Assembly: GCA_016223135.1 (NCBI GenBank)
Contig: JACRPQ010000010.1
Span: forward strand, 62,001 to 126,000
DNA: 64,000 bases
From: Chloroflexota bacterium
GTDB taxonomy: Bacteria > Chloroflexota > Anaerolineae > Anaerolineales > Villigracilaceae
Direction: 5' to 3'
The position numbers and the translations under genes are program-made. The notes under the pieces were generated by a model. It saw only the letters and a program-made list of their open reading frames with translations. It ran no database searches and had not been told where the DNA came from. This document shows positions 1 to 64,000 of the stretch, piece after piece; position 1 is the stretch's first letter; every line of letters starts with the position of its first letter.

Positions 1-1
1 T

Positions 2-640
2 GGTAAATCGAACGACCGCCTGCTTGTTGCCCTTGCCAATGATGATGGCGCGCCCCTCGTTCCAGTCCATATCGCCGCGGCGCAAAGCGCAGGCTTCGTG
101 AACGCGCAGTCCCGTATCCGCCAGGGTGAGCAGGAACGCCCGGTCACGCATTGCGCGTAGATGAACAATGGCAGGGGAATCACCGTCATCGGGCAGGGAA
201 ACAAGGTTCGGCAGTTGCTCCACTTTTTCTAAAATCCGCTCGATTTCGTAAGTGGGGAACTGGGGGAAGGTGACGCCGGGGCGGCGCGAACGCTGGCGTA
301 TAAGCACACGCACGCGCGACTGGTTGACTTCCGCCAGTCGCTCCGAGTCAATGAAGAGGTAGAAACCTTTCACAGCCTGCAGGTAGAGTTGTTCGGTGGC
401 GGTCGAGTAGGCGTGCAGGTATTCGATGAACGGCGAGAGGAAATCTTCGGAGAGTTTGGTAATGGGAGCGGTATCAGGGTCCAGCCATTTTTCGGTCAGC
501 ACGCTGCGGAAGATTTGCATCGCATTTTTATACGCAAGCCAGGTGTGCTTGCTGCGGGAGGTCTTGATCATGTCCAGATAGCGGCTGATGGTCTGGGAAA
601 TGGTCGGAGGATTTGCCTCGATGGCTGTCATGATGGTCAT
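2..640 (-). CDS. Tyrosine recombinase (XerC/D-like), partial at left edge
   Basis: The minus strand reads open from an ATG at 640 to the window edge, giving 213 residues without a stop. The first 110 or so residues are helical with aromatic positions typical of the SAM-like core-binding domain of phage integrases. Around residue 180 the motif DTGLRVHEAC carries the first catalytic arginine, followed by LRRGDMDW and a GKGNKQ turn, the usual start of the catalytic domain. The remaining catalytic residues (HxxR, H/W, Y) lie outside the window. A second in-frame ATG at 631 is equally possible, and neither has a clear Shine-Dalgarno sequence. The gene is divergent from the CHAT unit. It could be a chromosomal XerC/D or a mobile-element integrase; the visible part cannot decide. 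Confidence 0.85.
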   Translation of the reverse strand, partial: MTIMTAIEANPPTISQTISRYLDMIKTSRSKHTWLAYKNAMQIFRSVLTEKWLDPDTAPITKLSEDFLSPFIEYLHAYSTATEQLYLQAVKGFYLFIDSERLAEVNQSRVRVLIRQRSRRPGVTFPQFPTYEIERILEKVEQLPNLVSLPDDGDSPAIVHLRAMRDRAFLLTLADTGLRVHEACALRRGDMDWNEGRAIIIGKGNKQAVVRFT

Positions 641-754
641 TATACGAATTTTGGCGCTCTTGTCAATGTTTTTGATAATAATACTTATCGAAAACATAAT
701 CAAATTACGATTGCTTGCCGCACTTGGTCAAAAGCAAACCGCTCCCCTGCTCGG

Positions 755-793
755 CAGTTATCAGTAATCAGTTATCAGTGGACAGTAATCAGT
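755..793. repeat. Short reiterated TATCAGT/AATCAGT tract in a 347-bp gene-free gap
   Basis: Between the recombinase start (640) and the small zinc protein (988) no gene is supported. The gap contains several near-copies of cagttatcagt and cagtaatcagt, followed by further degenerate copies (ctgatgacgg, cactgatcactgg) to about 860. Such tracts occur as low-complexity intergenic repeats in many bacteria. No terminator or clear promoter was recognised here. Confidence 0.5.
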
Positions 794-987
794 CGTTGAC
801 GTGAGAGAGAACGATGCTTGGATGACAGACTGAAAACTGATGACGGATCACTGATCACTGGAAGCCCCCCTGCCCCACTGCGGCTTTCTCCAAAAAGTGC
901 GTATCAGCACTTGTCTGTTCCACGTCTTGCATCTATACTCGGTTCAACTTGGTCATCTCTGTTGTCTGTTGCATGAAGGGAGTTTCT

Positions 988-1209
988 ATGCCGAAATTTT
1001 TGTTCTCAAAATGCCCAAACTGCAAGAAGGAAAATCGAGACAACTGGCTCGATCTGACCTCATCCAAACCCGGCGCCAAGGTCTTCCGCTCTGTGAACCT
1101 GCCCGCTGACCGGGAACAGCGCAGTTTCGTGGTGACCTGTAAATATTGCCACGCTCGCTACAAAGTGACGTTGCCTCAAAGCCAGGGAGAAGACCATGCC
1201 AACGCCTAA
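988..1209 (+). CDS. Small zinc-ribbon protein, 73 aa
   Basis: The ATG at 988 is preceded by gaaggga at a good distance, which favours it over the upstream ATG at 949. The 73-residue product has CPNC near the start (KCPNCKKEN) and CKYC near residue 50, the two knuckles of a treble-clef or zinc-ribbon fold. Nothing else in it is recognisable. Its last codons overlap the start of the membrane protein gene by 14 bp, so the two are probably co-translated and also co-transcribed with the CHAT gene. Its role is unknown; an adaptor or nucleic-acid or peptide sensor in the CHAT unit is a guess. Confidence 0.7.
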   Translation: MPKFLFSKCPNCKKENRDNWLDLTSSKPGAKVFRSVNLPADREQRSFVVTCKYCHARYKVTLPQSQGEDHANA

Positions 1210-1642
1210 AATTTACACGGAATCAGAACCACTGAGCAAAGCGGACGAAGACTTGCTCGATTATTTCAAGAACATCGAAAAGAATTCTCTGGACACGCTC
1301 GAAAGCGCCGCCCGACAGATCATCAGCCTGGTAACCACCCTGCTGGGGTTGTTCTTCGGCGTATTGGCATTCAAAGACAATCCCGCCTACCTTGGCATGG
1401 ATGCAATTCGACTTGCCGGAGCGCTCTCTGCCGGCATGTACATTGCCGCGCTGTTCTTCGCCCTGGATGTGGTCATGCCGCGGCGATTGGACATTCCTTC
1501 CGCCGACCTGGATGCGATGAAACAGCTGCTCATCACCCTCTTCGACCGCAAGAACCGCTCCCTGCTGTGGGCGCAAATTGCCTTTGGCATCGGGACGGTC
1601 TGGCTGTTCATTCTCATTCTGATCCTGCTCTTTCGGGGGTAG
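1196..1642 (+). CDS. Small membrane protein of the CHAT unit, 148 aa
   Basis: This 148-residue protein has a polar, helical first third and three hydrophobic segments at about residues 42-60, 72-92 and 124-146. The last ends almost at the C-terminus with a short basic tail. It overlaps the zinc-ribbon gene by 14 bp and is followed after two bases by the GTG start of the CHAT-ATPase-TPR gene, so the three form one translationally coupled unit. No family was recognised. In conflict systems that combine a CHAT peptidase with a STAND ATPase, small membrane proteins can be the effector that damages the membrane; that role here is inference from position and topology only. It lacks the size expected of a bacterial gasdermin. 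Confidence 0.75.
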   Translation: MPTPKIYTESEPLSKADEDLLDYFKNIEKNSLDTLESAARQIISLVTTLLGLFFGVLAFKDNPAYLGMDAIRLAGALSAGMYIAALFFALDVVMPRRLDIPSADLDAMKQLLITLFDRKNRSLLWAQIAFGIGTVWLFILILILLFRG

Positions 1643-1644
1643 CC

Positions 1645-4600
1645 GTGCTGGAACTTACACTGCAACTCAATTCATCGAATGGACAGGTGACCGTCGCCGC
1701 CAACGGGACGCAAAGTCATGTTTTCTCCATAAGCGACTTGGCGTTCTCCAAAGAGGATGTGGCGGAGTTCTTTGTCTCACCAAGAGAATATGGTTCGCGG
1801 TTGTATCGCGCCCTGTTTGCTGAAAATTCCGAGGCAGGACGCGCGCTCGGGGCGCTGCCGCGCACCCTGACCGAGGCGGGACGCGTTGCCCTGCGCCTCG
1901 AACACAACTTGCTCAACCAACTCCCTTGGGAGTATCTGCATGACGGCAGCGATTATCTTGCCGTGCAGCGTCCCTTTGTGCGGGTGGTGAGGGGCGAGGC
2001 AGGAAACAACCCTGCTCTGGCTGACCGTATTTCCCTGCTCTTCCTGCCCTCCGACCCGCTTTTGTACAACGGCGACCCGCCGCGTTATCACCTTGGCGTG
2101 GATGCGGAATGGGACGAACTTAAAAGGACCTTGCAGGAAAGCCAGCCGGCAGTGGACTTGGAAAAAGTTCAGCCGCCCTCCCTAAAGGCGCTGCAGGCAA
2201 AACTGGCAGGCAAGCGGAACGTCATCGTCCATTTTACGGGACACGGCGACCTCGATGACGGCAAAGCCCGCCTGATCTTCGAACAGCCGAGCGGCGTTGC
2301 GGACCCGGTGACCGCCTCGCAGGTGAGCGCCCAATGGCGCGGACGCGCCTCCCTTGTTGTGCTTTCCGCTTGCCTGAGCGCTGTGCCGGGCGAGAGCGCG
2401 GAAGCCAACCTGGCGCGCCTGCTGTGCGAGGAGGGCGCGCCTTTCGTGCTCGGCATGCAGATGGTCGTGCCGGATTTTGCGGCGCGTCAGTTCACAACCA
2501 TGTTTTACCGTTACCTGCTGGCAGGCGAGGACATTTACGAAGCGGTGCGGCAGGCGCGGCTGGCGACCCTTCCTGACGAAATAGCAATGGGCATCCCTGT
2601 GCTTTATACAACAGATGCGGCGCAGGCGGGGATCCTCCGTCCACGCGGGAGCGGCTTGCAGGTCCGCGAAACGCCGCGCCCCCTGCTTGAGGGACTTCCG
2701 ACCATCGTGAGCGGCTTTTTTGGACGTCACGCGGAACTGGCGCGGATCGGCGAACTGTTGACCGCCGACCGTCCCCGCCAAGGAGAAACCTATCCCCCGC
2801 TGACCGTCACCCTGCACGGCGCGGGCGGCATCGGCAAAACCGCCCTGCTGGTGAAAGCCGCCGAACGCTTTGCCTGGAGGTTCAACGGCGTGATCGCCAT
2901 CCCGCTGGACCCCCTCCCAGCCTCCCCCGAAAGCCTGCTCGAACGGCTGGAAAAACTGCTGGGCGTCAAGCCAGACCTTTCCGCGGACCGCGCCGCCCGC
3001 TTCGAGGCGCTTGCCAACGCCATGCACGGCAGGAACATCCTGCTTTGCCTGGATAATTTCGAGAGCATATTTCACGCAAGCGGAGAAAAAAAGGCTGAAG
3101 CCTCGGCGCTCTACCGATTTTTCGAACAACTGCCTGCCCGCGGCGTGACCCTGCTGGTCTCCAGCCGCGAGAACACCAAACTGCCCAACGAGCAGATTGT
3201 GGATATCAGGGGGCTGGACGCTTATTTCGGCGGCGAGTTGTTCAAGTCGCTGGTGCGGAACGAGGCGCGCCGCAGCCTATTGAGCGATGAAGACTGCCGC
3301 CAAGCCAGCCGCGCTGTGGGCGGGCATCCCCTTGCCATCCGCTTGATTGCGCCGGTCTTCGATGGCGGCGAGGGGCGGGACATCGAAGAATTCCTCGCCC
3401 GGCTTGGCGAGATCCTGCCAGCCGCCGCCAAGACGCTGGCAAACGGCGCGCGGCACGACACCTTGCAAGCCTGTTTCGATTTCTCGCTCTCCCACTTCGA
3501 GTCCAGCGCGCCCGAACTGGTGAGCGCCATTGCCCGCCTGAGCGAGTTCTCCGGCGCCTTTTTGGATTGGCTCGCAGCGCCGGTGATGTTTGGGGCGGGA
3601 AAGATTCTGGAAAACGACGCAAGCCAAAAGCAGGCGTTTGCAGACTCCGCCCGGCTGCTGCACCGCCTGTACGAGGGCGGATTGCTGGAGAGCGAAACGC
3701 TCCCAATCAACGAACAGGAGAGCCTGACCTTCTACAGCCTGCACCCCGCCCTGCGCCCCTTTGCGCGGGCGCGGCTGAGACAGGAAGAAAAACAGGACGC
3801 GGAGGACGGCTTTTTCCTTGCCATGCGGCATCTGGGCAGGATTTGTTACCCTGCCGGCGAGGGAGGAGGCATATATGCCCATTTTTCGCTGGCGCTGACT
3901 GCCTTCCGCGCCCTGCCCGATCTGCGCCGCGCTGCCAGCCTGCGGTTGGATGCTGACGCTTCCAATTTGTGTTATCACACCGCCTTCCTCCTCACCCACT
4001 TCGGCGACCTGGACGGGGCGATGAAACTCTACCAGCAGGCTCTGCAAATTTTGGAAGGGCTGGGCGACCTGCAAGGCAAATCCGCCACGCTGCATAACAT
4101 GGCGCAGATTTACGTGACGCGCGGCGACCTGGACGGGGCGATGAAACTCTACCAGCAGTCGCTCGAAATCAAGGAAGGGCTGGGCGACCTGCAAGGCAAA
4201 TCCGCCACGCTGATTAACATGGGAGTTGTACTGTTCCAAAATGAGCGCTATGCCGAATCGTTATCAGCCATTTTGTCGGGCCTGCAAATTTTAATTCAAC
4301 TTGGCGCAAAATTGGATATTCAAACAGCAGTCGGGCTGTTGAAACAATTCCAGCAGGCATTGGGAATGGAACGCTTTGCTCTGTTATGGGAAGAAGTTAC
4401 AGGAAGTCCAGAACTTCCCGATTGGCTGGCGCAATCTACCCTCACCCCCGCCCCACCTGCCCCCGTTAGGGGGTCTCCCACAGGGAGAGGGGAGTCGCAA
4501 GGCATGACTGCCGAGCAGTTCATCGCGGCGACGATTCGATCTGCAAGGGAGAAGCGCCCGGAAGCGGAGCAGTTCTTTACAGCGGCGCAGAAGATGGCGG

Positions 4601-4749
4601 CGGATTCAAGCGCGCCAAAAGAACTTCAAGAGTTGGGCAGGGTCTTGCAGAGGGTCATGCTTGGTGAGAGGAAGGTGGATTTATCGGGTCTGCCCGAGGC
4701 GTGGGCGGAGGAGATAAAGAAAGCCATCCACGAATACGACCACGAATAA
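1645..4749 (+). CDS. CHAT-protease / STAND ATPase / TPR protein
   Basis: I chose the GTG at 1645 because it follows gggggt and sits two bases after the previous stop; the frame is open further upstream to 1567. The 1034-aa product has an N-terminal CHAT caspase-like domain. Its histidine is in HFTGHGD (H200) and its cysteine in LSACLS (C243). A P-loop NTPase follows, with Walker A GAGGIGKT (K398) and a Walker B-like ILLCLDNFE near 463-471, then a winged-helix-like stretch. TPR repeats occupy about 780-870, and a conserved-looking helical tail lies at 955-1034. Such proteins are proposed intracellular sensors: the TPRs detect a trigger, the ATPase oligomerises and the CHAT domain cleaves a partner. 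The neighbouring membrane protein is the obvious candidate partner. Two repeats listed separately lie inside the gene. Confidence 0.85.
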   Translation: MLELTLQLNSSNGQVTVAANGTQSHVFSISDLAFSKEDVAEFFVSPREYGSRLYRALFAENSEAGRALGALPRTLTEAGRVALRLEHNLLNQLPWEYLHDGSDYLAVQRPFVRVVRGEAGNNPALADRISLLFLPSDPLLYNGDPPRYHLGVDAEWDELKRTLQESQPAVDLEKVQPPSLKALQAKLAGKRNVIVHFTGHGDLDDGKARLIFEQPSGVADPVTASQVSAQWRGRASLVVLSACLSAVPGESAEANLARLLCEEGAPFVLGMQMVVPDFAARQFTTMFYRYLLAGEDIYEAVRQARLATLPDEIAMGIPVLYTTDAAQAGILRPRGSGLQVRETPRPLLEGLPTIVSGFFGRHAELARIGELLTADRPRQGETYPPLTVTLHGAGGIGKTALLVKAAERFAWRFNGVIAIPLDPLPASPESLLERLEKLLGVKPDLSADRAARFEALANAMHGRNILLCLDNFESIFHASGEKKAEASALYRFFEQLPARGVTLLVSSRENTKLPNEQIVDIRGLDAYFGGELFKSLVRNEARRSLLSDEDCRQASRAVGGHPLAIRLIAPVFDGGEGRDIEEFLARLGEILPAAAKTLANGARHDTLQACFDFSLSHFESSAPELVSAIARLSEFSGAFLDWLAAPVMFGAGKILENDASQKQAFADSARLLHRLYEGGLLESETLPINEQESLTFYSLHPALRPFARARLRQEEKQDAEDGFFLAMRHLGRICYPAGEGGGIYAHFSLALTAFRALPDLRRAASLRLDADASNLCYHTAFLLTHFGDLDGAMKLYQQALQILEGLGDLQGKSATLHNMAQIYVTRGDLDGAMKLYQQSLEIKEGLGDLQGKSATLINMGVVLFQNERYAESLSAILSGLQILIQLGAKLDIQTAVGLLKQFQQALGMERFALLWEEVTGSPELPDWLAQSTLTPAPPAPVRGSPTGRGESQGMTAEQFIAATIRSAREKRPEAEQFFTAAQKMAADSSAPKELQELGRVLQRVMLGERKVDLSGLPEAWAEEIKKAIHEYDHE
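4002..4213 (+). repeat. Tandem 120-bp duplication encoding two TPR units
   Basis: Two nearly identical segments, 4002-4093 and 4122-4213, are spaced exactly 120 bp apart inside the CHAT gene. Each encodes the 40-residue unit beginning GDLDGAMKLYQQ. The very high DNA identity points to a recent duplication or ongoing copy-number change of the TPR sensor arm. Confidence 0.85.
4438..4498 (+). repeat. Double-hairpin repeat inserted in frame in the CHAT gene
   Basis: The stretch contains ccccc-gtta-ggggg followed by tctccc-aca-gggaga and reads as a proline/glycine-rich insert (TLTPAPPAPVRG and on). This resembles the short dyad-rich intergenic repeats found scattered in many genomes, here carried inside the coding frame as a linker between the TPR region and the C-terminal helical tail. 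Confidence 0.55.
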
Positions 4750-4787
4750 ACGAATGAGGGTATGCGGCATTCGAGACGTGGTTGGCG

Positions 4788-4831
4788 AATGTCATTGCGA
4801 GGGATGTCTTGACGTTACTCGCAATGACATT
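4788..4831. repeat. Palindromic repeat (GTCATTGCGAG type)
   Basis: Two perfect 14-bp arms (aatgtcattgcgag and its reverse complement) flank a 16-base loop in the gap between the CHAT and SET genes. The sequence type is a dispersed intergenic palindrome seen in many bacteria. It could also act as a weak transcription stop, but there is no T tract. Confidence 0.6.
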
Positions 4832-4928
4832 GCCTTAAAGTTTTGCTTATCAACCTCCAAAACTCTTGAAATTATTTTCATTCACGTTATACTGTTACGG
4901 AAACAAACGAGGAGAAAGGAACATCATT

Positions 4929-5423
4929 ATGTCTTCCATGGAAACGCTCACAATCAAAACAGAAAATAAATTTAGAAGTTTGATTACCAAGCGCGCTTAC
5001 AAAAAGGGTGAAATCATCTGCGAGATTCCCACCGATAAGATTGTCAGCAAGCCCAACCGCTACACCGTCCAGATTGACCGCGACAAGCATACCGACGTGG
5101 GCAAACTGGCGGCGCTCAATCACTCCTGCGATCCAAACGTGATTCTGGATACCGAGCATCTGCTGGTCTATGCCTGCAAGGACATCGAAAAAGGCGAGGA
5201 ACTCTCGTTCTTCTATCCCTCCACCGAATGGGAGATGGATGCGCCGTTCATTTGTCTGTGCGGCGCGGCGAACTGCATCCACGTCGTCGCCGGCGCGCGC
5301 TTCCTGCCGCTCTCCACGCTGGAGCATCACTTCCTGAACAAACACATCCGCGAATACATGATCGAATTGCTGGAGAACACCGAACTTCACTTGAAGAGAC
5401 TACAGCAGGAATTTGCGGGATAA
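4929..5423 (+). CDS. SET-domain protein (putative lysine methyltransferase)
   Basis: The ATG at 4929 is preceded by gaggagaaagg, which makes it the likely start. The 164-aa product carries the SET signature NHSCDPN (residues 64-70) and GEELSFFY (89-96). A cysteine cluster (C109, C111, C116) resembles the post-SET zinc site, together with AGARFLPL. SET proteins transfer a methyl group from S-adenosylmethionine to lysine side chains; the bacterial substrate cannot be told from sequence. At 164 residues it is a minimal SET protein with no extra domains. A strong intrinsic terminator follows directly. Confidence 0.85.
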   Translation: MSSMETLTIKTENKFRSLITKRAYKKGEIICEIPTDKIVSKPNRYTVQIDRDKHTDVGKLAALNHSCDPNVILDTEHLLVYACKDIEKGEELSFFYPSTEWEMDAPFICLCGAANCIHVVAGARFLPLSTLEHHFLNKHIREYMIELLENTELHLKRLQQEFAG

Positions 5424-5436
5424 TGCCCTGCACAAT

Positions 5437-5465
5437 AAAAACTCCGGCGCCGCGCCGGAGTTTTT
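5437..5465 (+). terminator. Intrinsic terminator after the SET gene
   Basis: The stem aaaaactccggcg pairs with cgccggagttttt around a three-base loop and ends in a T run, 14 bases after the SET stop codon. Confidence 0.9.
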
Positions 5466-5577
5466 ATCAGACTTTCAGACATACGCTTCATACGCCGCCG
5501 ACAACTGTTTCGTCAACGCCCCACGCTCCCCTCCCCCTCGGCGCTTCACGAAAGCGCCTATTGAAATTCGACTTGAT

Positions 5578-6195
5578 ATGGAAAACCCAGCCATCACCGC
5601 CGTCATTTTCGATTTCGGCAATGTCCTCGTCGAATGGAATCCGCGATACATCTACCGCCGCTTCTTCCCCAACGACCCGCAAGGCATGGAGCGCTTTTTC
5701 AAAGAGGTGGATTTCATGGGCTGGAACGCCCAGCAGGACAAAGGGCGCACGTTCAAGGAAGGCGTGGCTGCCATTTCGGCGCAGTTTCCCCACTACGCCC
5801 ATCTCTTCCAGGCATATCAGGACCACTGGCAGGAATCAATTGGCAATGCGCTTTGGGAAACCATCGAGATTGCCAAACTTCTCAAGCAAAAAGGATACCC
5901 GCTCTACGGGCTGAGCAACTGGTCTGCCGAGACCTTCCCCTACGCGCGGCAAAAATTCGATTTCTTCGACCTCTTCGACGACATCGTCATCTCCGGCTAT
6001 GTCGGCTATGTCAAACCCGAGCCGCAGATTTATTCCATCCTGCTCGAGAAAATCCAACGCTCCGCCGGCGAATGTTTGTTCATTGACGATTCGTTGCCAA
6101 ATATCCAACAGGCGAATACAATGGGCTTCCAGACCATTCACTTCCAGACCCCCGAACAATTGAAAACCGAACTCTCCCAACTGGGGCTTCTATAA
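5578..6195 (+). CDS. HAD-superfamily hydrolase (YihX-like)
   Basis: The frame is open from 5413, but that would run through the terminator, so the ATG at 5578 is preferred (205 aa). Motif I is DFGNVL with the nucleophile D12, in the D-x-G-x-V form used by YihX-like and epoxide-hydrolase-N-terminal-like phosphatases. Motif II serine lies in GLSNWS, motif III lysine in YVKPEPQIY, and motif IV is FIDDS. The cap is the small four-helix type of HAD subfamily IA. It probably dephosphorylates a small phosphoester; the substrate is unknown. Its stop is one base from the start of the prenyl synthase gene, so the two are co-transcribed. A link to terpenoid metabolism is possible but unproven. Confidence 0.85.
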   Translation: MENPAITAVIFDFGNVLVEWNPRYIYRRFFPNDPQGMERFFKEVDFMGWNAQQDKGRTFKEGVAAISAQFPHYAHLFQAYQDHWQESIGNALWETIEIAKLLKQKGYPLYGLSNWSAETFPYARQKFDFFDLFDDIVISGYVGYVKPEPQIYSILLEKIQRSAGECLFIDDSLPNIQQANTMGFQTIHFQTPEQLKTELSQLGLL

Positions 6196-6196
6196 C

Positions 6197-7198
6197 ATGG
6201 ACATCAAAACGCTTCTCCCCGACATCGAACAGGAACTGCAGCGACAAGTTGCGCGTCTCGACCAGCCGCGCACTCGTCCCTTTCACGAGATGCTGACCTA
6301 TCACATGGGTTGGACAGGCAAAGGCGCGGGTCCCGAAGCGACGGGCAAACGCCTCCGTCCGCTTTTGGTTTTGCTGACCAATGCCTCTTGCGGAGGCGAT
6401 TGGCGCCGGGCGCTTCCGGCTGCCGCCGCCGTCGAACTGGTTCACAACTTTTCGCTGGTACACGACGACATTCAGGATAACTCCCCCAAGCGCCGCGGAC
6501 GAGATACCGTCTGGCTCCAATGGGGCGCGCCGATGGCAATCAATGTGGGAGACGCGCTGTTTGTTTTATCAAACCAGGCGATCATGGACTTGAAGGAAAA
6601 TTACCCCGCCGAGACAGTCGTCCGCGCGGCGGAAATTCTGCACAATACCTGTCTCGACCTGACACGCGGACAATTTTTGGATATGTCCTTCGAGAAACGA
6701 ACCGACCTCACGACCGATGATTACTGGTACATGATTACCGGCAAAACGGCGGCGCTGCTTTCGGCGTGTTGTCACATTGGGGCTTTGCTGGGCGGAGCAG
6801 ATGAAGCCAGGCAGGATGCCTACCGCTCCTTCGGTCACTACCTGGGGCTGGCGTTTCAAGTGCAGGATGACATTCTTGGCATCTGGGGCAACGAAGCAAT
6901 CACAGGCAAGTCTGCCGCAAGTGACCTGGTGGAGGGAAAAAACTCCCTGCCGGTGCTGGCAGGGCTGGCAGCAAACAAGAAGTTCGCAGCGCGCTGGCGG
7001 CAGGGACCTATCCATGCCTTTGAGGTGGAAGAGTTGGCAAAACTGCTGGCAGCAGAGGGTGGATATGAAATCGCTCACGAGGCGGCAAAACAGATGACCG
7101 ACCTGGCGCTGCTGAATCTTCAGGAGGCAGACCCGCAGGGTGAAGCGGGCGACGCGCTCTTCGAGTTGGCAGAAAGGCTTCTTAAGCGGGAGCAGTAA
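6197..7198 (+). CDS. Polyprenyl diphosphate synthase (GGPP synthase-like)
   Basis: This 333-aa protein has the hallmarks of trans-isoprenyl diphosphate synthases. KRLRPLLVLL binds isopentenyl diphosphate. The first aspartate-rich motif is VHDDIQDNSPKRRG (DDxxD), and the second is FQVQDDILGIWG, followed by KSAASDLVEGKNS. These enzymes condense isopentenyl diphosphate with allylic diphosphates to make C15-C20 or longer chains for carotenoids, quinones or lipid carriers. The full length and both metal-binding motifs suggest an active enzyme. Chain length cannot be read securely. It sits directly behind the HAD hydrolase and before the tRNA-Gly promoter. Confidence 0.92.
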   Translation: MDIKTLLPDIEQELQRQVARLDQPRTRPFHEMLTYHMGWTGKGAGPEATGKRLRPLLVLLTNASCGGDWRRALPAAAAVELVHNFSLVHDDIQDNSPKRRGRDTVWLQWGAPMAINVGDALFVLSNQAIMDLKENYPAETVVRAAEILHNTCLDLTRGQFLDMSFEKRTDLTTDDYWYMITGKTAALLSACCHIGALLGGADEARQDAYRSFGHYLGLAFQVQDDILGIWGNEAITGKSAASDLVEGKNSLPVLAGLAANKKFAARWRQGPIHAFEVEELAKLLAAEGGYEIAHEAAKQMTDLALLNLQEADPQGEAGDALFELAERLLKREQ

Positions 7199-7243
7199 AC
7201 AGGTCCGTGATGAGGCGGCGGCAGTTCGTTGCAGGAACGTTGC

Positions 7244-7272
7244 TTGACATCCCTCCAACGGATCGCTATAAT
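7244..7272 (+). promoter_or_regulatory. Sigma-70-type promoter of tRNA-Gly
   Basis: Perfect TTGACA (7244-7249) and TATAAT (7267-7272) hexamers are separated by 17 bp and end 12 bases before the tRNA. This is the textbook consensus and identifies the housekeeping promoter form in this genome. Confidence 0.9.
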
Positions 7273-7284
7273 CCCAGCCATCAT

Positions 7285-7356
7285 GCGGGTGTAGTTCAGC
7301 GGTAGAACGCTTGCTTCCCAAGCAAGATATCGTGGGTTCGAGTCCCATCACCCGCT
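7285..7356 (+). tRNA. tRNA-Gly (anticodon CCC)
   Basis: The acceptor arm gcgggtg pairs with cacccgc, followed by discriminator T; no CCA is encoded. The anticodon stem cttgc/gcaag encloses the loop ttCCCaa, reading GGG glycine codons. The T arm gtggg-ttcgagt-cccat is canonical. The 3' part from 7313 is repeated exactly at 16694, showing that an element integrated in this gene and rebuilt its 3' end. Confidence 0.95.
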
Positions 7357-7412
7357 CAAAATGCCGAGGAGAGACTCTCGGCATTTCTGTTTTGCAACTG
7401 TAAGGTGACTGT
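7313..7412 (+). repeat. attL of the integrated element
   Basis: These 100 bases, covering the 3' 44 bases of tRNA-Gly, its terminator and 20-odd bases beyond, are identical to 16694-16793. Identity breaks at 7312/16693 and at 7413/16794. Integration in the 3' part of a tRNA next to an integrase gene is the classic arrangement for tyrosine-recombinase elements. Confidence 0.95.
7359..7392 (+). terminator. Terminator of tRNA-Gly
   Basis: The stem aaatgccgag / ctcggcattt (7359-7368 and 7377-7386) is followed by ctgtttt. It lies within the 100-bp repeat, so an identical copy is present at the far end of the integrated element (about 16740-16773). Confidence 0.8.
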
Positions 7413-7457
7413 TATGCCAAAAACGCCGTTTTTTGCTGAAAAGACTGCGTTTTTGTC

Positions 7458-8381
7458 ATGAGCGCCTCTTCCGACTTCCCCCAGCGAACCAAACAAACGA
7501 GACGATGGAATCTTGCCTCCCTGGCATCGTTTCATCTGCTGGACGCCTATACCGACTTCATGCTCTCGCGCCAGGCAATGAATTGCACGCCTGCCACCCT
7601 GTCGTTTTACCAGTACACGGCGGGACGCTTCTTGTCATGGTGCGAGGCGCAAGGCGTCACGACGCCCGAGGAAGTCACGGCGCGCCTTGTTCGGCAATAC
7701 CTGGCAACGCTGGCGGACAAAGCCGACCGCACGCTCCACGCCCACGCCAGAGCCATAAAGACAATGCTCCGTTTTTGGCACAAGGAAAACTACCTGCCCG
7801 GCGCCGTCACCTTCGAGATGCCGCGCATTGTCAAAAAGCGGCTGCCGAGGCTGACAGAGGACGAACTGCGCCAGGTGTTGAAAGCGTGCAACGCACGGGA
7901 CAGGGCAATCGTCCTGCTTATGGTGGATTCTGGACTTCGACGCGCAGAAGTATGCGCGCTCGACTGGCAGGACGTGGACATGCAGACAGGCGCGATTACT
8001 GTCCGACGCGGCAAAGGACGCAAGCCAAGACTTTCCCGCATTGGAGCAGTGGCGCGCCGTGCGCTTCTCGCCTATCGCCGCACACTGAAAGACAGAGACG
8101 GCGCGCTCTTTCGCTCCAAAGGCGGCGGACGGCTCACCGGTCCCGGACTTATGCTCATCTTTCGGCGATTGTCGAAGCGCACAGGCATTTATGTCACGGC
8201 TCACGCCCTGCGCCGTACCTGGACGATTCTCGCCCTGCGGGCAGGCATGGATGTTTTACACGTTCAAGCGCTGGGCGGCTGGACTGACCTCGAAATGGTG
8301 AACTACTACGCAAGCCTGGAAGACGAAGACCTCTTGCAGGCGCACGCCCGCTTTTCCCCCGTTGACAACCTCGACCGATAA
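7458..8381 (+). CDS. Tyrosine integrase adjacent to attL
   Basis: This 307-aa protein has an N-terminal core-binding domain (LDAYTDFMLSRQAMN and on) and a full catalytic domain. Arginine I is in DSGLRRAEVC, the HxxR box is HALRRTW, the histidine/tryptophan position is LGGW, and the tyrosine nucleophile is in MVNYYA. The gene starts 45 bases inside attL and reads away from the tRNA, the usual position for the integrase acting on that site. Its 3' end shares a bidirectional hairpin terminator with the converging XRE gene. It most likely catalyses integration at tRNA-Gly. The start at 7458 has no strong ribosome-binding site, and a later start would shorten the non-conserved N-terminus. Confidence 0.9.
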   Translation: MSASSDFPQRTKQTRRWNLASLASFHLLDAYTDFMLSRQAMNCTPATLSFYQYTAGRFLSWCEAQGVTTPEEVTARLVRQYLATLADKADRTLHAHARAIKTMLRFWHKENYLPGAVTFEMPRIVKKRLPRLTEDELRQVLKACNARDRAIVLLMVDSGLRRAEVCALDWQDVDMQTGAITVRRGKGRKPRLSRIGAVARRALLAYRRTLKDRDGALFRSKGGGRLTGPGLMLIFRRLSKRTGIYVTAHALRRTWTILALRAGMDVLHVQALGGWTDLEMVNYYASLEDEDLLQAHARFSPVDNLDR

Positions 8382-8382
8382 C

Positions 8383-8410
8383 AAAAAGCCGCCTCATTTG
8401 GCGGCTTTTT
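8383..8410. terminator. Bidirectional terminator between integrase and XRE gene
   Basis: The stem aaaaagccgcc / ggcggcttttt with loop tcattt has A and T flanks on both sides, so it can stop transcription in both directions. Its right arm is also the last coding part of the XRE gene (codons for KKAA). Confidence 0.85.
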
Positions 8411-8666
8411 TGTTCTTGACCGGTTCATCTTCGTCGGGCAGATATTTCAACAAATCCCCCACGTCACAAGCCAAATACGAGCATAGCGTTTCGAGAGTGG
8501 ATTTATCGAAACGGTTGACCCGTTGAGTCATGTATGCGGTTAGCGTGTCAATCGCTAACCCTGTTTCTTTTGCCACCGTGCGATAAGTCAGTTTGCGATT
8601 TTCGCGCAACTCTTTTTCAGCAAGCAAAACCTTCAACCTGTTTTGAATAGCCATAACGGGAGACAT
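8394..8666 (-). CDS. XRE-family HTH regulator, 90 aa
   Basis: The protein contains a Cro/CI-type helix-turn-helix: YRTVAKETGLAIDTLTAYM forms the two core helices, followed by LETLCSYLACDVGDLLKYLP, the typical ending of short XRE repressors. A lysine-rich tail closes it. The gene is divergent from the second recombinase, with only about 130 bp between them. That gap holds a consensus promoter and repeated candidate operators, so this protein is probably the switch that holds the element quiet and represses the rightward operon and itself. At 90 residues it lacks a separate dimerisation or protease-sensor domain, so induction by RecA-type cleavage is unlikely. Confidence 0.88.
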   Translation of the reverse strand: MSPVMAIQNRLKVLLAEKELRENRKLTYRTVAKETGLAIDTLTAYMTQRVNRFDKSTLETLCSYLACDVGDLLKYLPDEDEPVKNKKAAK

Positions 8667-8728
8667 TGTAACCTCACTTTTTGTACTGGCAAAGCAATAT
8701 ATTTACCGACATTGTACCACTTTTTGAA
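8664..8728. promoter_or_regulatory. Candidate XRE operators (direct repeats)
   Basis: Two near-identical stretches, cattgtaacctcactttttg (from 8664) and cattgtaccactttttg (from 8710), lie head to tail between the divergent genes. The first overlaps the XRE start codon. A gtacaat at 8762-8768 repeats the core in inverse orientation over the -10 box. Spacing and position suggest operators for autoregulation; this is inference. Confidence 0.45.
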
Positions 8729-8739
8729 GCGTCTAGTTA

Positions 8740-8768
8740 TTGACATAGTAACGACTAGGTAGTACAAT
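8740..8768 (+). promoter_or_regulatory. Consensus promoter for the rightward operon
   Basis: TTGACA at 8740-8745 and TACAAT at 8763-8768 are separated by exactly 17 bp and lie 25 bases upstream of the recombinase ATG at 8794. This is a near-perfect sigma-70 promoter, overlapped by the candidate operators, so the XRE protein could block it. Confidence 0.85.
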
Positions 8769-8793
8769 TTAGGCACATACCAAAGGACACCCT

Positions 8794-9708
8794 ATGACCA
8801 CAGCCCTGACCCCCTCCCCTGCTCTCGACCTGACGGCGCTCGACCGTGCGGCGTTGCAGCCCTCTACCCGGGCGAAGTACAAGCGCGAGATTGAAGCCAT
8901 GCACGCGGCGGGCGTCAATCCAGCGAACCACGCGCAACTGCAAGCATACGCGGACGGCTTGAAGTCCAGCCGCCGGCAGTTCCTCAAAGCGGCGCTGCGG
9001 CTCATGGTGCGGGACATCCAGCAAGCCGTCAAAGCCGGCGCCGCGCCCCACAATCTCGCCGAGACCCAGGCGGCGCTGCTGCGGCTCGACGCCATGCAGA
9101 ACGCCGTGACGGTAAAGCCGCATAAGGGCGTGAAGGCGCATACCTGGCTGTCCCAGGCGCAAGTCAAACTCATAACTTCGCTCTGCAACACCGACACGCT
9201 CGAGGGCAAGCGGGACTATATCGTCCTGGGCTTGCTCTTGGGCGCCGGCTTACGCCGTGAGGAACTGGTCACGCTCACCTTTGACGCCGTGAAGCAGCAG
9301 CCGACCAAAAGCGGCAGGATGCGAACCGTGCTTGAAGTGACGGGCAAAGGCGCAAAGAGCCGCGTCATCCCCATTTCGGACAAACTCGCCGCTCACCTGG
9401 CGGAGTGGAAAGAGATTGTCGGCGGCGGACTCATTGCCCGAAGCCTGGGATGCAGGCGCGAACTAGGCGAGAGTCTGTCCGCCGTTGCCGTGTTCGAGAT
9501 TGTCCGCAAGTACGGCAATTATCTTGGCATTGACCTTGCCCCCCACGACCTGCGCCGTACCTACGCCCAACTGGGCTATGAGGCAGGCGTGCCGATAACG
9601 CAAATCTCCACCCTTTTAGGACATGCGAACGTAGCCACCACGCAACGCTATCTCAACCTGGCGCTCGACCTGGAGAGTACAGCATCGGACTTTGTGCCGT
9701 TAGCGTGA
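8794..9708 (+). CDS. Second tyrosine recombinase
   Basis: The 304-aa protein has arginine I in AGLRREELV, the box HDLRRTY, LLGHANVATTQRYLN with the second histidine and the tyrosine, and a basic KGAKSRVIP turn. All catalytic residues are present. It is only distantly similar to the first integrase by eye. It is the first gene behind the consensus promoter and probably belongs to the element's inducible operon. One recombinase may integrate and the other excise, resolve replication multimers or invert DNA; the sequence does not say which. The ATG at 8794 has aaagga upstream. Confidence 0.9.
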   Translation: MTTALTPSPALDLTALDRAALQPSTRAKYKREIEAMHAAGVNPANHAQLQAYADGLKSSRRQFLKAALRLMVRDIQQAVKAGAAPHNLAETQAALLRLDAMQNAVTVKPHKGVKAHTWLSQAQVKLITSLCNTDTLEGKRDYIVLGLLLGAGLRREELVTLTFDAVKQQPTKSGRMRTVLEVTGKGAKSRVIPISDKLAAHLAEWKEIVGGGLIARSLGCRRELGESLSAVAVFEIVRKYGNYLGIDLAPHDLRRTYAQLGYEAGVPITQISTLLGHANVATTQRYLNLALDLESTASDFVPLA

Positions 9709-9866
9709 GTGGAACGCCGTACCACTTTCACCCGAACATTACCAACCGAATAACCGCCCGCTGGCAACCGTGTGAAGAGCAAGGCTCAAGGCGGCGCGGA
9801 GTCTACCAAGTAGCGCGGGGGCAAGCGCGAAGTATCGAACCACCAAACACAACACACGGAGGAACG

Positions 9867-10097
9867 ATGAACAAAAGCAATCTATCGGATGAGGCAAGAA
9901 CCCTTGCCCTGCAAATCTGGCAAGAACAACTCGACTGCGGACTGGGCAGTCCTGGCGAGACAGTCACCGATGACCTGCTCGACGAGTGGCTGGCGAATCG
10001 TGTGTATCCTGCCGAGACCCTCGAGGCGGCGGCGCGCGGTGACGTGGCGGCGTTGGTGTTGGTGCGGCAGGAAGCAGGCTTGCCGATTTTCAGGTGA
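9867..10097 (+). CDS. Hypothetical protein, 76 aa
   Basis: The ATG at 9867 follows a strong ggagg sequence; the frame is open upstream to 9705 but that part has no coding look. The product is acidic and helical (DDLLDEWLANRVYP and on, ending VALVLVRQEAGLPIFR). No family is recognised. It lies in a tight row with the next three genes in the element's rightward operon. Confidence 0.7.
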   Translation: MNKSNLSDEARTLALQIWQEQLDCGLGSPGETVTDDLLDEWLANRVYPAETLEAAARGDVAALVLVRQEAGLPIFR

Positions 10098-10101
10098 CGC
10101 C

Positions 10102-10383
10102 ATGACCGTTTACCTCATCCACCTGGACGCCCCGCTCCACCACGCGCGGCATTATGTGGGCTATGCCGAACACGTCCAGCGGCGGCTCGACCACCACAGG
10201 AACGGCACAGGCGCGCGCATTCTTGCCGTGTGCAATGAGCGCGGCATCGGGTACGACATCGTGCGGACGTGGGACGGCGCGGGTAAGGACTTCGAGCGCA
10301 AACTCAAGAACTGCAAACACACGGCGCGCTATTGCCCCGTCTGCTCTCCCCGTCCGCGAACGTATACGCCGAAAGAGAGGTGA
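10102..10383 (+). CDS. GIY-YIG nuclease-family protein, 93 aa
   Basis: Starting at the ATG at 10102, four bases after the previous stop, the protein reads VYLIHLD, then HYVGYAEHVQRRLDHH, then FERKLKNCKH. These match the GIY-YIG core: the paired tyrosine strands, the catalytic arginine after YVG, a histidine, and a glutamate followed by LK. The C-terminus has RYCPVC, a possible metal site. Small stand-alone GIY-YIG proteins nick or cut DNA in mobile elements and repair. The partner and target are unknown. A longer reading from 9889 in the same frame is unlikely because it overlaps the preceding gene entirely. Confidence 0.75.
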   Translation: MTVYLIHLDAPLHHARHYVGYAEHVQRRLDHHRNGTGARILAVCNERGIGYDIVRTWDGAGKDFERKLKNCKHTARYCPVCSPRPRTYTPKER

Positions 10384-10387
10384 AACC

Positions 10388-10573
10388 ATGACTAATACAA
10401 TCCAAACATACAAAGGCATTCAATACACCATCCAGCGCAACCAGTTTGGGCAACTCCGCTGGGGTGTAAATTTTCCCTGGCAAGGCTGGGTTTGGCAACC
10501 CTGGAATTACAACACAACCGAAAGAGAGGCAGAACGTGAAGCCAAAGAATATATTGACGTTCATATTCGGTGA
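10388..10573 (+). CDS. Hypothetical protein, 61 aa
   Basis: The ATG at 10388 lies five bases after the GIY-YIG stop with ggtgaa upstream. The product is rich in tryptophan and glutamine in its middle (LRWGVNFPWQGWVWQPWN) and ends in a charged helix. No family is recognised. It overlaps the next gene by 38 bp. Confidence 0.6.
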   Translation: MTNTIQTYKGIQYTIQRNQFGQLRWGVNFPWQGWVWQPWNYNTTEREAEREAKEYIDVHIR

Positions 10574-10883
10574 CTGGTTGCTGTTGCTGCTAATTCTGTT
10601 TATGTTTTTGGTCGCATGTTTGCCCATTCCCACAGGGACGGCAAGCCCCTCGACCCCATCCCCTGCCCCATCGGAGACGCCCACCGTCACGCCGACCGCA
10701 CAGCCGACGGTTTGTACCGTTACCGCAACCGCCTTGCACATTAGGCAGGGGGCTGGCGTGGAATACGCCGTTATCGGCTGGCTGACACGCGGCGAGAGTG
10801 TATCCGTTCAAAACCAGCGCGGCGCGTGGTACGACATTGGCGCCGGCTGGATTCATTCAAAATATTGTGAGGTGAAACCATGA
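10536..10883 (+). CDS. Lipoprotein with bacterial SH3 domain, 115 aa
   Basis: The GTG start at 10536 is preceded by agagagg. The product has a hydrophobic N-terminal segment (LLLLLILFMFLVACL) ending in a lipobox (LVAC), which predicts a lipid-anchored exported protein. A proline/serine/threonine-rich linker follows, then an SH3b domain (LHIRQGAGVEYAVIGWL to GAGWIHSKYCE). Bacterial SH3 domains usually bind cell-wall peptides. Its presence on a mobile element suggests a surface function such as exclusion or host-wall interaction, but this is a guess. It overlaps the next gene by 4 bp (ATGA). Confidence 0.8.
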   Translation: MKPKNILTFIFGDWLLLLLILFMFLVACLPIPTGTASPSTPSPAPSETPTVTPTAQPTVCTVTATALHIRQGAGVEYAVIGWLTRGESVSVQNQRGAWYDIGAGWIHSKYCEVKP

Positions 10884-11074
10884 AAAAAAGTCCTGTTCGT
10901 CAACTAATAAGAGCATTGAGATTTTTGCTAAATGTTTGGGTGTTGGTGTCTGCGGTTCGCGGAGATTTGGCTTGGTACACAGCCGCGCTTTTGTACATCG
11001 TTGCGTGGGTTGTTTACATTGCAGTTGACGCTTCAATCGCATACAGAAAAGCCGCCACAGGCTCGCGCCCGTGA
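10880..11074 (+). CDS. Small membrane protein, 64 aa
   Basis: The ATGA overlap with the SH3b gene indicates translational coupling. The product has a basic N-terminus and two hydrophobic stretches (about residues 12-28 and 33-54), predicting two membrane spans with a basic tail. No family is recognised. Confidence 0.65.
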   Translation: MKKSPVRQLIRALRFLLNVWVLVSAVRGDLAWYTAALLYIVAWVVYIAVDASIAYRKAATGSRP

Positions 11075-11142
11075 CGGCTTGCCGTGAAGAAAATCGGAAA
11101 GAACACGGCATAACCATTTTACACTGAAAGGATAATAAAACC

Positions 11143-12060
11143 ATGTTCAAGAAAATCGGATTATTGCTTGTGACCGTCCTGGGTGTGGCGCTCTTGGCAT
11201 ACAGCGCCACGCGCTCCCTGGACTTCATCGAACTGACGTTACCCGATGACCGTAAAATCCTTGCCTACTTTGGGCTGGCTGCGCTGGACGGCGGGCTGGT
11301 TGCCTGGCTTCTGGCGTACTTGTACGGCTCGCGCGGCGGCTGGCAGAGAGCCATTAGCCTGCTTATGGTGGGCGTGGATGCGCTGGGGGCAATTGCCATG
11401 TTCACGCTCGACACGCTCTACAATACAGGCAAAGCAGGCTTGACCAAAGCCATGACGCCCGAAGAGATTTACAACGCTGTGCTTGCCTTGTCGGGCATTA
11501 TCGCCTTGAACATCATTGCCACCATTGCCCACCACCTGACCGAACCCGACAAACTCCGTGAACAAGCCGAAGAGGAAGCCTTCGCCAAAGTGGAAGAGGC
11601 GACCTTGAAGCAAATCTCTCAAAATGCGGACGCGCTCGCCGCGCGGCTTGCTCCGACAATGGCGGCAGACTGGATGCAGCAAACGGAAGCGCGCTACCTG
11701 GCGTTCCTGGGGACGGGCAAAATCCCGACCATTGACGCGACCGCCCAGGACGTGCAAAAGCCTATGCCCATTGTGGCGCCGGCGCCGAAAGCCAAAGCGC
11801 CCATGAGCGAACTGCTTGCGAACTGGCTGGCAGGCGTGAAGGCAAACGGCAGCGGGCGAGTGTACGAGAGCGTGACCACTGCTCCCCAAGTTTGCGATGA
11901 GTGCGGAGGAAAGAACGATAAACATTATCCGCGCTGTACGCAGTGGAAGCCGTCGCAAGGGTATCCTACTGTCGAGGAACTGGAGCAATATCTCAAACTT
12001 TGGGAAAAAGAGGATAAGCCCGAAGCGGCGCGTGACCCTTTTCCAGAGTCAAACGACTAA
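11143..12060 (+). CDS. Membrane protein with zinc-knuckle C-terminus, 305 aa
   Basis: A ribosome-binding site (gaaagga) precedes the ATG at 11143. Four hydrophobic segments fill the first 135 residues (starting KIGLLLVTVLGVALLAYSA and at about 40-60, 67-88 and 112-130). A charged, helical, alanine-rich cytosolic region of about 130 residues follows, with a proline/alanine linker. The end carries CDECGGKNDKHYPRC, a possible metal site. The architecture (four spans plus a long cytosolic arm) is seen in element-encoded proteins of unknown role. No ATPase motif is present, so it is not an FtsK- or TraG-type motor. Confidence 0.75.
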   Translation: MFKKIGLLLVTVLGVALLAYSATRSLDFIELTLPDDRKILAYFGLAALDGGLVAWLLAYLYGSRGGWQRAISLLMVGVDALGAIAMFTLDTLYNTGKAGLTKAMTPEEIYNAVLALSGIIALNIIATIAHHLTEPDKLREQAEEEAFAKVEEATLKQISQNADALAARLAPTMAADWMQQTEARYLAFLGTGKIPTIDATAQDVQKPMPIVAPAPKAKAPMSELLANWLAGVKANGSGRVYESVTTAPQVCDECGGKNDKHYPRCTQWKPSQGYPTVEELEQYLKLWEKEDKPEAARDPFPESND

Positions 12061-12074
12061 CACAAGGCTTGTGG

Positions 12075-12239
12075 ATGCAGTCCATCACGTCGAAGGACGG
12101 CACGAAACGGCGGGCGTTCTGCTTGTCCTGCCTGAAAGAGGGCAAGGAATGGGTGGGGGGCGACCTGTGCGAACACTTCCGGCAAGTCGAACCAGTAGCC
12201 CCGACGGGACATCTCGACCCGCCGACCCTGCCAGAGTAA
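12075..12239 (+). CDS. Small cysteine-containing protein, 54 aa (tentative)
   Basis: A short frame from the ATG at 12075, 15 bases after the previous stop, reads MQSITSKDGTKRRAFCLSC and ends GHLDPPTLPE. CLSC and a downstream DLCEHF give three cysteines plus a histidine, a plausible zinc site. It overlaps the next small frame by about 90 bp. Compact cysteine-rich peptides like this are common in such elements, but support is limited to motif and position. Confidence 0.45.
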   Translation: MQSITSKDGTKRRAFCLSCLKEGKEWVGGDLCEHFRQVEPVAPTGHLDPPTLPE

Positions 12240-12361
12240 AGACCTACACCTGGACGTGCCAGTACTGCGGACAGCCGTTTGAGACCACCCACTACGGACA
12301 ACGCTACTGCAACCGCACACACAGGGAATACGCCTACCGTGAGAGAGTGAAACAGCGTTGA
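12149..12361 (+). CDS. Small zinc-finger protein, 70 aa (start uncertain)
   Basis: The C-terminal 40 residues, TWTCQYCGQPFETTHYGQRYC followed by NRTHREYAYRER, form a clear zinc-knuckle of the kind found in small element proteins. The N-terminal part is low-complexity and overlaps the 54-aa frame. The frame is open as far back as 11897, inside the membrane protein gene, so the start could be 12149 (ATG), 12167 (GTG) or earlier. Only the zinc-knuckle half is convincing. A programmed or accidental frameshift joining the two small frames is also possible. Confidence 0.5.
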   Translation: MGGGRPVRTLPASRTSSPDGTSRPADPARVKTYTWTCQYCGQPFETTHYGQRYCNRTHREYAYRERVKQR

Positions 12362-12391
12362 CGCTCATACCGTCAACAAAAACAGCCCTGG

Positions 12392-12435
12392 AAGCCCCAG
12401 GAATCCCGCCGGCAATGGTGAGAGACCTGGGGCTT
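12392..12435 (+). repeat. Inverted repeat upstream of the 266-aa gene
   Basis: Perfect 10-bp arms (aagccccagg and cctggggctt) enclose 24 bases. Further short dyads follow (gccctg/cagggc and accgaa/ttcggt) up to 12510. There is no T tract, so it is more likely an RNA structure in the leader of the next gene than a terminator. Confidence 0.4.
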
Positions 12436-12553
12436 GATATAATAGCAAAAAAGCGCCCTGCGGCGTGCAAGCGCCCAGGGCATGACCGAACCGAACTGCC
12501 CGATTCGGTGTGTGGATTGTAGCACATCTGGGGGCAGTTGGAGGATGTGCAAA

Positions 12554-13354
12554 ATGACAGAGTTCATCGTTTACCTGGACAACACGACCGAAGAGCAATT
12601 CCGCGCCTGGCTGCTGGATAAGGTGCTGAACAAGATAACCATCAAGACCTATTATCCCGCCGATAAGCGGTGTATTTATTTCATCGTATTGTATCCGTTT
12701 GCCCCGCCGAATGATGCGCGCCGTATCTCATTGAAAGCGAAAAATGCAATACAAGTAAATACACCCGAAGGGGATGTGATTCAAGACCTCGACGGCGCTA
12801 TAGTAATAGAGTGGTACGCGCTGGACAACCGCCTGCAGGTTGTGTTCAAATACGAGAGCAGAATCTATCTGCCCGTCATTTTAGATTTTCTCGAAATTAT
12901 GGCGAGTGAGTGGAGGGGGACACGGCGCGATATTTGGGCATTCGTGAACGAACAGGTAGCGAAGTACAACAAGCGCTACGAAAAGCGTGAGAATTTCGAG
13001 TTGTACCGCCTAGACGTTTCGCACTTTCCCAAGCCTGAGGGCGAAGTCATGCCCAAGCCTGAGGGCGAAGTCATGCCCAAGCCTGAGGGCGAAGCCATAC
13101 CCACGCCGGCGGTGGAAGAAAAGGCAGTATACAAAATAGCAAATCCGCAAATGAAACCACCAGGGCGACATGTGGACAAATGGAATCCAATTGCCTATGA
13201 CATTCTAAACGACGGTGGGGAAGATGCCGAAAAACGAGCGTTTGCTGAATGGTGTTTGCAACGTGGAATTAAAAATCCGAGTAAAGGCGACAGAGAAGCA
13301 TTTAGAAAAGCAATGGAACGAGAGGGCGAACGTAGGACGAAAAGGACAAAATAG
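12554..13354 (+). CDS. Hypothetical element protein with a repeat linker, 266 aa
   Basis: The ATG at 12554 follows ggaggatgtg; the frame is open 72 bases further upstream but that part lacks a ribosome-binding site. The first 155 residues look like a globular alpha/beta domain (EFIVYLDNTTEEQFRAWLL at the start). A threefold PKPEGEVM linker follows, and then a basic C-terminal helical region (EKRAFAEWCLQRG, KGDREAFRKAMERE). No family is recognised. The basic tail suggests nucleic-acid contact. A strong terminator follows, so this is the last gene of its transcript. Confidence 0.7.
   Translation: MTEFIVYLDNTTEEQFRAWLLDKVLNKITIKTYYPADKRCIYFIVLYPFAPPNDARRISLKAKNAIQVNTPEGDVIQDLDGAIVIEWYALDNRLQVVFKYESRIYLPVILDFLEIMASEWRGTRRDIWAFVNEQVAKYNKRYEKRENFELYRLDVSHFPKPEGEVMPKPEGEVMPKPEGEAIPTPAVEEKAVYKIANPQMKPPGRHVDKWNPIAYDILNDGGEDAEKRAFAEWCLQRGIKNPSKGDREAFRKAMEREGERRTKRTK
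13028..13099 (+). repeat. 24-bp tandem repeat, three copies, in coding sequence
   Basis: The unit cccaagcctgagggcgaagt plus catg occurs three times head to tail (13028, 13052, 13076); the third copy has diverged slightly. It encodes PKPEGEVM, a charged linker likely to vary in copy number. Confidence 0.9.
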
Positions 13355-13398
13355 GACAAAATATTTCGGCGCCCTATTTCGGCGCGCGGGAAGGGTGT

Positions 13399-13430
13399 AA
13401 TCTCTGTGACGATGTCGCAGAGATTTTTTT
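13399..13430 (+). terminator. Intrinsic terminator after the 266-aa gene
   Basis: The stem aatctctgtgac / gtcgcagagatt (with one G-T pair) is followed by a run of seven T. It lies 45 bases after the stop. Confidence 0.88.
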
Positions 13431-13449
13431 ATTTATGCAGGAGGCTGCA

Positions 13450-13665
13450 ATGCTGGCGCAAAATAACATGACTCGAGTTGTAGTTCCATTGACGCTAGAT
13501 GAGTTCAGCGCACTGGAGGAACTTTCAATACTCGAATTTAGAGACCGACGCGAGCAGGTGCGTTACATTCTACGCGCTGAACTTGTACGGCGTGGTTTGT
13601 TAGATACACACCTTGCCAACACCATCGTCGAGGGCGAACCTGCCGACGAATTACAGCCTGCCTAA
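13450..13665 (+). CDS. Ribbon-helix-helix-like small protein, 71 aa
   Basis: The ATG at 13450 follows caggagg, a better start than the ATG at 13435. The product begins MLAQNNMTRVVVPLTLDEF and continues with two amphipathic helices (ALEELSILEF, REQVRYILRAELVRRGLL). A short beta strand followed by two helices is the pattern of Arc/CopG regulators, which control plasmid copy number or toxin genes. Assignment rests on pattern only. It lies just ahead of the replication genes, which fits a copy-control role. Confidence 0.6.
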   Translation: MLAQNNMTRVVVPLTLDEFSALEELSILEFRDRREQVRYILRAELVRRGLLDTHLANTIVEGEPADELQPA

Positions 13666-13715
13666 AAATGCGAATCGCCTGGGCGGAAACCAGGCGAGAC
13701 GCGGAGGACTAGCAA

Positions 13716-14147
13716 ATGCAAAAAGATTTTACCCCCAAACACCCAAAACTGACAAACGGAATCCCGATGTATTCGGAGCGCGGGCAGTATGCCGGCGCCG
13801 TCATCGGCAATGAGTGGCGCAAGAACATCGTTTCGTCCTGGATGTTACGCAAGCCGCCTGCCCTGGCGGTGGACGTGGTGACACTGCGCGCGGCGATGGA
13901 CGCCGGCGCCGAGTGGCTGGTCATCACGAACACCGAGACGGGCGTCACTTATCGGGCGAGCATGGCGACGCTGCTTGAACACGGTTTCGAGTTTGACCGG
14001 GGCTTTGGCTTACAGCGCGGGCTGACGCTTGCCTTTTGGGACAGCGAGCCGCGTGACGAGGACGTGAAGCCGCTGCATTACAAAAGCCGCGCCGTCAAAG
14101 GGGTGAAATTCAACGGCAAACAACTGCCGCTCTTCTCTTCGAGGTGA
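13716..14147 (+). CDS. Hypothetical protein, 143 aa
   Basis: A strong ggagga precedes the ATG at 13716. The product looks globular, with alternating strands (GQYAGAVIGNEW, GAEWLVITNTETGVTYR, FNGKQLPLFSSR at the end). No family is recognised. It ends three bases before the RepA-like ATPase gene, so the two are co-transcribed and it may belong to the replication module. A small hairpin (cgcctgg/ccaggcg) lies just upstream at about 13674-13694. Confidence 0.7.
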   Translation: MQKDFTPKHPKLTNGIPMYSERGQYAGAVIGNEWRKNIVSSWMLRKPPALAVDVVTLRAAMDAGAEWLVITNTETGVTYRASMATLLEHGFEFDRGFGLQRGLTLAFWDSEPRDEDVKPLHYKSRAVKGVKFNGKQLPLFSSR

Positions 14148-14150
14148 ACC

Positions 14151-15194
14151 ATGCTGACCGATGAACTCAAAGCCATTATCGAACAGGCGGATGTGTTGCC
14201 TGACGAAGGTGAGAAGCAGACAAAACCACGTTACAAGATATTGTCTGCTGAAAATGCCCTGCAACCGCAACCGCCTATCGAATGGATTGTAGATGGACTA
14301 ATATCAACGGGAAGCGTGAGTGTTTTTTATGGCGAGGGAGGCAGTAAAAAAACCTGGGCGCTGCTTGACATGGCGGTTTGTGTAGCGCGTGGTGAAAACT
14401 GGCTAAACTTCAAAACCAAAGCGGGAGGCGTTTTGATTATTGACGAGGAAAGCGGGAGCCGGCGTATTTTGCGCCGGCTTGGTGATGTCCTGCGCGGACA
14501 CAATGCCGATAATGAGACGCCTGTATATTGTGTGTCTCTAGCATCGTTTGACTTTGGCGAGGCTGGCGATGTTTTAGAGTTGCATAATCTGATAAATGCG
14601 CTGAGGGTGCAATTGGTCATCATTGACGCGTTAGCGGATGTCATGCCGGGAAGAGACGAAAATTCGGTAAAAGATGTCCAGCCTGTGTTTTTAGCATTGC
14701 GTCGAATTGCGGAGGAAACTCAAGCCGCCATACTCATCATTCACCATTCCAACAAAAACGGAGGATACCGGGGAAGTTCGGCTATCAAAGGCGCGCTGGA
14801 CTTGCTGGTATCCGTTGAAAGTAAGACGGCAGGCAATGAGATTGCATTCAAGACAGAAAAAGCGCGCGATACTGTGGCAGGTGAATTTTTCGCAACTGCT
14901 AACTTTATGAACATCGAACCAAAGATGTTTTGGCTGACGCCGTCCATCGCGTTCGATACAAAAGAGTTTGGCAAAGGTGAGCGTTATGTATTGCGGTATC
15001 TGCTAGTCAATGGCGCAAGCGAAATGACCGACATCATACACAAGGCTGATTCATGCAGTGAAAGAACCGCCAAAAACAGCGTTTACAGCCTGGCAGACAA
15101 GGGCTTCGTCAAACGAGCAGACGAGGGCGGACAAGGCGAAAAGGCGACCTATATCCTAACCGACAAAGGCAAAGAGGAAGCCTCAAAACTGTGA
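14151..15194 (+). CDS. RepA-like AAA ATPase / replicative helicase
   Basis: The 347-aa protein has a RecA-fold ATPase of the plasmid RepA (AAA_25) type. Walker A is YGEGGSKKTWALL. The strand LIIDEESGS follows, then Walker B LVIIDALADV and the sensor-like LIIHHSNKNGGYRGSSAIKG. Residues 275-347 form a winged-helix-like domain (ASEMTDIIHKA, RTAKNSVYSLADKGFVKR). Hexameric RepA helicases unwind plasmid or satellite origins. The gene lies between a probable copy-control gene and a repeat-rich region followed by a primase, a coherent replication module. Coupling with the preceding gene is tight (3 bp). Confidence 0.88.
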   Translation: MLTDELKAIIEQADVLPDEGEKQTKPRYKILSAENALQPQPPIEWIVDGLISTGSVSVFYGEGGSKKTWALLDMAVCVARGENWLNFKTKAGGVLIIDEESGSRRILRRLGDVLRGHNADNETPVYCVSLASFDFGEAGDVLELHNLINALRVQLVIIDALADVMPGRDENSVKDVQPVFLALRRIAEETQAAILIIHHSNKNGGYRGSSAIKGALDLLVSVESKTAGNEIAFKTEKARDTVAGEFFATANFMNIEPKMFWLTPSIAFDTKEFGKGERYVLRYLLVNGASEMTDIIHKADSCSERTAKNSVYSLADKGFVKRADEGGQGEKATYILTDKGKEEASKL

Positions 15195-15196
15195 GG

Positions 15197-15324
15197 TTGT
15201 CCTTGTCCTTAACTTGTCCTTAAGTTGTCCTTAAGGACAAGTTGAAAAGTTGTCCCTTGTCCCCCCCTTTAAGGGGGACAAGGACAAGTCAACTAAAAAC
15301 AACCGAAAAAATGAAAAGTTGTCC
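15197..15324. other. Candidate replication origin (TTGTCC iterons and cruciforms)
   Basis: The hexamer TTGTCC occurs seven times directly (15197, 15203, 15214, 15225, 15250, 15257, 15319) and three times inverted (15235, 15276, 15282) in about 130 bp. Two larger inverted repeats are built from it: aacttgtccttaa with ttaaggacaagtt (15211-15243), and ttgtcccttgtccccc with gggggacaaggacaa (15250-15287). The region lies between the RepA-like ATPase and primase genes. Iteron arrays and cruciforms next to rep genes are typical of plasmid and satellite origins. An RNA attenuator for the primase gene is the main alternative. Confidence 0.7.
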
Positions 15325-15345
15325 TTTTGATGTTTGAGGTAAAAA

Positions 15346-16362
15346 ATGGACGCGATGACCATAAATCGGACGGTAGAACTTCTCCCCCTGGTAGGGCATC
15401 CGCTTCGCAAGGCGGGCGGCTACCACGTCGGAGCGTGTCCGTTTTGCGGCGGGGAAGACCGCTTCACGGTCAAGCACACGCCGAACGGCGACCGCTGGCA
15501 TTGCCGGCATTGCGGGGGCGGCAAATACCACACGGTCATAGACTTTGTGATGCGGCGCGATAATGCCGACTTCAAGGCGGCGGTGAAAATCCTGGGCGGC
15601 GAGATAACGGCGCCGGCTCGACCTGCGGCGCGTCCAAAGCCCCAGCCGCTGCGCCTGCCGTCTGCCGAATGGCAGGCGAAAGCATGGCGCGAAGTGGACG
15701 CGGCGATGACGCGGCTTTTCACGCCTCACGGCGCGGCGGCGCGGGCGTTCCTGCAAGCGCGCGGCTTGTCGTTTGCGATGTGGGAAACCTTCCTGCTGGG
15801 CTTTGGCATGGTGTACGACCATGTGGTAGAGCGTAAACGTCCTGCGATTGTCATCCCCTGGCGGGACGCCGAGGCGGGGAAAGAGACGATAACCGCTGTG
15901 AAGTATCGCTTTATTGACGCCGACCCAAACCCGAAGGCATTGCGGTATTCAAGCAAAAAGGGCAGTACGTTCGAGGTGCCGTTTGGCATGTTCGACATCC
16001 TGCCGGGTTTTCATCACACGCTTTTGCTTGTCGAAGGCGAGTTCAACGGCATAAGCGTTGCACAATGCCGACCCGCTGGCATGAGTGTGCTATCCTTCGG
16101 GAGCGAGGGCGGCGGACGGTTCGACGTACTGCGGGCAATTGCGGCGAAATACGAGCGCGTCTTTGTGTGGGCAGATGACGTTTGGGACAATCCCAAACAG
16201 GCGAAGCGCGCGGAAGAGTTGCGCTCGCTGGTCAAAGGCGGCGGGAGGGCGCTGCGAAGCGTTCGGCAGGACGGCGTGAAGTGGGACGCGAACCAACTGT
16301 TACAGGCGGGCGTCCTGGCTGAATTTGTGCGGCGCAAGTTCGGGGTCGAGGCGCAAGAATAA
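15346..16362 (+). CDS. Zinc-ribbon/Toprim DNA primase
   Basis: The 338-aa protein starts with a P4/T7-type primase zinc ribbon (CPFCGGEDRF, then WHCRHCGGGKYH, residues about 27-55). After a linker comes a Toprim domain (LLLVEGEFNGISVAQ with the catalytic glutamate, then VFVWADDVWDN with paired acidic residues). No helicase domain follows, so it is a stand-alone primase or primase-like factor working with the RepA-type ATPase just upstream. The ATG at 15346 is preceded by tgaggt. It is the last gene of the element before attR. Confidence 0.88.
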   Translation: MDAMTINRTVELLPLVGHPLRKAGGYHVGACPFCGGEDRFTVKHTPNGDRWHCRHCGGGKYHTVIDFVMRRDNADFKAAVKILGGEITAPARPAARPKPQPLRLPSAEWQAKAWREVDAAMTRLFTPHGAAARAFLQARGLSFAMWETFLLGFGMVYDHVVERKRPAIVIPWRDAEAGKETITAVKYRFIDADPNPKALRYSSKKGSTFEVPFGMFDILPGFHHTLLLVEGEFNGISVAQCRPAGMSVLSFGSEGGGRFDVLRAIAAKYERVFVWADDVWDNPKQAKRAEELRSLVKGGGRALRSVRQDGVKWDANQLLQAGVLAEFVRRKFGVEAQE

Positions 16363-16693
16363 CGGGCGGGAGTCTGCTAACAGACAAAAAACAGAGAGGG
16401 ACGCGAATCTCTTTGTCCAGCCCCGTTCGGGCGATTTTTTCACAGCAAAAGGTGCAAAAAACGCTTGCGTATATGCGCGTTTCCGTAAGTGTGAGGCAAC
16501 AGGAAGCCCCAGGTTGTTTGAGACGTGTCAACGGTCGGGGAAAAGCAGAAAAACGCAACAGCGCAAAGCGTAGAGGCAAACAGAGGCTAGTCACGGCGGC
16601 GGAACGAGACTATACTATGAGCGCTTGTCCAACCCAAGTTGACAATCCACACCAAGAGAAAAAACAGCAAAATAACGGCATTTGCTCTCCCGC
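16363..16693. other. Gene-free right end of the element
   Basis: No supported gene lies between the primase and attR. Open frames here (for example 16413-16784) run through the tRNA-derived repeat and have no coding look. A weak terminator-like hairpin (gccc-cgttc-gggc then gattttttc, about 16420-16441) may end the primase transcript. The remainder may hold integrase arm sites, but I could not define them. Confidence 0.5.
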
Positions 16694-16793
16694 GCTTCCC
16701 AAGCAAGATATCGTGGGTTCGAGTCCCATCACCCGCTCAAAATGCCGAGGAGAGACTCTCGGCATTTCTGTTTTGCAACTGTAAGGTGACTGT
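16694..16793 (+). repeat. attR of the integrated element
   Basis: This is an exact 100-bp copy of 7313-7412: the displaced 3' 44 bases of tRNA-Gly (16694-16737), the tRNA terminator and the bases beyond. It marks the return to host chromosome, only 50 bp ahead of the first receiver gene of the sensor cluster. Confidence 0.95.
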
Positions 16794-16843
16794 CATGCGC
16801 CCTCCTATGGGACGTATTAGAATTGCATCGGAGACGCTCTGAA

Positions 16844-17239
16844 ATGACGCCAATCACTGAAAAAGGCACCATACTCTACGTGGAAGACAATGCTGATAAT
16901 CGCACGCTTGTGCGTCGGATTCTTCTTTCCGAAAACTATCGGCTATTGGAAGCCACGGACGCACACCACGCGCTCAAACTGCTTGAGACCGCCACGCCCG
17001 ATTTAATCCTGATGGACATCAACATGCCGGACATGGATGGTTACACTCTCACAGCCAAAATTCGAGCCATGCCCGGCTTCGAACATATCCCCATCCTGGC
17101 GCTGACTGCAAATGTCATGCGGGGCGATAAGGAAAAAACCCTTCAGGCAGGGTGTGACGGATATATCCAAAAACCGATTGACTTTGATGAACTGCTAACA
17201 GAAGTCGAAAAATTTCTGGCAAGGAGAACCAATGCCTGA
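16844..17239 (+). CDS. Stand-alone response regulator receiver, 131 aa
   Basis: The product is a single CheY/DivK-like receiver. The acidic pair is in YVEDNADN, the phospho-acceptor is D58 (LILMDINMPDMDGY), the switch threonine is in ALTAN, and the lysine is in IQKPIDF. It is the first gene of the sensor cluster and overlaps the next receiver by 8 bp. With no output domain it probably acts as a phosphate shuttle or by protein contact. The start at 16844 is chosen over the ATG at 16823 because the extra residues are not part of the receiver fold. Confidence 0.9.
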   Translation: MTPITEKGTILYVEDNADNRTLVRRILLSENYRLLEATDAHHALKLLETATPDLILMDINMPDMDGYTLTAKIRAMPGFEHIPILALTANVMRGDKEKTLQAGCDGYIQKPIDFDELLTEVEKFLARRTNA

Positions 17240-17675
17240 CAACGTCCTTGATACCCAGCCGATCAAGAAACCCAGCATTCCCAAGGACGCGACGGTTTTG
17301 GTGGTGGAAGATAACGTTGCGAATTTCGTTTTGATTGCCCGCATGCTTGGTTATCTGGGTATTCACTGCGAATGGAAGACTTCCGGCTACGAAGTGGTGG
17401 AATATGCCGATACGCTCCAGCGCCTCGACCTGATCCTGATGGATATTCGCCTCCCTTACGAGGACGGTTATGGGGCGCTAAAAAAGATTCGCGCCTCCGA
17501 ACGCCTCAAGAACATCCCGATTATTGCCGTTACTGCCGAAGCCAGCCTGGATCAAATGGAAAAAGCCCGCGCCTCCGGCTTCGACGGCTTCCTCGGCAAA
17601 CCGCTCGACCCCGACCGCTTCCCCGACCAGATTCGCCGTATTCTGGCGGGCGAACCGGTCTGGGAATACAACTAA
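17232..17675 (+). CDS. Stand-alone response regulator receiver, 147 aa
   Basis: This is a second single-domain receiver, preceded by a 17-residue unstructured start. The acidic pair is in VVEDNVAN, D71 (LILMDIRLPYEDGY) is the phosphorylation site, T is in AVTAEAS, and K is in LGKPLDP. It is diverged from its upstream neighbour. Both receivers lie ahead of eleven sensors and can receive phosphate from the only kinase in the cluster (42679-45894), or from kinases elsewhere. No DNA-binding or enzyme domain is attached. Confidence 0.9.
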   Translation: MPDNVLDTQPIKKPSIPKDATVLVVEDNVANFVLIARMLGYLGIHCEWKTSGYEVVEYADTLQRLDLILMDIRLPYEDGYGALKKIRASERLKNIPIIAVTAEASLDQMEKARASGFDGFLGKPLDPDRFPDQIRRILAGEPVWEYN

Positions 17676-17690
17676 CCTTCCCATCGCAAG

Positions 17691-19808
17691 ATGACCAACC
17701 AAAACCCCAACGAGACCGTCAGCAATTTTTTTGTCACTGCCTTCTTTACGGCAGCAGGCAATCAACTGCAACTGACTCAGTTTTCAGACCCGCAAAATCA
17801 GGATGCACAAGCCACCATCCCGCGCGGCGTGGAACTCTTGCGCGATGTGATGGAGGGCTACCTCAAGGACGGACCCGTCACGGTCAATCTGAAGGGGCAG
17901 TCCACCATTCCGCCGCCATTGCTCGCCTACCCCAAACAACTGGGATGTGAAAAAGCCGCGTACGTACCCATCCTGCAAGACGGTCAACTGCGCGGTGTTG
18001 TGTTAATTGGCGCGAGAGAAGGACAAAAACTTGACGATGAAGTCGTCACCGCCTTCAACCGTACCATTCGCCTGACGGCAAATTCGCTTACCGCCAAAAT
18101 ATCCCCCACTGAGCCGCTCGACGACCGCCGCGCGGCGGAAATGAAAGCGCTCAACGCCCTTGCCGCAAACGCCGCTTCTGTCGGCGACCTGCAAGCCTTC
18201 TATTCGACCATTTACGAACATGTTCGCAACGTCATCGGCGACTACGGGTTTGTCATTGCACTGTACGAAAAAAGGACCAACTCCATCAGCGTTCCGTTTT
18301 TATACGAGGAAGGAAAATTCTCCACTATCGAATCCTTCCCTCTCGGTGAGGGTCTCACTTCCATTCTAATTCGCACCCGCGAACCTCTCATGCTTGTGGA
18401 TGACACCATGAACCGCGCCCTCGCCATGGGCGCCAAAATTGCCGGCAAACCCGCCCGTTCGTGGCTGGGCGTCCCGCTTGTGGCGCAGGGCGAGGCAATC
18501 GGCGCGCTCATCATCCAGGATATTGAGAACGAACACAGTTTCGACGAAGAAGACCTGAACTTCATGATTGCAGTCGCCAATCAGGTCTCCGGCGTGATTT
18601 ACAACGTGCGCGTGCTGGAGGAAAGCAAACGCACGGCGCTGCAATTCGAGACTGCGGCGGAAATCGCCCGCGACATCAGCAGTTCGCTGCGTCTGGATGA
18701 ATTGCTGGAAAAAGCCGTCAACCTCATCCGCTCCCGCTTCAACTTCTACCACGCCAGCGTCTTCCTCAAGGATGCCAGCGGAGAATATGTGGTCATCCGC
18801 GAAGCCACCGGCGACGCCGGCGCGCAACTCAAACGCTCCGGCTTCAAACTGGGCATCGGCTCGAAATCCATCGTCGGGTTTGCGGCAGGCAAAGGCGAAG
18901 CGCTCATCGTCAACGACACAACCCGCGACGCGACGTATTACCCCAATCCACTCCTTCCAGACACGCGTGCTGAGGCGGCGCTTCCGTTGCGCGTGGGCGA
19001 CCGCGTGGTCGGCGTGCTGGATGTTCAAAGCAAAACTCCCTATGCCTTTGCAGAAGATAACCTGCGCACGCTTCAAATCCTGGCAGACCAACTGGGCATC
19101 GCCGTCGTCAACACGGAACTCTTCGCTGAAACGCAGGAACACCTGGCGCAGCACCGTCTCCTGCATCACATCACCACCTCCGCCGCATCTGGCACCACCC
19201 TGGAAGAGGCGCTGGAATCCGCCGTCAGTGGACTGCAAGTAACCCTCGGCGGCGACCGCGTGACCATCCTGCTGGCAGACCGCGAAAAGAAATATCTCGA
19301 AGTCAAAGCCGCGGTGGGATACGCGCCGGATATTTACGAAGTCAAAATCCCCATCGGAAGCGGCATCACCGGCTGGGCGGCAGAGCACCGCCGCACCCTG
19401 CGCATCAATAACGTCCAGGAAGATGCGCGCTACGTCGAAAGCAGCGTCAACACCCGCTCAGAACTTGCCATCCCCATGATCTACCGCGGCGAACTGCTCG
19501 GCGTCCTCAACGTGGAAAGCGAACAACTCAACGCCTACACCGAAAGCGACGAGGAACTGCTCGGCACCTTGGGCGGAAGCCTGGCGGCGGTCATCGCCAA
19601 TGCCAGGCTGCTCGAACAGATTCGCGCCCAGGCAGAGCGCGAACGAACTCTGTTCGAAATTACCGACAAAATTCGCCGCACCACCGACATTCAGACTATC
19701 CTCACCACCACCGTCAGCGAATTGACCCGCGTGACCGGCGCCAATCGAGTGCGCGCAAAACTTGGCATCATGGATGAAGAAACCAGGACAGGCAATGAAA
19801 CCGTCTAA
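17691..19808 (+). CDS. Sensor 1: cytosolic multi-GAF protein
   Basis: This is a 705-aa soluble protein with no membrane span. A degenerate GAF-like region fills about 1-140. Three fuller GAF domains follow at about 150-305 (IGDYGFVIALYEK to NQVSGVIYNVRVL), 325-480 (NFYHASVFLKDASGEYVVIR) and 490-640. The last 55 residues hold the start of another GAF that stops after its first strand (TDIQTILTTTVSELTRVTG and a short tail). GAF domains bind small molecules or serve as dimer rods. There is no kinase, cyclase or phosphodiesterase output. The gene overlaps the next sensor by 14 bp. Confidence 0.88.
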   Translation: MTNQNPNETVSNFFVTAFFTAAGNQLQLTQFSDPQNQDAQATIPRGVELLRDVMEGYLKDGPVTVNLKGQSTIPPPLLAYPKQLGCEKAAYVPILQDGQLRGVVLIGAREGQKLDDEVVTAFNRTIRLTANSLTAKISPTEPLDDRRAAEMKALNALAANAASVGDLQAFYSTIYEHVRNVIGDYGFVIALYEKRTNSISVPFLYEEGKFSTIESFPLGEGLTSILIRTREPLMLVDDTMNRALAMGAKIAGKPARSWLGVPLVAQGEAIGALIIQDIENEHSFDEEDLNFMIAVANQVSGVIYNVRVLEESKRTALQFETAAEIARDISSSLRLDELLEKAVNLIRSRFNFYHASVFLKDASGEYVVIREATGDAGAQLKRSGFKLGIGSKSIVGFAAGKGEALIVNDTTRDATYYPNPLLPDTRAEAALPLRVGDRVVGVLDVQSKTPYAFAEDNLRTLQILADQLGIAVVNTELFAETQEHLAQHRLLHHITTSAASGTTLEEALESAVSGLQVTLGGDRVTILLADREKKYLEVKAAVGYAPDIYEVKIPIGSGITGWAAEHRRTLRINNVQEDARYVESSVNTRSELAIPMIYRGELLGVLNVESEQLNAYTESDEELLGTLGGSLAAVIANARLLEQIRAQAERERTLFEITDKIRRTTDIQTILTTTVSELTRVTGANRVRAKLGIMDEETRTGNETV

Positions 19809-21741
19809 CGAACTCGTCCTTAAGCGAACAGGCGGATGGTACATCCCTCTTGCCATTCTCGCCAGCGAAATCATCGGCTTGCTGGGAACCATCCCAGGAC
19901 TGGCGCTTATTCTTGTCACCACCTCACCGGGCGAGGAACTCCGCCGCGCTTTCGTCTCGCTTCTGCCCATTTTGCTGATCATCAGCCAGGGACTCATCCT
20001 TGCTGCCATCTGGCGGCTGACCCCCGATGCCAGAGACCGTTTGAACCAATGGCGGCAGGGCATTCCGCATGCCGACGAAGCCAAGGAATTCGCCGCCTGG
20101 AAGCAGATTACAAACATCACCACCCAATATGGTGTGATTGCCCTTGTCGTCAATCTTATCGTTCTCCTTCTGCCGCCATTCATCATTACACTCGCACAGG
20201 AAGAAACGCTTGGCTCCATTTTTCAACCCACCTCCCTTTCCGCATCGCTTCCTGTGTATATTTTCCTTGGCGGGTTTGCTTCCATACTTGGCTGGATCAT
20301 TCTCACCCTTTTGACAGTAGAACGTCTCACCCTGCCCGCCAGGCTTATTCTTCTCCCTCAAGACTTTGAAATCCAATTCAAGGGGCGCACCAGTGTCCTG
20401 TTGGGCTTCAAATTTCAAATCCTGCTTTTAAGTCTTATCGTCATCGGGTTGGCGGTTGTTGCTCCCATCGGCTTCCGCCAGATTATTCGAGCTCTTTACA
20501 CCGACGCCCTGCCCTTGCAGATTTTCAGGGATTTGCAGATTCAATCCATTCTGCTCAGTATCTCCATGCTTTTGCTGGGCGGCGCATTTTCTTACTTTGC
20601 CACTCGTTCCATATCAGACCCGGTCAAAGACCTGATTGAAACCTTTCAAAAAATCGAACAAGGCGACCTGAAACAACGCGTCCCCGTCACTGCCACAGAC
20701 GAACTCGCCACCGTTGCAATGCACTTCAACCGCATGGTCGCCCGCCTCGAAGACTTGCAATCCACGCTGGAACAGCAAGTCAAAGACCGCACCAAACAAC
20801 TCACTGCCACCATCGAAGTAGGGCGCGTGGCTGCCTCCATTTTGGACGTTGACCAATTGCTCAACAAAGTCGCCAACCTGATTACCGATCGATTCGGCTA
20901 CTACTACACCGCCATTTACATCCTTGACCCCACCGAAAAATGGGCGGAACTGCGCGAAGCAACCGGACAGGCAGGCAGCGTTCTCAAGCAAAACCGCCAT
21001 CGCCTCGAAATTTCCGGGAAAAGCATGGTGGCAGGCTGCATCCGCGAAAAGATGCCGCGCATTATACAAAACACCGCAGCAGAAAAACAACGCTTCGAAA
21101 ACCCGTTACTCCCCTATACACGCTCCGAAATTGCCCTCCCCCTTATGGTCGGCGACCGCGTCCTCGGCGCCTTGAACATACACTCCACCAAAGCGGCTGA
21201 TTTCGACACGGAAATCATCGAAACCATGCAAAACGTCGCCAGTCAAATCTCTGTTGCCCTCGAAAACGCCCGCCTCTTTCAGGAAGCCCAGCAAAGCATT
21301 CAGGAACTTCAAGCAATTCAAAAACAATACCTGCTCGAAGGCTGGAGCAACGTCCGCTCCTATAACGATGCGCTCGAATACGAAATTGGCGAACCAAGCG
21401 AAGCCGCCAGCCAAGTCCTGCAAAGCGTCATCGAACTTCGCAATCAGGTCTTCGGGCAAATTACTCTGGAAGGTCATGTCGAATGGACGCCGGAACAGCG
21501 CAGCCTGGTGGATGCCGTCGCCGCACAAGCCGCCATCGCGTTGGAAAATGCCCGTCTCGTCTCCGAGAGCCGTCAGATCGCTCAGCGCGAACGCGCCTTG
21601 GCGGAAATCAACTCGAAAATTTGGACCTCCGGTTCCGTGGACGGCATCTTGCAAACTGTGGTGAAAGAACTGGGCAAGCGCCTCGACGCCTCCGCCGCTA
21701 CCATCGAACTGAAACTGGATGAGGAACATGACCACGCCTAA
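19795..21741 (+). CDS. Sensor 2: six-span membrane HAMP-GAF protein
   Basis: From the ATG at 19795 the protein has 648 residues. Six hydrophobic segments lie in the first 280 (about 15-42, 51-73, 110-135, 155-178, 212-236, 260-280). A HAMP domain follows (SISDPVKDLIETFQKIEQGD), then a coiled coil, a canonical GAF (GYYYTAIYILDPTEKWAELR to NVASQISVALENARLF), and a region carrying only the final part of a GAF (QITLEGHVEWTPEQRSLV to AAIALENARLV). The last 45 residues are the GAF-start tail (GSVDGILQTVVKELGKRL). No enzymatic output is present. The membrane part has no large periplasmic loop, so it may sense within the bilayer. Confidence 0.87.
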   Translation: MKPSNELVLKRTGGWYIPLAILASEIIGLLGTIPGLALILVTTSPGEELRRAFVSLLPILLIISQGLILAAIWRLTPDARDRLNQWRQGIPHADEAKEFAAWKQITNITTQYGVIALVVNLIVLLLPPFIITLAQEETLGSIFQPTSLSASLPVYIFLGGFASILGWIILTLLTVERLTLPARLILLPQDFEIQFKGRTSVLLGFKFQILLLSLIVIGLAVVAPIGFRQIIRALYTDALPLQIFRDLQIQSILLSISMLLLGGAFSYFATRSISDPVKDLIETFQKIEQGDLKQRVPVTATDELATVAMHFNRMVARLEDLQSTLEQQVKDRTKQLTATIEVGRVAASILDVDQLLNKVANLITDRFGYYYTAIYILDPTEKWAELREATGQAGSVLKQNRHRLEISGKSMVAGCIREKMPRIIQNTAAEKQRFENPLLPYTRSEIALPLMVGDRVLGALNIHSTKAADFDTEIIETMQNVASQISVALENARLFQEAQQSIQELQAIQKQYLLEGWSNVRSYNDALEYEIGEPSEAASQVLQSVIELRNQVFGQITLEGHVEWTPEQRSLVDAVAAQAAIALENARLVSESRQIAQRERALAEINSKIWTSGSVDGILQTVVKELGKRLDASAATIELKLDEEHDHA

Positions 21742-23371
21742 ACCTGCCCCTCTGGAAAACACCTCCTTCCAGTATGACCGCTGGCGCGCAAAATTTCTGA
21801 CGGCGATCCTGCGCATCATCGCCGGACTGGGACTACTTCTTTTTGCCGCCAACATCCCCCTCCTTGACCGCAGTGAAATACTCTCCTTCCTGTCGGTCTA
21901 TGCGGTGTTACTGCTCATCGCCTTTACCCCCCTGCCCTACAGGCTGAAAGCCGCCATCCTGACGGCAAGCGGTTACCTGATGGGACTCTTCGTCCTCATC
22001 CAAATCGGACCTTGGTCCGGCGCCACCGCCTACCTGCTGGCAGCCAACATCTTTGCCGCCCTGCTCTTCGACCACGGCGCAGACCGCTGGATGTTTGCGG
22101 TAAATACCCTCAGCATCGCCGCCATTGGCGCGCTGAATTCCTTTGGCTACTTGGACCTCATTGCCCCCGTCTCGCCCGAAATCAACATTGCCGAATGGCT
22201 CTCTTACCTGGCAGATTATCTTTTCATCTCTGCCGCCGTCGTTTGGGCAATATATCTGTTGAAGACTGAATTCAAATCGGTCGCCGCTCAATACCAATCG
22301 GCGCTTGCCGCGCTCACCTCGGAACGCGCCGAATTGGAAAAGCGCATCGAAGAACGAACCGCCGGGCTGCGCCAAAAATCCGAACAATTCCGCGCTGCAT
22401 CCTACATCGCCCGCCAGACTGCAGAACTACAGGATATCGACTCCATCCTGAAAACTATTGTCAGCATCATCACTGACCAATTCGGTTTTTATCACGCCGG
22501 CATCTTCCTCATGAACGAAAGCGGCAGCGAAGTCGTTTTGGTAGCCGCATCTTCCGAGGGCGGCAAACAAATGATCGAAAAAGGGCACTCCCTGGAAGTC
22601 GGCGCAGAAGGAATCGTCGGATACGCCGCCGCGCAAAAGAAACCCCGCATCGCCCTCGACACCGGCGCCGACCCGGTCTTCTTCAATAACCCCCACCTGC
22701 CCCATACCCGTTCGGAAGCCGCCGTTCCCATGATGATCCATGACCGCGTGATCGGTGTCCTCGACATCCAATCTGACCAGCCGTCCGCATTCAGCCAGGA
22801 TGACCTCGACGTGTTCGAAGCCATTGCCAGTCAGGCTGCAGTTGCTATCGAAAAAATGCGCCTGCTGGAAGAATCTCAAACGGCATTGATGCAAATCGAA
22901 TCGCTCACCGCCTCCCGCATACGCGAAGCGTGGGAACACCGCGCGCGGCAGGGCGGCGTTGCCTACACCTACACCCCGCTTGGCGTCCGCACAGGCAGCA
23001 AATTGGAAAACGAAGACAACGCCTTGAAAATTCCCATCACCCTGCGCGGACAGAAAATCGGCGTCATCTCCATCGCCCGCAAAGACAACACCCCTTGGAG
23101 CCAGCTTGACAAGGAAATGGTGCAGGAGGTGGCATACCAAACCGGGCTTGCGCTGGACAACATGCGTCTCATCGAAGAAGCGACCCAGCGTTCCATTCAG
23201 GAACAAACCGTCAGCGAACTTGCCCTGCGCTTCAGCCAAGTGATGGATATTGACGCCCTCCTCCAAACCGCTGCCCGCGAACTCGGTCAAATCCCCGACG
23301 TACTGGAAGCAACCGTCTTTGTCGGCGACATACCCACTCAAACGTCCGAAAAGAAGCGCGTTCGAAGGTAA
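21728..23371 (+). CDS. Sensor 3: multi-span membrane GAF protein
   Basis: The protein has 547 residues from the ATG at 21728; an in-frame ATG nine bases upstream is also possible. About six hydrophobic segments fill the first 185 residues without large loops, a MASE-like membrane sensor. A coiled coil (ERAELEKRIEERTAGL) leads to a canonical GAF (FGFYHAGIFLMNESGSEVVL, ALDTGADPVFFNNPHLPHTR). A late-GAF segment follows (KIPITLRGQKIGVISIAR, WSQLDKEMVQEVAYQTGLAL), then the GAF-start tail (DIDALLQTAARELGQIPDV) with a basic end (KKRVRR). No output domain is present. It overlaps sensor 2 by 14 bp. Confidence 0.87.
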   Translation: MTTPKPAPLENTSFQYDRWRAKFLTAILRIIAGLGLLLFAANIPLLDRSEILSFLSVYAVLLLIAFTPLPYRLKAAILTASGYLMGLFVLIQIGPWSGATAYLLAANIFAALLFDHGADRWMFAVNTLSIAAIGALNSFGYLDLIAPVSPEINIAEWLSYLADYLFISAAVVWAIYLLKTEFKSVAAQYQSALAALTSERAELEKRIEERTAGLRQKSEQFRAASYIARQTAELQDIDSILKTIVSIITDQFGFYHAGIFLMNESGSEVVLVAASSEGGKQMIEKGHSLEVGAEGIVGYAAAQKKPRIALDTGADPVFFNNPHLPHTRSEAAVPMMIHDRVIGVLDIQSDQPSAFSQDDLDVFEAIASQAAVAIEKMRLLEESQTALMQIESLTASRIREAWEHRARQGGVAYTYTPLGVRTGSKLENEDNALKIPITLRGQKIGVISIARKDNTPWSQLDKEMVQEVAYQTGLALDNMRLIEEATQRSIQEQTVSELALRFSQVMDIDALLQTAARELGQIPDVLEATVFVGDIPTQTSEKKRVRR

Positions 23372-23376
23372 CTCGA

Positions 23377-25542
23377 ATGGACATGCACACAAACAAGGCG
23401 CAGACCAACCCCACTAGCCGCATTCCCCTCTGGCTCCAAGGATGGAAATTCCTCTGGACGGCAACAGCAGGACTGTACCTGCTCGTCTTTTCATCCTGGA
23501 TTGTTTTCAGATGGACGGGCTCTGCCTACGAAGAAGTAATTGCCGGTCTCGGCTACCTGCCGCTTAGCATATTTGCCGCCTTCAGCGCCGCTTTTGCCGC
23601 GCGTCAAAAACATCTGGATGCCCGCACACACCGTGCCTGGTGGTTCCTTGCTTGGAGCCTGTTCTCGCTAGCCCTTGGCGACATCTTGTACGTCACCCTT
23701 GACCTCACAAAGGGCGTGGGCTTTCCCGATGTGCCGGATATTTTCTACCTGGCATTCTACCCTCTCGCATTTGCAGGCATCCTCTCTTTCCCCGCTGCGA
23801 CAGAAGACCCCATCCTCAAGCGCATCCGCAACCTCGACCTGGTCATCACCATGACCAGCGTGACCGGTATTCTCTGGTATTCCATCATCGCCCCAACGGC
23901 TGCGGCAGGCGGCGAAACCTGGCTGGCAAAATGGGTAGCAGGCGCTTATCCTGGCATGGATGCGCTCCTCATTGCCAGCATCATCCATTTTCTCCTTCAA
24001 AGAAACTATCCCCACATCCGCCAGGTTCTGATTCTCCTGGCAGGCGGCATGACCGCCTACATCCTGGCAGACATCTTCTACGCATGGGCAGTCCTGCAGG
24101 AAACCTACGCATCAGGAAACCCTATCGACATTCTCTGGATGGTCAGTTACTACCTTGTCGGACTTTCTGCCCTGCGCCAAAGCGAAATCCGGTCCGCTCC
24201 AACCCGCACAGACACAAAATCTCCGACCGTCTGGCAAAGCGCCATCCTTTCCCTCACCGCTCTTATCGTTAGCGTCCTCGTCACACTATACGTCGCCTTC
24301 ACCACCAAGGAACTCGGCGTCCCTGCCTACGGACTCTTCATCGCAACCGCCCTGACCGTTTTTCTCAGCATTGGTCGGCAAATGCTTATTACTGCTGATA
24401 ACGCGCAACTCATCGAAAAATTGAGCAATGCTGCCCGCCAGTTGCAAACCAACGCCGAAAACCTCGAAGCCCTGGCTGCCCAACGGGCGCAGGAACTTCA
24501 AAGCCAAGCGAACAAACTCTACCTGGTTTCCCAAGTCGCCCGTGACATCGCCGCCGCATCCACTTTCGAAAGCGTACTCGACCTGACCGCCACATCCCTG
24601 CCCTCCCACTTTCACCTGCATCATGTTGCCATCTACCTGCTCGACCCCAACCGCGAATTCGCCGTTATTGCCTCTGCATCCTCACCGCAAGGCAAACAAA
24701 TGACTGCCGAAGGATATAAACTTGCCGCCGTCCCAACCAACTTCATCGGGCAGACAATCGTCAGCGGCAAACCCACCTTCGCATCCGTTTCGGACCCGCT
24801 GACTGCGCCGCCCAATCGTCCGCTTCTCCCCGACACCCGTTCCGCACTGGCGCTCCCCCTCAAAGCAGCGAACCGCACCATCGGCGTCCTCGATCTGCAA
24901 AGCGCCCAGCCTCAAACATTCCAACGCGAAGACGATATCACCATCTTCCAAATCATCGCCGACCAAATCGCCATCGCCATCGAACGCGCCCGCTTGCTGC
25001 AACAAGTGGAAGAAAGCCTGCGAGAACTTCAACAAGCCTACGGCGAAACCACACGCGAAAAATGGCGGACGCTCGCCGAAACCAACTTGCGCGGCAAAGC
25101 CGGCTACCGCTTCGACAACGTGCGCATCCAGCCCCTCCCCGAAATGCCCGAGGGAGGCGAAGAAGCCATTCGCGCCGGCAGCCCCATCGTCCAGGAAGGA
25201 AGCGGGAAAAACGCCGCCCAACCGGTCCAAGTGGCAGTCCCCATCAAACTGCGCGGACAGTCCATCGGCGTCGTCTCCTTGAAACTAAAAGAAAACTACA
25301 ACCCCAATACCATCAAGACCATCACCCTGGCAGTGGAACGCCTTGCCGGCGCGCTGGAAAGCGCCCGCCTCTTCGAAGAAGCCCGCCTGAAAGCCGAGCG
25401 TGAGCAGGCAATCTCACAAGTCACAACCGCGATTAGTTCCGCCTCGGAATTCGAAGCCATCCTGAGGACAACCGTCGAAGAAATTGGCAGGTCCCTCGGC
25501 GATGCGGAAGTCAGCATCCAACTCACAGAACAACCCGAGTGA
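23377..25542 (+). CDS. Sensor 4: multi-span membrane GAF protein
   Basis: This is a 721-aa protein whose first 330 residues contain about nine hydrophobic spans, including an aspartate-containing segment (LGDILYVTLDLTKGVGFPD) and a second (ADIFYAWAVLQ) reminiscent of large integral membrane sensor domains. After a coiled coil come a GAF (LHHVAIYLLDPNREFAVIAS to IAIAIERARLL), the late-GAF segment (QVAVPIKLRGQSIGVVSLKL) and the GAF-start tail (EFEAILRTTVEEIGRSLGD). There is no catalytic output. The gene starts five bases after sensor 3, and sensor 5 follows with its possible GTG overlapping this stop. Confidence 0.87.
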   Translation: MDMHTNKAQTNPTSRIPLWLQGWKFLWTATAGLYLLVFSSWIVFRWTGSAYEEVIAGLGYLPLSIFAAFSAAFAARQKHLDARTHRAWWFLAWSLFSLALGDILYVTLDLTKGVGFPDVPDIFYLAFYPLAFAGILSFPAATEDPILKRIRNLDLVITMTSVTGILWYSIIAPTAAAGGETWLAKWVAGAYPGMDALLIASIIHFLLQRNYPHIRQVLILLAGGMTAYILADIFYAWAVLQETYASGNPIDILWMVSYYLVGLSALRQSEIRSAPTRTDTKSPTVWQSAILSLTALIVSVLVTLYVAFTTKELGVPAYGLFIATALTVFLSIGRQMLITADNAQLIEKLSNAARQLQTNAENLEALAAQRAQELQSQANKLYLVSQVARDIAAASTFESVLDLTATSLPSHFHLHHVAIYLLDPNREFAVIASASSPQGKQMTAEGYKLAAVPTNFIGQTIVSGKPTFASVSDPLTAPPNRPLLPDTRSALALPLKAANRTIGVLDLQSAQPQTFQREDDITIFQIIADQIAIAIERARLLQQVEESLRELQQAYGETTREKWRTLAETNLRGKAGYRFDNVRIQPLPEMPEGGEEAIRAGSPIVQEGSGKNAAQPVQVAVPIKLRGQSIGVVSLKLKENYNPNTIKTITLAVERLAGALESARLFEEARLKAEREQAISQVTTAISSASEFEAILRTTVEEIGRSLGDAEVSIQLTEQPE

Positions 25543-25547
25543 ACGTC

Positions 25548-27428
25548 ATGAAAAGACCGCTCTTCCGCCAACCCTCCCTTCAGACCCTGTTGACCGTCGC
25601 CTTTACTGCAGCCGGCGCGTTCATCACCGCCGCTATCATTCTGTTCCTCTTCAATAACTTTAGAAACGAACTGCGGCAGGAAATCCGCAACCGCCTCGTC
25701 AGCATCACCACCATCGCCGCCTTGCAGCAGGATGGCGACACCCTTGTAAAAGTAGCCGCCCGAAACGATGAGTATTACAACAAAATCAACGAACAAAACC
25801 TCAAAATTCGCGCTTCCGACCCGGACCTCGTATTCGTGTACACCATGCGCAAAAACGAACAGGGCATTTACTTTGTAGTGGACGCCAACCTGCCAGGCGA
25901 CGAAGGCATCGCTGACTTCGGTGAACTTTACGAGGAGCCCGGTCCCACCCTTGCAGAAAACTTCGACACCCTCAACCGAACCATCATCGAACCCGATTTC
26001 TACACCGACAAATACGGCACATTCCTTTCGGCATACGCCCCCATCTACGCTTCCAACGGCGAAAAGGTCGGCGTGCTTGGCGTGGATATTACTGCCAAAC
26101 GCATCCTCCAAAAAGAAAGTCGCTTACTCACCCAAAGTTTGCTCGTCTTCCTGGCATCCCTGCCGGTCATCGCGCTGCTAAGTTACTTCCTCGCAAGACA
26201 GCTCACCATCCCTCTCGCCCAGTTAACCCGCAGCGTACAAAAAATCGCCGAAGGAAACCTAAACGAACGAGTGACTGAGTCTGCCAACTCGAGGGAAGCC
26301 GCTCTCCTGGCAAGTAGTTTCAACCGCATGGCGCAAAAGCTCGCCGACCTCGTCAACAACCTTGAAACACAAGTGGCTGAGCGCACACAAAAATCCGAAC
26401 AGCGCACCTCCCAATTGCAGGCAGTTTCCAGCGTTGCCCGCGCCATCGCATCTCTGCAGGAAACCAGTCTGCTCCTCCCCGAAATCACACGCCTGATCAG
26501 TGAACACTTCGGCTTCTATCACGTCGGCATCTTCCTCTTGGACGAGGCGCATGAATTCGCCGTCCTGCAAGCCGCCAACAGCGAAGGCGGACAAAGGATG
26601 CTCAAACGTCAGCACAAACTTCGCCTGGACACAAAAAGTATCGTCGGCTACAGCGCCTCGCGCGGCGAACCCCGCATCGCTCTGGACGTGGGAACTGATT
26701 CTGTTTTCTTCAACAACCCCGACCTCCCCAACACTCGCTCTGAAATGGCGCTCCCCCTCCACATAGGCGGACGCGTCATCGGCGTGCTTGACGTACAAAG
26801 CGTTCAACCCAACGCCTTTACAGAAGAAGACATTGCCGTCCTGACCACCCTCGCCGACCAGGTTGCCATCGCCATCGAGAACGCACGCCTGTTCAGCGAA
26901 GCCCGCCAGGCGCTGAAAGAATCCGAACAAACCTTCGCGCGTTACGTCAAACAGGAATGGAGCAGTTTCAGACGCCAAGTGCGTAACATTGGTTATCTGT
27001 TCGACGGTCAGCGTGCTGTGCCTTTCGAAGAGCGAAACGGACGCGCCCAAACCGCCACCCTGCCCCAAACGGGCCGCCTCAGCACAGAAAAGGACAGCGG
27101 CGAACTGGTTGTCCCTCTGCGGCTCAAAGGACAAATCATCGGCATCATCAAAGCGCGCCCCAAAAGCATGAACCGCAAATGGACAGATGACGAACGCATC
27201 CTGCTCGAAGCCGCCGCCGAACGCGCCGCCCTTGCCCTCGAAAACGCCCGCCTCGTCGATTCCGCTCAGCGCCGCGCCGCACGCGAACGCATCATCAGTG
27301 AAATCTCATCTAAAGTTGGCTCTGTCAGCGAAATGGACGCCATCATGCAGGCGGCTGTCGAAGAACTTGGACGACGGCTCGGCAGCGCCGCCGAAGTAAC
27401 CCTTGAGCTGGAAAACGAACCGACATAA
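25548..27428 (+). CDS. Sensor 5: periplasmic Cache-like, HAMP, GAF protein
   Basis: The ATG at 25548 gives 626 residues; an in-frame GTG at 25539 is possible. The layout is TM1 at 15-37, a periplasmic domain to about 205 (FVYTMRKNEQGIYFVVDANL, FYTDKYGTFLSAYAPI, GVLGVDI) of Cache/PDC type, TM2 at 206-226, and HAMP. A canonical GAF follows (FGFYHVGIFLLDEAHEFAVL), then the late-GAF segment (LVVPLRLKGQIIGIIKARP, WTDDERILLEAAAERAALAL) and the GAF-start tail (EMDAIMQAAVEELGRRLGS). The periplasmic domain closely resembles that of sensor 9 (32778), so the two probably arose by duplication. No output domain. Confidence 0.88.
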   Translation: MKRPLFRQPSLQTLLTVAFTAAGAFITAAIILFLFNNFRNELRQEIRNRLVSITTIAALQQDGDTLVKVAARNDEYYNKINEQNLKIRASDPDLVFVYTMRKNEQGIYFVVDANLPGDEGIADFGELYEEPGPTLAENFDTLNRTIIEPDFYTDKYGTFLSAYAPIYASNGEKVGVLGVDITAKRILQKESRLLTQSLLVFLASLPVIALLSYFLARQLTIPLAQLTRSVQKIAEGNLNERVTESANSREAALLASSFNRMAQKLADLVNNLETQVAERTQKSEQRTSQLQAVSSVARAIASLQETSLLLPEITRLISEHFGFYHVGIFLLDEAHEFAVLQAANSEGGQRMLKRQHKLRLDTKSIVGYSASRGEPRIALDVGTDSVFFNNPDLPNTRSEMALPLHIGGRVIGVLDVQSVQPNAFTEEDIAVLTTLADQVAIAIENARLFSEARQALKESEQTFARYVKQEWSSFRRQVRNIGYLFDGQRAVPFEERNGRAQTATLPQTGRLSTEKDSGELVVPLRLKGQIIGIIKARPKSMNRKWTDDERILLEAAAERAALALENARLVDSAQRRAARERIISEISSKVGSVSEMDAIMQAAVEELGRRLGSAAEVTLELENEPT

Positions 27429-27448
27429 TCGGCGAGAAACGACAAACC

Positions 27449-28849
27449 ATGCAGCGACCAGGCATCCTCACCTTTACCACCACTCAGCGATACGCCCTCC
27501 TTGGCGTACTCTTCGGATTCTTGTTTCCCATCGGCGCGACCATCATCAAAATACTCGATAATGGTCTTGACATTTCATTCGCAAACATCATACAGGTCCA
27601 ATCCACCGAAATTCTGCTCTGGGTGATTGATACAGCCCCCTTCTTTCTGGGTTTATTCGCCGCCTTGGCTGGCAGCCGCCACGAGCAGCTCCAAAAAACA
27701 AATACCATATTGATGAATGCCGAAAAAGAACTCAAGGCTTTGCAGGCATCCCTGCAGGAACGCGTGGAAGAGAGAACCAAAGCGTTGGTGGAAGCCGGTC
27801 AAAAAATCGAACGGCGCAGCGAACAACTCAAAACCATCGCCGAAATCACCCGCGCTGTCGTCAATATCCGCAGCCTGGATGAACTCCTCACTCAACTGAG
27901 CCGCCTCATCAGCCACTCGCTTGGCTTTTACCATGTCGGCATCTTCCTGCTCGATGAAAACCGCGAATATGCGCTCCTGCGGGCGGCAAACAGTGAAGGC
28001 GGTGCGCGCATGTTGTCGCGTGGACATCGCCTGCGCGTTGGTCAACAGGGAATCGTCGGCTACGCCGCCGCGCGCGGCGTCCCTCGCATCGCCTTGAATG
28101 TGGGTGAGGACGCAGTCTATTTCAACAACCCCGACTTGCCCAACACACACTCCGAGGTTGCCCTGCCGCTCAAATTTGGCACCGACGTCATCGGCGTACT
28201 CGATATTCAATCCACCGAAGTCAACGCCTTTTCACAGGAAGACATCGAAGTCTTCACCATCCTCGCCAATCAAATTGCCGTAGCAATCCAAAACACGCGT
28301 TCTTTCGAGCAGGCACAGCGTGCGCTTCGTGAAGCGGCAATCGCATCCAGCCGCCTAACAAGCCAAGCCTGGAAAGACATATCTGACGCCATTCGCACAA
28401 AAGGCTATCGCTACGACGGCATCCAACCACAACCATTGAAAAAAGCCGATTCTTCAACACCCGCAAAAGATACCTTGACCGTTCCAATGCAACTGCGCGG
28501 ACAGACCATCGGGCGGCTGAAAATAAAGCCCTCCAGCGAAGCCCATACCTGGAACGAAGATGAACTGGCAATTGTCGAATCCGCCGCCGAACGTATCGCC
28601 CTGGCATTGGACGGCGCCCGCCTGCTCGATGAAGCACAAAAACGCGCCGCTCGTGAGAAATTCCTCTCAGAGCTGGCGGCAAAACTGGGCGCCTCCTTCA
28701 AACTGGATTCCATCCTGCGGGATACCATTGAAGAACTGGGACAGTTTCTGAAAGACTCGACCGTCACCTTCCAGCTTGTGAACCCGTCTGCATACCCGTC
28801 CGCGGGAAAAGAAAACAACGAACCGGCGGGCAGGACGAATTTGGAGTAA
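27449..28849 (+). CDS. Sensor 6: two-span membrane GAF protein
   Basis: This is a 466-aa protein with two hydrophobic segments in the first 75 residues, a long coiled coil, and one canonical GAF (LGFYHVGIFLLDENREYALL, VGEDAVYFNNPDLPNTHSEV). The late-GAF segment (LTVPMQLRGQTIGRLKIKP) and GAF-start tail (KLDSILRDTIEELGQFLKD) follow, with an extra 20-residue unstructured end unlike the other sensors. With almost no periplasmic part, it may sense in the membrane or only through its GAF domain. No output domain. Confidence 0.87.
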   Translation: MQRPGILTFTTTQRYALLGVLFGFLFPIGATIIKILDNGLDISFANIIQVQSTEILLWVIDTAPFFLGLFAALAGSRHEQLQKTNTILMNAEKELKALQASLQERVEERTKALVEAGQKIERRSEQLKTIAEITRAVVNIRSLDELLTQLSRLISHSLGFYHVGIFLLDENREYALLRAANSEGGARMLSRGHRLRVGQQGIVGYAAARGVPRIALNVGEDAVYFNNPDLPNTHSEVALPLKFGTDVIGVLDIQSTEVNAFSQEDIEVFTILANQIAVAIQNTRSFEQAQRALREAAIASSRLTSQAWKDISDAIRTKGYRYDGIQPQPLKKADSSTPAKDTLTVPMQLRGQTIGRLKIKPSSEAHTWNEDELAIVESAAERIALALDGARLLDEAQKRAAREKFLSELAAKLGASFKLDSILRDTIEELGQFLKDSTVTFQLVNPSAYPSAGKENNEPAGRTNLE

Positions 28850-28855
28850 GGCACG

Positions 28856-30274
28856 ATGATGAAAAATACGCCCGATCATGGAAGCTTGGACGCGCAATCT
28901 CGTCCGCTCACAGACGATCAAAAAAATATTTCGCCGAATCGCGTCCTGCTGATCGTGGTCTTTTCAATATTTATTGCAGAATTGGCGATCATGACTGCTT
29001 TCCTGATCCTGCCTCCGCTCCCGCCGCTCATCGAGTCCATCTCTGATGCAGTGATATTGATCCTGCTGGTCTCGCCTATTGTCTATCGCTTTGCCATCAT
29101 CCCGCTCCACCGTCAGATGGTGAAAACAAGCGAGGCGGTCCATCAAGTAAATATCATGAACAAAATGCTGGAACAACGCATCGCCGACCGAACGACAGAA
29201 CTCGAAAAGGCAAACCAGCAGACCGCCCGCCACGCCGCGCAATTACAGACCGTCGTCCAACTTTCGACAGCCATTGCACAATTTCAAGACCTGAACGAAC
29301 TCTTTCCAGCCGTCACCCGCCTCATCAGTGAACGATTTGGTTTTTACCACGTCGGCATTTTCCTGTTAGACAGCGAAAAGAAAGCCGCAGTGCTGCAAGC
29401 CGCCAACAGCGAAGGCGGACAGCGCATGTTGGCGCGCGGTCACAGGTTGGAACTGGGAACCGGCGTCGTTGGCTACACCGCCCAAACAGGACAGCCCCGC
29501 ATCGCTCTGGACGTGGGAGCGGATGCCGTTTTCTTCAACAACCCCGACCTCCCTCAAACCCGTTCCGAAGCGGCGCTCCCGCTCAAATCCCGCGGCGAGG
29601 TCATCGGTGTGTTGGATGTTCAATCCACCGAAGCGGGCGCGTTCAGCGAGGAAGATTTGCAAGTGTTGATCACCCTCGCCAACCAGGTTGCCATCGCCAT
29701 TGAAAATACCCGTCTGTTGGAAGAAACCCGCGCTGCCCTCAATCAAATGCAGGAAGTGTACAACGAATTCACGCACACGGAATGGTACCGCACCATTGCA
29801 AGGACCGAACAAGCCGGCTTCCGCTATAACGCCGGGCGCATCGAAATTCTGGAAAACGAACTGCGCACGCCGGAAGTGGTCTCGGCGGCGGTAAAGGGTC
29901 AGGCAACATTGAGACCGGCTGAAGGGTCGAGCGAGAAGCGCCCGGCAGTGGCGGTACCGGTCAAATTGCGCGGAGAAGTCATCGGCATCTTACACATCGA
30001 ATCGAGCGACCCCTCCCAAAAATGGCAGGAGGATGATATTCGCTTGCTGGAGGCGGTTGCCGAACGGGCGGCATTCGCCATGGAAAATGCACGCTTGTTC
30101 CAGGATGCCCGCCGCCGCGCCGCCAAGGAACAAGTAATTTCGGAAGCGTCTGCAAAAATTGGAAGCGCTCTCAATTTCGAAAACATCCTGCAAACCACCG
30201 CCGAAGAATTGGGACGCATCCTGGGCGGCGCCGAAGTGCTGATCCAGTTTCAAAACAAAGAGGCTGACAAATGA
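28856..30274 (+). CDS. Sensor 7: two-span membrane GAF protein
   Basis: This is a 472-aa protein (ATG at 28856 or 28859) with two spans at about 26-50 and 53-75, a coiled coil, a canonical GAF (FGFYHVGIFLLDSEKKAAVL to VAIAIENTRLLEETR), the late-GAF segment (VAVPVKLRGEVIGILHIES, WQEDDIRLLEAVAERAAFAM) and the GAF-start tail (NFENILQTTAEELGRILGG). It is close in plan to sensor 6 and probably a tandem duplicate. Its stop overlaps the next start (ATGA), so translation is coupled. No output domain. Confidence 0.87.
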   Translation: MMKNTPDHGSLDAQSRPLTDDQKNISPNRVLLIVVFSIFIAELAIMTAFLILPPLPPLIESISDAVILILLVSPIVYRFAIIPLHRQMVKTSEAVHQVNIMNKMLEQRIADRTTELEKANQQTARHAAQLQTVVQLSTAIAQFQDLNELFPAVTRLISERFGFYHVGIFLLDSEKKAAVLQAANSEGGQRMLARGHRLELGTGVVGYTAQTGQPRIALDVGADAVFFNNPDLPQTRSEAALPLKSRGEVIGVLDVQSTEAGAFSEEDLQVLITLANQVAIAIENTRLLEETRAALNQMQEVYNEFTHTEWYRTIARTEQAGFRYNAGRIEILENELRTPEVVSAAVKGQATLRPAEGSSEKRPAVAVPVKLRGEVIGILHIESSDPSQKWQEDDIRLLEAVAERAAFAMENARLFQDARRRAAKEQVISEASAKIGSALNFENILQTTAEELGRILGGAEVLIQFQNKEADK

Positions 30275-32781
30275 ATGAAATGCAAGAGATGGACAGCATG
30301 ATAAGCGAAAGACAAACGCGGGCTGGCGGTAGCACCATTCGCTCGAAAATTGTAGCGGGCATTCTTACCACTGGCTTCCTCTCTCTGCTGACGCTTTCCC
30401 TCTTTGCGGTGAATCGCGCCGCCAGGCTTGTAGATACGTTTTCAGACAGTATCGAGCGGCTCGCCAGTCAGTTGGCAGAGGAACAACTTATCAACACCAT
30501 CAACAACGAAACCAGCCGCGCAAATATTGCCTTCAACAATGCCGTCTCCCAAGTGGAGGGCGTTGCCCATCAATTGGAATTGCTTCAAGAAGAGAAGAAC
30601 GCCCTCGGCAATGGTTCCTATTGGGACGCCAGCGTGAGGCTCACCCGTTACAGTGATGGGCAATATTTCAACAGCCGTTATTCGCCCAGCAGTGTCTTTG
30701 TCCCTTCGACGGTGGAGTTGACGGAGGGGATCATTCAGGAATTGAACGTGGCAGCGTACCTGGATTTTTCTGCGCCATTTGTGCTGGAAAACAATCCGCA
30801 AATCACCGCAATCTATTACACCGACAATCGTGGAATCATCATTTACTATCCCAACATCCGCCTGGGTGAAAGCCTGCCGCACAATTACGATGCCACCGCT
30901 CAGCCGACGTTCCGCGTGGCAACCCCGCTCTTCAACAAAAACCGCGCTGCGCGCTGGTCGTTCCCCCGCCAGGACCCGGCCGGCAGAGGGTTGGTTGTGT
31001 CGGTTTCTGTGCCGGTTTACTTCAAAGATGAATTTCTTGGCGTCGTAACGGCGGATTTTCAGCTGGCAAAAATTGCGGAGCAAATCAATTCCATCAAAGT
31101 AGGCACCAATGGTTATGCCTTCCTCGTGGACAGCGACGGTCACATCATTGCCATGCCGCCGCAGGGATACGAACTGCTGGGGTTGCAACCCGAACTGCTC
31201 GCAATGAACGAAGAACCCAAGCAAACCATCTTCAACGGTAATTTGCCCTTTGAATTGCAGCAAATCGCCAACCGCATGACGGCTGGCGGAAGTGGGATTG
31301 CCACAACCGAAATCAACGGCGTCGAACATTTTGTTGCCTACGCACCGCTGGCAAACCGCAGTTTCAGCCTTGGCTTGATCGTACCGGTGGATGAATTAGT
31401 CCAGCCTGTGGCAGCCACCCGCGCTCTCATCACCACACAGGTCAGGGGGACCCTGCGCAGCGCCGTTGTTATTTTTGTAATCCTGCTGGCAGGCGCAGTA
31501 GCAGTCAGCATGGGATTGGGACAGTTGATCGCCTCCCCTATTCTGCGTCTCACCCAAACCGCCAACCAAATTCTGGAAGGCAATTTGGCTGCCCAGGCAG
31601 ACATTCGCTCAAAGGATGAAATCGGCACACTGGCGCAGGCGTTCAACGCCATGACCGCCCGCCTGCGCGGCATGCTCGAAGGCTTGGAAAAAAGCGTCGA
31701 AGAACGGACCGCGCAACTGCTCGAAGCAAACGTCAACATCGAACGACGCGCAAAACAATTCCAGTCCATTGCGCACGTGGCGCGCACCATCAGTTCCAAC
31801 CTTGAACTCGAAAGCCTGCTCAAACAAATCACGCTAACCATCAGCCGCGAATTTGACTTTTACCATGTGGGCGTCTTCCTGCTCGATAGCGCCAGAGAAT
31901 ATGCCATTCTCAGCGCCGCCAACAGCCCCGGCGGACAGCGCATGCTCGCCCGCGGACATCGCCTGAAAGTCGGTGAGATGGGCTTGGTTGGTTATGCCGC
32001 CGGCAGCGGTAAGGCGCGCATCGCCCTGGACACCGGAGCAGATGCCGTTTATTTCAACAATCCCGACCTCCCCCACACCCGTTCCGAAATCGCCCTCCCC
32101 TTACGGGCAGGTGAAACGGTCATCGGCGTACTGGATGTGCAAAGCACGCAGCCAAACGCCTTTACAGAAGACGATATCGTCATCCTCACCGCCCTCGCTG
32201 ACCAGGTGAGCATCGCCATCCAAAACGCAAGGCAAAACGAGGAAACCCGTCAGGCGCTGGCAGAAGCGCAGTCGCTTTCCAGGCAGTTTGTGCGCAGCGG
32301 ATGGAGTCAATTCACCAAGCGGCAGAAACTGCTCGGCGTGCGGCACACGGGAGCCAAAACTTCCCTGCTCTACGCCCGAAACAGCAAAGAGGCGCAGGAA
32401 ATGCTCCAGTCGGCGAAACAGGTCAAGGCGGGGTTGGGAGGCGCCGTTCTGTCCCTCCCCATCAAACTGCGCGGAGAGGTCATCGGCTCGGTGGATGTGC
32501 GCGCACCCGGCAATCATCAATGGGATCAGGACGAGCTGGACATTATCAACGCCATTCTTGAACGCGCCGCCATTGCCATGGAAAACGCCCGCCTGCTCGC
32601 CGAAAGCCAGAAACGCGCTGCAAAGGAACGCACCATTGGCGAAATTTCCGCCCGCATCACTGCCCAAAGCGACGTGGAAGAAGTGCTGAAAACAGCGGCG
32701 CTCGAATTGAAACGCATCCTGCCAGAAACCGAGGTTGTCGTTCAACTGCAAAGCGATGCAGTCGAAAGGAGGGCGGGATGA
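30271..32781 (+). CDS. Sensor 8: double-Cache, HAMP, GAF protein
   Basis: This is an 836-aa protein. TM1 lies at about 28-48, and a large periplasmic double-Cache-like domain reaches about 385 (QITAIYYTDNRGIIIYYPN, VSVPVYFKDEFLGVVTADF, GTNGYAFLVDSDGHIIAMP). TM2, HAMP and a coiled coil follow. The canonical GAF (FDFYHVGVFLLDSAREYAIL), late-GAF segment (LSLPIKLRGEVIGSVDVRA) and GAF-start tail (DVEEVLKTAALELKRILPE) close it. Double-Cache domains bind amino acids, organic acids or amines in many receptors. The plan is shared with sensor 11 (39419). Both ends are coupled to neighbours by ATGA overlaps. No output domain. Confidence 0.88.
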   Translation: MNEMQEMDSMISERQTRAGGSTIRSKIVAGILTTGFLSLLTLSLFAVNRAARLVDTFSDSIERLASQLAEEQLINTINNETSRANIAFNNAVSQVEGVAHQLELLQEEKNALGNGSYWDASVRLTRYSDGQYFNSRYSPSSVFVPSTVELTEGIIQELNVAAYLDFSAPFVLENNPQITAIYYTDNRGIIIYYPNIRLGESLPHNYDATAQPTFRVATPLFNKNRAARWSFPRQDPAGRGLVVSVSVPVYFKDEFLGVVTADFQLAKIAEQINSIKVGTNGYAFLVDSDGHIIAMPPQGYELLGLQPELLAMNEEPKQTIFNGNLPFELQQIANRMTAGGSGIATTEINGVEHFVAYAPLANRSFSLGLIVPVDELVQPVAATRALITTQVRGTLRSAVVIFVILLAGAVAVSMGLGQLIASPILRLTQTANQILEGNLAAQADIRSKDEIGTLAQAFNAMTARLRGMLEGLEKSVEERTAQLLEANVNIERRAKQFQSIAHVARTISSNLELESLLKQITLTISREFDFYHVGVFLLDSAREYAILSAANSPGGQRMLARGHRLKVGEMGLVGYAAGSGKARIALDTGADAVYFNNPDLPHTRSEIALPLRAGETVIGVLDVQSTQPNAFTEDDIVILTALADQVSIAIQNARQNEETRQALAEAQSLSRQFVRSGWSQFTKRQKLLGVRHTGAKTSLLYARNSKEAQEMLQSAKQVKAGLGGAVLSLPIKLRGEVIGSVDVRAPGNHQWDQDELDIINAILERAAIAMENARLLAESQKRAAKERTIGEISARITAQSDVEEVLKTAALELKRILPETEVVVQLQSDAVERRAG

Positions 32782-34718
32782 AAAATTACGCCGAACGCCT
32801 CACCAGCCTGCGCTTCCGCCTTGCCATTGGTTTTGCCATTGTCGGTGTTCTCGCCAGCGCGCTGGCTGTGTCGCTGTCTTATCTGCAAGCCCGCAACCAT
32901 CTATTCCGCGAGAAGCAAAATAAACTGATCGCCCTCGCCGCGAACGCCGCCCTGCAAATCAACGGCGATGCCCACGCTCAACTGCAAACCGCCGCCGATA
33001 TGGATACCGATATCTACCGCGAACTGCAAAACAAGAGTTTCGCCATCGCCGCCACCGACCCGGAAATCCTGTACGTGTACACCATGCGTAAAAACGAAGC
33101 GGGCGAAATCTACTTTGTCCTCGATGCCGGTCACGAACCCGGCGCGACGCCCGAGGAATATAAACCGGTGAAAATCGGCACACGCTATGAAAGCCCGAGC
33201 GAGTTCCTCGTGGAAAACTTCGATACACTGCGCGCGCCCACCGTCGAAACGGAATTCTACACCGACGAATTCGGCACCTACCTGACTGCCTACGCTCCCT
33301 TATACAAGTCCAATGGGCAAGTGGAAGGCATCCTCGGCGTGGATATTTTGGCGCAGGACATTCTCGCTCAGCAACAGGAGTTCTTCCGCACTTTTATACT
33401 TCTGTTCCTGGCGTGTGCCGCAAGCGCAGCGGGGCTGGGCTGGCTGGCTGGCGCACAAATTGCCGAGCCCATACTGAAACTTGCCAAAGCCACGGCTGCC
33501 ATCCAGAAAACAGATAACCGGCTGAAATTACGCACCGGCATCCGCGAGCTCAACTGGGTGATTGACAGTTTCAACAAGTTGCTGCAGGTTCTACAAGCGG
33601 ACGAAGAGCAACTTCGGCGGCAAGCCGCCAGCCTGAACGCAAAAAACGAAGAAATCCAACAAACGGTTAACCTGCTGGAACAACGCGCCACTCAGCTTGA
33701 AATCATTTCCGACATCGTCAAAGCCACCACCTCTCTCGAAAATCTGCAAAGCCTGCTGCCGCGCATCGCATCCGCCATCAGCGAACGGATGGGATACTAT
33801 CATGTCGGCATTTTCCTCGTGGATGAAAACCGCGAATACGCGGTGTTGCGCGCCGCCAACAGCCCCGGCGGGCAAAGAATGCTTGCACGTGGACACAAAC
33901 TGAAGGTTGGGCAGACCGGCATCGTCGGATACGTCACCGCCATCGGCGCGCCGCGCATCGCCCTGGACGTTGGAACGGATGCGGCATACTTCGACAATCC
34001 CGACCTCCCCGCAACCCGTTCCGAAGCCGCACTGCCCCTCATCATCGGCGATCAAGTCATCGGCGCGCTGGATGTACAAAGCATTCAGCCCAACGCTTTC
34101 AAAGAAGAAGATATTCGTCTGCTGCGGACTCTGGCTGATCAAATCGCTGTGGCGATTCAAAATGCCCGCGTCTATGAGTCTTTGCAGGAACTACTCGAAA
34201 AAAGTCAGAAAGCCTCTACCGTCTACATCCAGGATGCGTGGCGCATTCTTCAAGCAGACGGCGGAAATATCGGCTATAAGGCATCCGACAAAGAAGTTGC
34301 CCCGTTACTGCGCCCATGGCTGACGCCCTACAATCGCAAAGCGTTGGTGGAAAAGCAAACCGTGGCGGAAAGCGGAATGAACGCCGCCCTCGCCGTTCCC
34401 ATCCGCTTGCGTGGTGAAGTGATCGGCGTGCTGGATATTCATACACCCAGCGAACACGAATGGGACGAGGACGAGGTGGACATTGCCGAAGCGGTGGCAG
34501 AACGCCTCTCCCTGGCGCTCGAAACATCGCTGCTGCTCAAAGCCACCCAGCGGCGTGCGGAAATCGAACGCCTCACCACCGACATCTCCGATAAAATCAC
34601 ATCAACCACTCAGATTGACGCCATTCTCCGCACCGCCGCCGAAGAACTCAGCCGCGCCCTGGGCGGCTCTGAAGTGCTGGTACAACTCCATACCGATACA
34701 GGAGAAAAACAACCATGA
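32778..34718 (+). CDS. Sensor 9: periplasmic Cache-like, GAF protein
   Basis: This is a 646-aa protein with TM1 near 16-36, a periplasmic domain to about 205 (LYVYTMRKNEAGEIYFVLDA, FYTDEFGTYLTAYAPLYKS, GILGVDI) like that of sensor 5, TM2, a HAMP-like region and a coiled coil. The canonical GAF (MGYYHVGIFLVDENREYAVL), late-GAF segment (LAVPIRLRGEVIGVLDIHT) and GAF-start tail (QIDAILRTAAEELSRALGG) follow. Its stop overlaps (ATGA) the start of the substrate-binding lipoprotein gene. This is a strong hint that the lipoprotein presents a ligand to this sensor. No output domain. Confidence 0.88.
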   Translation: MKNYAERLTSLRFRLAIGFAIVGVLASALAVSLSYLQARNHLFREKQNKLIALAANAALQINGDAHAQLQTAADMDTDIYRELQNKSFAIAATDPEILYVYTMRKNEAGEIYFVLDAGHEPGATPEEYKPVKIGTRYESPSEFLVENFDTLRAPTVETEFYTDEFGTYLTAYAPLYKSNGQVEGILGVDILAQDILAQQQEFFRTFILLFLACAASAAGLGWLAGAQIAEPILKLAKATAAIQKTDNRLKLRTGIRELNWVIDSFNKLLQVLQADEEQLRRQAASLNAKNEEIQQTVNLLEQRATQLEIISDIVKATTSLENLQSLLPRIASAISERMGYYHVGIFLVDENREYAVLRAANSPGGQRMLARGHKLKVGQTGIVGYVTAIGAPRIALDVGTDAAYFDNPDLPATRSEAALPLIIGDQVIGALDVQSIQPNAFKEEDIRLLRTLADQIAVAIQNARVYESLQELLEKSQKASTVYIQDAWRILQADGGNIGYKASDKEVAPLLRPWLTPYNRKALVEKQTVAESGMNAALAVPIRLRGEVIGVLDIHTPSEHEWDEDEVDIAEAVAERLSLALETSLLLKATQRRAEIERLTTDISDKITSTTQIDAILRTAAEELSRALGGSEVLVQLHTDTGEKQP

Positions 34719-35686
34719 AACCCACCCGCTTACTGTTTGTCCTTTTGCTCCTTCTCGTCAGCGGCTGTTCGCTTGCACCTGCGCCTGCCGCGCCGCGCCC
34801 GCCTCTGCGCATCGAATGGACCTACTGGCCCGGCGATTGGATTCTGCTGGTTGCCAAAGATCAGGGCATTTTCGAAAAGCACGGCGTCCAAGTGGAACCC
34901 GTCCTTTATGAGGTCTTTGACGACGTCTTCCCCGATATGGCTGCCGAAAAAATTGACGGCGGATTGTTCGTCATCGGTGATTTGGTGCCAATCTTCAACA
35001 ACGATAACCTGCACGCCGTTTTCCTCACAGATGTCTCCGATGGCGCCGACCAGGTGGTGGCTTCGCCCGACATTCAATCGCCGGCTGACCTGCGCGGTAA
35101 ACGCATCGGCGTTGCCCTGGGAACCTTCGGAGAACTGTTTGTGCGTCAAATGCTGATCGAAAATGGGATTCAACCCGCCGAGGTCACGTTTGTGGACATC
35201 AACGCCGAAGCCGTACCGGATGCGATCCCATCGCTGATAGACGCCGGACACACTTGGGAACCAGCCACTTCCCAAGCCGTTCAGAAGGGACAGCGCATCA
35301 TCTTCACCAGCGCCGAAACGCCCGGTCTCATCCCCGACCTGCTGGTGATGCGCACCTCGGTGCTGCGCGAACGACCGGACGACGTGCGCGCCTTCCTCGC
35401 CGCCTGGCTGGAAGCAGTGGAATTCACCAAAGCGCACCCCGAGGAAGCCATTGCCAGCATCGCCAAATTGAGCGGCATGGCGCCGGAGGAAATCTCCTTC
35501 GACGGCGTGCGCCTCTACACTCTTGAAGATAACCGTGCCGCCTTCGCTCAAAATCCAGGCAGCGATACGACTTCGATTTACTACACCACTCAGCTATACG
35601 TGCAGTTCTTCGTGGACAGTGGTCTATTGACTGTGCGTCCGGATATCAATCAAATGCTCGACCCATCCTTCCTGCCGCAGCCATAA
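34715..35686 (+). CDS. Orphan ABC-type substrate-binding lipoprotein (SsuA/ThiY-like)
   Basis: The 323-aa protein begins with a lipoprotein signal (LLFVLLLLLVSGCSL) and continues as a type-II periplasmic binding protein of the NMT1/SsuA/ThiY kind: WTYWPGDWILLVAKDQGIFE, then DLRGKRIGVALGTFGELFVR, then FLAAWLEAVEFTK. Such proteins bind sulfonates, pyrimidine precursors, nitrate or similar solutes. No ABC permease or ATPase gene is nearby. Instead the gene is translationally coupled to sensor 9 and lies among sensors, so it more likely delivers a ligand to a Cache sensor than to a transporter. The ligand cannot be read from sequence. Confidence 0.87.
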   Translation: MKPTRLLFVLLLLLVSGCSLAPAPAAPRPPLRIEWTYWPGDWILLVAKDQGIFEKHGVQVEPVLYEVFDDVFPDMAAEKIDGGLFVIGDLVPIFNNDNLHAVFLTDVSDGADQVVASPDIQSPADLRGKRIGVALGTFGELFVRQMLIENGIQPAEVTFVDINAEAVPDAIPSLIDAGHTWEPATSQAVQKGQRIIFTSAETPGLIPDLLVMRTSVLRERPDDVRAFLAAWLEAVEFTKAHPEEAIASIAKLSGMAPEEISFDGVRLYTLEDNRAAFAQNPGSDTTSIYYTTQLYVQFFVDSGLLTVRPDINQMLDPSFLPQP

Positions 35687-35800
35687 CCAGCGAATCAACC
35701 ATGGAGCATTTTCACATCTTTGTGTCGCCTGTACCGCAAAATTTCGTCTCCACGATGCGATACCGACAAAAATTCCAACGTCAAGGAGGATCCATCAAAC

Positions 35801-36583
35801 ATGCGTAAACGTACAGTCTTCCTCATTGTCCTGCTTGCGACCGTCCTGGCGCTCACTGCCTGCGGAGGCGGCGGAAAGCAGAAGACCATCACCTATTCCC
35901 GGGTGGTGGACCTCAGCCAGGTCATTGACACGAACATTCCCCTCTGGCCCGGCGACCCGCCGGTGGAATTCGAGAAAGTCGCCGACTTCGCCACCGACGG
36001 CTACTACCTGCGCCGCTTCTCCATCGGTGAACACAGCGGCACACACATGAACGCCTCCAACAGTTTTGTGGAAAACGGTCAGGGCATTGACGCCTATCCG
36101 CCCGAATCGCTGGTTGTCCCTGCGGTGGTGATTGACATTCGCGAGAAAGCCGCCGCCAACCCCGATTACGCCCTCACCGTGGATGATGTGCTGGCTTGGG
36201 AGAAGAAATACGGCAAAATTCCCACCGGCAGCCTGATCATCCTCTTCACCGGCTGGCAGGATAAATGGAACGACCCCGTTGCCTTCTTCAACGAGGACGC
36301 CGAGGGCGGGCTGCACTTCCCCGGCTTCGACGGTGAAACCACCCGTTTCCTCTTCGAGGAGCGGCAGGCGGCTGGCATGGGCATTGACACGCACGGCGTG
36401 GACCCCGGACAGGACGAGGCATACGCCACCAATACCCAAATCGCCGAACGAAACGCCATCGCTTTGGAGTGCCTGACCAATCTGGATCAACTTCCGCCCA
36501 CCGGCGCGACCCTCGTGTTGGGCATTCTGCGTCTGAAGGACGGCTCCGGCACGCCTCTTTCTGTCATGGCATTCATTCCCTAA
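35801..36583 (+). CDS. Cyclase-family (kynurenine-formamidase-like) lipoprotein
   Basis: A strong aaggagga precedes the ATG at 35801. The 260-aa product has a lipobox (LALTACGGG) and then a cyclase-family domain (VVDLSQVIDTNIPLWPGDPP and HSGTHMN, later GIDTHGVDPG). The family's metal site is normally H-x-G-T-H-x-D followed by a third histidine. Here the aspartate position is asparagine and the downstream histidine appears replaced (ASNSF). Either the chemistry is altered or the protein has become a binding protein. It is extracytoplasmic and embedded in the sensor operon, which supports a ligand-processing or ligand-binding role. Confidence 0.82.
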   Translation: MRKRTVFLIVLLATVLALTACGGGGKQKTITYSRVVDLSQVIDTNIPLWPGDPPVEFEKVADFATDGYYLRRFSIGEHSGTHMNASNSFVENGQGIDAYPPESLVVPAVVIDIREKAAANPDYALTVDDVLAWEKKYGKIPTGSLIILFTGWQDKWNDPVAFFNEDAEGGLHFPGFDGETTRFLFEERQAAGMGIDTHGVDPGQDEAYATNTQIAERNAIALECLTNLDQLPPTGATLVLGILRLKDGSGTPLSVMAFIP

Positions 36584-36592
36584 CTTACCGAA

Positions 36593-36625
36593 AGGCTTGC
36601 GGAATCCCTGAGATTCCGCAAGCCT
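36593..36625 (+). terminator. Strong hairpin after the cyclase gene
   Basis: Perfect 14-bp arms (aggcttgcggaatc and its complement) enclose a five-base loop ten bases after the stop. No T tract follows, so it may be an mRNA-stabilising or partial termination structure that separates the two halves of the sensor operon. Confidence 0.5.
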
Positions 36626-36638
36626 CTGGACGATTGAC

Positions 36639-39422
36639 ATGGACTTCAACCGTAACGCCCGTTCCGTACTAATAACAGCCGCCATCGCCTCGCTGCTGGC
36701 GATGATCTATTACCTTGCGCTTTTCCTTCTGCTAAACGAAAGGCGCTATCTTGTCGTTAGTGGCGCCACGCTCCTGCTGCTGTCTGCTGCAGGCGGCGGG
36801 CTCCTGCTGTTGCGGGCGGGGCGACCTCGCCCGGCGATATGGATGCTGGTCTTGGGCGGTGAATTGACCTTCTTCGCCCCCCTTACCGTTTTTGCAAATG
36901 CCTCGTTCTTATTTTCGCCTGCGATTATCCTTCTCGTTCTCCTCATTGCCTTCTTGACGTTCTCACAACAGCAGGAACGCACCCGCGCTGCCTATTCAGC
37001 AGTCATCAGCGCTGTGGTCAATCTGCTCGCTGACCAACTCTGGTCCTTCGAACGCGCTCCGCTCCCCATTTATGTCATCGTGGGTATCGGCGGATTAATC
37101 GTGGTGGTAGCTCTCTTATACACAATCTTCATCTTCCGCGCCTTTCGTGACCTGACCCTGCGCGCCAAAACCACCACCCTGACTGCAACCCTTGTCATTT
37201 TGACCGTTGTCCTCGTCTCCAGCCTGCATATTTTTTACACCCGCAACACTCTATTGAGCAACGCGCAAAATTCACTGCACAATGCCGCAGAAAATCTCGC
37301 CTCTTTGCTTGATAATTCACTCATCGCCATTCTGAACTCGCTGCGCGCAGAGGCGCAAAACCCCGACTTTGCCGAGATGTTGACCGTCTCTCCACGAAAC
37401 AGCAAGTACGCCGATGTCCTCTCGGAGACAACCATCACCCTGCTTGCCCTCAAAAACAAGGACCCCATCTTTATTTCATCCTATGCACTGCTGGATGCAC
37501 AAGGAAACGTTTTGGTTTCAACAGAAGGAAATGAAATCGGGCAGGACGAGAGCCAGCGCGACTACTTTCAAAGACCGCGGCAGGATGGTTTGCCATTCTT
37601 CTCGGTCTGGTATTCGGAAAACAGCCTCTACTTTTCCACCCCTGTGCGCGACAAGAACAACGTCATCATCGGCGTGCTGCGCGCACGCTACAGCGCATCG
37701 CTCTTGCAGCAACTGATCGTTCAGACCAGCGGACTGGCGGGAGAAGGATCGTTTGCAGTCCTGCTCGACGAACATCATGTCATTCTGGCGCATGGACTTC
37801 ATGCGGAGACAATCTTCAAAACCACTGCGCCGCTAACCGCCGACCTGCTGACAAAGTGGCAAACAGAAGGGCGTTACCCGCCCGGCACAGCAGACACATT
37901 TACCGTCAACCTGCCTGAAGTGGAACAACACTTGAACGAGGCGGCACCCTCGCCTTTCTTTGAGATGATTGACATACAAGATACCCCTCAGCAGGCAGTG
38001 GCAGTTCCCATGAGCCAGCAGCCATGGATTGTCCTTTTTGCCCAGCCTCAGGAAGTGTTCCTGACGCCCATCAACCAACAAATCAACCGCAGTATCCTGC
38101 TTGCCCTTGCCGCCGCCGTCCTCTCCGCTTATCTGGCAATCGGCGTTTCACGTCTGCTCACCGATCCCATTCTCCGCCTCACGGAGACAGCACGCCAAAT
38201 CGCTGCTGGCGATCTGCTGAAACGAGCGCCAGTGACCTCCCAAGATGAGATCGGCATCCTGGCAGAAGCCTTCAACCAGATGACATCCCAATTGCACGAG
38301 CTAATCACAGGACTTGAACAGCGCGTCAGCGAACGAACCACGGATTTGAAGAACGCCGTCATCCTCAGCGAAAAACGCGCCGCCGACCTGCACGCCATCA
38401 GCGAAATCTCCCGCCTCATCTCCACCGAACAGCGGCTTGACACCCTCCTGCCCCTTGTTACCCACCTCATCAGCGAGCGTTTCGGCTTCTACCACGTCGG
38501 CATCTTTTTGGTGGATGAAGCGCGCCGCTTTGCCCATCTGCAAGCCGCCAACAGCGAAGGCGGACAAAAAATGCTTGCCCGCGGACATCGCCTCCAAATT
38601 GGGACCGGTTTGGTCGGCACCGCCGTCCAAACCGGCAAACCCCGCATCGCGCTGGACGTGGGGACTGATCCTGTTTACTTTAACAACCCCGACCTTCCCA
38701 ACACCCATTCCGAAATGGCGCTGCCGCTCAATTACCGCGGCGTCACCATCGGCGTGCTGGATGTGCAAAGCACCCAGCCAGGCGCCTTCACTGAAAGCGA
38801 CGCCCAAACCCTCAGCATCCTTGCTGATCAAGTTTCTATCGCCATCGAAAACGCCCGCCTCTTTGGTCAAACACAACAAGCGCGCGAAGAAGCCGAAACC
38901 CTATATACCCAACTCCAAAGCCGGGAATGGAGCGCTTTCCTCCGCAAGGAAACACGCATAGGCTACCAGCAAACTGTAAGCGGAGGAAAACGCCTCACCC
39001 AGCCGGTATTATCCGCAGAAATCCGCAAAGCCATCCAGGAAGGACAAGTGGTGGTAATGGACGGGGAAGAAACGCAGTCCTACCCAACTATGGCTGTGCC
39101 GGTCAAACTGCGCGGACAGACCATCGGCGTTCTCAATATCAAAGCTCCTCTCCCAAACCGCCGCTGGAGTCAGGACGAAGTCAACCTCGCCCAAGCCATT
39201 TCAGACCGCCTTGCCTTTGCGCTCGATAACGCCCGCCTTCTGTTGGAGGCGCAGCGCCGTGCCGCAAAGGAAACAAAAATCGGCGAAGTTTCTGCCAAAA
39301 TCGGCGCCTCCATCAACATGCGCAACGTTCTGCAAACTGCCGTTGAAGAATTGGGTCGCGCCTTGCCGGGCTCGGAGGTCATCATTCAATTCAGCGACAC
39401 AGACGGAGAAGGTATCGAATGA
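36639..39422 (+). CDS. Sensor 10: multi-span plus double-Cache, HAMP, GAF protein
   Basis: This is a 927-aa protein, the largest sensor. About six membrane spans fill the first 180 residues, then another span (about 185-205) starts a periplasmic Cache-like domain (PIFISSYALLDAQGNVLVST, RDYFQRPRQDGLPFFSVWYS, FSTPVRDKNNVIIGVLRAR) to about 480. A span, HAMP and a coiled coil follow, then the canonical GAF (FGFYHVGIFLVDEARRFAHL), late-GAF segment (MAVPVKLRGQTIGVLNIKA) and GAF-start tail (NMRNVLQTAVEELGRALPG). It looks like a fusion of two input types on the shared cytosolic module. No output domain. Its stop overlaps the next start (ATGA). Confidence 0.87.
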   Translation: MDFNRNARSVLITAAIASLLAMIYYLALFLLLNERRYLVVSGATLLLLSAAGGGLLLLRAGRPRPAIWMLVLGGELTFFAPLTVFANASFLFSPAIILLVLLIAFLTFSQQQERTRAAYSAVISAVVNLLADQLWSFERAPLPIYVIVGIGGLIVVVALLYTIFIFRAFRDLTLRAKTTTLTATLVILTVVLVSSLHIFYTRNTLLSNAQNSLHNAAENLASLLDNSLIAILNSLRAEAQNPDFAEMLTVSPRNSKYADVLSETTITLLALKNKDPIFISSYALLDAQGNVLVSTEGNEIGQDESQRDYFQRPRQDGLPFFSVWYSENSLYFSTPVRDKNNVIIGVLRARYSASLLQQLIVQTSGLAGEGSFAVLLDEHHVILAHGLHAETIFKTTAPLTADLLTKWQTEGRYPPGTADTFTVNLPEVEQHLNEAAPSPFFEMIDIQDTPQQAVAVPMSQQPWIVLFAQPQEVFLTPINQQINRSILLALAAAVLSAYLAIGVSRLLTDPILRLTETARQIAAGDLLKRAPVTSQDEIGILAEAFNQMTSQLHELITGLEQRVSERTTDLKNAVILSEKRAADLHAISEISRLISTEQRLDTLLPLVTHLISERFGFYHVGIFLVDEARRFAHLQAANSEGGQKMLARGHRLQIGTGLVGTAVQTGKPRIALDVGTDPVYFNNPDLPNTHSEMALPLNYRGVTIGVLDVQSTQPGAFTESDAQTLSILADQVSIAIENARLFGQTQQAREEAETLYTQLQSREWSAFLRKETRIGYQQTVSGGKRLTQPVLSAEIRKAIQEGQVVVMDGEETQSYPTMAVPVKLRGQTIGVLNIKAPLPNRRWSQDEVNLAQAISDRLAFALDNARLLLEAQRRAAKETKIGEVSAKIGASINMRNVLQTAVEELGRALPGSEVIIQFSDTDGEGIE

Positions 39423-41926
39423 CAGACGAAAAGAAAACACCCGCCTTTTTCCCGTCATTGCCCGCGGGGCGTGCATCCATCCGCAGAAGACTGCTTCGCG
39501 GCAGTCTTGCCATCGTTTTTCTGGCAATTGCCATCATGGGCGCGTTTGTATTCATCAGCACAGGACGAACCCATGCTACCCTCATCGCGCGCCTGGATGT
39601 CACCACCCGCAGCGAAGCGGAAAACCTGCTCGCCATCACAGCAGACCGGCAGGCGGAAACCTTATCGAATTTTTTCAACAACTTACAGGCAAACATTCTC
39701 TCCCTGCAAAAATACGATCAAAATCTGCTTTTAAACCGGCAGACATTTGGGTCGGGCGCGTATTGGGACGCCGCCGCTTCGCTTGCCCGAAACGACAAAG
39801 GCAGTTGGGATAACCCCAACACCGAAAGCGGCTCCGTATTCATCCCCGCCGCAGCCGAACTTACAGAATCCATGGTGGCGGAATTAAACGCCATCCGCCA
39901 CATGGACTTGCTGGCTCCCTCCATTCTCCAAGCCAACCCGGATATCATTGCCGTCTATTTCGGCGGCTCCAGCGGTTACACCCTTTACTACCCCAACATA
40001 GACCTTGCTGCCATTGTGCCGCCCGATTTCAATGTCACGAGCCGCCCATGGTACACAGTGGCAGGACCAGAAGCCAACCCCAGCCGCGGCGCGGTCTGGT
40101 CTGACCCTTATTTGGATGCGGCGCTCAATGGCATCATCATCACCAACAGCGCACCCGTCTATGACTCGGCAGACAGGCTGGCAGGCGTTGTGGCGCAGGA
40201 TATTCAACTGACAAAAATCTCCCAACTTGTCGGGAACATCCATGTAGGCGAAAGCGGTTACGCCTTCCTCATTGACCGCCAGGGGCGGTTGATTGCCATG
40301 CCCGAAGCGGGCTACACAGACCTGAAAATCACCCCCGACCTGCTGCCTTTGGGAGGCAAACTGACCGCCACCAACCTTGGAGCGACCGTTGCAACGCTGC
40401 AAACCGTCCTCTCCGAAATGACCGCCGGTGACAGCGGGCTTACGGAAATCAACTTGAATGGCGTGAACCGCTTTGTCATCTATCGCCCGGTGCGGGGCGT
40501 GGAATTCAGTCTGGCAATCATCGTGCCGGTGGATGAAATGCTCGCCAAAGCGCTGGAAGCGCGGCGGCAGCTCGAGCGCGAAAATCTCAACGCGCTGGGC
40601 GTCAGCATCTTCGTTGTTCTCGGCATTTTTGGTCTGACTCTGCTTGTCACCCGCAATTTCAGCAACAACCTGATCGCGCCGCTGCTTGCCCTCACTCGCA
40701 CAGCCGAAGAAATGGCAAAAGGCAACCTGGAAGCAAGAGCCTCTGTCGCCGAACAAGACGAGATTGGCACGCTTGCCACTACATTGAACTCCATGGCGGC
40801 GGAACTCAAAGCATCCATTGACTCATTGGAAATGCGCGTCGCCGAACGCACGAAAGAAGTCGAACAACGCGGACAGGAACTCCAAACCGCAAATGCGCAC
40901 CTTCAGCGCCGCGCCGCACAATTCGAGGCAATGGCGCAGGTCGCCCAATCCATCGCTTCCATCCGCGACTTGAAGGAACTTCTGCCGCGCATCGCGTCGG
41001 TCATCAGCGAAAAATACGGCTTCTATCACGTGGGCGTCTTCCTGCTCGATGAAAACAACGAATATGCGGTTCTCACCGCCGCCAATAGTGAAGGCGGGCA
41101 GCGCATGCTGGCAAGGCAGCACCGTCTCAAAGTGGGCGAACAAGGCATTGTAGGAAGCGTCACCGCCAGCGGACAGCCGCGCATCGCCCTCGACGTGGGA
41201 GCGGATGCCGTCTTCTTCAACAACCCCGACCTCCCCGACACCCACTCCGAAATGGCGCTGCCCCTCTTCAGCGGCGGCAAAGTCATCGGCGCGCTGGATG
41301 TGCAAAGCACCGAAGCCGGCGCCTTCACTGAAGAAGATATACAAACGCTCAGCCTGCTTGCCGAGCAGGTCAGCCTTGCCATCGAAAACGCCCGCCTGTT
41401 CGAAGCCTCCAACCGCACCTTGAATGAATTGCAAACACTCATGCGCCAATCCACGCGCGAGGCATGGAAGCGCCTGCCCCACAGCCAAAAACTACTCGGT
41501 TATCGCTACAACGCCATGGGCTCCTCCCCTCTCACGGAGCCGATCCAGTTAACGGCGCTGTCAGAGAAGAAAAAGACCGAGGCGGCAGAAACAGCCTCCA
41601 TCGTCGTCCCGATCGAACTGCGCGGAGAGGTCATCGGCAGGCTGGTTGTCCAATCCCCCTCCGCATCACAATGGGGAACCGACGAAAAAGACCTCATCCA
41701 GGCAGTGGCAGAACGTGTGGCGCTCTCTGCAGAAAACGCGCGCCTGTTCGAAGAGACCACCCGCCGCGCCGAACGCGAGCGGCTGGTTTCCGAAATCACC
41801 GGCAAGATACGAAGCCATAACGACCCGCAAGCCATGATCGAAACCGCCCTGCAGGAACTGCGCCAGGCGCTTGGCGCCACCCGCGTGGAGATCCTGCCCA
41901 AGGCTTCGGACGGAAAGGACAAGTGA
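39419..41926 (+). CDS. Sensor 11: double-Cache, HAMP, GAF protein
   Basis: This is an 835-aa protein with the same plan as sensor 8: TM1 near 28-48, a double-Cache region to about 390 (DIIAVYFGGSSGYTLYYPN, GESGYAFLIDRQGRLIAMP, FVIYRPVRGVEFSLAIIVPV), TM2, HAMP, a coiled coil, a canonical GAF (YGFYHVGVFLLDENNEYAVL), the late-GAF segment (IVVPIELRGEVIGRLVVQS) and the GAF-start tail (DPQAMIETALQELRQALGA). No output domain. It ends one base before the ParA gene, so sensing, ParA and kinase genes are in one transcript. Confidence 0.88.
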   Translation: MTDEKKTPAFFPSLPAGRASIRRRLLRGSLAIVFLAIAIMGAFVFISTGRTHATLIARLDVTTRSEAENLLAITADRQAETLSNFFNNLQANILSLQKYDQNLLLNRQTFGSGAYWDAAASLARNDKGSWDNPNTESGSVFIPAAAELTESMVAELNAIRHMDLLAPSILQANPDIIAVYFGGSSGYTLYYPNIDLAAIVPPDFNVTSRPWYTVAGPEANPSRGAVWSDPYLDAALNGIIITNSAPVYDSADRLAGVVAQDIQLTKISQLVGNIHVGESGYAFLIDRQGRLIAMPEAGYTDLKITPDLLPLGGKLTATNLGATVATLQTVLSEMTAGDSGLTEINLNGVNRFVIYRPVRGVEFSLAIIVPVDEMLAKALEARRQLERENLNALGVSIFVVLGIFGLTLLVTRNFSNNLIAPLLALTRTAEEMAKGNLEARASVAEQDEIGTLATTLNSMAAELKASIDSLEMRVAERTKEVEQRGQELQTANAHLQRRAAQFEAMAQVAQSIASIRDLKELLPRIASVISEKYGFYHVGVFLLDENNEYAVLTAANSEGGQRMLARQHRLKVGEQGIVGSVTASGQPRIALDVGADAVFFNNPDLPDTHSEMALPLFSGGKVIGALDVQSTEAGAFTEEDIQTLSLLAEQVSLAIENARLFEASNRTLNELQTLMRQSTREAWKRLPHSQKLLGYRYNAMGSSPLTEPIQLTALSEKKKTEAAETASIVVPIELRGEVIGRLVVQSPSASQWGTDEKDLIQAVAERVALSAENARLFEETTRRAERERLVSEITGKIRSHNDPQAMIETALQELRQALGATRVEILPKASDGKDK

Positions 41927-41927
41927 T

Positions 41928-42713
41928 ATGGCATACGCAATTGCAATGTCGAACGAAAAAGGCGGCGTCGCCAAAACCACCTCCACGCTTTCGCTGGGCG
42001 CCGCGCTTGCCGAATTGAACTACCGCGTCCTGCTGGTGGACCTCGACCCCCAAGCGAACCTTTCGCTTGCCCTTGGCTTGGAAACCGATGAGGCGAGCAT
42101 CACCTCGGCAAATGTGTTGATTGAAGGCGTTGCCCTCAAAACCGCCATCCGCACCACAGAGATTCGCAATCTTTCCCTCGTGCCGTCCAATTTTAAAATC
42201 GAGAATGCGGAACAATTCCTGCCCATGCGCACCCATTATCTGACCACGCTTCGCAGCGCCCTGGAGGCGGATGCGCTTCCCTATGATTACATTCTGTTCG
42301 ATTGCCCGCCTGCCCTCGGAGCAATCACTCTCAATGCGCTTGCCGCCGCCAACCTGCTCATCATTCCCACCCAGGCAGAATACTTCTCCGCCTACGCGCT
42401 GAGAAACATGATGGGCACCATCCGCCGCATCCGCCAGGAAGTCAACCCGGGTCTTGCCTACCGCATTCTGGTCACCCTCCTCGACCGCCGCAACCGCACC
42501 CATCGCAACATCTTCGAGCAGCTGCAAGCCACTTTTGGTCAGGGTGTTTTTACCACTGTCATCGAAATTGACACCAAACTCAGGGAAAGCCCGATTGCCG
42601 GCGTGCCTATCGTCCACTACAAGCCCACCAGCCGCGGCGCACAACAATACCGCGTCCTTGCCCAGGAGTTGATTGAATATGCCAAAGAAGAAACCGCTCG
42701 CCAGGCGGCTTGA
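41928..42713 (+). CDS. ParA/MinD-family ATPase (orphan, positioning type)
   Basis: The ATG at 41928 gives 261 residues. The deviant Walker A motif is NEKGGVAKTTSTLSLG with the signature lysine, followed by VLLVDLDPQANLS and the ILFDCPPALG switch. These ATPases bind DNA as ATP dimers and move cargo over the nucleoid. No parB or parS is seen. Instead the gene overlaps the hybrid kinase gene by 35 bp, and the kinase starts with a ParB-like basic peptide. This suggests that ParA positions the kinase complex, as orphan ParAs do for chemosensory clusters and carboxysomes. The cargo assignment is inference; the ATPase assignment is secure. Confidence 0.92.
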   Translation: MAYAIAMSNEKGGVAKTTSTLSLGAALAELNYRVLLVDLDPQANLSLALGLETDEASITSANVLIEGVALKTAIRTTEIRNLSLVPSNFKIENAEQFLPMRTHYLTTLRSALEADALPYDYILFDCPPALGAITLNALAAANLLIIPTQAEYFSAYALRNMMGTIRRIRQEVNPGLAYRILVTLLDRRNRTHRNIFEQLQATFGQGVFTTVIEIDTKLRESPIAGVPIVHYKPTSRGAQQYRVLAQELIEYAKEETARQAA

Positions 42714-45700
42714 CCGACTATTCGAAGACATCAAGCACGAGGAACCGAGCGTCGAACCTCAGGCGGTCGCTCCTGCCGGCGCGCCTCAACAGCCTGCGGC
42801 AGCCCCTCCTGAGACGACTACGCCCGCAGTAAAGCGCGTCCCTGCCGTCCGCTCAATCGAAGCGGCACCTCGCACGGAAACCGCCCTGGCGCTGGACTTC
42901 AAACTAAGCGCAGACACTTGGGCAACCCTGCAAGTCCTCGACGAGACAAATCAACGCGTCTGGACGGAAGAGGACCAACTCCTCGCCCGCCAAGTCACCG
43001 ACCAACTGGCGCTGGCGCTCGAAAATGCCCGCCTCTTCCAGGAAATTCAGCGCTCCGAAGCGGAGCTGCGCGCCCTCTTTGCCTCCATGAACGATGTCAT
43101 CATCGTGTACGACAAGGACGGCAACTACGTCAGAATCGCGCCGACCAATCCTTCGCTGCTCGTCCGCCCGCCCGACGAAATGGTCGGAAAAAACATCCGC
43201 GACGTGCTGCCCCCCGAACTGTATCAGCCCTTCATGAAAACCATCCAGGGCGCGCTGAACAGCAATGAAATTATGCGCATCGAGTACCCCTTGGAAATCA
43301 AGGGCAGCCGCTTTTGGTTCGACGCCAACGTCTCCCGCTTGAACGAAACCCAAGTCTTCTGGGTGGCGCGCGACATCACCGACCGTAAAACCAATGAATT
43401 CGTTCAGACTGCCATCGCCCACATCACCGAAAGCGCGTTGACAGCGAAATCTGTCGAAGAATTATTCCGTGCTGTTCACGAATCCCTTCAGCCTATTATG
43501 CCTGCCAAGAACTTCTTCGCAGCGCTGTACGATCCCGATACACATCTGATTACCTTTCCCTATCATGCCGACGAATATGATGACGACTGGGCGCCGCGCA
43601 AACTGGGGCGCGGACTTACCTCCTACGTCATCCGTTCCGCCAAACCCTTGCGAGTTACCCCCGAAATCTTTGCCGACCTTGAAGCCAGCGGCGAAGTCGT
43701 CGCTGAGGGCGCTGCCAGCGTGGACTGGATTGGGGTCCCGCTGAAAAGCGGCGGCGCGGTACGAGGCGTCATGGCGGTTCAAACCTACGACCCTGTCATC
43801 CGTCTCGACGAAAAGCATACAGAAATTCTCGAAGCGATTGCCGCCCAGACAGCCGCCGCCCTCGAACGCCTGCAAGCCAGAGAAGCGCTCGAACAACGCA
43901 ACGCCTACCTTGCCGCCTCCGCCGAAATTGGACGCCTCGTCACATCCACCCTCGACCTCAACACGATCTTCACGCAGACCGTCAACCTGATCAGCGACCG
44001 TCTGGGCTTTTACTTCGCCGCCATCTATCAGATGGATGAAGACGGCTACCACGTCATCCTGCGTGAAGCGACAGGCGGCGCCGGCGAAAAAATGAAATCA
44101 CAAAAATACAAGATTGCTGTCGGCTCGTCAACTGCCGTAGGCAATGCGGCGGCAAACGGCGAAATCGTCATCATCAACAACGCCGCCGCCGACCGCCTCT
44201 ACCAGCCCAACCCGCTCCTGCTCGACACTCAATCCGAAGCCGCCATCCCGCTCAAAGTCAGCGGCAAGACACTCGGCGTGATCAACATCCAATCCACCCA
44301 GCCGCACGCCTTCACGCCAGATGTTCTCTCCGTCCTTCAATCCTTGGCAGACCAGGTTGCCGTTGCCATCAACAACGCCGCCCTTTACCTCGAATCGCAG
44401 GAACTCATCAAAAACCTTCAGGAAGTGGACAAACTCAAGAGCCAGTTCCTTGCCAACATGAGCCATGAACTGCGCACGCCGCTGAACTCCATCATTGGCT
44501 TCTCGCGCGTTATCCTCAAAGGCATTGACGGTCCCATCACCGACATGCAGCAACAGGACCTGACCGCCATCTACAACTCGGGTCAGCATCTGCTCGGCTT
44601 GATCAACGACATCCTCGACCTGGCGCGCATCGAGGCTGGCAAGATGGAACTCAACTTCGAGGAAGTCCACCTCGCTGAGATGATCCACAGCGTTTTCTCC
44701 ACCGCCAAAGGGCTTGTCAAGGAAAAACCCATTCAGCTCATCGAAAAAGTCCCGCCGGAAATGCCCACCATCCGCGGCGATACGATGCGCGTGCGCCAGA
44801 TACTGCTCAACTTAATCTCCAACGCCGCCAAATTCACCGATGAAGGCTACATCACCGTCGAAACATCTGTTCAGAAAGCGCCCAGTGGAAAATTCGAAGC
44901 GCTCATCAAAGTGACCGATACCGGTCCCGGCATCTCCCCTGAAGGACAGGAAAAACTCTTCAAGGCGTTCTCCCAGGTGGATGGTTCCGCCACCCGCAAA
45001 ACGGGCGGCTCCGGCTTGGGTCTCTCCATCTGCGCCAACCTCGTCCAACTGCATGGCGGACGCATCGGCGTCGAGAGCGAGGAAGGCAAAGGCTCCACCT
45101 TCTGGTTCACCATGCCGCTCTTCCGCCAGCCTGCCGACGAAATCCCGTCGGGCAGGAAAATCGTTCTCGCCATTGACGACGACCCGCAGGTCATCAGCCT
45201 CTACGAGCGCTACCTCTCCCCGCAGGGCTATCATGTCGTCGCGCTCACCGAACCTGCCAGAGCAAAAGAACGGGTGAAGGAACTCAAACCATTTGCCGTG
45301 ACTCTCGACATCATGATGCCCAACGTGGATGGTTGGTCGGTGCTGACCGACCTCAAATCGGATCCCGCCACGAGGGACATTCCCGTCATCATCTGTTCCA
45401 TCGTCGAACAGACCGACAAGGGCTTCAACCTTGGCGCGGCAGACTACCTCGTCAAGCCCATCCTCGAAGAAGACCTCGTCCACGCGCTGGATCGCCTCAA
45501 CAAAAGCGGGAAGATCCGCCGCGTGCTGGTCATTGACGACGATCCCAATGACCTGCGCCTCATCGAAAAGATTTTGACCGAACACGGCAAATATCAAGCC
45601 ATTCTCGCCGAAGGCGGACGCCGCGGCTGGGAAATTCTCAATACCAACCCACCCGATGCCGTCATCCTCGATATTTTCATGCCGGAAATGGACGGCTTCA

Positions 45701-45894
45701 TGATCCTCGAAAAATTGCGGGAGGAGCCGGCGCTGCGCGATATACCGGTCCTGGTCGTCAGCGGCGGCGGACTGACCAGCGAACAGCATAAACAACTCGC
45801 CGAGTACGGCAAGAGGCTCATCGCCAAAGGCTCGCTGAACGAAAATGATTTGCTTGCCAGCATCGAAAGTGTGCTCAAACGCATCGGCGGCTGA
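42679..45894 (+). CDS. Hub hybrid histidine kinase with ParB-like start and two receivers
   Basis: The ATG at 42679 gives 1071 residues; an in-frame TTG six bases upstream is possible. Residues 1-18 (MPKKKPLARRLDRLFEDI) resemble the ParA-stimulating start of ParB. After a proline/alanine linker, residues 65-125 are only the last part of a GAF (WATLQVLDETNQRVWTEEDQ, LALALENARLF). PAS (about 126-240) and two GAFs (about 250-575) follow. HisKA has H596 (MSHELRTPLN), and HATPase has NLISNAAKF, DTGPGI and GGSGLGLS. Receivers follow with D877 and D998. It is soluble and is the only kinase in the 31-kb cluster, so it is the likely output for the eleven sensors. Confidence 0.9.
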   Translation: MPKKKPLARRLDRLFEDIKHEEPSVEPQAVAPAGAPQQPAAAPPETTTPAVKRVPAVRSIEAAPRTETALALDFKLSADTWATLQVLDETNQRVWTEEDQLLARQVTDQLALALENARLFQEIQRSEAELRALFASMNDVIIVYDKDGNYVRIAPTNPSLLVRPPDEMVGKNIRDVLPPELYQPFMKTIQGALNSNEIMRIEYPLEIKGSRFWFDANVSRLNETQVFWVARDITDRKTNEFVQTAIAHITESALTAKSVEELFRAVHESLQPIMPAKNFFAALYDPDTHLITFPYHADEYDDDWAPRKLGRGLTSYVIRSAKPLRVTPEIFADLEASGEVVAEGAASVDWIGVPLKSGGAVRGVMAVQTYDPVIRLDEKHTEILEAIAAQTAAALERLQAREALEQRNAYLAASAEIGRLVTSTLDLNTIFTQTVNLISDRLGFYFAAIYQMDEDGYHVILREATGGAGEKMKSQKYKIAVGSSTAVGNAAANGEIVIINNAAADRLYQPNPLLLDTQSEAAIPLKVSGKTLGVINIQSTQPHAFTPDVLSVLQSLADQVAVAINNAALYLESQELIKNLQEVDKLKSQFLANMSHELRTPLNSIIGFSRVILKGIDGPITDMQQQDLTAIYNSGQHLLGLINDILDLARIEAGKMELNFEEVHLAEMIHSVFSTAKGLVKEKPIQLIEKVPPEMPTIRGDTMRVRQILLNLISNAAKFTDEGYITVETSVQKAPSGKFEALIKVTDTGPGISPEGQEKLFKAFSQVDGSATRKTGGSGLGLSICANLVQLHGGRIGVESEEGKGSTFWFTMPLFRQPADEIPSGRKIVLAIDDDPQVISLYERYLSPQGYHVVALTEPARAKERVKELKPFAVTLDIMMPNVDGWSVLTDLKSDPATRDIPVIICSIVEQTDKGFNLGAADYLVKPILEEDLVHALDRLNKSGKIRRVLVIDDDPNDLRLIEKILTEHGKYQAILAEGGRRGWEILNTNPPDAVILDIFMPEMDGFMILEKLREEPALRDIPVLVVSGGGLTSEQHKQLAEYGKRLIAKGSLNENDLLASIESVLKRIGG

Positions 45895-45969
45895 ACCGTT
45901 CAGGAAACAAAAAAACTGCTTCGCTGGCGTCTGCGGGAGGCTTCAGCGTTCAAAAGGAACATACTTTCC

Positions 45970-47646
45970 ATGCCATTTGTGATTCGTTGCCTCGATTGCG
46001 GATATGCCGCTCCTTTCACGCCCAGTTCCATGCAATGCCCCAATTGCTCCAGCCAATGGCGTGAAGCGGAATATGACCTAGCCGAGGTCGCAAAGACATT
46101 TCCCTCACAACTCAGAAACCGGGAATTCGACCTGTGGCGCTACAAGGAACTTCTGCCCATCCATAACCCCAATCCCAGCCTGCGGCTTGGCGAAGGCGGC
46201 ACGCCGCTCATCAAAGCCGTCAACCTGGGAATGATGCTGGGGTTGAACAACCTGTACATCAAGGACGAACGCCAGGGACCAACTTCCTCCTTCAAAGACA
46301 GGCAAGCAGCGCTGACCATTGCCGCGCTCAAAGAGGCGGGCATCACCGAAATGGTCGCCGCCTCCACCGGCAATGTCGCCATTTCGCTTTCGGCGTATGC
46401 GGCTCGGGCGGGGATCAAACTTTGGGCGTTCGTCACCAGCCTCGTTCCGGGGGTCAAGATGCGCGAAATCGCCTTGTATGGGAGTCAGGTGGTAAAAATC
46501 ACCGGCTCCTATGACGAGGCAAAAATCATGGCGGCAGAGTTTGCACGCCAGCGCGGTTTGTATCAGGATATGGGCGCACGCACCGTCACAGCCGTGGAGG
46601 CGATGAAAACGCTTGCCTTCGAAATTGCCGAACAACTCACCCTCCAAAACGGACCGCCGCCAGACTCTACACCAGACCGTCCGAAATGGCGCACGCCCGA
46701 CTGGTATGTTCAATCCATCAGCGGAGGGCTGGGTCCGCTGGGTGTGTACAAGGGCTTCCGCGAATTGAAGGCGCTGGGGTTGATAGACCGCATCCCTGCC
46801 ATTGCGCCCATTCAGGTGGACGGTTGTGCGCCGATGGTGGAAAGTTGGCGCAAAGGACTCGAAAAAGCCGAGCCGGTACGCTCGCCCAAGACCCGCATCG
46901 AGACATTGGCAACCGGCGACCCCGGCCGCACTTACGTCATGCTGCGCAAACAGGTCAACGAAACCGGCGGCGTTTTTGAAAGTGTTTCAGACGAAGAGTC
47001 GTTCCGCGCCATGCATGTGCTGGCAAAAATGGAGGGCATTTCCGCCGAGCCCGCCTCGGCAACCGCCTTTGCCGGTCTCTTCAAACTGGTACGGTCCGGT
47101 GTCATCAAGCCAGATGATGTGGTTGTGGTCAATTGCACCGGTCACACTATGCCCGCTGAGCAGTATCTGTTTGGTGAAGGCTGGACGCGCGACATTGACC
47201 TGCGCCATAAACAGGCGGAAGCCGAGACACCGCAGGAGGGGCTGCTCTCCGCTCTCAATAATGTGACGCCGAACCGCTTCTCCCGTGTGGTAGTGGCGGA
47301 TGACACGGTTGAGGCGCGCCGCCTTATCCGCCGCATTTTGCAATCGCAGGGCGATTTCGAAATCATCGAAGCCGTCAATGGACGTGAAGCCATCGAACTG
47401 GTGAACCGCGAACAGCCCGACCTGCTCATTCTCGACCTGATGATGCCGGAAATGGACGGCTTTGCCGTCTTGGACGTTTTGCGCAGTCAGCCGCAGACCG
47501 TCAACATTCCGGTCATTGTTGCCACTGCCAAGGAACTGACCGTGGACGAGAAAAGCCGCCTGCAGGGACGCATCCAGTCCCTGATGCTCAAGGGTGACTT
47601 CCTGAACGATGAATTTCTCGAAGAAGTGCGCACACTGCTTAAATAA
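45970..47646 (+). CDS. Threonine-synthase-like PLP enzyme fused to a receiver domain
   Basis: This is a 558-aa protein. An N-terminal zinc ribbon (C7, C10, C23, C26) leads into a fold-type-II PLP domain of the threonine synthase family: GGTPLIKA, the PLP lysine K109 in TSSFKDRQA, STGNVAIS, SGGLGPLGVYKGF, and VNCTGHTMP at the end. Residues about 438-556 are a complete receiver: ADDTVEARR acidic pair, D489 (ILDLMMPEMDG), threonine in VATA, and lysine in LMLKGDF. The usual reaction converts O-phosphohomoserine to threonine; the true substrate is unknown. The receiver implies control by phosphorylation, most simply from the hub kinase 75 bp upstream. Confidence 0.9.
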   Translation: MPFVIRCLDCGYAAPFTPSSMQCPNCSSQWREAEYDLAEVAKTFPSQLRNREFDLWRYKELLPIHNPNPSLRLGEGGTPLIKAVNLGMMLGLNNLYIKDERQGPTSSFKDRQAALTIAALKEAGITEMVAASTGNVAISLSAYAARAGIKLWAFVTSLVPGVKMREIALYGSQVVKITGSYDEAKIMAAEFARQRGLYQDMGARTVTAVEAMKTLAFEIAEQLTLQNGPPPDSTPDRPKWRTPDWYVQSISGGLGPLGVYKGFRELKALGLIDRIPAIAPIQVDGCAPMVESWRKGLEKAEPVRSPKTRIETLATGDPGRTYVMLRKQVNETGGVFESVSDEESFRAMHVLAKMEGISAEPASATAFAGLFKLVRSGVIKPDDVVVVNCTGHTMPAEQYLFGEGWTRDIDLRHKQAEAETPQEGLLSALNNVTPNRFSRVVVADDTVEARRLIRRILQSQGDFEIIEAVNGREAIELVNREQPDLLILDLMMPEMDGFAVLDVLRSQPQTVNIPVIVATAKELTVDEKSRLQGRIQSLMLKGDFLNDEFLEEVRTLLK

Positions 47647-47728
47647 TTGCGACGCGGCATTAATCTCGCGCTGCCGCCAAGGCAAGCAGTTACAAAAATC
47701 AACGCTTTTGGGATTGAAATCCGAAACC

Positions 47729-47797
47729 GTGCGTAGTTGGCGTTCTCTACCGCCAACGGGCGCGTAAGCCTTTCCATGGAGAACGCGCCCTACGCAC
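47729..47797. other. Strong three-way-junction fold (possible RNA or cruciform)
   Basis: An outer stem gtgcgtag/ctacgcac (47729-47736 with 47790-47797) encloses two perfect hairpins: ttggcg/cgccaa (47737-47742 with 47751-47756) and ggcgcg/cgcgcc (47759-47764 with 47784-47789). Only two junction bases are unpaired. A related motif, gc-ctgccgcca then gcagttac, occurs on both sides (near 47670 and 47833). It could be a structured RNA, an operon-end fold or a dispersed repeat. Confidence 0.55.
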
Positions 47798-47869
47798 ATT
47801 ATAAGATTACTTTCTAAAGTTCATAATGTCGCACTGCCGCCAGCGTAGGCAGTTACCAACCAAAACACA

Positions 47870-48829
47870 TTGAAAGCCGGTGCTGAGTTGTCGAAGAAAA
47901 ACCGTTCCCAGGGTATCTCCGCTGCGCTGATTTCCGCCGCTCTCATCGGCATGGCGCCAGTGTTTGGCAAAGCCGCAATGGGAGAAGGGCAGTTTTCGCC
48001 CTATGCGGTGGTAGCGCTTCGCACAAGCATGGCAACAGCGCTTCTTGTGCTGATTATGCTCGTCTTCAAGCGGCAGTATTTGTATATCTACCCCGCCGGG
48101 CTATATGGATGTCTACTGGCTGGCGCGCTCAACGGCATCGGCTCCATTTTCTACTATGTCGGGCTCAGCAAACTGAACGCCAGCGTGGCTCAAATGCTGT
48201 ATGCCCTTTATCCCCTCTTCGTGGCGCTTTGGCTGCAACTGGATGGACAGCCGCCCTCCAAGTTGACCCTCCTTAGAATTATCATTGCAGGCGGTTCGGC
48301 ATTCCTGCTTACCAAAGTTGAATCGGGGAACATCAATTTGACCGGCGTGATCTTCATGTTGATCTCCGCCGCCCTCTATGCCCTGCATCTGCCCATCAAT
48401 CAACGGGTGCTGTACGACGTTCCCGCCCCCACCGTGACCGTGTACACCTTGCTGGCGATGAGCGCTGTTGTCGTACCTGCCTATTTCATTGCCAGCCCAG
48501 CGCCGCCCGCTGACCCGTCCTGGCTGCCGGTGCTGGGATTGACGGCTGTCACCTTTGGATCGCGGCTCATGTTGTTTCTGGGCGTCAAGAACATCGGCGG
48601 GATGCAGACCGCCCTGCTCGGTCTCGCCGAGTTGCTGGTGGCTATCACGTTCAGCCACCTGCTGCTCGGTGAAACGCTCACCCGCTGGCAGTGGATGGGC
48701 ACAACTGGACTGGGCGCCAGTCTGCTGTTGGTTTGGTTTGAGAAGCCAATCTCCCACCCGCTTCGCGCCAAGGGACTTTTATCATGGCTCCAGCCGCCCG
48801 ATTTCCCATCCGACTTTTACAGGCATTAG
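47870..48829 (+). CDS. EamA/DMT-family transporter
   Basis: The 319-aa protein has ten hydrophobic segments arranged as two five-helix EamA repeats. It begins ALISAALIGMAPVFGKAAM and ends TRWQWMGTTGLGASLLLVWF, with the typical LLLGETLT before the last helices. Members export or import amino acids, nucleotide sugars or other metabolites; the substrate is unknown. No ATG fits; the start is TTG at 47870 or TTG at 47888. It follows the PLP-receiver gene after 223 bp, so it might export that enzyme's product, but co-transcription is not shown. Confidence 0.85.
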   Translation: MKAGAELSKKNRSQGISAALISAALIGMAPVFGKAAMGEGQFSPYAVVALRTSMATALLVLIMLVFKRQYLYIYPAGLYGCLLAGALNGIGSIFYYVGLSKLNASVAQMLYALYPLFVALWLQLDGQPPSKLTLLRIIIAGGSAFLLTKVESGNINLTGVIFMLISAALYALHLPINQRVLYDVPAPTVTVYTLLAMSAVVVPAYFIASPAPPADPSWLPVLGLTAVTFGSRLMLFLGVKNIGGMQTALLGLAELLVAITFSHLLLGETLTRWQWMGTTGLGASLLLVWFEKPISHPLRAKGLLSWLQPPDFPSDFYRH

Positions 48830-48860
48830 ACTTTTTCTAGCCACCCGACACTTTTGTTTT

Positions 48861-49063
48861 GGGACGCAGATGAACGCTGACTTACGCTGATTTAAGTTCT
48901 TGACTTACGCAAAACCTGAATTTAATCCACCAAGCTTGGCTGATCTGCGCTAATTCGTTCAAAATTCGCGAAGATTGGCGTAGATTAGCGGACAAGAAAG
49001 CCATTTTGCGTAAGTCCAGAAGTTGTTTTTTTATCTGCGTTTATCTGCGTTTTTCAGCGTCCC
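48861..49063. repeat. MITE-like nested inverted repeat
   Basis: Perfect 13-bp inverted arms gacttacgcaaaa (48902-48914) and ttttgcgtaagtc (49004-49016) bound about 115 bp. Outside them a second, imperfect pair of ends (gggacgcagatgaacgctga and the reversed tctgcgtttatctgcgttt to cgtccc) reaches 48861 and 49063. No gene lies in this 314-bp gap (48830-49143). The structure resembles a small non-autonomous transposon; no clear target duplication was found. Confidence 0.5.
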
Positions 49064-49143
49064 ATTTGAAACGGTCAGGTCGCTAGGACTTTTTCACCGC
49101 CAGGATACAGAGAACAGCGGGAAAACCAAAAATCTCTGCGAAC

Positions 49144-49893
49144 TTAGCGCCTCGAGGATAAATTTTCGGATTCATACAGATACCCTGTTCCCCTCACGCT
49201 GACAATTGCCCGCGCCAGGGATGGAAACGCCTCCAATTTGTGCCGCAGGCGGCTCACTAATGGACGCAGAATTTCAGGCGCCTCACGCTGAGAGGTATCG
49301 TATCCTTGCACGAGCAGAACCAGTTCACGGTGGGTATAAACGCGCCCCGGATTTTCGATGAGGACGCGTAAAAGGCGTCCTTCAGCAGGCGTCAGGTGAA
49401 TTACCTGGTCCTTTTTCTCAATCAGGCGGCGAGAGAGGTCAATACGGGTACCATCCTGAAGTGTAAATTCAAGCAGGGACTCATCCACCTCCGCCGAGAC
49501 GGAACCGCCTTTTGCTTTCAAGCGGGCATCCCGCCGCGCCAGTCCCTTTTTGACGCTGTTGATGACCTGCGAGGGGGCTACCGGCTTGAGCAGGTAATCA
49601 TGTACACGCAGGCGCAGCGCTTGAATGGCGGACTCCGTTGTACCATAGGCGGTGAGCAGGATGATTTCCGTTTCCGGCGAAATTTGGTTGACCACCTGAA
49701 CGACTTCCAACCCGTCCATGCCGGGCATACGCAGGTCAACTACCATCAAGTCAATGGGATGCGTGCGGACGTATTCGACCGCCGCCTGTCCGTTCGGCAC
49801 GGCGCTGACCGCATATCCCTCAAGGCGCAGGATGTCTGAAAGCGATTGCCGGGCAACAGGCTCATCGTCAACGACAAGGATGTTGGGTTTCAT
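49144..49893 (-). CDS. Response regulator with winged-helix DNA-binding domain
   Basis: The 249-aa protein has a receiver with D10 and the phospho-acceptor D53 (VVDLRMPGMDGL), T in LLTAYG, and K in LLKPVAP. A C-terminal OmpR/PhoB-type winged helix follows (LTPAEGRLLRVLIENPGRVY, RPLVSRLRHKLEA, VRGTGYLYE). The receiver itself is closer to the NtrC style (GTTESAIQAL). It is the last gene of a minus-strand operon, with an ATGA overlap to the receiver-kinase. It is probably the transcriptional output of that cascade. Target genes are unknown. Confidence 0.92.
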   Translation of the reverse strand: MKPNILVVDDEPVARQSLSDILRLEGYAVSAVPNGQAAVEYVRTHPIDLMVVDLRMPGMDGLEVVQVVNQISPETEIILLTAYGTTESAIQALRLRVHDYLLKPVAPSQVINSVKKGLARRDARLKAKGGSVSAEVDESLLEFTLQDGTRIDLSRRLIEKKDQVIHLTPAEGRLLRVLIENPGRVYTHRELVLLVQGYDTSQREAPEILRPLVSRLRHKLEAFPSLARAIVSVRGTGYLYESENLSSRR

Positions 49894-51476
49894 GATACAT
49901 CTCCCTTTGGCAGAAATAAGCGGAAACAGGCGCCATCGCCGTTTCCTTTTACAATGTCCAGTGTGCCGCCGTGCGCGGTGACAATATTGTAACTCACTGT
50001 CAACCCCAAGCCTGTGCCGCCCTCTTTGGTGCTGAAGAACGGTTCGAAAATATTGTTGCGCAGCCCCTCAGGGATGCCGGGACCGGTATCTTCGAACTGA
50101 ATTTCCACGCCGTTTTCCAACGCTTTGGCGCGGACCATGAGAGCGCCTCCGCCGGGCATCACATCGAAGGCATTGAGAATCAGGTTGATGAAAATCTGCT
50201 GAATCTGACTGCTCACCGCAAATACCGGCGGCAGAGATTCGGGCAGGTCAGTGATGACTTCGATGTGCCGCTGGCTCAACTGTTGGGAGGTGAGGCTGAG
50301 CACATGCTTCAGCAGTTCCAGCACATCCACCTTTTCCATTTTGACAGAGCCGGGGCGATAGAAATCCAGCATACGGTGCATGGTTTTCATCAGGCGTTCG
50401 AGTTCGGAGCGCGCCAGTTCAAAATATTCCTTGCGTTTTTCGGCGGGCAGGTCTTCGCGCCCGGCAAGGTGCAGGCAGTTCTGCACGGATTGGAGAGGGT
50501 TGTTGACTTCGTGGGCAATGGAAGCCGTCAACCTGCCAGCCGCCGCCATCTTTTCGGAACGCAGCAGCGCCTGTTGGGATTCCTCCACTTTACGCACATA
50601 GGCTCGCAGGTCGGCGTAGAGGCGGGCGTTTTCCAGCGCCACCAATGACTGACGGGCAAGGATGTGGAACAGCTCCAGGTCGGTGCCGCGGAAGGTGGCA
50701 GCGCCGGCGTCTCTGGCGGCAAACAGGACGGCGCTCCAGCCTGAGCGTGCAATCGGGATGAGGATGGCGGCGCCCAGTTTGAGGTCCGCAAGAAGCGCCT
50801 GCGCATCTTTCTCCCCCGGTCCTGTTGCGTTGACGAGGATCGGTTTCCCATCTGACGCCACCCGCCGCAGGAGGTCTGCGGCAAAACTGTTTCTTTCCAA
50901 CGGCAGGACGCTGCCGCGCTTGGCGATCAACGCAAAATCATCCGCCTCCGCCTGGTAAAACGCCGCATTCGGACATTGCAGATGCTCACAGATGGTATCC
51001 ACAATGAGGGGGTGCAGTTTGTCCATGTCGGTTTCGGAGAAAAGCCGCTCGGTGGCGTCAAAGAGCGGACGAAGTGCCTGGGCGCGGGCGGTTTCGCGTT
51101 TGCGGCGGTTGTCGGCGAGCGCTTGCGCCACAGCAGCCACCAGTTCATCCCCTTTTTCAAACGGTTTGAGCAAAAGCCCATCCACTCCCTGACGCAGGGC
51201 GCGAATGGCGGTTTCGACGGTGCCAAAGCCGGTCATCACCAGCACGGCAATATCGGGCTGGGCGCGTTTGGCGCGGTAGATGACATCGAAACCATCCACT
51301 TCGGGCATGCGAATGTCCACCAAGAGCAGGTCGAAGCGGCGCTGACCGAGGATTTCGACGGCGGCGCGCGGGTTGGTTTCAGATTGGACTTCGTAGCCGG
51401 CGCGTGTCAGAACACGGTGACACAACAAGGCAATGCCGGGTTCATCGTCAACGACAAGAACGGATGCAGATTCCAT
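49890..51476 (-). CDS. Receiver-GAF histidine kinase
   Basis: This 528-aa soluble protein has a receiver first (D54 in LLVDIRMPEVDG; K in LLLKPFEKG). A GAF follows (CPNAAFYQAEADDFALIAKR to SLVALENARLY), then HisKA with H322 (SIAHEVNNPLQS) and HATPase (NLILNAFDVMPGGG, DTGPGIPEG, GGTGLGLTVSYNIV). A receiver placed before the kinase core means its autophosphorylation can be gated by another kinase, most simply the multi-GAF kinase encoded 9 bp upstream. The downstream response regulator gene overlaps its stop. Together they encode a linear phosphorelay. Confidence 0.92.
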   Translation of the reverse strand: MESASVLVVDDEPGIALLCHRVLTRAGYEVQSETNPRAAVEILGQRRFDLLLVDIRMPEVDGFDVIYRAKRAQPDIAVLVMTGFGTVETAIRALRQGVDGLLLKPFEKGDELVAAVAQALADNRRKRETARAQALRPLFDATERLFSETDMDKLHPLIVDTICEHLQCPNAAFYQAEADDFALIAKRGSVLPLERNSFAADLLRRVASDGKPILVNATGPGEKDAQALLADLKLGAAILIPIARSGWSAVLFAARDAGAATFRGTDLELFHILARQSLVALENARLYADLRAYVRKVEESQQALLRSEKMAAAGRLTASIAHEVNNPLQSVQNCLHLAGREDLPAEKRKEYFELARSELERLMKTMHRMLDFYRPGSVKMEKVDVLELLKHVLSLTSQQLSQRHIEVITDLPESLPPVFAVSSQIQQIFINLILNAFDVMPGGGALMVRAKALENGVEIQFEDTGPGIPEGLRNNIFEPFFSTKEGGTGLGLTVSYNIVTAHGGTLDIVKGNGDGACFRLFLPKGDVS

Positions 51477-51485
51477 GCAAGTCCC

Positions 51486-54113
51486 CTATCCTTTTGGAAG
51501 CCAGACGGTGAAGGTGGAGCCTGCGCCGGGCTGGCTGATAAGTTCGATTTCACCGCCGTGCGCGGAAACGATGCCATAGGTGACGGAGAGTCCCAGCCCC
51601 GTTCCGCCGCGGCTGGCTTTGGTGGTGAAGAAGGGTTCGAAGATGCGCGTTTGAATCTCCGGCGGGATGCCCACGCCGCTGTCACGCACCGACACAATAA
51701 CGCCCTCGCGTCCCACTTTGGAAGAGACGGCGGTACGGATTTCCAACTTGCCGCCGTCCGGCATGGCTTGTAACGCGTTATGGACAAGATTGAGCAGGAC
51801 TTGTTTCATTTGGTTTTCGTCCATGGAGACCCAGGGTAAGTCATCTTGCAAATGCAGGAGCAATTCTACCCCGTTTGTATGCAGGAGATGGCGCGTCAAC
51901 GCTACTACATCTTCGACCACTTTGTTCAGGGAGGCGTTGGCGCGGGCGCTCTCGCTTTGACGGGCAAAATCGAGCAGGCGGCGGACGACATCCCGCGCAC
52001 GGCGCGCCTCGCGGATGACCAGGTCCAGGTCGGCGCGCAGAGGCGAATCGGCAGGGAGGTCGTTCATCACGAGTTCGGCAAAGCCGGTGACGGAAGTGAG
52101 GGGGTTGTTCAATTCATGGGCGATGCCCGCCGCCATCTCACCCACCGCCGCCAGTTTGGCGGCTTGAACAAGACGGTTTTCCGCCAGCCGCTGCGCCTCC
52201 ATGCGGGCGTTGAGTTCCATTTCGGTTTCGCGCAGTTGGTAGATGGTTTCCTGCAAACGCTGGTATTGGTCGGCGCTGGTGATGACCGCCGCCAGGATGC
52301 CCGCCAGCGACTCGAGAGCAATGTAATCATTGTGCGTAAATGCGTTGCGTGAACTGCTTTCCACATTGATAACACCCAGCACCTTCGATGCATCGCGGAT
52401 GGGAACGCACATCTCGGAGCCAGCCTGCCAGCCCTTGATGGGAGTGTAGCGTTCGTCCTGCAGCACGTCGTTGACCAGCAAGCCGCGTCCGCTTTCGAAG
52501 ACGTAGCCGGCAATGCCGCCCCGCAAGGGATAGGTGATGGATTTCATTGCCCGCTTCACCACATTAGGGCTGACGCCGCCAAGACCGCCGATGGTGAGGT
52601 CGCCATTTTCATCCGCAATGAAGACCGCCGTGAGTTCGTAAGAAAAATAACGCGCCAACAGGCTGGCAGTGGCTTCCGCCACTTGGCGAGGGTCGGTCAA
52701 CCCGACAATCTGCTGAACGACTTCATGAATCACGCCCAGGTTGCGCGCCCTGCCTTCCGCCTCCTCGCGGACACGTGTGTAATCTGCCAAACTGGCAAGA
52801 TGACTGGCAAGCACAGTCAACAGGCTTTCATCGTAGGGACTGAAGGCATTCCTCCGCCGGCTCTCCACGCTCAACGCTCCGATGGGTTGACCGCGCAGAC
52901 GCAGCGGCACGTAAATGCCAGACAGCGCGCCGGTATATAATGGCAGCCCAGAATCTGTCCCGGCTTCGCTCAGCCGAATCATCTGATCGCCGCTGAACAG
53001 ACGTGAAATCGGGTGACCCTCCGTGCCTCGCAGAATGGAGACCAGGTTTCCGCCTTCCATGCGGTATTCCTGAACGACCTGCTCGTTGGAGGAAAATAAA
53101 TCCAGCATGATCAATTCGGTGCCAAAGGCGCGTGAGAGCAGAGCAAACATGCGCCTTGCAATCTGGTCGAGGCTGCGACCCGTGGAGACGGTGAGGGCAA
53201 AGTCGTTCAGCATGGCGAGGCGGCGCAGGTGCCCCGCCATTTCGGCGATGGTAATCAGCGTTTCGAGCGCAGGGGCAATCTGATTCGCCAGATCCACCAA
53301 ACGCTTCCACTCTTCCGCTTTGAAGGCGAAGGAACGCCACATGCCTACGGCGCCGATCATGCGCTGACCGATAACCAGCGGCACACAAATCCAGGCTTTG
53401 GTACTTGCCTTCAATCCCTTATGCGGAATTTGCGCCCACAGCGCGTCGCCGCGCTGGACGGTGACGGGCGTTAGATTGCGGTTCATGCGGCGGAGCAGAG
53501 AGTGGGCGTCCATGGAGAGGAGCAGGTCGGCAACGGCAGGCGCATTCCACTGCGCGCGGATTTCGAGGGAGTCGGCGCGCCGGATGGCGAACCAGGCTCC
53601 CTGTACAGGCACGAGGCGGATAAAGGCATCCAATGCACGGTGGATGGCGCGCGGGAGGTCGTAGGGACTTTCCGCGTTCAGATCGGGCATCAGCAAAGAA
53701 GCCGCTACCGAGGAGGCGGGTGAAGGTTCGGCAGAGCGCGTCTCTGGACGCATGGCGGCTGCGGCAAGCCGCCAGATGCGTTGTGCCGTCAGGCTGAGCT
53801 GCGCCGCACCGACCAAAACGACGTGAGACATGCCCGGCAGCGGAAAGGCATATAACCGCCCGGCTTTCAAAGGCGTGGACGCAGGAAGAGAGACAGAACG
53901 GCTTACCCCACCGCTCAACGCGCCGGAAAGCCAGGTATTCACTTCTGTTTCCTCGAGAAATTTAACAAGCACAGATTGGGATTTTTTTCCCAAGCGGTAC
54001 TGCTCCGTTACGCGCCACTTTCCCGCTTCCTGCTCCACCAGCGCCGACCAGGCAGCGCCGGTCAATTGGCTGGCTTCTTTGAGTTGGGAGTTGATTACGG
54101 CAGTTTCGGGCAT
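51486..54113 (-). CDS. Multi-GAF histidine kinase
   Basis: I place the start at the ATG at 54113. The frame is open 183 codons further, but that part lies opposite trmFO. A TATAAT box ends 7 bases before this ATG. The 875-aa soluble protein carries several GAF domains, including LPLYTGALSGIYVPLRLRGQ and FSYELTAVFIADENGDLTIG with VLQDERYTPIKGWQAGSEM. A coiled coil follows, then HisKA with H666 (GIAHELNNPLTS) and HATPase (NLVHNALQAMPDGG, DSGVGIPPE, GGTGLGLSVTYGI). It is the first gene of the minus-strand operon. It probably senses a soluble signal and phosphorylates the receiver-kinase. Confidence 0.9.
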   Translation of the reverse strand: MPETAVINSQLKEASQLTGAAWSALVEQEAGKWRVTEQYRLGKKSQSVLVKFLEETEVNTWLSGALSGGVSRSVSLPASTPLKAGRLYAFPLPGMSHVVLVGAAQLSLTAQRIWRLAAAAMRPETRSAEPSPASSVAASLLMPDLNAESPYDLPRAIHRALDAFIRLVPVQGAWFAIRRADSLEIRAQWNAPAVADLLLSMDAHSLLRRMNRNLTPVTVQRGDALWAQIPHKGLKASTKAWICVPLVIGQRMIGAVGMWRSFAFKAEEWKRLVDLANQIAPALETLITIAEMAGHLRRLAMLNDFALTVSTGRSLDQIARRMFALLSRAFGTELIMLDLFSSNEQVVQEYRMEGGNLVSILRGTEGHPISRLFSGDQMIRLSEAGTDSGLPLYTGALSGIYVPLRLRGQPIGALSVESRRRNAFSPYDESLLTVLASHLASLADYTRVREEAEGRARNLGVIHEVVQQIVGLTDPRQVAEATASLLARYFSYELTAVFIADENGDLTIGGLGGVSPNVVKRAMKSITYPLRGGIAGYVFESGRGLLVNDVLQDERYTPIKGWQAGSEMCVPIRDASKVLGVINVESSSRNAFTHNDYIALESLAGILAAVITSADQYQRLQETIYQLRETEMELNARMEAQRLAENRLVQAAKLAAVGEMAAGIAHELNNPLTSVTGFAELVMNDLPADSPLRADLDLVIREARRARDVVRRLLDFARQSESARANASLNKVVEDVVALTRHLLHTNGVELLLHLQDDLPWVSMDENQMKQVLLNLVHNALQAMPDGGKLEIRTAVSSKVGREGVIVSVRDSGVGIPPEIQTRIFEPFFTTKASRGGTGLGLSVTYGIVSAHGGEIELISQPGAGSTFTVWLPKG

Positions 54114-54120
54114 TGGGATA

Positions 54121-54126
54121 ATTATA
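54121..54126 (-). promoter_or_regulatory. -10 box of the multi-GAF kinase operon
   Basis: A perfect TATAAT on the minus strand ends seven bases before the ATG at 54113, which puts the likely transcript start at or next to the start codon. No good -35 was found. The message would be nearly leaderless. Confidence 0.55.
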
Positions 54127-54155
54127 CAGCAGGGATATTCGCCGATGCGAAATGG

Positions 54156-54161
54156 TAGAAT
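54156..54161 (+). promoter_or_regulatory. -10 box of trmFO
   Basis: TAGAAT lies six bases ahead of the trmFO ATG at 54168, with no Shine-Dalgarno sequence between them. This is the spacing expected of a leaderless message. No clear -35 was found. Confidence 0.5.
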
Positions 54162-54167
54162 CAACTC

Positions 54168-55505
54168 ATGGCTGATCTCATTATCATTGGCGGCGGACTG
54201 GCAGGCAGTGAAGCCGCCTGGCAAGCCGCCCAGCGCGGACTGAATGTGCGTCTCTTTGAGATGCGCCCCCTGGTGCAGACGGGCGCGCATCAGACCTCCG
54301 ACCTGGCGGAACTCGTCTGCTCGAATTCGCTCGGCTCGAACCTGCCCGACCGCGCCTCCGGCTTGCTCAAGGAAGAGGCGCGCCTGCTCGGCTCGATGCT
54401 GCTGGAGTGCGCGGAAGAAGCGGCTCTGCCGGCTGGCGGCGCGCTGGCAGTGGACCGTGAACTGTTTGCCCGTAAAGTGACCGAGCGTCTCGAGGCGCAT
54501 CCCCGCATCGAAATCGTGCGCGAGGAGGTGCGCGAGATTCCGCATACTCCTGCCATCGTCGCCAGCGGACCGCTGACATCGCCGGCGTTGTCGCAGTCCA
54601 TTGCGGCGTTGAGCGGCGAGGAACATCTGTTTTTTTTCGACGCCATCGCGCCGGTCATCCATGCGGATTCAATCAACATGGAAATTGCCTTTCGCGCCTC
54701 GCGCTATGGCACAGGCGAACAAGAGGATGGCGACTACATCAACTGCCCGATGACGAAGGAGGAATATTACGCCTTCGTGGATGCGCTCCTGCACGCGGAA
54801 CGCATCGAACTGCGCGCTTTCGAGGAGGCGATTAAAAACGGCGTGAAGGCGGGGCATTTCTTCGAGGGCTGTCTGCCGGTGGAAATCATCGCCGAGCGCG
54901 GGTTGGATTCGCTGGCGTTCGGTCCCATGCGCCCGGTGGGACTGCGCGATCCGCGCACAGGAAAACGCCCCCATGCGGTGGTGCAGCTGCGGCAGGATAA
55001 CCTGGCAGGCAGTTTGTATAACATGGTGGGGTTTCAGACCAATCTGAAATTCCCGGAACAGAAGCGCGTCTTCCGCATGATACCGGGCTTGGAAAACGCC
55101 GAGTTCCTACGCTACGGGCAGATGCACCGCAACACGTTCATCGCGTCGCCCAAACTTCTGCGCCCCAGCCTGCAATTCCGTCAGCGCGACGATTTGTTCT
55201 TTGCCGGTCAAATCACGGGCGTGGAAGGGTATATGGGAAACATCGCCACCGGTCTGCTGGCGGGCATCAATGCGGCACGCCTGCTTCACGGCGAAGAGCC
55301 GCTCATCCTGCCTGCCACCACGATGCTCGGCGCCTTGTGCCATTACGTGACCCATGCCGACCTCAAAGACTTTCAGCCGATGAAGGCAAACTTCGGCATC
55401 CTGCCGCCGCTGGACGTCAAAACCCACAAACGGGAGCGCGGCAGGGCTTACGCCGAACGCGCCCTGAATGACTTGCAAACCATCCTCAATGGGGTTCGAG
55501 TTTGA
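54168..55505 (+). CDS. trmFO: TrmFO, folate/FAD-dependent tRNA (uracil-54-C5) methyltransferase
   Basis: The 445-aa protein has the FAD-binding start [18 protein letters not shown] and the family blocks [44 protein letters not shown] and [18 protein letters not shown], with the length usual for TrmFO. It makes ribothymidine at position 54 of tRNA using methylene-tetrahydrofolate. It is divergent from the multi-GAF kinase over a 54-bp gap. A TTG-started peptidase gene overlaps its stop. The assignment is secure. Confidence 0.95.
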
Positions 55506-56410
55506 AAAACAAGTTCATCGTCCTCTATTTAACGTTCATCGGATTTCTGCTTGCCATCATCATTGGATGGTACGTCTATGCGTTTCAGACTCCGCCGGAA
55601 CCTGACTCTGCCCGATTCGACGGTCAACGCGCCTACGCCGATGTAGTCACGCAGGTCGGTTTCGGGGCGCGGACGCCCGGGTCGGGGGGACATGCCAAAG
55701 TCCGAGAATGGATGCGGGAGGAACTGGAGGCGGCGGGCTGGCAGGTGGAGGTTCAGGAATCGGATGCGATGGGGCATCCCGTCTTCAATCTCGTGGCAAA
55801 GCGGGGAGAAGCGCCTCCACAAGTCATTTTGGGGGCGCACTACGACACGCGCCTGTTTGCCGATCACGATCCCAACCCGGCGAATCATTCTCTGCCGGTG
55901 CCGGGCGCCAATGACGGGGCTTCGGGGGTGGCGGTACTGCTCGAACTGGCGCGCGTCCTGCCGCCGGATACGGTTCCCGTTTGGCTGGTGTTCTTCGATG
56001 CGGAGGACAACGGACGGATCGAAGGCTGGGATTGGATTCTCGGCTCGCGCGAGTTTGTAAAGAACAACCCGCTTCAGCCGCGGGCGGTGGTGATTGTGGA
56101 TATGATCGGCGACGCCAATTTGCAAATTTACAAGGAGCGCAATTCCACGCCGGCGTTGACCGATGAAATCTGGGCGGCGGCGCAGGCGCTGGGCTATGAA
56201 GAGGTGTTCATCCCCGAATATAAGTTCTCCATGCTCGACGATCACACGCCATTTCTGGAAGCGGGCATCCCTGCGGTGGACATCATTGATTTTGATTACC
56301 CTCACTGGCACACCCTGGCAGATACGCCGGACAAAGTCTCGCCGCAAAGTTTGCAGGCGGTGGGAGAGACATTGCTAGCCTGGCTGACAGGGCAAAGCCT
56401 CCAACCCTGA
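55502..56410 (+). CDS. M28-family metallopeptidase / glutaminyl-cyclase-like, membrane-anchored
   Basis: The TTG at 55502 overlaps the trmFO stop. The 302-aa product has an N-terminal hydrophobic anchor ([19 protein letters not shown]) and an M28 fold with zinc ligands: [40 protein letters not shown] and [17 protein letters not shown]. The general acid/base glutamate region (FDAEDNG) and the single-zinc-like arrangement resemble glutaminyl-peptide cyclotransferases as well as aminopeptidases. It probably acts outside the membrane on peptides. Which reaction it performs cannot be settled from sequence. Confidence 0.87.
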
Positions 56411-56416
56411 TAAAAT
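56411..56416 (+). promoter_or_regulatory. -10 box of the RsbR-like histidine kinase gene
   Basis: TAAAAT lies six bases before the GTG start at 56423 without a ribosome-binding site, the same leaderless spacing as at trmFO. Confidence 0.45.
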
Positions 56417-56422
56417 ACGTCT

Positions 56423-57658
56423 GTGCCGAGAAAACCTGAGCCCATTCAGAAAATTCTTGTCAAGATCCGCCCGGTGTGGATTCAACTTGTGGGCGAGGAA
56501 CTGGCGCAGGATGCAGAGATGCGCGCCAGCCTCAACGAGCAGTTGGAACGCTTCTTCGACCTGTTGATACAGACCGCTCACAGCGGAGACACGGCATGGA
56601 TGGACTCGGTACTGCTCGATTGGGCAAAGTCATCCACAGAGACGAATCTGGAGACAGGCGTCTATCAAGTCACCTTCCTGCTGAACCGCATGATGGCGCT
56701 GATGATTCAAGCGGCAAAAGAAACGCTGACCAAACAACAGGCGCTCGACCTGCTGGCGGCGGTCTTTCCGATTTTCACCTATGGGCTGGGCGTGGTGGCG
56801 CGCTACGAAATGGAAACCCGCGTAGCATATATTTCGAGCGAAATGGAAAAAGCGCAAAAACAACTGGCGCGCGTGGATCGCAGCAAGTCTGCTTTCATTT
56901 CGGTGGCGGCGCACGAACTCAAGACCCCGCTCACGCTGATTGATGGCTACGCCTCCATGATGGAGGATATGCTGAGAGAAGGCAAAGGCTTGCCGCTGGA
57001 CAGTCTGCTGGCGGGCATGCGAAGCGGCATCCAACGCCTGCGCTCCATTGTAGATGACATGCTGGATGTTTCAATGATTGATAACAACCTGCTCAACTTG
57101 AACATCCAGCCCATTCAGCTTGATACGCTTCTGGAAATCCTCGCGCGCGATTTCCACAGTACGGTTCAGAGACGCCGCCAGACTTTGGAAATTCGGCATT
57201 TCGAAGGCAGCGACCAATGGATTTATGTGGATTCGGCGCGCATCCTGCAGGCAATTCGCAACATTCTTGAGAATGCCGTCAAGTACACGCCCGACGGCGG
57301 CAAAATCATCGTGGATGGCAGAACCCTGCCGGGCTTTATCGAAGTGACCGTGCAGGATACCGGCATCGGCATCTCGCTCGAAAATCAATCCGTCATCTTC
57401 GAAAAATTCGGGCAGTTGGGGCGGCTCGAATTGCACTCCACTGGCAAGACAAAATTCAAAGGCGGAGGCGCCGGCTTGGGATTGCCCATTGCCCGAGGCA
57501 TCCTGGAAGCGCACGGCGGCTCGATTTGGGTCGAATCGGAAGGCTGCGACGAAGAGAAATGTCCCGGCTCCACCTTCCATCTGTTGATTCCCATTCGCAC
57601 CGAGACCGCCGAAACAAAAATGAAAAGATTATTCGATGAACTCGAAAAAAAGGAATAG
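56423..57658 (+). CDS. Sensor histidine kinase with helical N-terminal domain
   Basis: The GTG start gives 411 residues. The first 150 are all helical (IRPVWIQLVGEELAQDAEM, YGLGVVARYEMETRVAYIS) and resemble the globin-like N-terminal domains of RsbR-type sensors, though this is a weak match by eye. A coiled coil leads to HisKA (SVAAHELKTPLTLIDGYA) and HATPase (NILENAVKYTPDGG, DTGIGIS, GAGLGLPIARGILE). No membrane span is present and no partner regulator is adjacent. It lies between the M28 gene and hflX on the plus strand. Confidence 0.9.
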   Translation: MPRKPEPIQKILVKIRPVWIQLVGEELAQDAEMRASLNEQLERFFDLLIQTAHSGDTAWMDSVLLDWAKSSTETNLETGVYQVTFLLNRMMALMIQAAKETLTKQQALDLLAAVFPIFTYGLGVVARYEMETRVAYISSEMEKAQKQLARVDRSKSAFISVAAHELKTPLTLIDGYASMMEDMLREGKGLPLDSLLAGMRSGIQRLRSIVDDMLDVSMIDNNLLNLNIQPIQLDTLLEILARDFHSTVQRRRQTLEIRHFEGSDQWIYVDSARILQAIRNILENAVKYTPDGGKIIVDGRTLPGFIEVTVQDTGIGISLENQSVIFEKFGQLGRLELHSTGKTKFKGGGAGLGLPIARGILEAHGGSIWVESEGCDEEKCPGSTFHLLIPIRTETAETKMKRLFDELEKKE

Positions 57659-57663
57659 AACGA

Positions 57664-59012
<1,349 letters not shown>

Positions 59013-59016
<4 letters not shown>

Positions 59017-59225
59017 AATGGCTTTCCAAACTCATTGACCGCGCCTCGACTTTTTTCGCGCATCGCAAGGGCTTACTGCCCATGCTTGGCATCCTGCTGG
59101 TCATCCTCAACTACATCCTGCTGTTCGTCCTCGGTCCCTATAACATCATCACAGGAACTCACCTGTTCCTGCACCTTGGCGTGATTGTTGCCATCTTTGG
59201 CTTTATGCTGGCGTGGGCGCTTTGA
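59013..59225 (+). CDS. Small membrane protein, 70 aa
   Basis: Translationally coupled to hflX by an ATGA overlap, this protein has a basic start and two hydrophobic segments (about residues 22-42 and 48-69) and ends directly after the second one. No family is recognised. It overlaps the 3' end of murI on the other strand by 23 bp. Confidence 0.75.
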
Positions 59226-60042
59226 TGGAAACCTCATCCACCCACTCGACGCCCTCCACCATGCCGCTCTCCCCCAACAGCACGGGCAGCAGAGATTTCA
59301 ACGCATTGGGATCGCCCGACGTATAGAAGCGGACTTCTCCCCGCCCAGACGAGGCGTTTCTCAGCCCTCCCGCTTCCAACAGACGTTTGACCTGTCTCGC
59401 CACCGCCGGGGCTGGGTCAATCACCCGAACCTTTTCCCCCGCAACCTCCCGAATGAGCGGAATCACAAACGGATAATGCGTGCATCCCAGCACGACGGTG
59501 TCAATGTTTTTCGCAAGCATGGGACGCAGGGCGTTTTCCAGAATTCGGCGGGTTTCGCCGCCCTGCAGATTTCCCCGTTCGATTTCCTGCACGAGTCCGG
59601 GACAAGTATCCTGAAACAACTCCACGCCGTTGGCAAAACGTTCCACCACCGAGGCGTATAACGCTCCCTGAAAGGTTGCCGGCGTGGCAAGGACGCCAAC
59701 CTTGCCCGTTTGCGTCGTCTCCGCCGCCGGTTTGACCGCCGGCTCCATGCCGACAAACTGTACAGCGGGGAATCGCTCGCGCAAATACTTCAGCGCCGCC
59801 GCAGACGCCGTGTTGCAGGCAACGACGATAATCTTTGCGCCGCGCGCCAGCAGGAATTTCGTAATCGCTTCCGAAAAATCACGGATCTGCTCCATGGGGC
59901 GCGGACCGTAGGGAATGTGTCCCTGGTCGCCGAAATAGAGAATGGGCTCTTCCGGCATCTGCGCGCGAATCGCCCGCAGGACGGAAAGTCCGCCCACGCC
60001 GGAGTCAAAGATGCCGATGGGAGATGTAGGGGTAAATATCAT
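59203..60042 (-). CDS. murI: Glutamate racemase
   Basis: The ATG at 60042 gives 279 residues beginning MIFTPTSPIGIFDSGVGGLS; the upstream extension to 60102 lacks family features. Both catalytic cysteines are present (VVACNTASAAAL and VLGCTHYPF), with YFGDQGHIPYG and the phosphate-like IDPAPAVA motif. The enzyme makes D-glutamate for peptidoglycan, implying that the organism makes at least some peptidoglycan. It is convergent with the hflX unit with a short overlap. Confidence 0.94.
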   Translation of the reverse strand: MIFTPTSPIGIFDSGVGGLSVLRAIRAQMPEEPILYFGDQGHIPYGPRPMEQIRDFSEAITKFLLARGAKIIVVACNTASAAALKYLRERFPAVQFVGMEPAVKPAAETTQTGKVGVLATPATFQGALYASVVERFANGVELFQDTCPGLVQEIERGNLQGGETRRILENALRPMLAKNIDTVVLGCTHYPFVIPLIREVAGEKVRVIDPAPAVARQVKRLLEAGGLRNASSGRGEVRFYTSGDPNALKSLLPVLLGESGMVEGVEWVDEVSIKAPTPA

Positions 60043-60058
60043 TCTAGAAAACTGGATA

Positions 60059-60274
60059 TTACTTGATGACCTTCTCCGCCCAGAAAACCACTTTCGATGC
60101 AAGTTTCAACGCATCTCGATATTCATCTTTTGTAATATCTTCAGCCACACTTGGATACCTGGATTGCACAGCATATGCCACGCCTTTCAAGCGGCCGCCT
60201 TTTTCAGCCAAGGTCAGATTGGCTTTGGCGCGTAACAACCAGGTATGTGGATTGGCAGGGTCCTTATGCTTCAT
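60059..60274 (-). pseudogene. HEPN-domain toxin remnant with internal deletion, 71 aa
   Basis: The product keeps the beginning (HTWLLRAKANLTLAEKG) and end (VAYAVQSRYPSVAED, YRDALKLASKVVFWAEKVI) of a HEPN protein but lacks the middle helices. Those normally carry the recruitment motif AQQAAEKALKA and the R-x4-6-H active site. Family members usually have about 120-135 residues. The frame is intact, so a short protein can still be made, but it cannot be an active RNase. It overlaps the MNT gene by 11 bp, the standard arrangement of the pair. Confidence 0.75.
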
Positions 60275-60599
60275 AGACCACGCGCCCTTCTTGCAAGGCA
60301 GGCTTTATCACTGTCCCGTTTTTTGAACCGTATTTTTTCAAATCCTTTTCGGTAGCCACAATCACATCTACTGAAATTCCGACGCCTCTTAAACCGCGGT
60401 AAATCTTCTGTGCCGTCTGCCGGCGATGAACAGATTTGTCAACGACAACCAAAATATCAAAATCACTGTCCTTATCCATTCCTCCGCGCACCGCAGAACC
60501 GAATAAAATCACGCGTCTTGGATTGGCAAGAGCCACAATTCGGCGCGTAACCTCCTTTAGGAGTTTCTTGTTTGAGAGTGTTATAGCAGGTAAAGCCAT
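60264..60599 (-). CDS. MNT-type nucleotidyltransferase antitoxin, 111 aa
   Basis: The protein has the minimal nucleotidyltransferase signature ILFGSAVRGG followed by SDFDILVVVD, and a later strand with VDVIVA, completing the acidic triad. In MNT/HEPN pairs this enzyme adds AMP to the HEPN toxin and silences it. Its partner here has lost its active region, so the antitoxin may be a relic or may have another target. A TATAAT box sits about 15 bases upstream of the ATG on the minus strand (60614-60619). Confidence 0.87.
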   Translation of the reverse strand: MALPAITLSNKKLLKEVTRRIVALANPRRVILFGSAVRGGMDKDSDFDILVVVDKSVHRRQTAQKIYRGLRGVGISVDVIVATEKDLKKYGSKNGTVIKPALQEGRVVYEA

Positions 60600-60715
60600 A
60601 TGTCTTAACTTCGATTATACAGCAAACACCTTGAACACATGCCGTCTGCGATGCCAAGAAGAAGTCGGAAATCTTTTTTAACCTCAATTCGAGATAAACG
60701 CTCGCGTCCGAAAAT

Positions 60716-61429
60716 TCACCGCTTTGCCGCCTCAACAAACTTCCTGAACAAGTTCCGCGTGGATTCCTGATCGGTCAGCCATTCGGGGTGCCATTGCACA
60801 GCAATGCCGAAGGGATGACCGGGCAGTTCCACCGCCTCGACCAGTCCGTCCGGGGCGCGACCTGCGACGCGCAGCGAGGGGGCGATGTCTTTGAGTCCCT
60901 GGTGGTGCAGGCTGTTGACCTTGACGATGGGTTCGCCCAACACCTCCGCGATGTGCGTCCCCTCTTCGATTTTGACCTCATGCACGAGCGTCGTCCGCAA
61001 ATGACCTGGGTATGCGTGGTCGAGCGCGCCGGGTAGTTGGTCGGGGAGGTGGGTGTACAGCGTCCCACCCAAGCCGACGTTGACCAACTGGCAGCCGCGG
61101 CAGATGCCGAGGAAAGGTTTGCCGTCGGAGGCTGAGGCTTGGATCATTTTCAGTTCGAGGGCATCCCGTTCCGGTTCCACGCCATAGACGCGGGGATGCG
61201 GCACGCCGGCAAAATGTTCGATGGCGATGTCGCCGCCTCCTGAAAAGAGAATCCCATCCAGGCGGGCATAAAGAGCATCCCATCCGTCTGCATGAATCAT
61301 GGATGGGATGAGAACCGGTACGCCGCCCGCTTGCATGACGGCATGAATGTACGCTTGCATTAGCGTGACGGTCGGATGACCATTCGCATTGGTAGACTGG
61401 TTGGTGGTGATGCCGATGAGTGGTTTCAT
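60716..61429 (-). CDS. Class-I glutamine-amidotransferase-like peptidase C26 (PuuD-like)
   Basis: I use the ATG at 61429 (MKPLIGITTNQ). The longer frame runs through the rplS terminator. The 237-aa product has the C26 pattern: LDGILFSGGGDI, GICRGCQLVNVGLGG with the nucleophile cysteine, VNSLHHQGL and AVQWHPEW with the catalytic histidine and glutamate. Relatives hydrolyse gamma-glutamyl amides such as gamma-glutamyl-GABA. The substrate here is not certain. The gene lies downstream of rplS but behind a strong terminator, so it probably has its own promoter. Confidence 0.88.
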   Translation of the reverse strand: MKPLIGITTNQSTNANGHPTVTLMQAYIHAVMQAGGVPVLIPSMIHADGWDALYARLDGILFSGGGDIAIEHFAGVPHPRVYGVEPERDALELKMIQASASDGKPFLGICRGCQLVNVGLGGTLYTHLPDQLPGALDHAYPGHLRTTLVHEVKIEEGTHIAEVLGEPIVKVNSLHHQGLKDIAPSLRVAGRAPDGLVEAVELPGHPFGIAVQWHPEWLTDQESTRNLFRKFVEAAKR

Positions 61430-61444
61430 GTCCCCAATTGTAAT

Positions 61445-61489
61445 CAAAAAAAAAAAAGGCCCTAAAGGTTTGGAAACCTTTAGGGCCTT
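61445..61489 (-). terminator. Intrinsic terminator of rplS
   Basis: On the minus strand the perfect 16-bp arms (aaggccctaaaggttt and its complement, 61456-61489) are followed by an unbroken run of 12 T. The stem begins eight bases after the rplS stop. Confidence 0.95.
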
Positions 61490-61496
61490 AGTCAGG

Positions 61497-61847
61497 CTAT
61501 TTATCGAACTTCTGTTTGAGGCGGGCGGATTTGCCGGTGCGCTCGCGCATGAAGTAGAGTTGTGCCCGGCGGACTTCGCCATGGCGCTCCACTACGATTT
61601 TGTCAATGCGCGGAGAGCGAAGCAGGAAGGTGCGCTCGACGCCAATGCCGTTGGACGCCACGCGGCGCACAGTGATGGACTCGTCGTTGCCGCCTTTGCG
61701 GGCGCGGATGACGGTACCTTTGAACTCCTGAATGCGCTCGCGGTTGCCTTCCTTGATTTTGACGTGCACGCTCACGCTGTCGCCGGAGCGAATTGCAGGG
61801 ATGTTTTCGTTTTTCTTGGCTTCGAGAGCCTTGATGATGTCTGCCAT
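61497..61847 (-). CDS. rplS: Ribosomal protein L19
   Basis: The 116-aa product matches L19 in length and blocks (RSGDSVSVHVKIKEGNRERI, FKGTVIRARKGG, GIGVERTFLLRSPRID, RRAQLYFMRERTGK). It lies at the 30S-50S interface. aaggaaga precedes its ATG. Unusually, trmD and rpsP are not adjacent; a histidine phosphatase gene lies upstream. Confidence 0.97.
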   Translation of the reverse strand: MADIIKALEAKKNENIPAIRSGDSVSVHVKIKEGNRERIQEFKGTVIRARKGGNDESITVRRVASNGIGVERTFLLRSPRIDKIVVERHGEVRRAQLYFMRERTGKSARLKQKFDK

Positions 61848-61946
61848 TGTCGTTCTTCCTTCGTATGATTTCGTTTTCAGAGCGGGCGGATTATAGCACG
61901 CCTTTTCGAGGTTTACAAGCAGAATTTTGCGCGGAAATGCGAGACA

Positions 61947-62561
61947 TCAAACCCCGGGGCATAATTCCCGCAACACCCAATAATGCCCGCCCGGGTCATA
62001 ACTGCATTTGGCATACCCGGCATCCCCAAACTCAAACCAGATTCCATGACCGTTGATGGGCGGCTGGGCGCCGACAATCCCCCGCAGGACAGCATTCAAC
62101 ATGCCGCCGTGCGACACAACAAGATACTGCCCCGCTCCGCGCCGCACAAGTTTTTCGACGGCGGAGACTGCCCGACAGTGAAGCTCCCAATCGCTTTCCC
62201 CCACCCCATGAAACGGTTCATACGGACCTCGAAACTGGGGGCGCGGATAACGGGCCTTTGCTTCCTCTATTGGCATTCCCGCCAACGGACGGTTGTCCAT
62301 TTCCATCCAAATATCATCTGCCTCAACAGGCGCCTTTAGCAAGCCGCCGATGATCTCCGCCGATTCGCGCGCGCGGACGAGTGTGCTGGCAATGATAAGG
62401 TCAAACCGAATACCTTGCGCCAGCCAACCCTCGCCCCGCGCCTTTACCTGCGCCCGTCCAACATCCGTAAGCGGACTGTCGTACCTGCCTTCATGCACGC
62501 CTTCGTCGTCTGCCCGTGAGCGTCCATGACGCATGAAGTAGATGTAAATTTCACCTGCCAT
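61947..62561 (-). CDS. Histidine phosphatase (phosphoglycerate-mutase-like)
   Basis: The 204-aa protein has the phosphohistidine motif FMRHGRS, the family arginine and glutamate (STLVRARESAEI, EMDNRPLAG) and the second histidine in VSHGGMLNAVL. Members dephosphorylate small metabolites or phosphoproteins. The substrate is unknown. It is separated from fabF by three bases and is co-transcribed with it. Cofactor-dependent glycolytic mutase activity is unlikely because the sequence is closer to the broad phosphatase branch (GpmB/CobC-like). Confidence 0.88.
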   Translation of the reverse strand: MAGEIYIYFMRHGRSRADDEGVHEGRYDSPLTDVGRAQVKARGEGWLAQGIRFDLIIASTLVRARESAEIIGGLLKAPVEADDIWMEMDNRPLAGMPIEEAKARYPRPQFRGPYEPFHGVGESDWELHCRAVSAVEKLVRRGAGQYLVVSHGGMLNAVLRGIVGAQPPINGHGIWFEFGDAGYAKCSYDPGGHYWVLRELCPGV

Positions 62562-62564
62562 TTA

Positions 62565-63800
62565 TTACGCGTACTTCCGTATCGCCAGCACAGCGTTATG
62601 ACCGCCAAACCCAAAGGCGTTGCTGATGGCAAGCGTAATCTTCTTCTCGCGCGCCTGATTGGGAATGTAATCCAAGTCGCATTCGGGGTCGGGCGTCTGG
62701 TAGTGAATCGTCGGCGGCAGGATGCCATCCCGCACCGCCTGCACGCAGAAAATTGCCTCCAATGCGCCGGTCGCGCCCATCATGTGACCGGTCATTGATT
62801 TAGTGGAAGAAATTGGAATCTGATATGCCCGCTCGCCAAATGCGGCTTTGACCGCCCGCGTCTCCGACACATCGTTCAACGGTGTGCCGGTCCCGTGCGC
62901 GTTGATGTAGCCCAGCTCGTCGTCATTTGCCCCCGCCGAATCAAGCGCCATGCGGATTGCCGCTGCGCCGCCCGCCCCATTCTCATGCGGCGCAGTGACG
63001 TGGAACGCATCGGCGGTTGCGCCATAGCCCGCCAATTCCGCCAGAATAGTCGCGCCGCGCTTTCTGGCATGGGATTCGCGCTCCAGCACCAGCACCGCCG
63101 CCCCCTCTCCCATCACCAGCCCATCGCGGTTCTTGTCAAAAGGCTGAGGCGTCATCGAAAAATCATCGTTGCGGCGCGACATCGCGCCCACGCGGTCAAA
63201 GGCTGCCACTCCCACCGGACAAATCGTCGCTTCCGTTGCGCCCGCCAGCGCGGCGTCTATCATTCCCGCCTTCAGCATCAGGAACGCCGTGCCAATACCA
63301 TCCGCGCCCGAAGCGCACGCCGACGCCACCGAAAAACACGGACCCTTGATTTGAAAATCAATCGCAATCATGCCTGCCGCACCATTCGGCATCAGCATGG
63401 GGATTAGAAACGGGCTGACGCGGCGCGGTCCTTCCGTGTAATTGGTAATCACCGCATCGCTCAACGACTTGATGCCCCCAATCGCCGACGAAACCAGCAC
63501 GCCAATCCGCCCGGAGTTTTCCTCTGTAATCTCCAGCCCGGAACTGGCAATGGCATCCTTTGCGGCGGCAATCGCCAACTGCTCAAAGCGGTCGCGGCGG
63601 CGCGCCTCCTTGGCGTCCATATAGTTTTCGGGGACAAAATTCTTGACCTCGGCGGCAATATGCACATTGAGTGTCGACGGGTCGAAATGCGTAATCCGCC
63701 CCACACCCGAAACGCCATTGATCGCGTTCTGCCAACTTTCCTCCACCGACAACCCCAGCGGATTGACGGTTCCCATGCCGGTAATCACAATTTTTTCCAT
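62565..63800 (-). CDS. fabF: 3-oxoacyl-[acyl-carrier-protein] synthase II
   Basis: The 411-aa protein has the KAS II catalytic set: cysteine in SVASACASGADG, histidines in NAHGTGTPLNDV and MTGHMMGATGA, lysine in SSTKS, and the ending ISNAFGFGGHNAVL. It elongates acyl-ACP by condensation with malonyl-ACP in fatty-acid synthesis. gtgagg precedes the ATG at 63800. No acpP or fabG is seen in the 200 bases upstream, so the gene is not in the common fab cluster order, at least within the window. Confidence 0.95.
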   Translation of the reverse strand: MEKIVITGMGTVNPLGLSVEESWQNAINGVSGVGRITHFDPSTLNVHIAAEVKNFVPENYMDAKEARRRDRFEQLAIAAAKDAIASSGLEITEENSGRIGVLVSSAIGGIKSLSDAVITNYTEGPRRVSPFLIPMLMPNGAAGMIAIDFQIKGPCFSVASACASGADGIGTAFLMLKAGMIDAALAGATEATICPVGVAAFDRVGAMSRRNDDFSMTPQPFDKNRDGLVMGEGAAVLVLERESHARKRGATILAELAGYGATADAFHVTAPHENGAGGAAAIRMALDSAGANDDELGYINAHGTGTPLNDVSETRAVKAAFGERAYQIPISSTKSMTGHMMGATGALEAIFCVQAVRDGILPPTIHYQTPDPECDLDYIPNQAREKKITLAISNAFGFGGHNAVLAIRKYA

Positions 63801-64000
63801 TCAGACCTCACATTCCTGTTGATTTACGCATAACTAAAACCCCAATTCCTCCCTCACGTCACGCCATTGGGATGGAATCCCGCTTCGCTCTCCGCCCGAA
63901 CCTGCTTCCACTGAAGGAGCATTGATCTCCCCTCAGCCCTGACCGAGCAAAATACGGACGTCCCGCCACCCATACGCCGCTTCCTGTAAAACACTGTCGC
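63801..64000 (-). other. Unassigned right edge, possible partial minus-strand frames
   Basis: One minus-strand frame is open from the edge to a stop at 63854 (about 48 residues, ending SEAGFHPNGVT). Another reads plausibly near its end (SGIPSQWRDVREELGF) to a stop at 63834 but is interrupted upstream. Neither has a recognisable domain, so I call no gene. Confidence 0.3.

Follow-up and report, generated by a model that had tools for sequence, protein, structure and literature searches.

Receiver domains usually drive transcription, cyclic-nucleotide turnover or protein contacts, and response regulators with enzymatic output domains, such as CheB and PleD, are well established. Receivers attached to metabolic enzymes are mentioned in general terms in section 14 of PMC5847659, and the archaeal receiver–enzyme fusions treated there are called narrow, being typically confined to one family or genus. 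For PLP enzymes there is a precedent in the receiver-derived wing that is fused to AAT-fold ornithine/lysine/arginine decarboxylases (PMC8503589).

Here we describe a gene in a 64,000-nucleotide stretch of a Chloroflexota genome (hereafter the window, meaning the whole stretch analysed) that joins a zinc ribbon, a fold-II PLP domain (PALP) and a receiver (REC) in one polypeptide. It has in common with the known enzymatic-output response regulators a phospho-complete receiver, an adjacent histidine kinase and an enzymatic partner domain, but here the output is a zinc-ribbon fold-II PLP enzyme and the receiver is C-terminal. With the decarboxylases of PMC8503589 it shares a receiver-derived domain on a PLP-dependent amino-acid enzyme. 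Those enzymes are of fold I and carry an N-terminal wing, whereas the fusion is of fold II (PALP) with a C-terminal receiver, and according to Pfam the window protein has no decarboxylase domain. It also differs from the archaeal fusions of PMC5847659 in that its type spans many families and reaches beyond one order. Among the matches listed in a search of the open-access literature at title and abstract level, a fold-II PLP or threonine-synthase-like enzyme joined to a receiver was undescribed.

Architecture, conservation and distribution of the fusion

The fusion gene (45970..47646, + strand) has an ATG start and no internal stops and encodes 558 amino acids. At the N terminus lies a zinc ribbon (45988..46047, +) of the form C7-x2-C10 ... 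C23-x2-C26, whose cysteines, the putative zinc ligands, are invariant in 80 of 80 aligned fusions. The PALP domain (PF00291; residues 72–390; 46183..47139, +) was recognised by Pfam with 213 bits against a cut-off of 35. It contains the Schiff-base lysine K109 (46294..46296, +) in the sequence SFKDRQA, which aligns with K61 of Thermus ThrS. A linker (residues 402–436; 47173..47277, +), which in the structure model has a pLDDT below 50 over residues 402–424 and then a short predicted helix, leads to the receiver (residues 437–558; 47278..47643, +), delimited from Pfam and the alignment. Response_reg scored 67.2 bits over residues 440–536, against a gathering cut-off of 30.2. The phosphorylation set of this receiver is complete: the acidic pair D444/D445, the phospho-acceptor aspartate D489 (47434..47436, +; invariant in 80/80), T519 and K541. 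The original prediction had placed the zinc ribbon, the PLP lysine and the full receiver in one unbroken frame, 75 bp downstream of a double-receiver hybrid kinase gene (42673..45894, +). Residues, gap and domains were all re-read and proved correct.

In separate Chloroflexota records we read 88 distinct fused proteins, counting that of the window. Eighty of these were aligned; the omitted ones were L011, L015, L017, L020, L022, L024, L025 and L160, of which seven are mostly close to retained rows and L160 (L160:5675-8110, −) is longer, its PLP domain being followed by two receivers. Invariant throughout the alignment are the zinc-ribbon cysteines, K109, the segment S132-T133-G134-N135, D445, D489 and K541. 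A residue table, drawn up without L005, which is a truncated copy of the window gene, and without L052, which lies at a contig end, gave K109 in 88 of 88 fusions. Position 444 is Asp or Glu and position 519 is Thr or Ser in all 53 receivers counted. For five same-genus orthologues, dN was 0.018–0.116 against a dS of 0.45–2.09 over the PALP and REC parts, and both halves are under purifying selection. One relative, L039, is 91% identical. Because 88 distinct fused proteins occur in separate records and dN lies far below dS, the fusion is neither an artefact nor a product of chance; an assembly error at the PLP–receiver joint, which had been raised together with the original prediction, is excluded.

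A search with the PALP part at E ≤ 1e-60 gave matches in 52 of 61 genomes (its own and 60 relatives), namely in 36 of the 37 in the family (own included) and in 16 of the 24 in the remaining order. Seventy-three of the 77 matches in these 61 genomes, at E ≤ 1e-119, were in open frames of at least 547 amino acids. One further match was a partial alignment within a 537-amino-acid frame, and the last three were shorter enzymes with 36–37% identity, in frames of 426–454 amino acids. When 400 genomes were drawn evenly from the phylum, 41 were matched (four candidates per genome were scored, so the counts are possibly low), and all 55 matches at E ≤ 1e-70 were in frames of at least 549 amino acids. 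A scan of a genome collection, of a kind that picks up close relatives only, gave at least 17 full- or near-full-length matches, those among the best 80; all came from records titled Chloroflexi, Anaerolineae, Anaerolineales, Anaerolinea, Anaerolineaceae, Villigracilaceae or Thermoflexales. The architecture was not found on mobile replicons, as no place in the 53 plasmid and 12 phage records with any match covered 80% of the query. Thus, the fusion spans many families of one order and extends beyond that order. The supposition that such a receiver–enzyme fusion would be a rare oddity did not survive these counts, neither those among the relatives nor those in the phylum sample.

A PALP tree was constructed from 30 of the 88 fusions, 11 unfused paralogues and three solved enzymes; it is unrooted, and the program warns that long branches meet. 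In this tree the fused PALP domains form one side of a 100/100 branch. Judged from their sequences, the fusions are of one origin and fall into two main groups, which we separated by PALP score, group A having at least 436 bits and group B less. Group A comprises 72 of the 88 fusions and includes the window type. The remaining 16 make up group B (45–48% identical over full length, 15 aligned), which includes proteins from a distinct family, f46, with genomes of 6–7 Mb (two genomes read).

The ancestry of the receiver was approached with a tree of 81 receivers, a chosen subset aligned over 113 columns, which contains some very long branches and drew a long-branch warning. Twenty-five fusion receivers clustered with 13 last receivers of two-receiver hybrid kinases (100/99), and REC1 and the free receivers fell apart from this cluster. 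Inside it no single branch separates the fusion receivers from the rest, and the details of the tree are weak. The REC2 of the window kinase (45466..45879, +) clusters with the PALP-REC receivers and is the best receiver match of the fusion in its own genome. In REC2 the phospho-acceptor Asp is kept in 28 of 28 cases and the Lys in 27 of 28. The simplest reading would be a duplication between fusion and kinase receivers, with REC2 as a competing phosphate acceptor. Between linker and receiver, G424, L425, A428 and L429 are kept in at least 90% of the 80-fusion alignment, which suggests a signalling or docking helix.

The enzyme half and its substrate loop

Structural comparison returned threonine synthases in 11 of the top 12 rows (Z 37.5–44.9; 44.9 for 2c2b and 41.5 for 6nmx), and the other row, the second, was the cysteate synthase CapA2 (PDB 9k3c, Z 42.5). 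The fusion shares a threonine-synthase-like fold with CapA2; it differs in that the 9k3c chain has 430–435 residues and its entry lines name no receiver. Cysteate synthase was dropped as a candidate despite this second row, as the model TIGR03844 gave 104.2 bits, far from its cut-off of 324.9. The threonine synthases 2zsj, 1uim, 2d1f, 6cgq and 1e5x have the fold, the Schiff-base lysine and the STGN segment in common with the fusion. The N-terminal zinc ribbon is also present in the unfused PRK08197-type paralogues that we aligned. Threonine synthase models account for six of the best seven NCBIfam models for the window protein, and the seventh is the cysteate synthase model. Nevertheless, the window protein stayed under the curated cut-offs, with 148.6 bits in TIGR00260 (cut-off 167.1) and 251.5 bits in PRK08197 (cut-off 303). 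One fused relative, L167, was just over the TIGR00260 cut-off with 168.9 bits.

Besides carrying the attached receiver, the fusion differs from threonine synthase in its substrate loop. The motif NSxNxxRxEGQKT, whose NS...R residues we take to bind the substrate phosphate, is present in 2zsj, 1uim, 2d1f, 6cgq and 1e5x and in the C16 paralogue of the genome. The window fusion instead has DMGARTVTAVEAMKT at this place (residues 200–214; 46567..46611, +), as found by residue comparison. In all 88 fusions Gly stands in place of the first Asn of the motif and one of S, A, C, T, P and G in place of the Arg, and the Ser following the first Asn is replaced in 86 of 88. The PLP loop GNAGN likewise reads SGG[LM]GP in the fusions, with single exceptions. 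Unfused paralogues with a zinc ribbon retain the loop Arg in nine of ten cases. The unfused C12 paralogue of the genome has Thr instead of this Arg, yet it passes TIGR00260 (176.0 bits), and the Arg alone is therefore an unsafe criterion. Moreover, the loop has a basic residue at other places. All 72 group-A proteins carry R or K at position 204 (window protein numbering), and 21 of 88 fusions (15 of 16 in group B) carry R at position 209. The anion site therefore looks moved, not simply lost, which softens the notion that an anion-binding arginine has just disappeared; the remodelled loop may recognise a phosphate.

With 301.5 bits in TIGR00260, the C16 paralogue is clearly a ThrC, and it lies beside thrB (223.8 bits) elsewhere in the genome. 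The original assignment to the threonine synthase family stands for the fold, the Schiff-base lysine and the STGN segment. The synthase label itself is doubtful because the loop is remodelled, the cut-offs are missed and a separate thrC adjoins thrB. These residues, scores and genes lend no support to the idea that the enzyme is a threonine synthase with O-phosphohomoserine as its substrate. Given a threonine-synthase-family catalytic core with a rebuilt loop, the enzyme probably uses another amino-acid-like, possibly anionic, substrate and not O-phosphohomoserine.

Adjacent kinases and gene neighbourhood

The likely partner of the fusion is the hybrid histidine kinase directly upstream, with the domain order PAS-GAF-GAF-HisKA-HATPase-REC1-REC2 and H598 in the sequence HELRTP. 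On the other side of the fusion, an EamA-family transporter recognised by Pfam (47870..48829, +) is a candidate product exporter. Beyond it lie two convergent genes, encoding an OmpR-type response regulator (49144-49893, −) and a REC-GAF-HK kinase (49890-51476, −). A gene for a ParA/MinD-type ATPase (AAA_31; 41934..42713, +) stands before the kinase gene; this ATPase possibly positions the signalling complex in the cell.

We compared 55 neighbourhood rows, 39 from group A and 16 from group B. Genes were called by a longest-ORF rule, which can hide genes and missed the ParA gene in the window itself, and some of the rows may represent one species twice. A histidine kinase gene lay directly upstream of the fusion in 49 of the 55 rows, and we infer that the adjoining kinase is the cognate one. 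The ParA/MinD-type gene was at position −2 in 21 of 55. Group A is characterised by hybrid kinases: among the 33 adjacent kinases, 28 have two receivers, three have one and two have none; no kinase was found at −1 in six of the 39 rows, L155 and L169 among them. In this group EamA was at +1 in 29 of 39 rows and at +2 in two, the contig ending first in two others, and a convergent receiver protein was at +2 in 16 of 39.

The kinases of group B were without a receiver in 16 of 16 rows, and a free receiver followed the fusion at +1 in 11 of 16. Since such a kinase has no receiver of its own, its natural acceptor is the fusion or else the free receiver that follows. The receiver-less kinase points to direct transfer to the fusion and would be the strongest reason to think that the enzyme is controlled directly. 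In seven group-B rows an unfused threonine-synthase-like gene lies at most three genes downstream, with an eighth in L146; the unfused protein of L144 scored 579.9 bits in PRK08197, above the cut-off. Deviating arrangements were also seen. L155:4321-13001 and L169:4134-9172 are without a kinase, and both have genes for an Mrp/NBP35-type ATPase, a peptide deformylase and a ZIP transporter, to which L155 adds genes of the CGGC, ARMT1-like and molybdopterin oxidase types. No partner was recognised for L164 or L165, and in L055 the kinase lies behind the fusion.

A hybrid kinase might need an HPt protein to reach the fusion. The genome of the window gave only one HPt match, C3:741680, away from the fusion locus, although a divergent HPt could be missed. 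Therefore, the kinase is either tuned by its REC1 and REC2 or assisted by an HPt in trans.

The surroundings of the fusion are rich in sensory genes. The region 16413-47646 (+) holds 19 genes that run in one direction, with no gap above 75 bp, and looks like one very large sensory operon. Besides the fusion and the hybrid kinase it encodes a ParA-type ATPase, two free receivers and eleven GAF proteins without a Pfam kinase domain, several of which carry HAMP, dCache_1 or MASE11. In the middle of the run (34715-36583, +) are genes for an SsuA/NMT1-like periplasmic binding protein and a PF04199 cyclase with weak arylformamidase similarity. Just before the run (14151-16362, +), one gene encodes an AAA_25 ATPase and another a protein with a primase-type zinc ribbon; both are possible mobile-element remnants.

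Two of the sensors without a Pfam kinase domain have the order dCache_1-HAMP-GAF according to Pfam (36639..39422, +, and 39419..41926, +). In the dCache_1 domain of the latter, the pattern R-x-W-Y...Y...D (R209, W211, Y212, Y231 and D261) was picked out by eye. It resembles the amino-acid-sensor motif, the PctA residues being taken from PMC10104139 and PMC11245519. None of the window's ten other GAF sensors shows the pattern, and similar ones occur in four other loci (L039, L043, L044 and L173). We regard this dCache as a lead towards an amino-acid sensor, and only as a lead.

Proposed mechanism and competing readings

We consider it rather probable, at somewhat better than even chances, that the protein is a response regulator with a PLP-enzyme output of altered specificity, switched by a kinase, and that its product is exported in group A. 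The adjoining kinase, mostly hybrid in group A and receiver-less in group B, would phosphorylate D489. The ensuing change would be passed through the flexible linker and the conserved GLxxAL helix to the zinc-ribbon/fold-II PLP domain, whose activity would be altered, activation being the likelier direction. The adjacent EamA transporter of group A would probably carry the product, or a compound related to it, out of the cell. Control of the predicted enzyme by a phosphorelay, as originally proposed, is well supported by the anatomy of the protein, the invariant phospho-site residues and the conserved neighbouring kinase. Several points count against the proposed mechanism: the linker has a pLDDT below 50 over residues 402–424, six group-A rows have no kinase at −1, a hybrid kinase might depend on an HPt, the basic residue of the loop may serve phosphate recognition, and both L167 and the C12 paralogue pass TIGR00260.

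The last of these points would be expected if the protein were a genuine threonine synthase with a flux governed by phosphorylation. The same reading would accommodate the dominance of threonine synthases among the structural rows (11 of 12) and the NCBIfam models (six of seven), as well as the basic residue that is still found in the substrate loop. It is hard to reconcile with a window protein that stays under both the TIGR00260 and the PRK08197 cut-offs, with a loop motif that is changed in 88 of 88 fusions, and with a C16 paralogue that adjoins thrB, and we think it unlikely. Alternatively, the PALP domain could be a sensor: on binding PLP or an amino acid it would tune the receiver, which would then serve as a phosphate sink or a kinase docking unit. 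The fusion receivers cluster with the REC2 domains of hybrid kinases and both may therefore compete for phosphate; in group B the true output could be the free receiver at +1. For binding alone, neither the catalytic lysine nor the STGN segment would be needed, and both are invariant; we judge a sensor role of this kind to be improbable. A receiver that takes up no phosphate, for which the receiver-derived domains on the PLP enzymes of PMC8503589 would offer a precedent, is very improbable, given that D445, D489 and K541 are invariant in 80 fusions, that position 519 is Thr or Ser in 53 of 53 receivers, and that a kinase gene adjoins in 49 of 55 rows. A more speculative proposal starts from the switched enzyme. 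A phosphorylation-gated PLP synthase would make an amino-acid-derived extracellular signal, with a kinase fed by the membrane dCache and GAF sensors, export by EamA and read-back by dCache; we give this extended scheme a small chance of being right.

The proposed kinase-switched PLP enzyme is open to direct experiment: the fusion is a single polypeptide and the adjoining group-B kinase is without a receiver, and phosphotransfer and allostery can therefore be tested in vitro. What surprises is the kind of enzyme and how broadly the fusion is conserved. If the signal-synthase proposal were true, the two-component system would end in the making of a small-molecule message and not in transcription. 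A phospho-complete receiver on an amino-acid-type PLP enzyme, present in most sampled genomes of the order, would wire a signal directly to metabolic flux.
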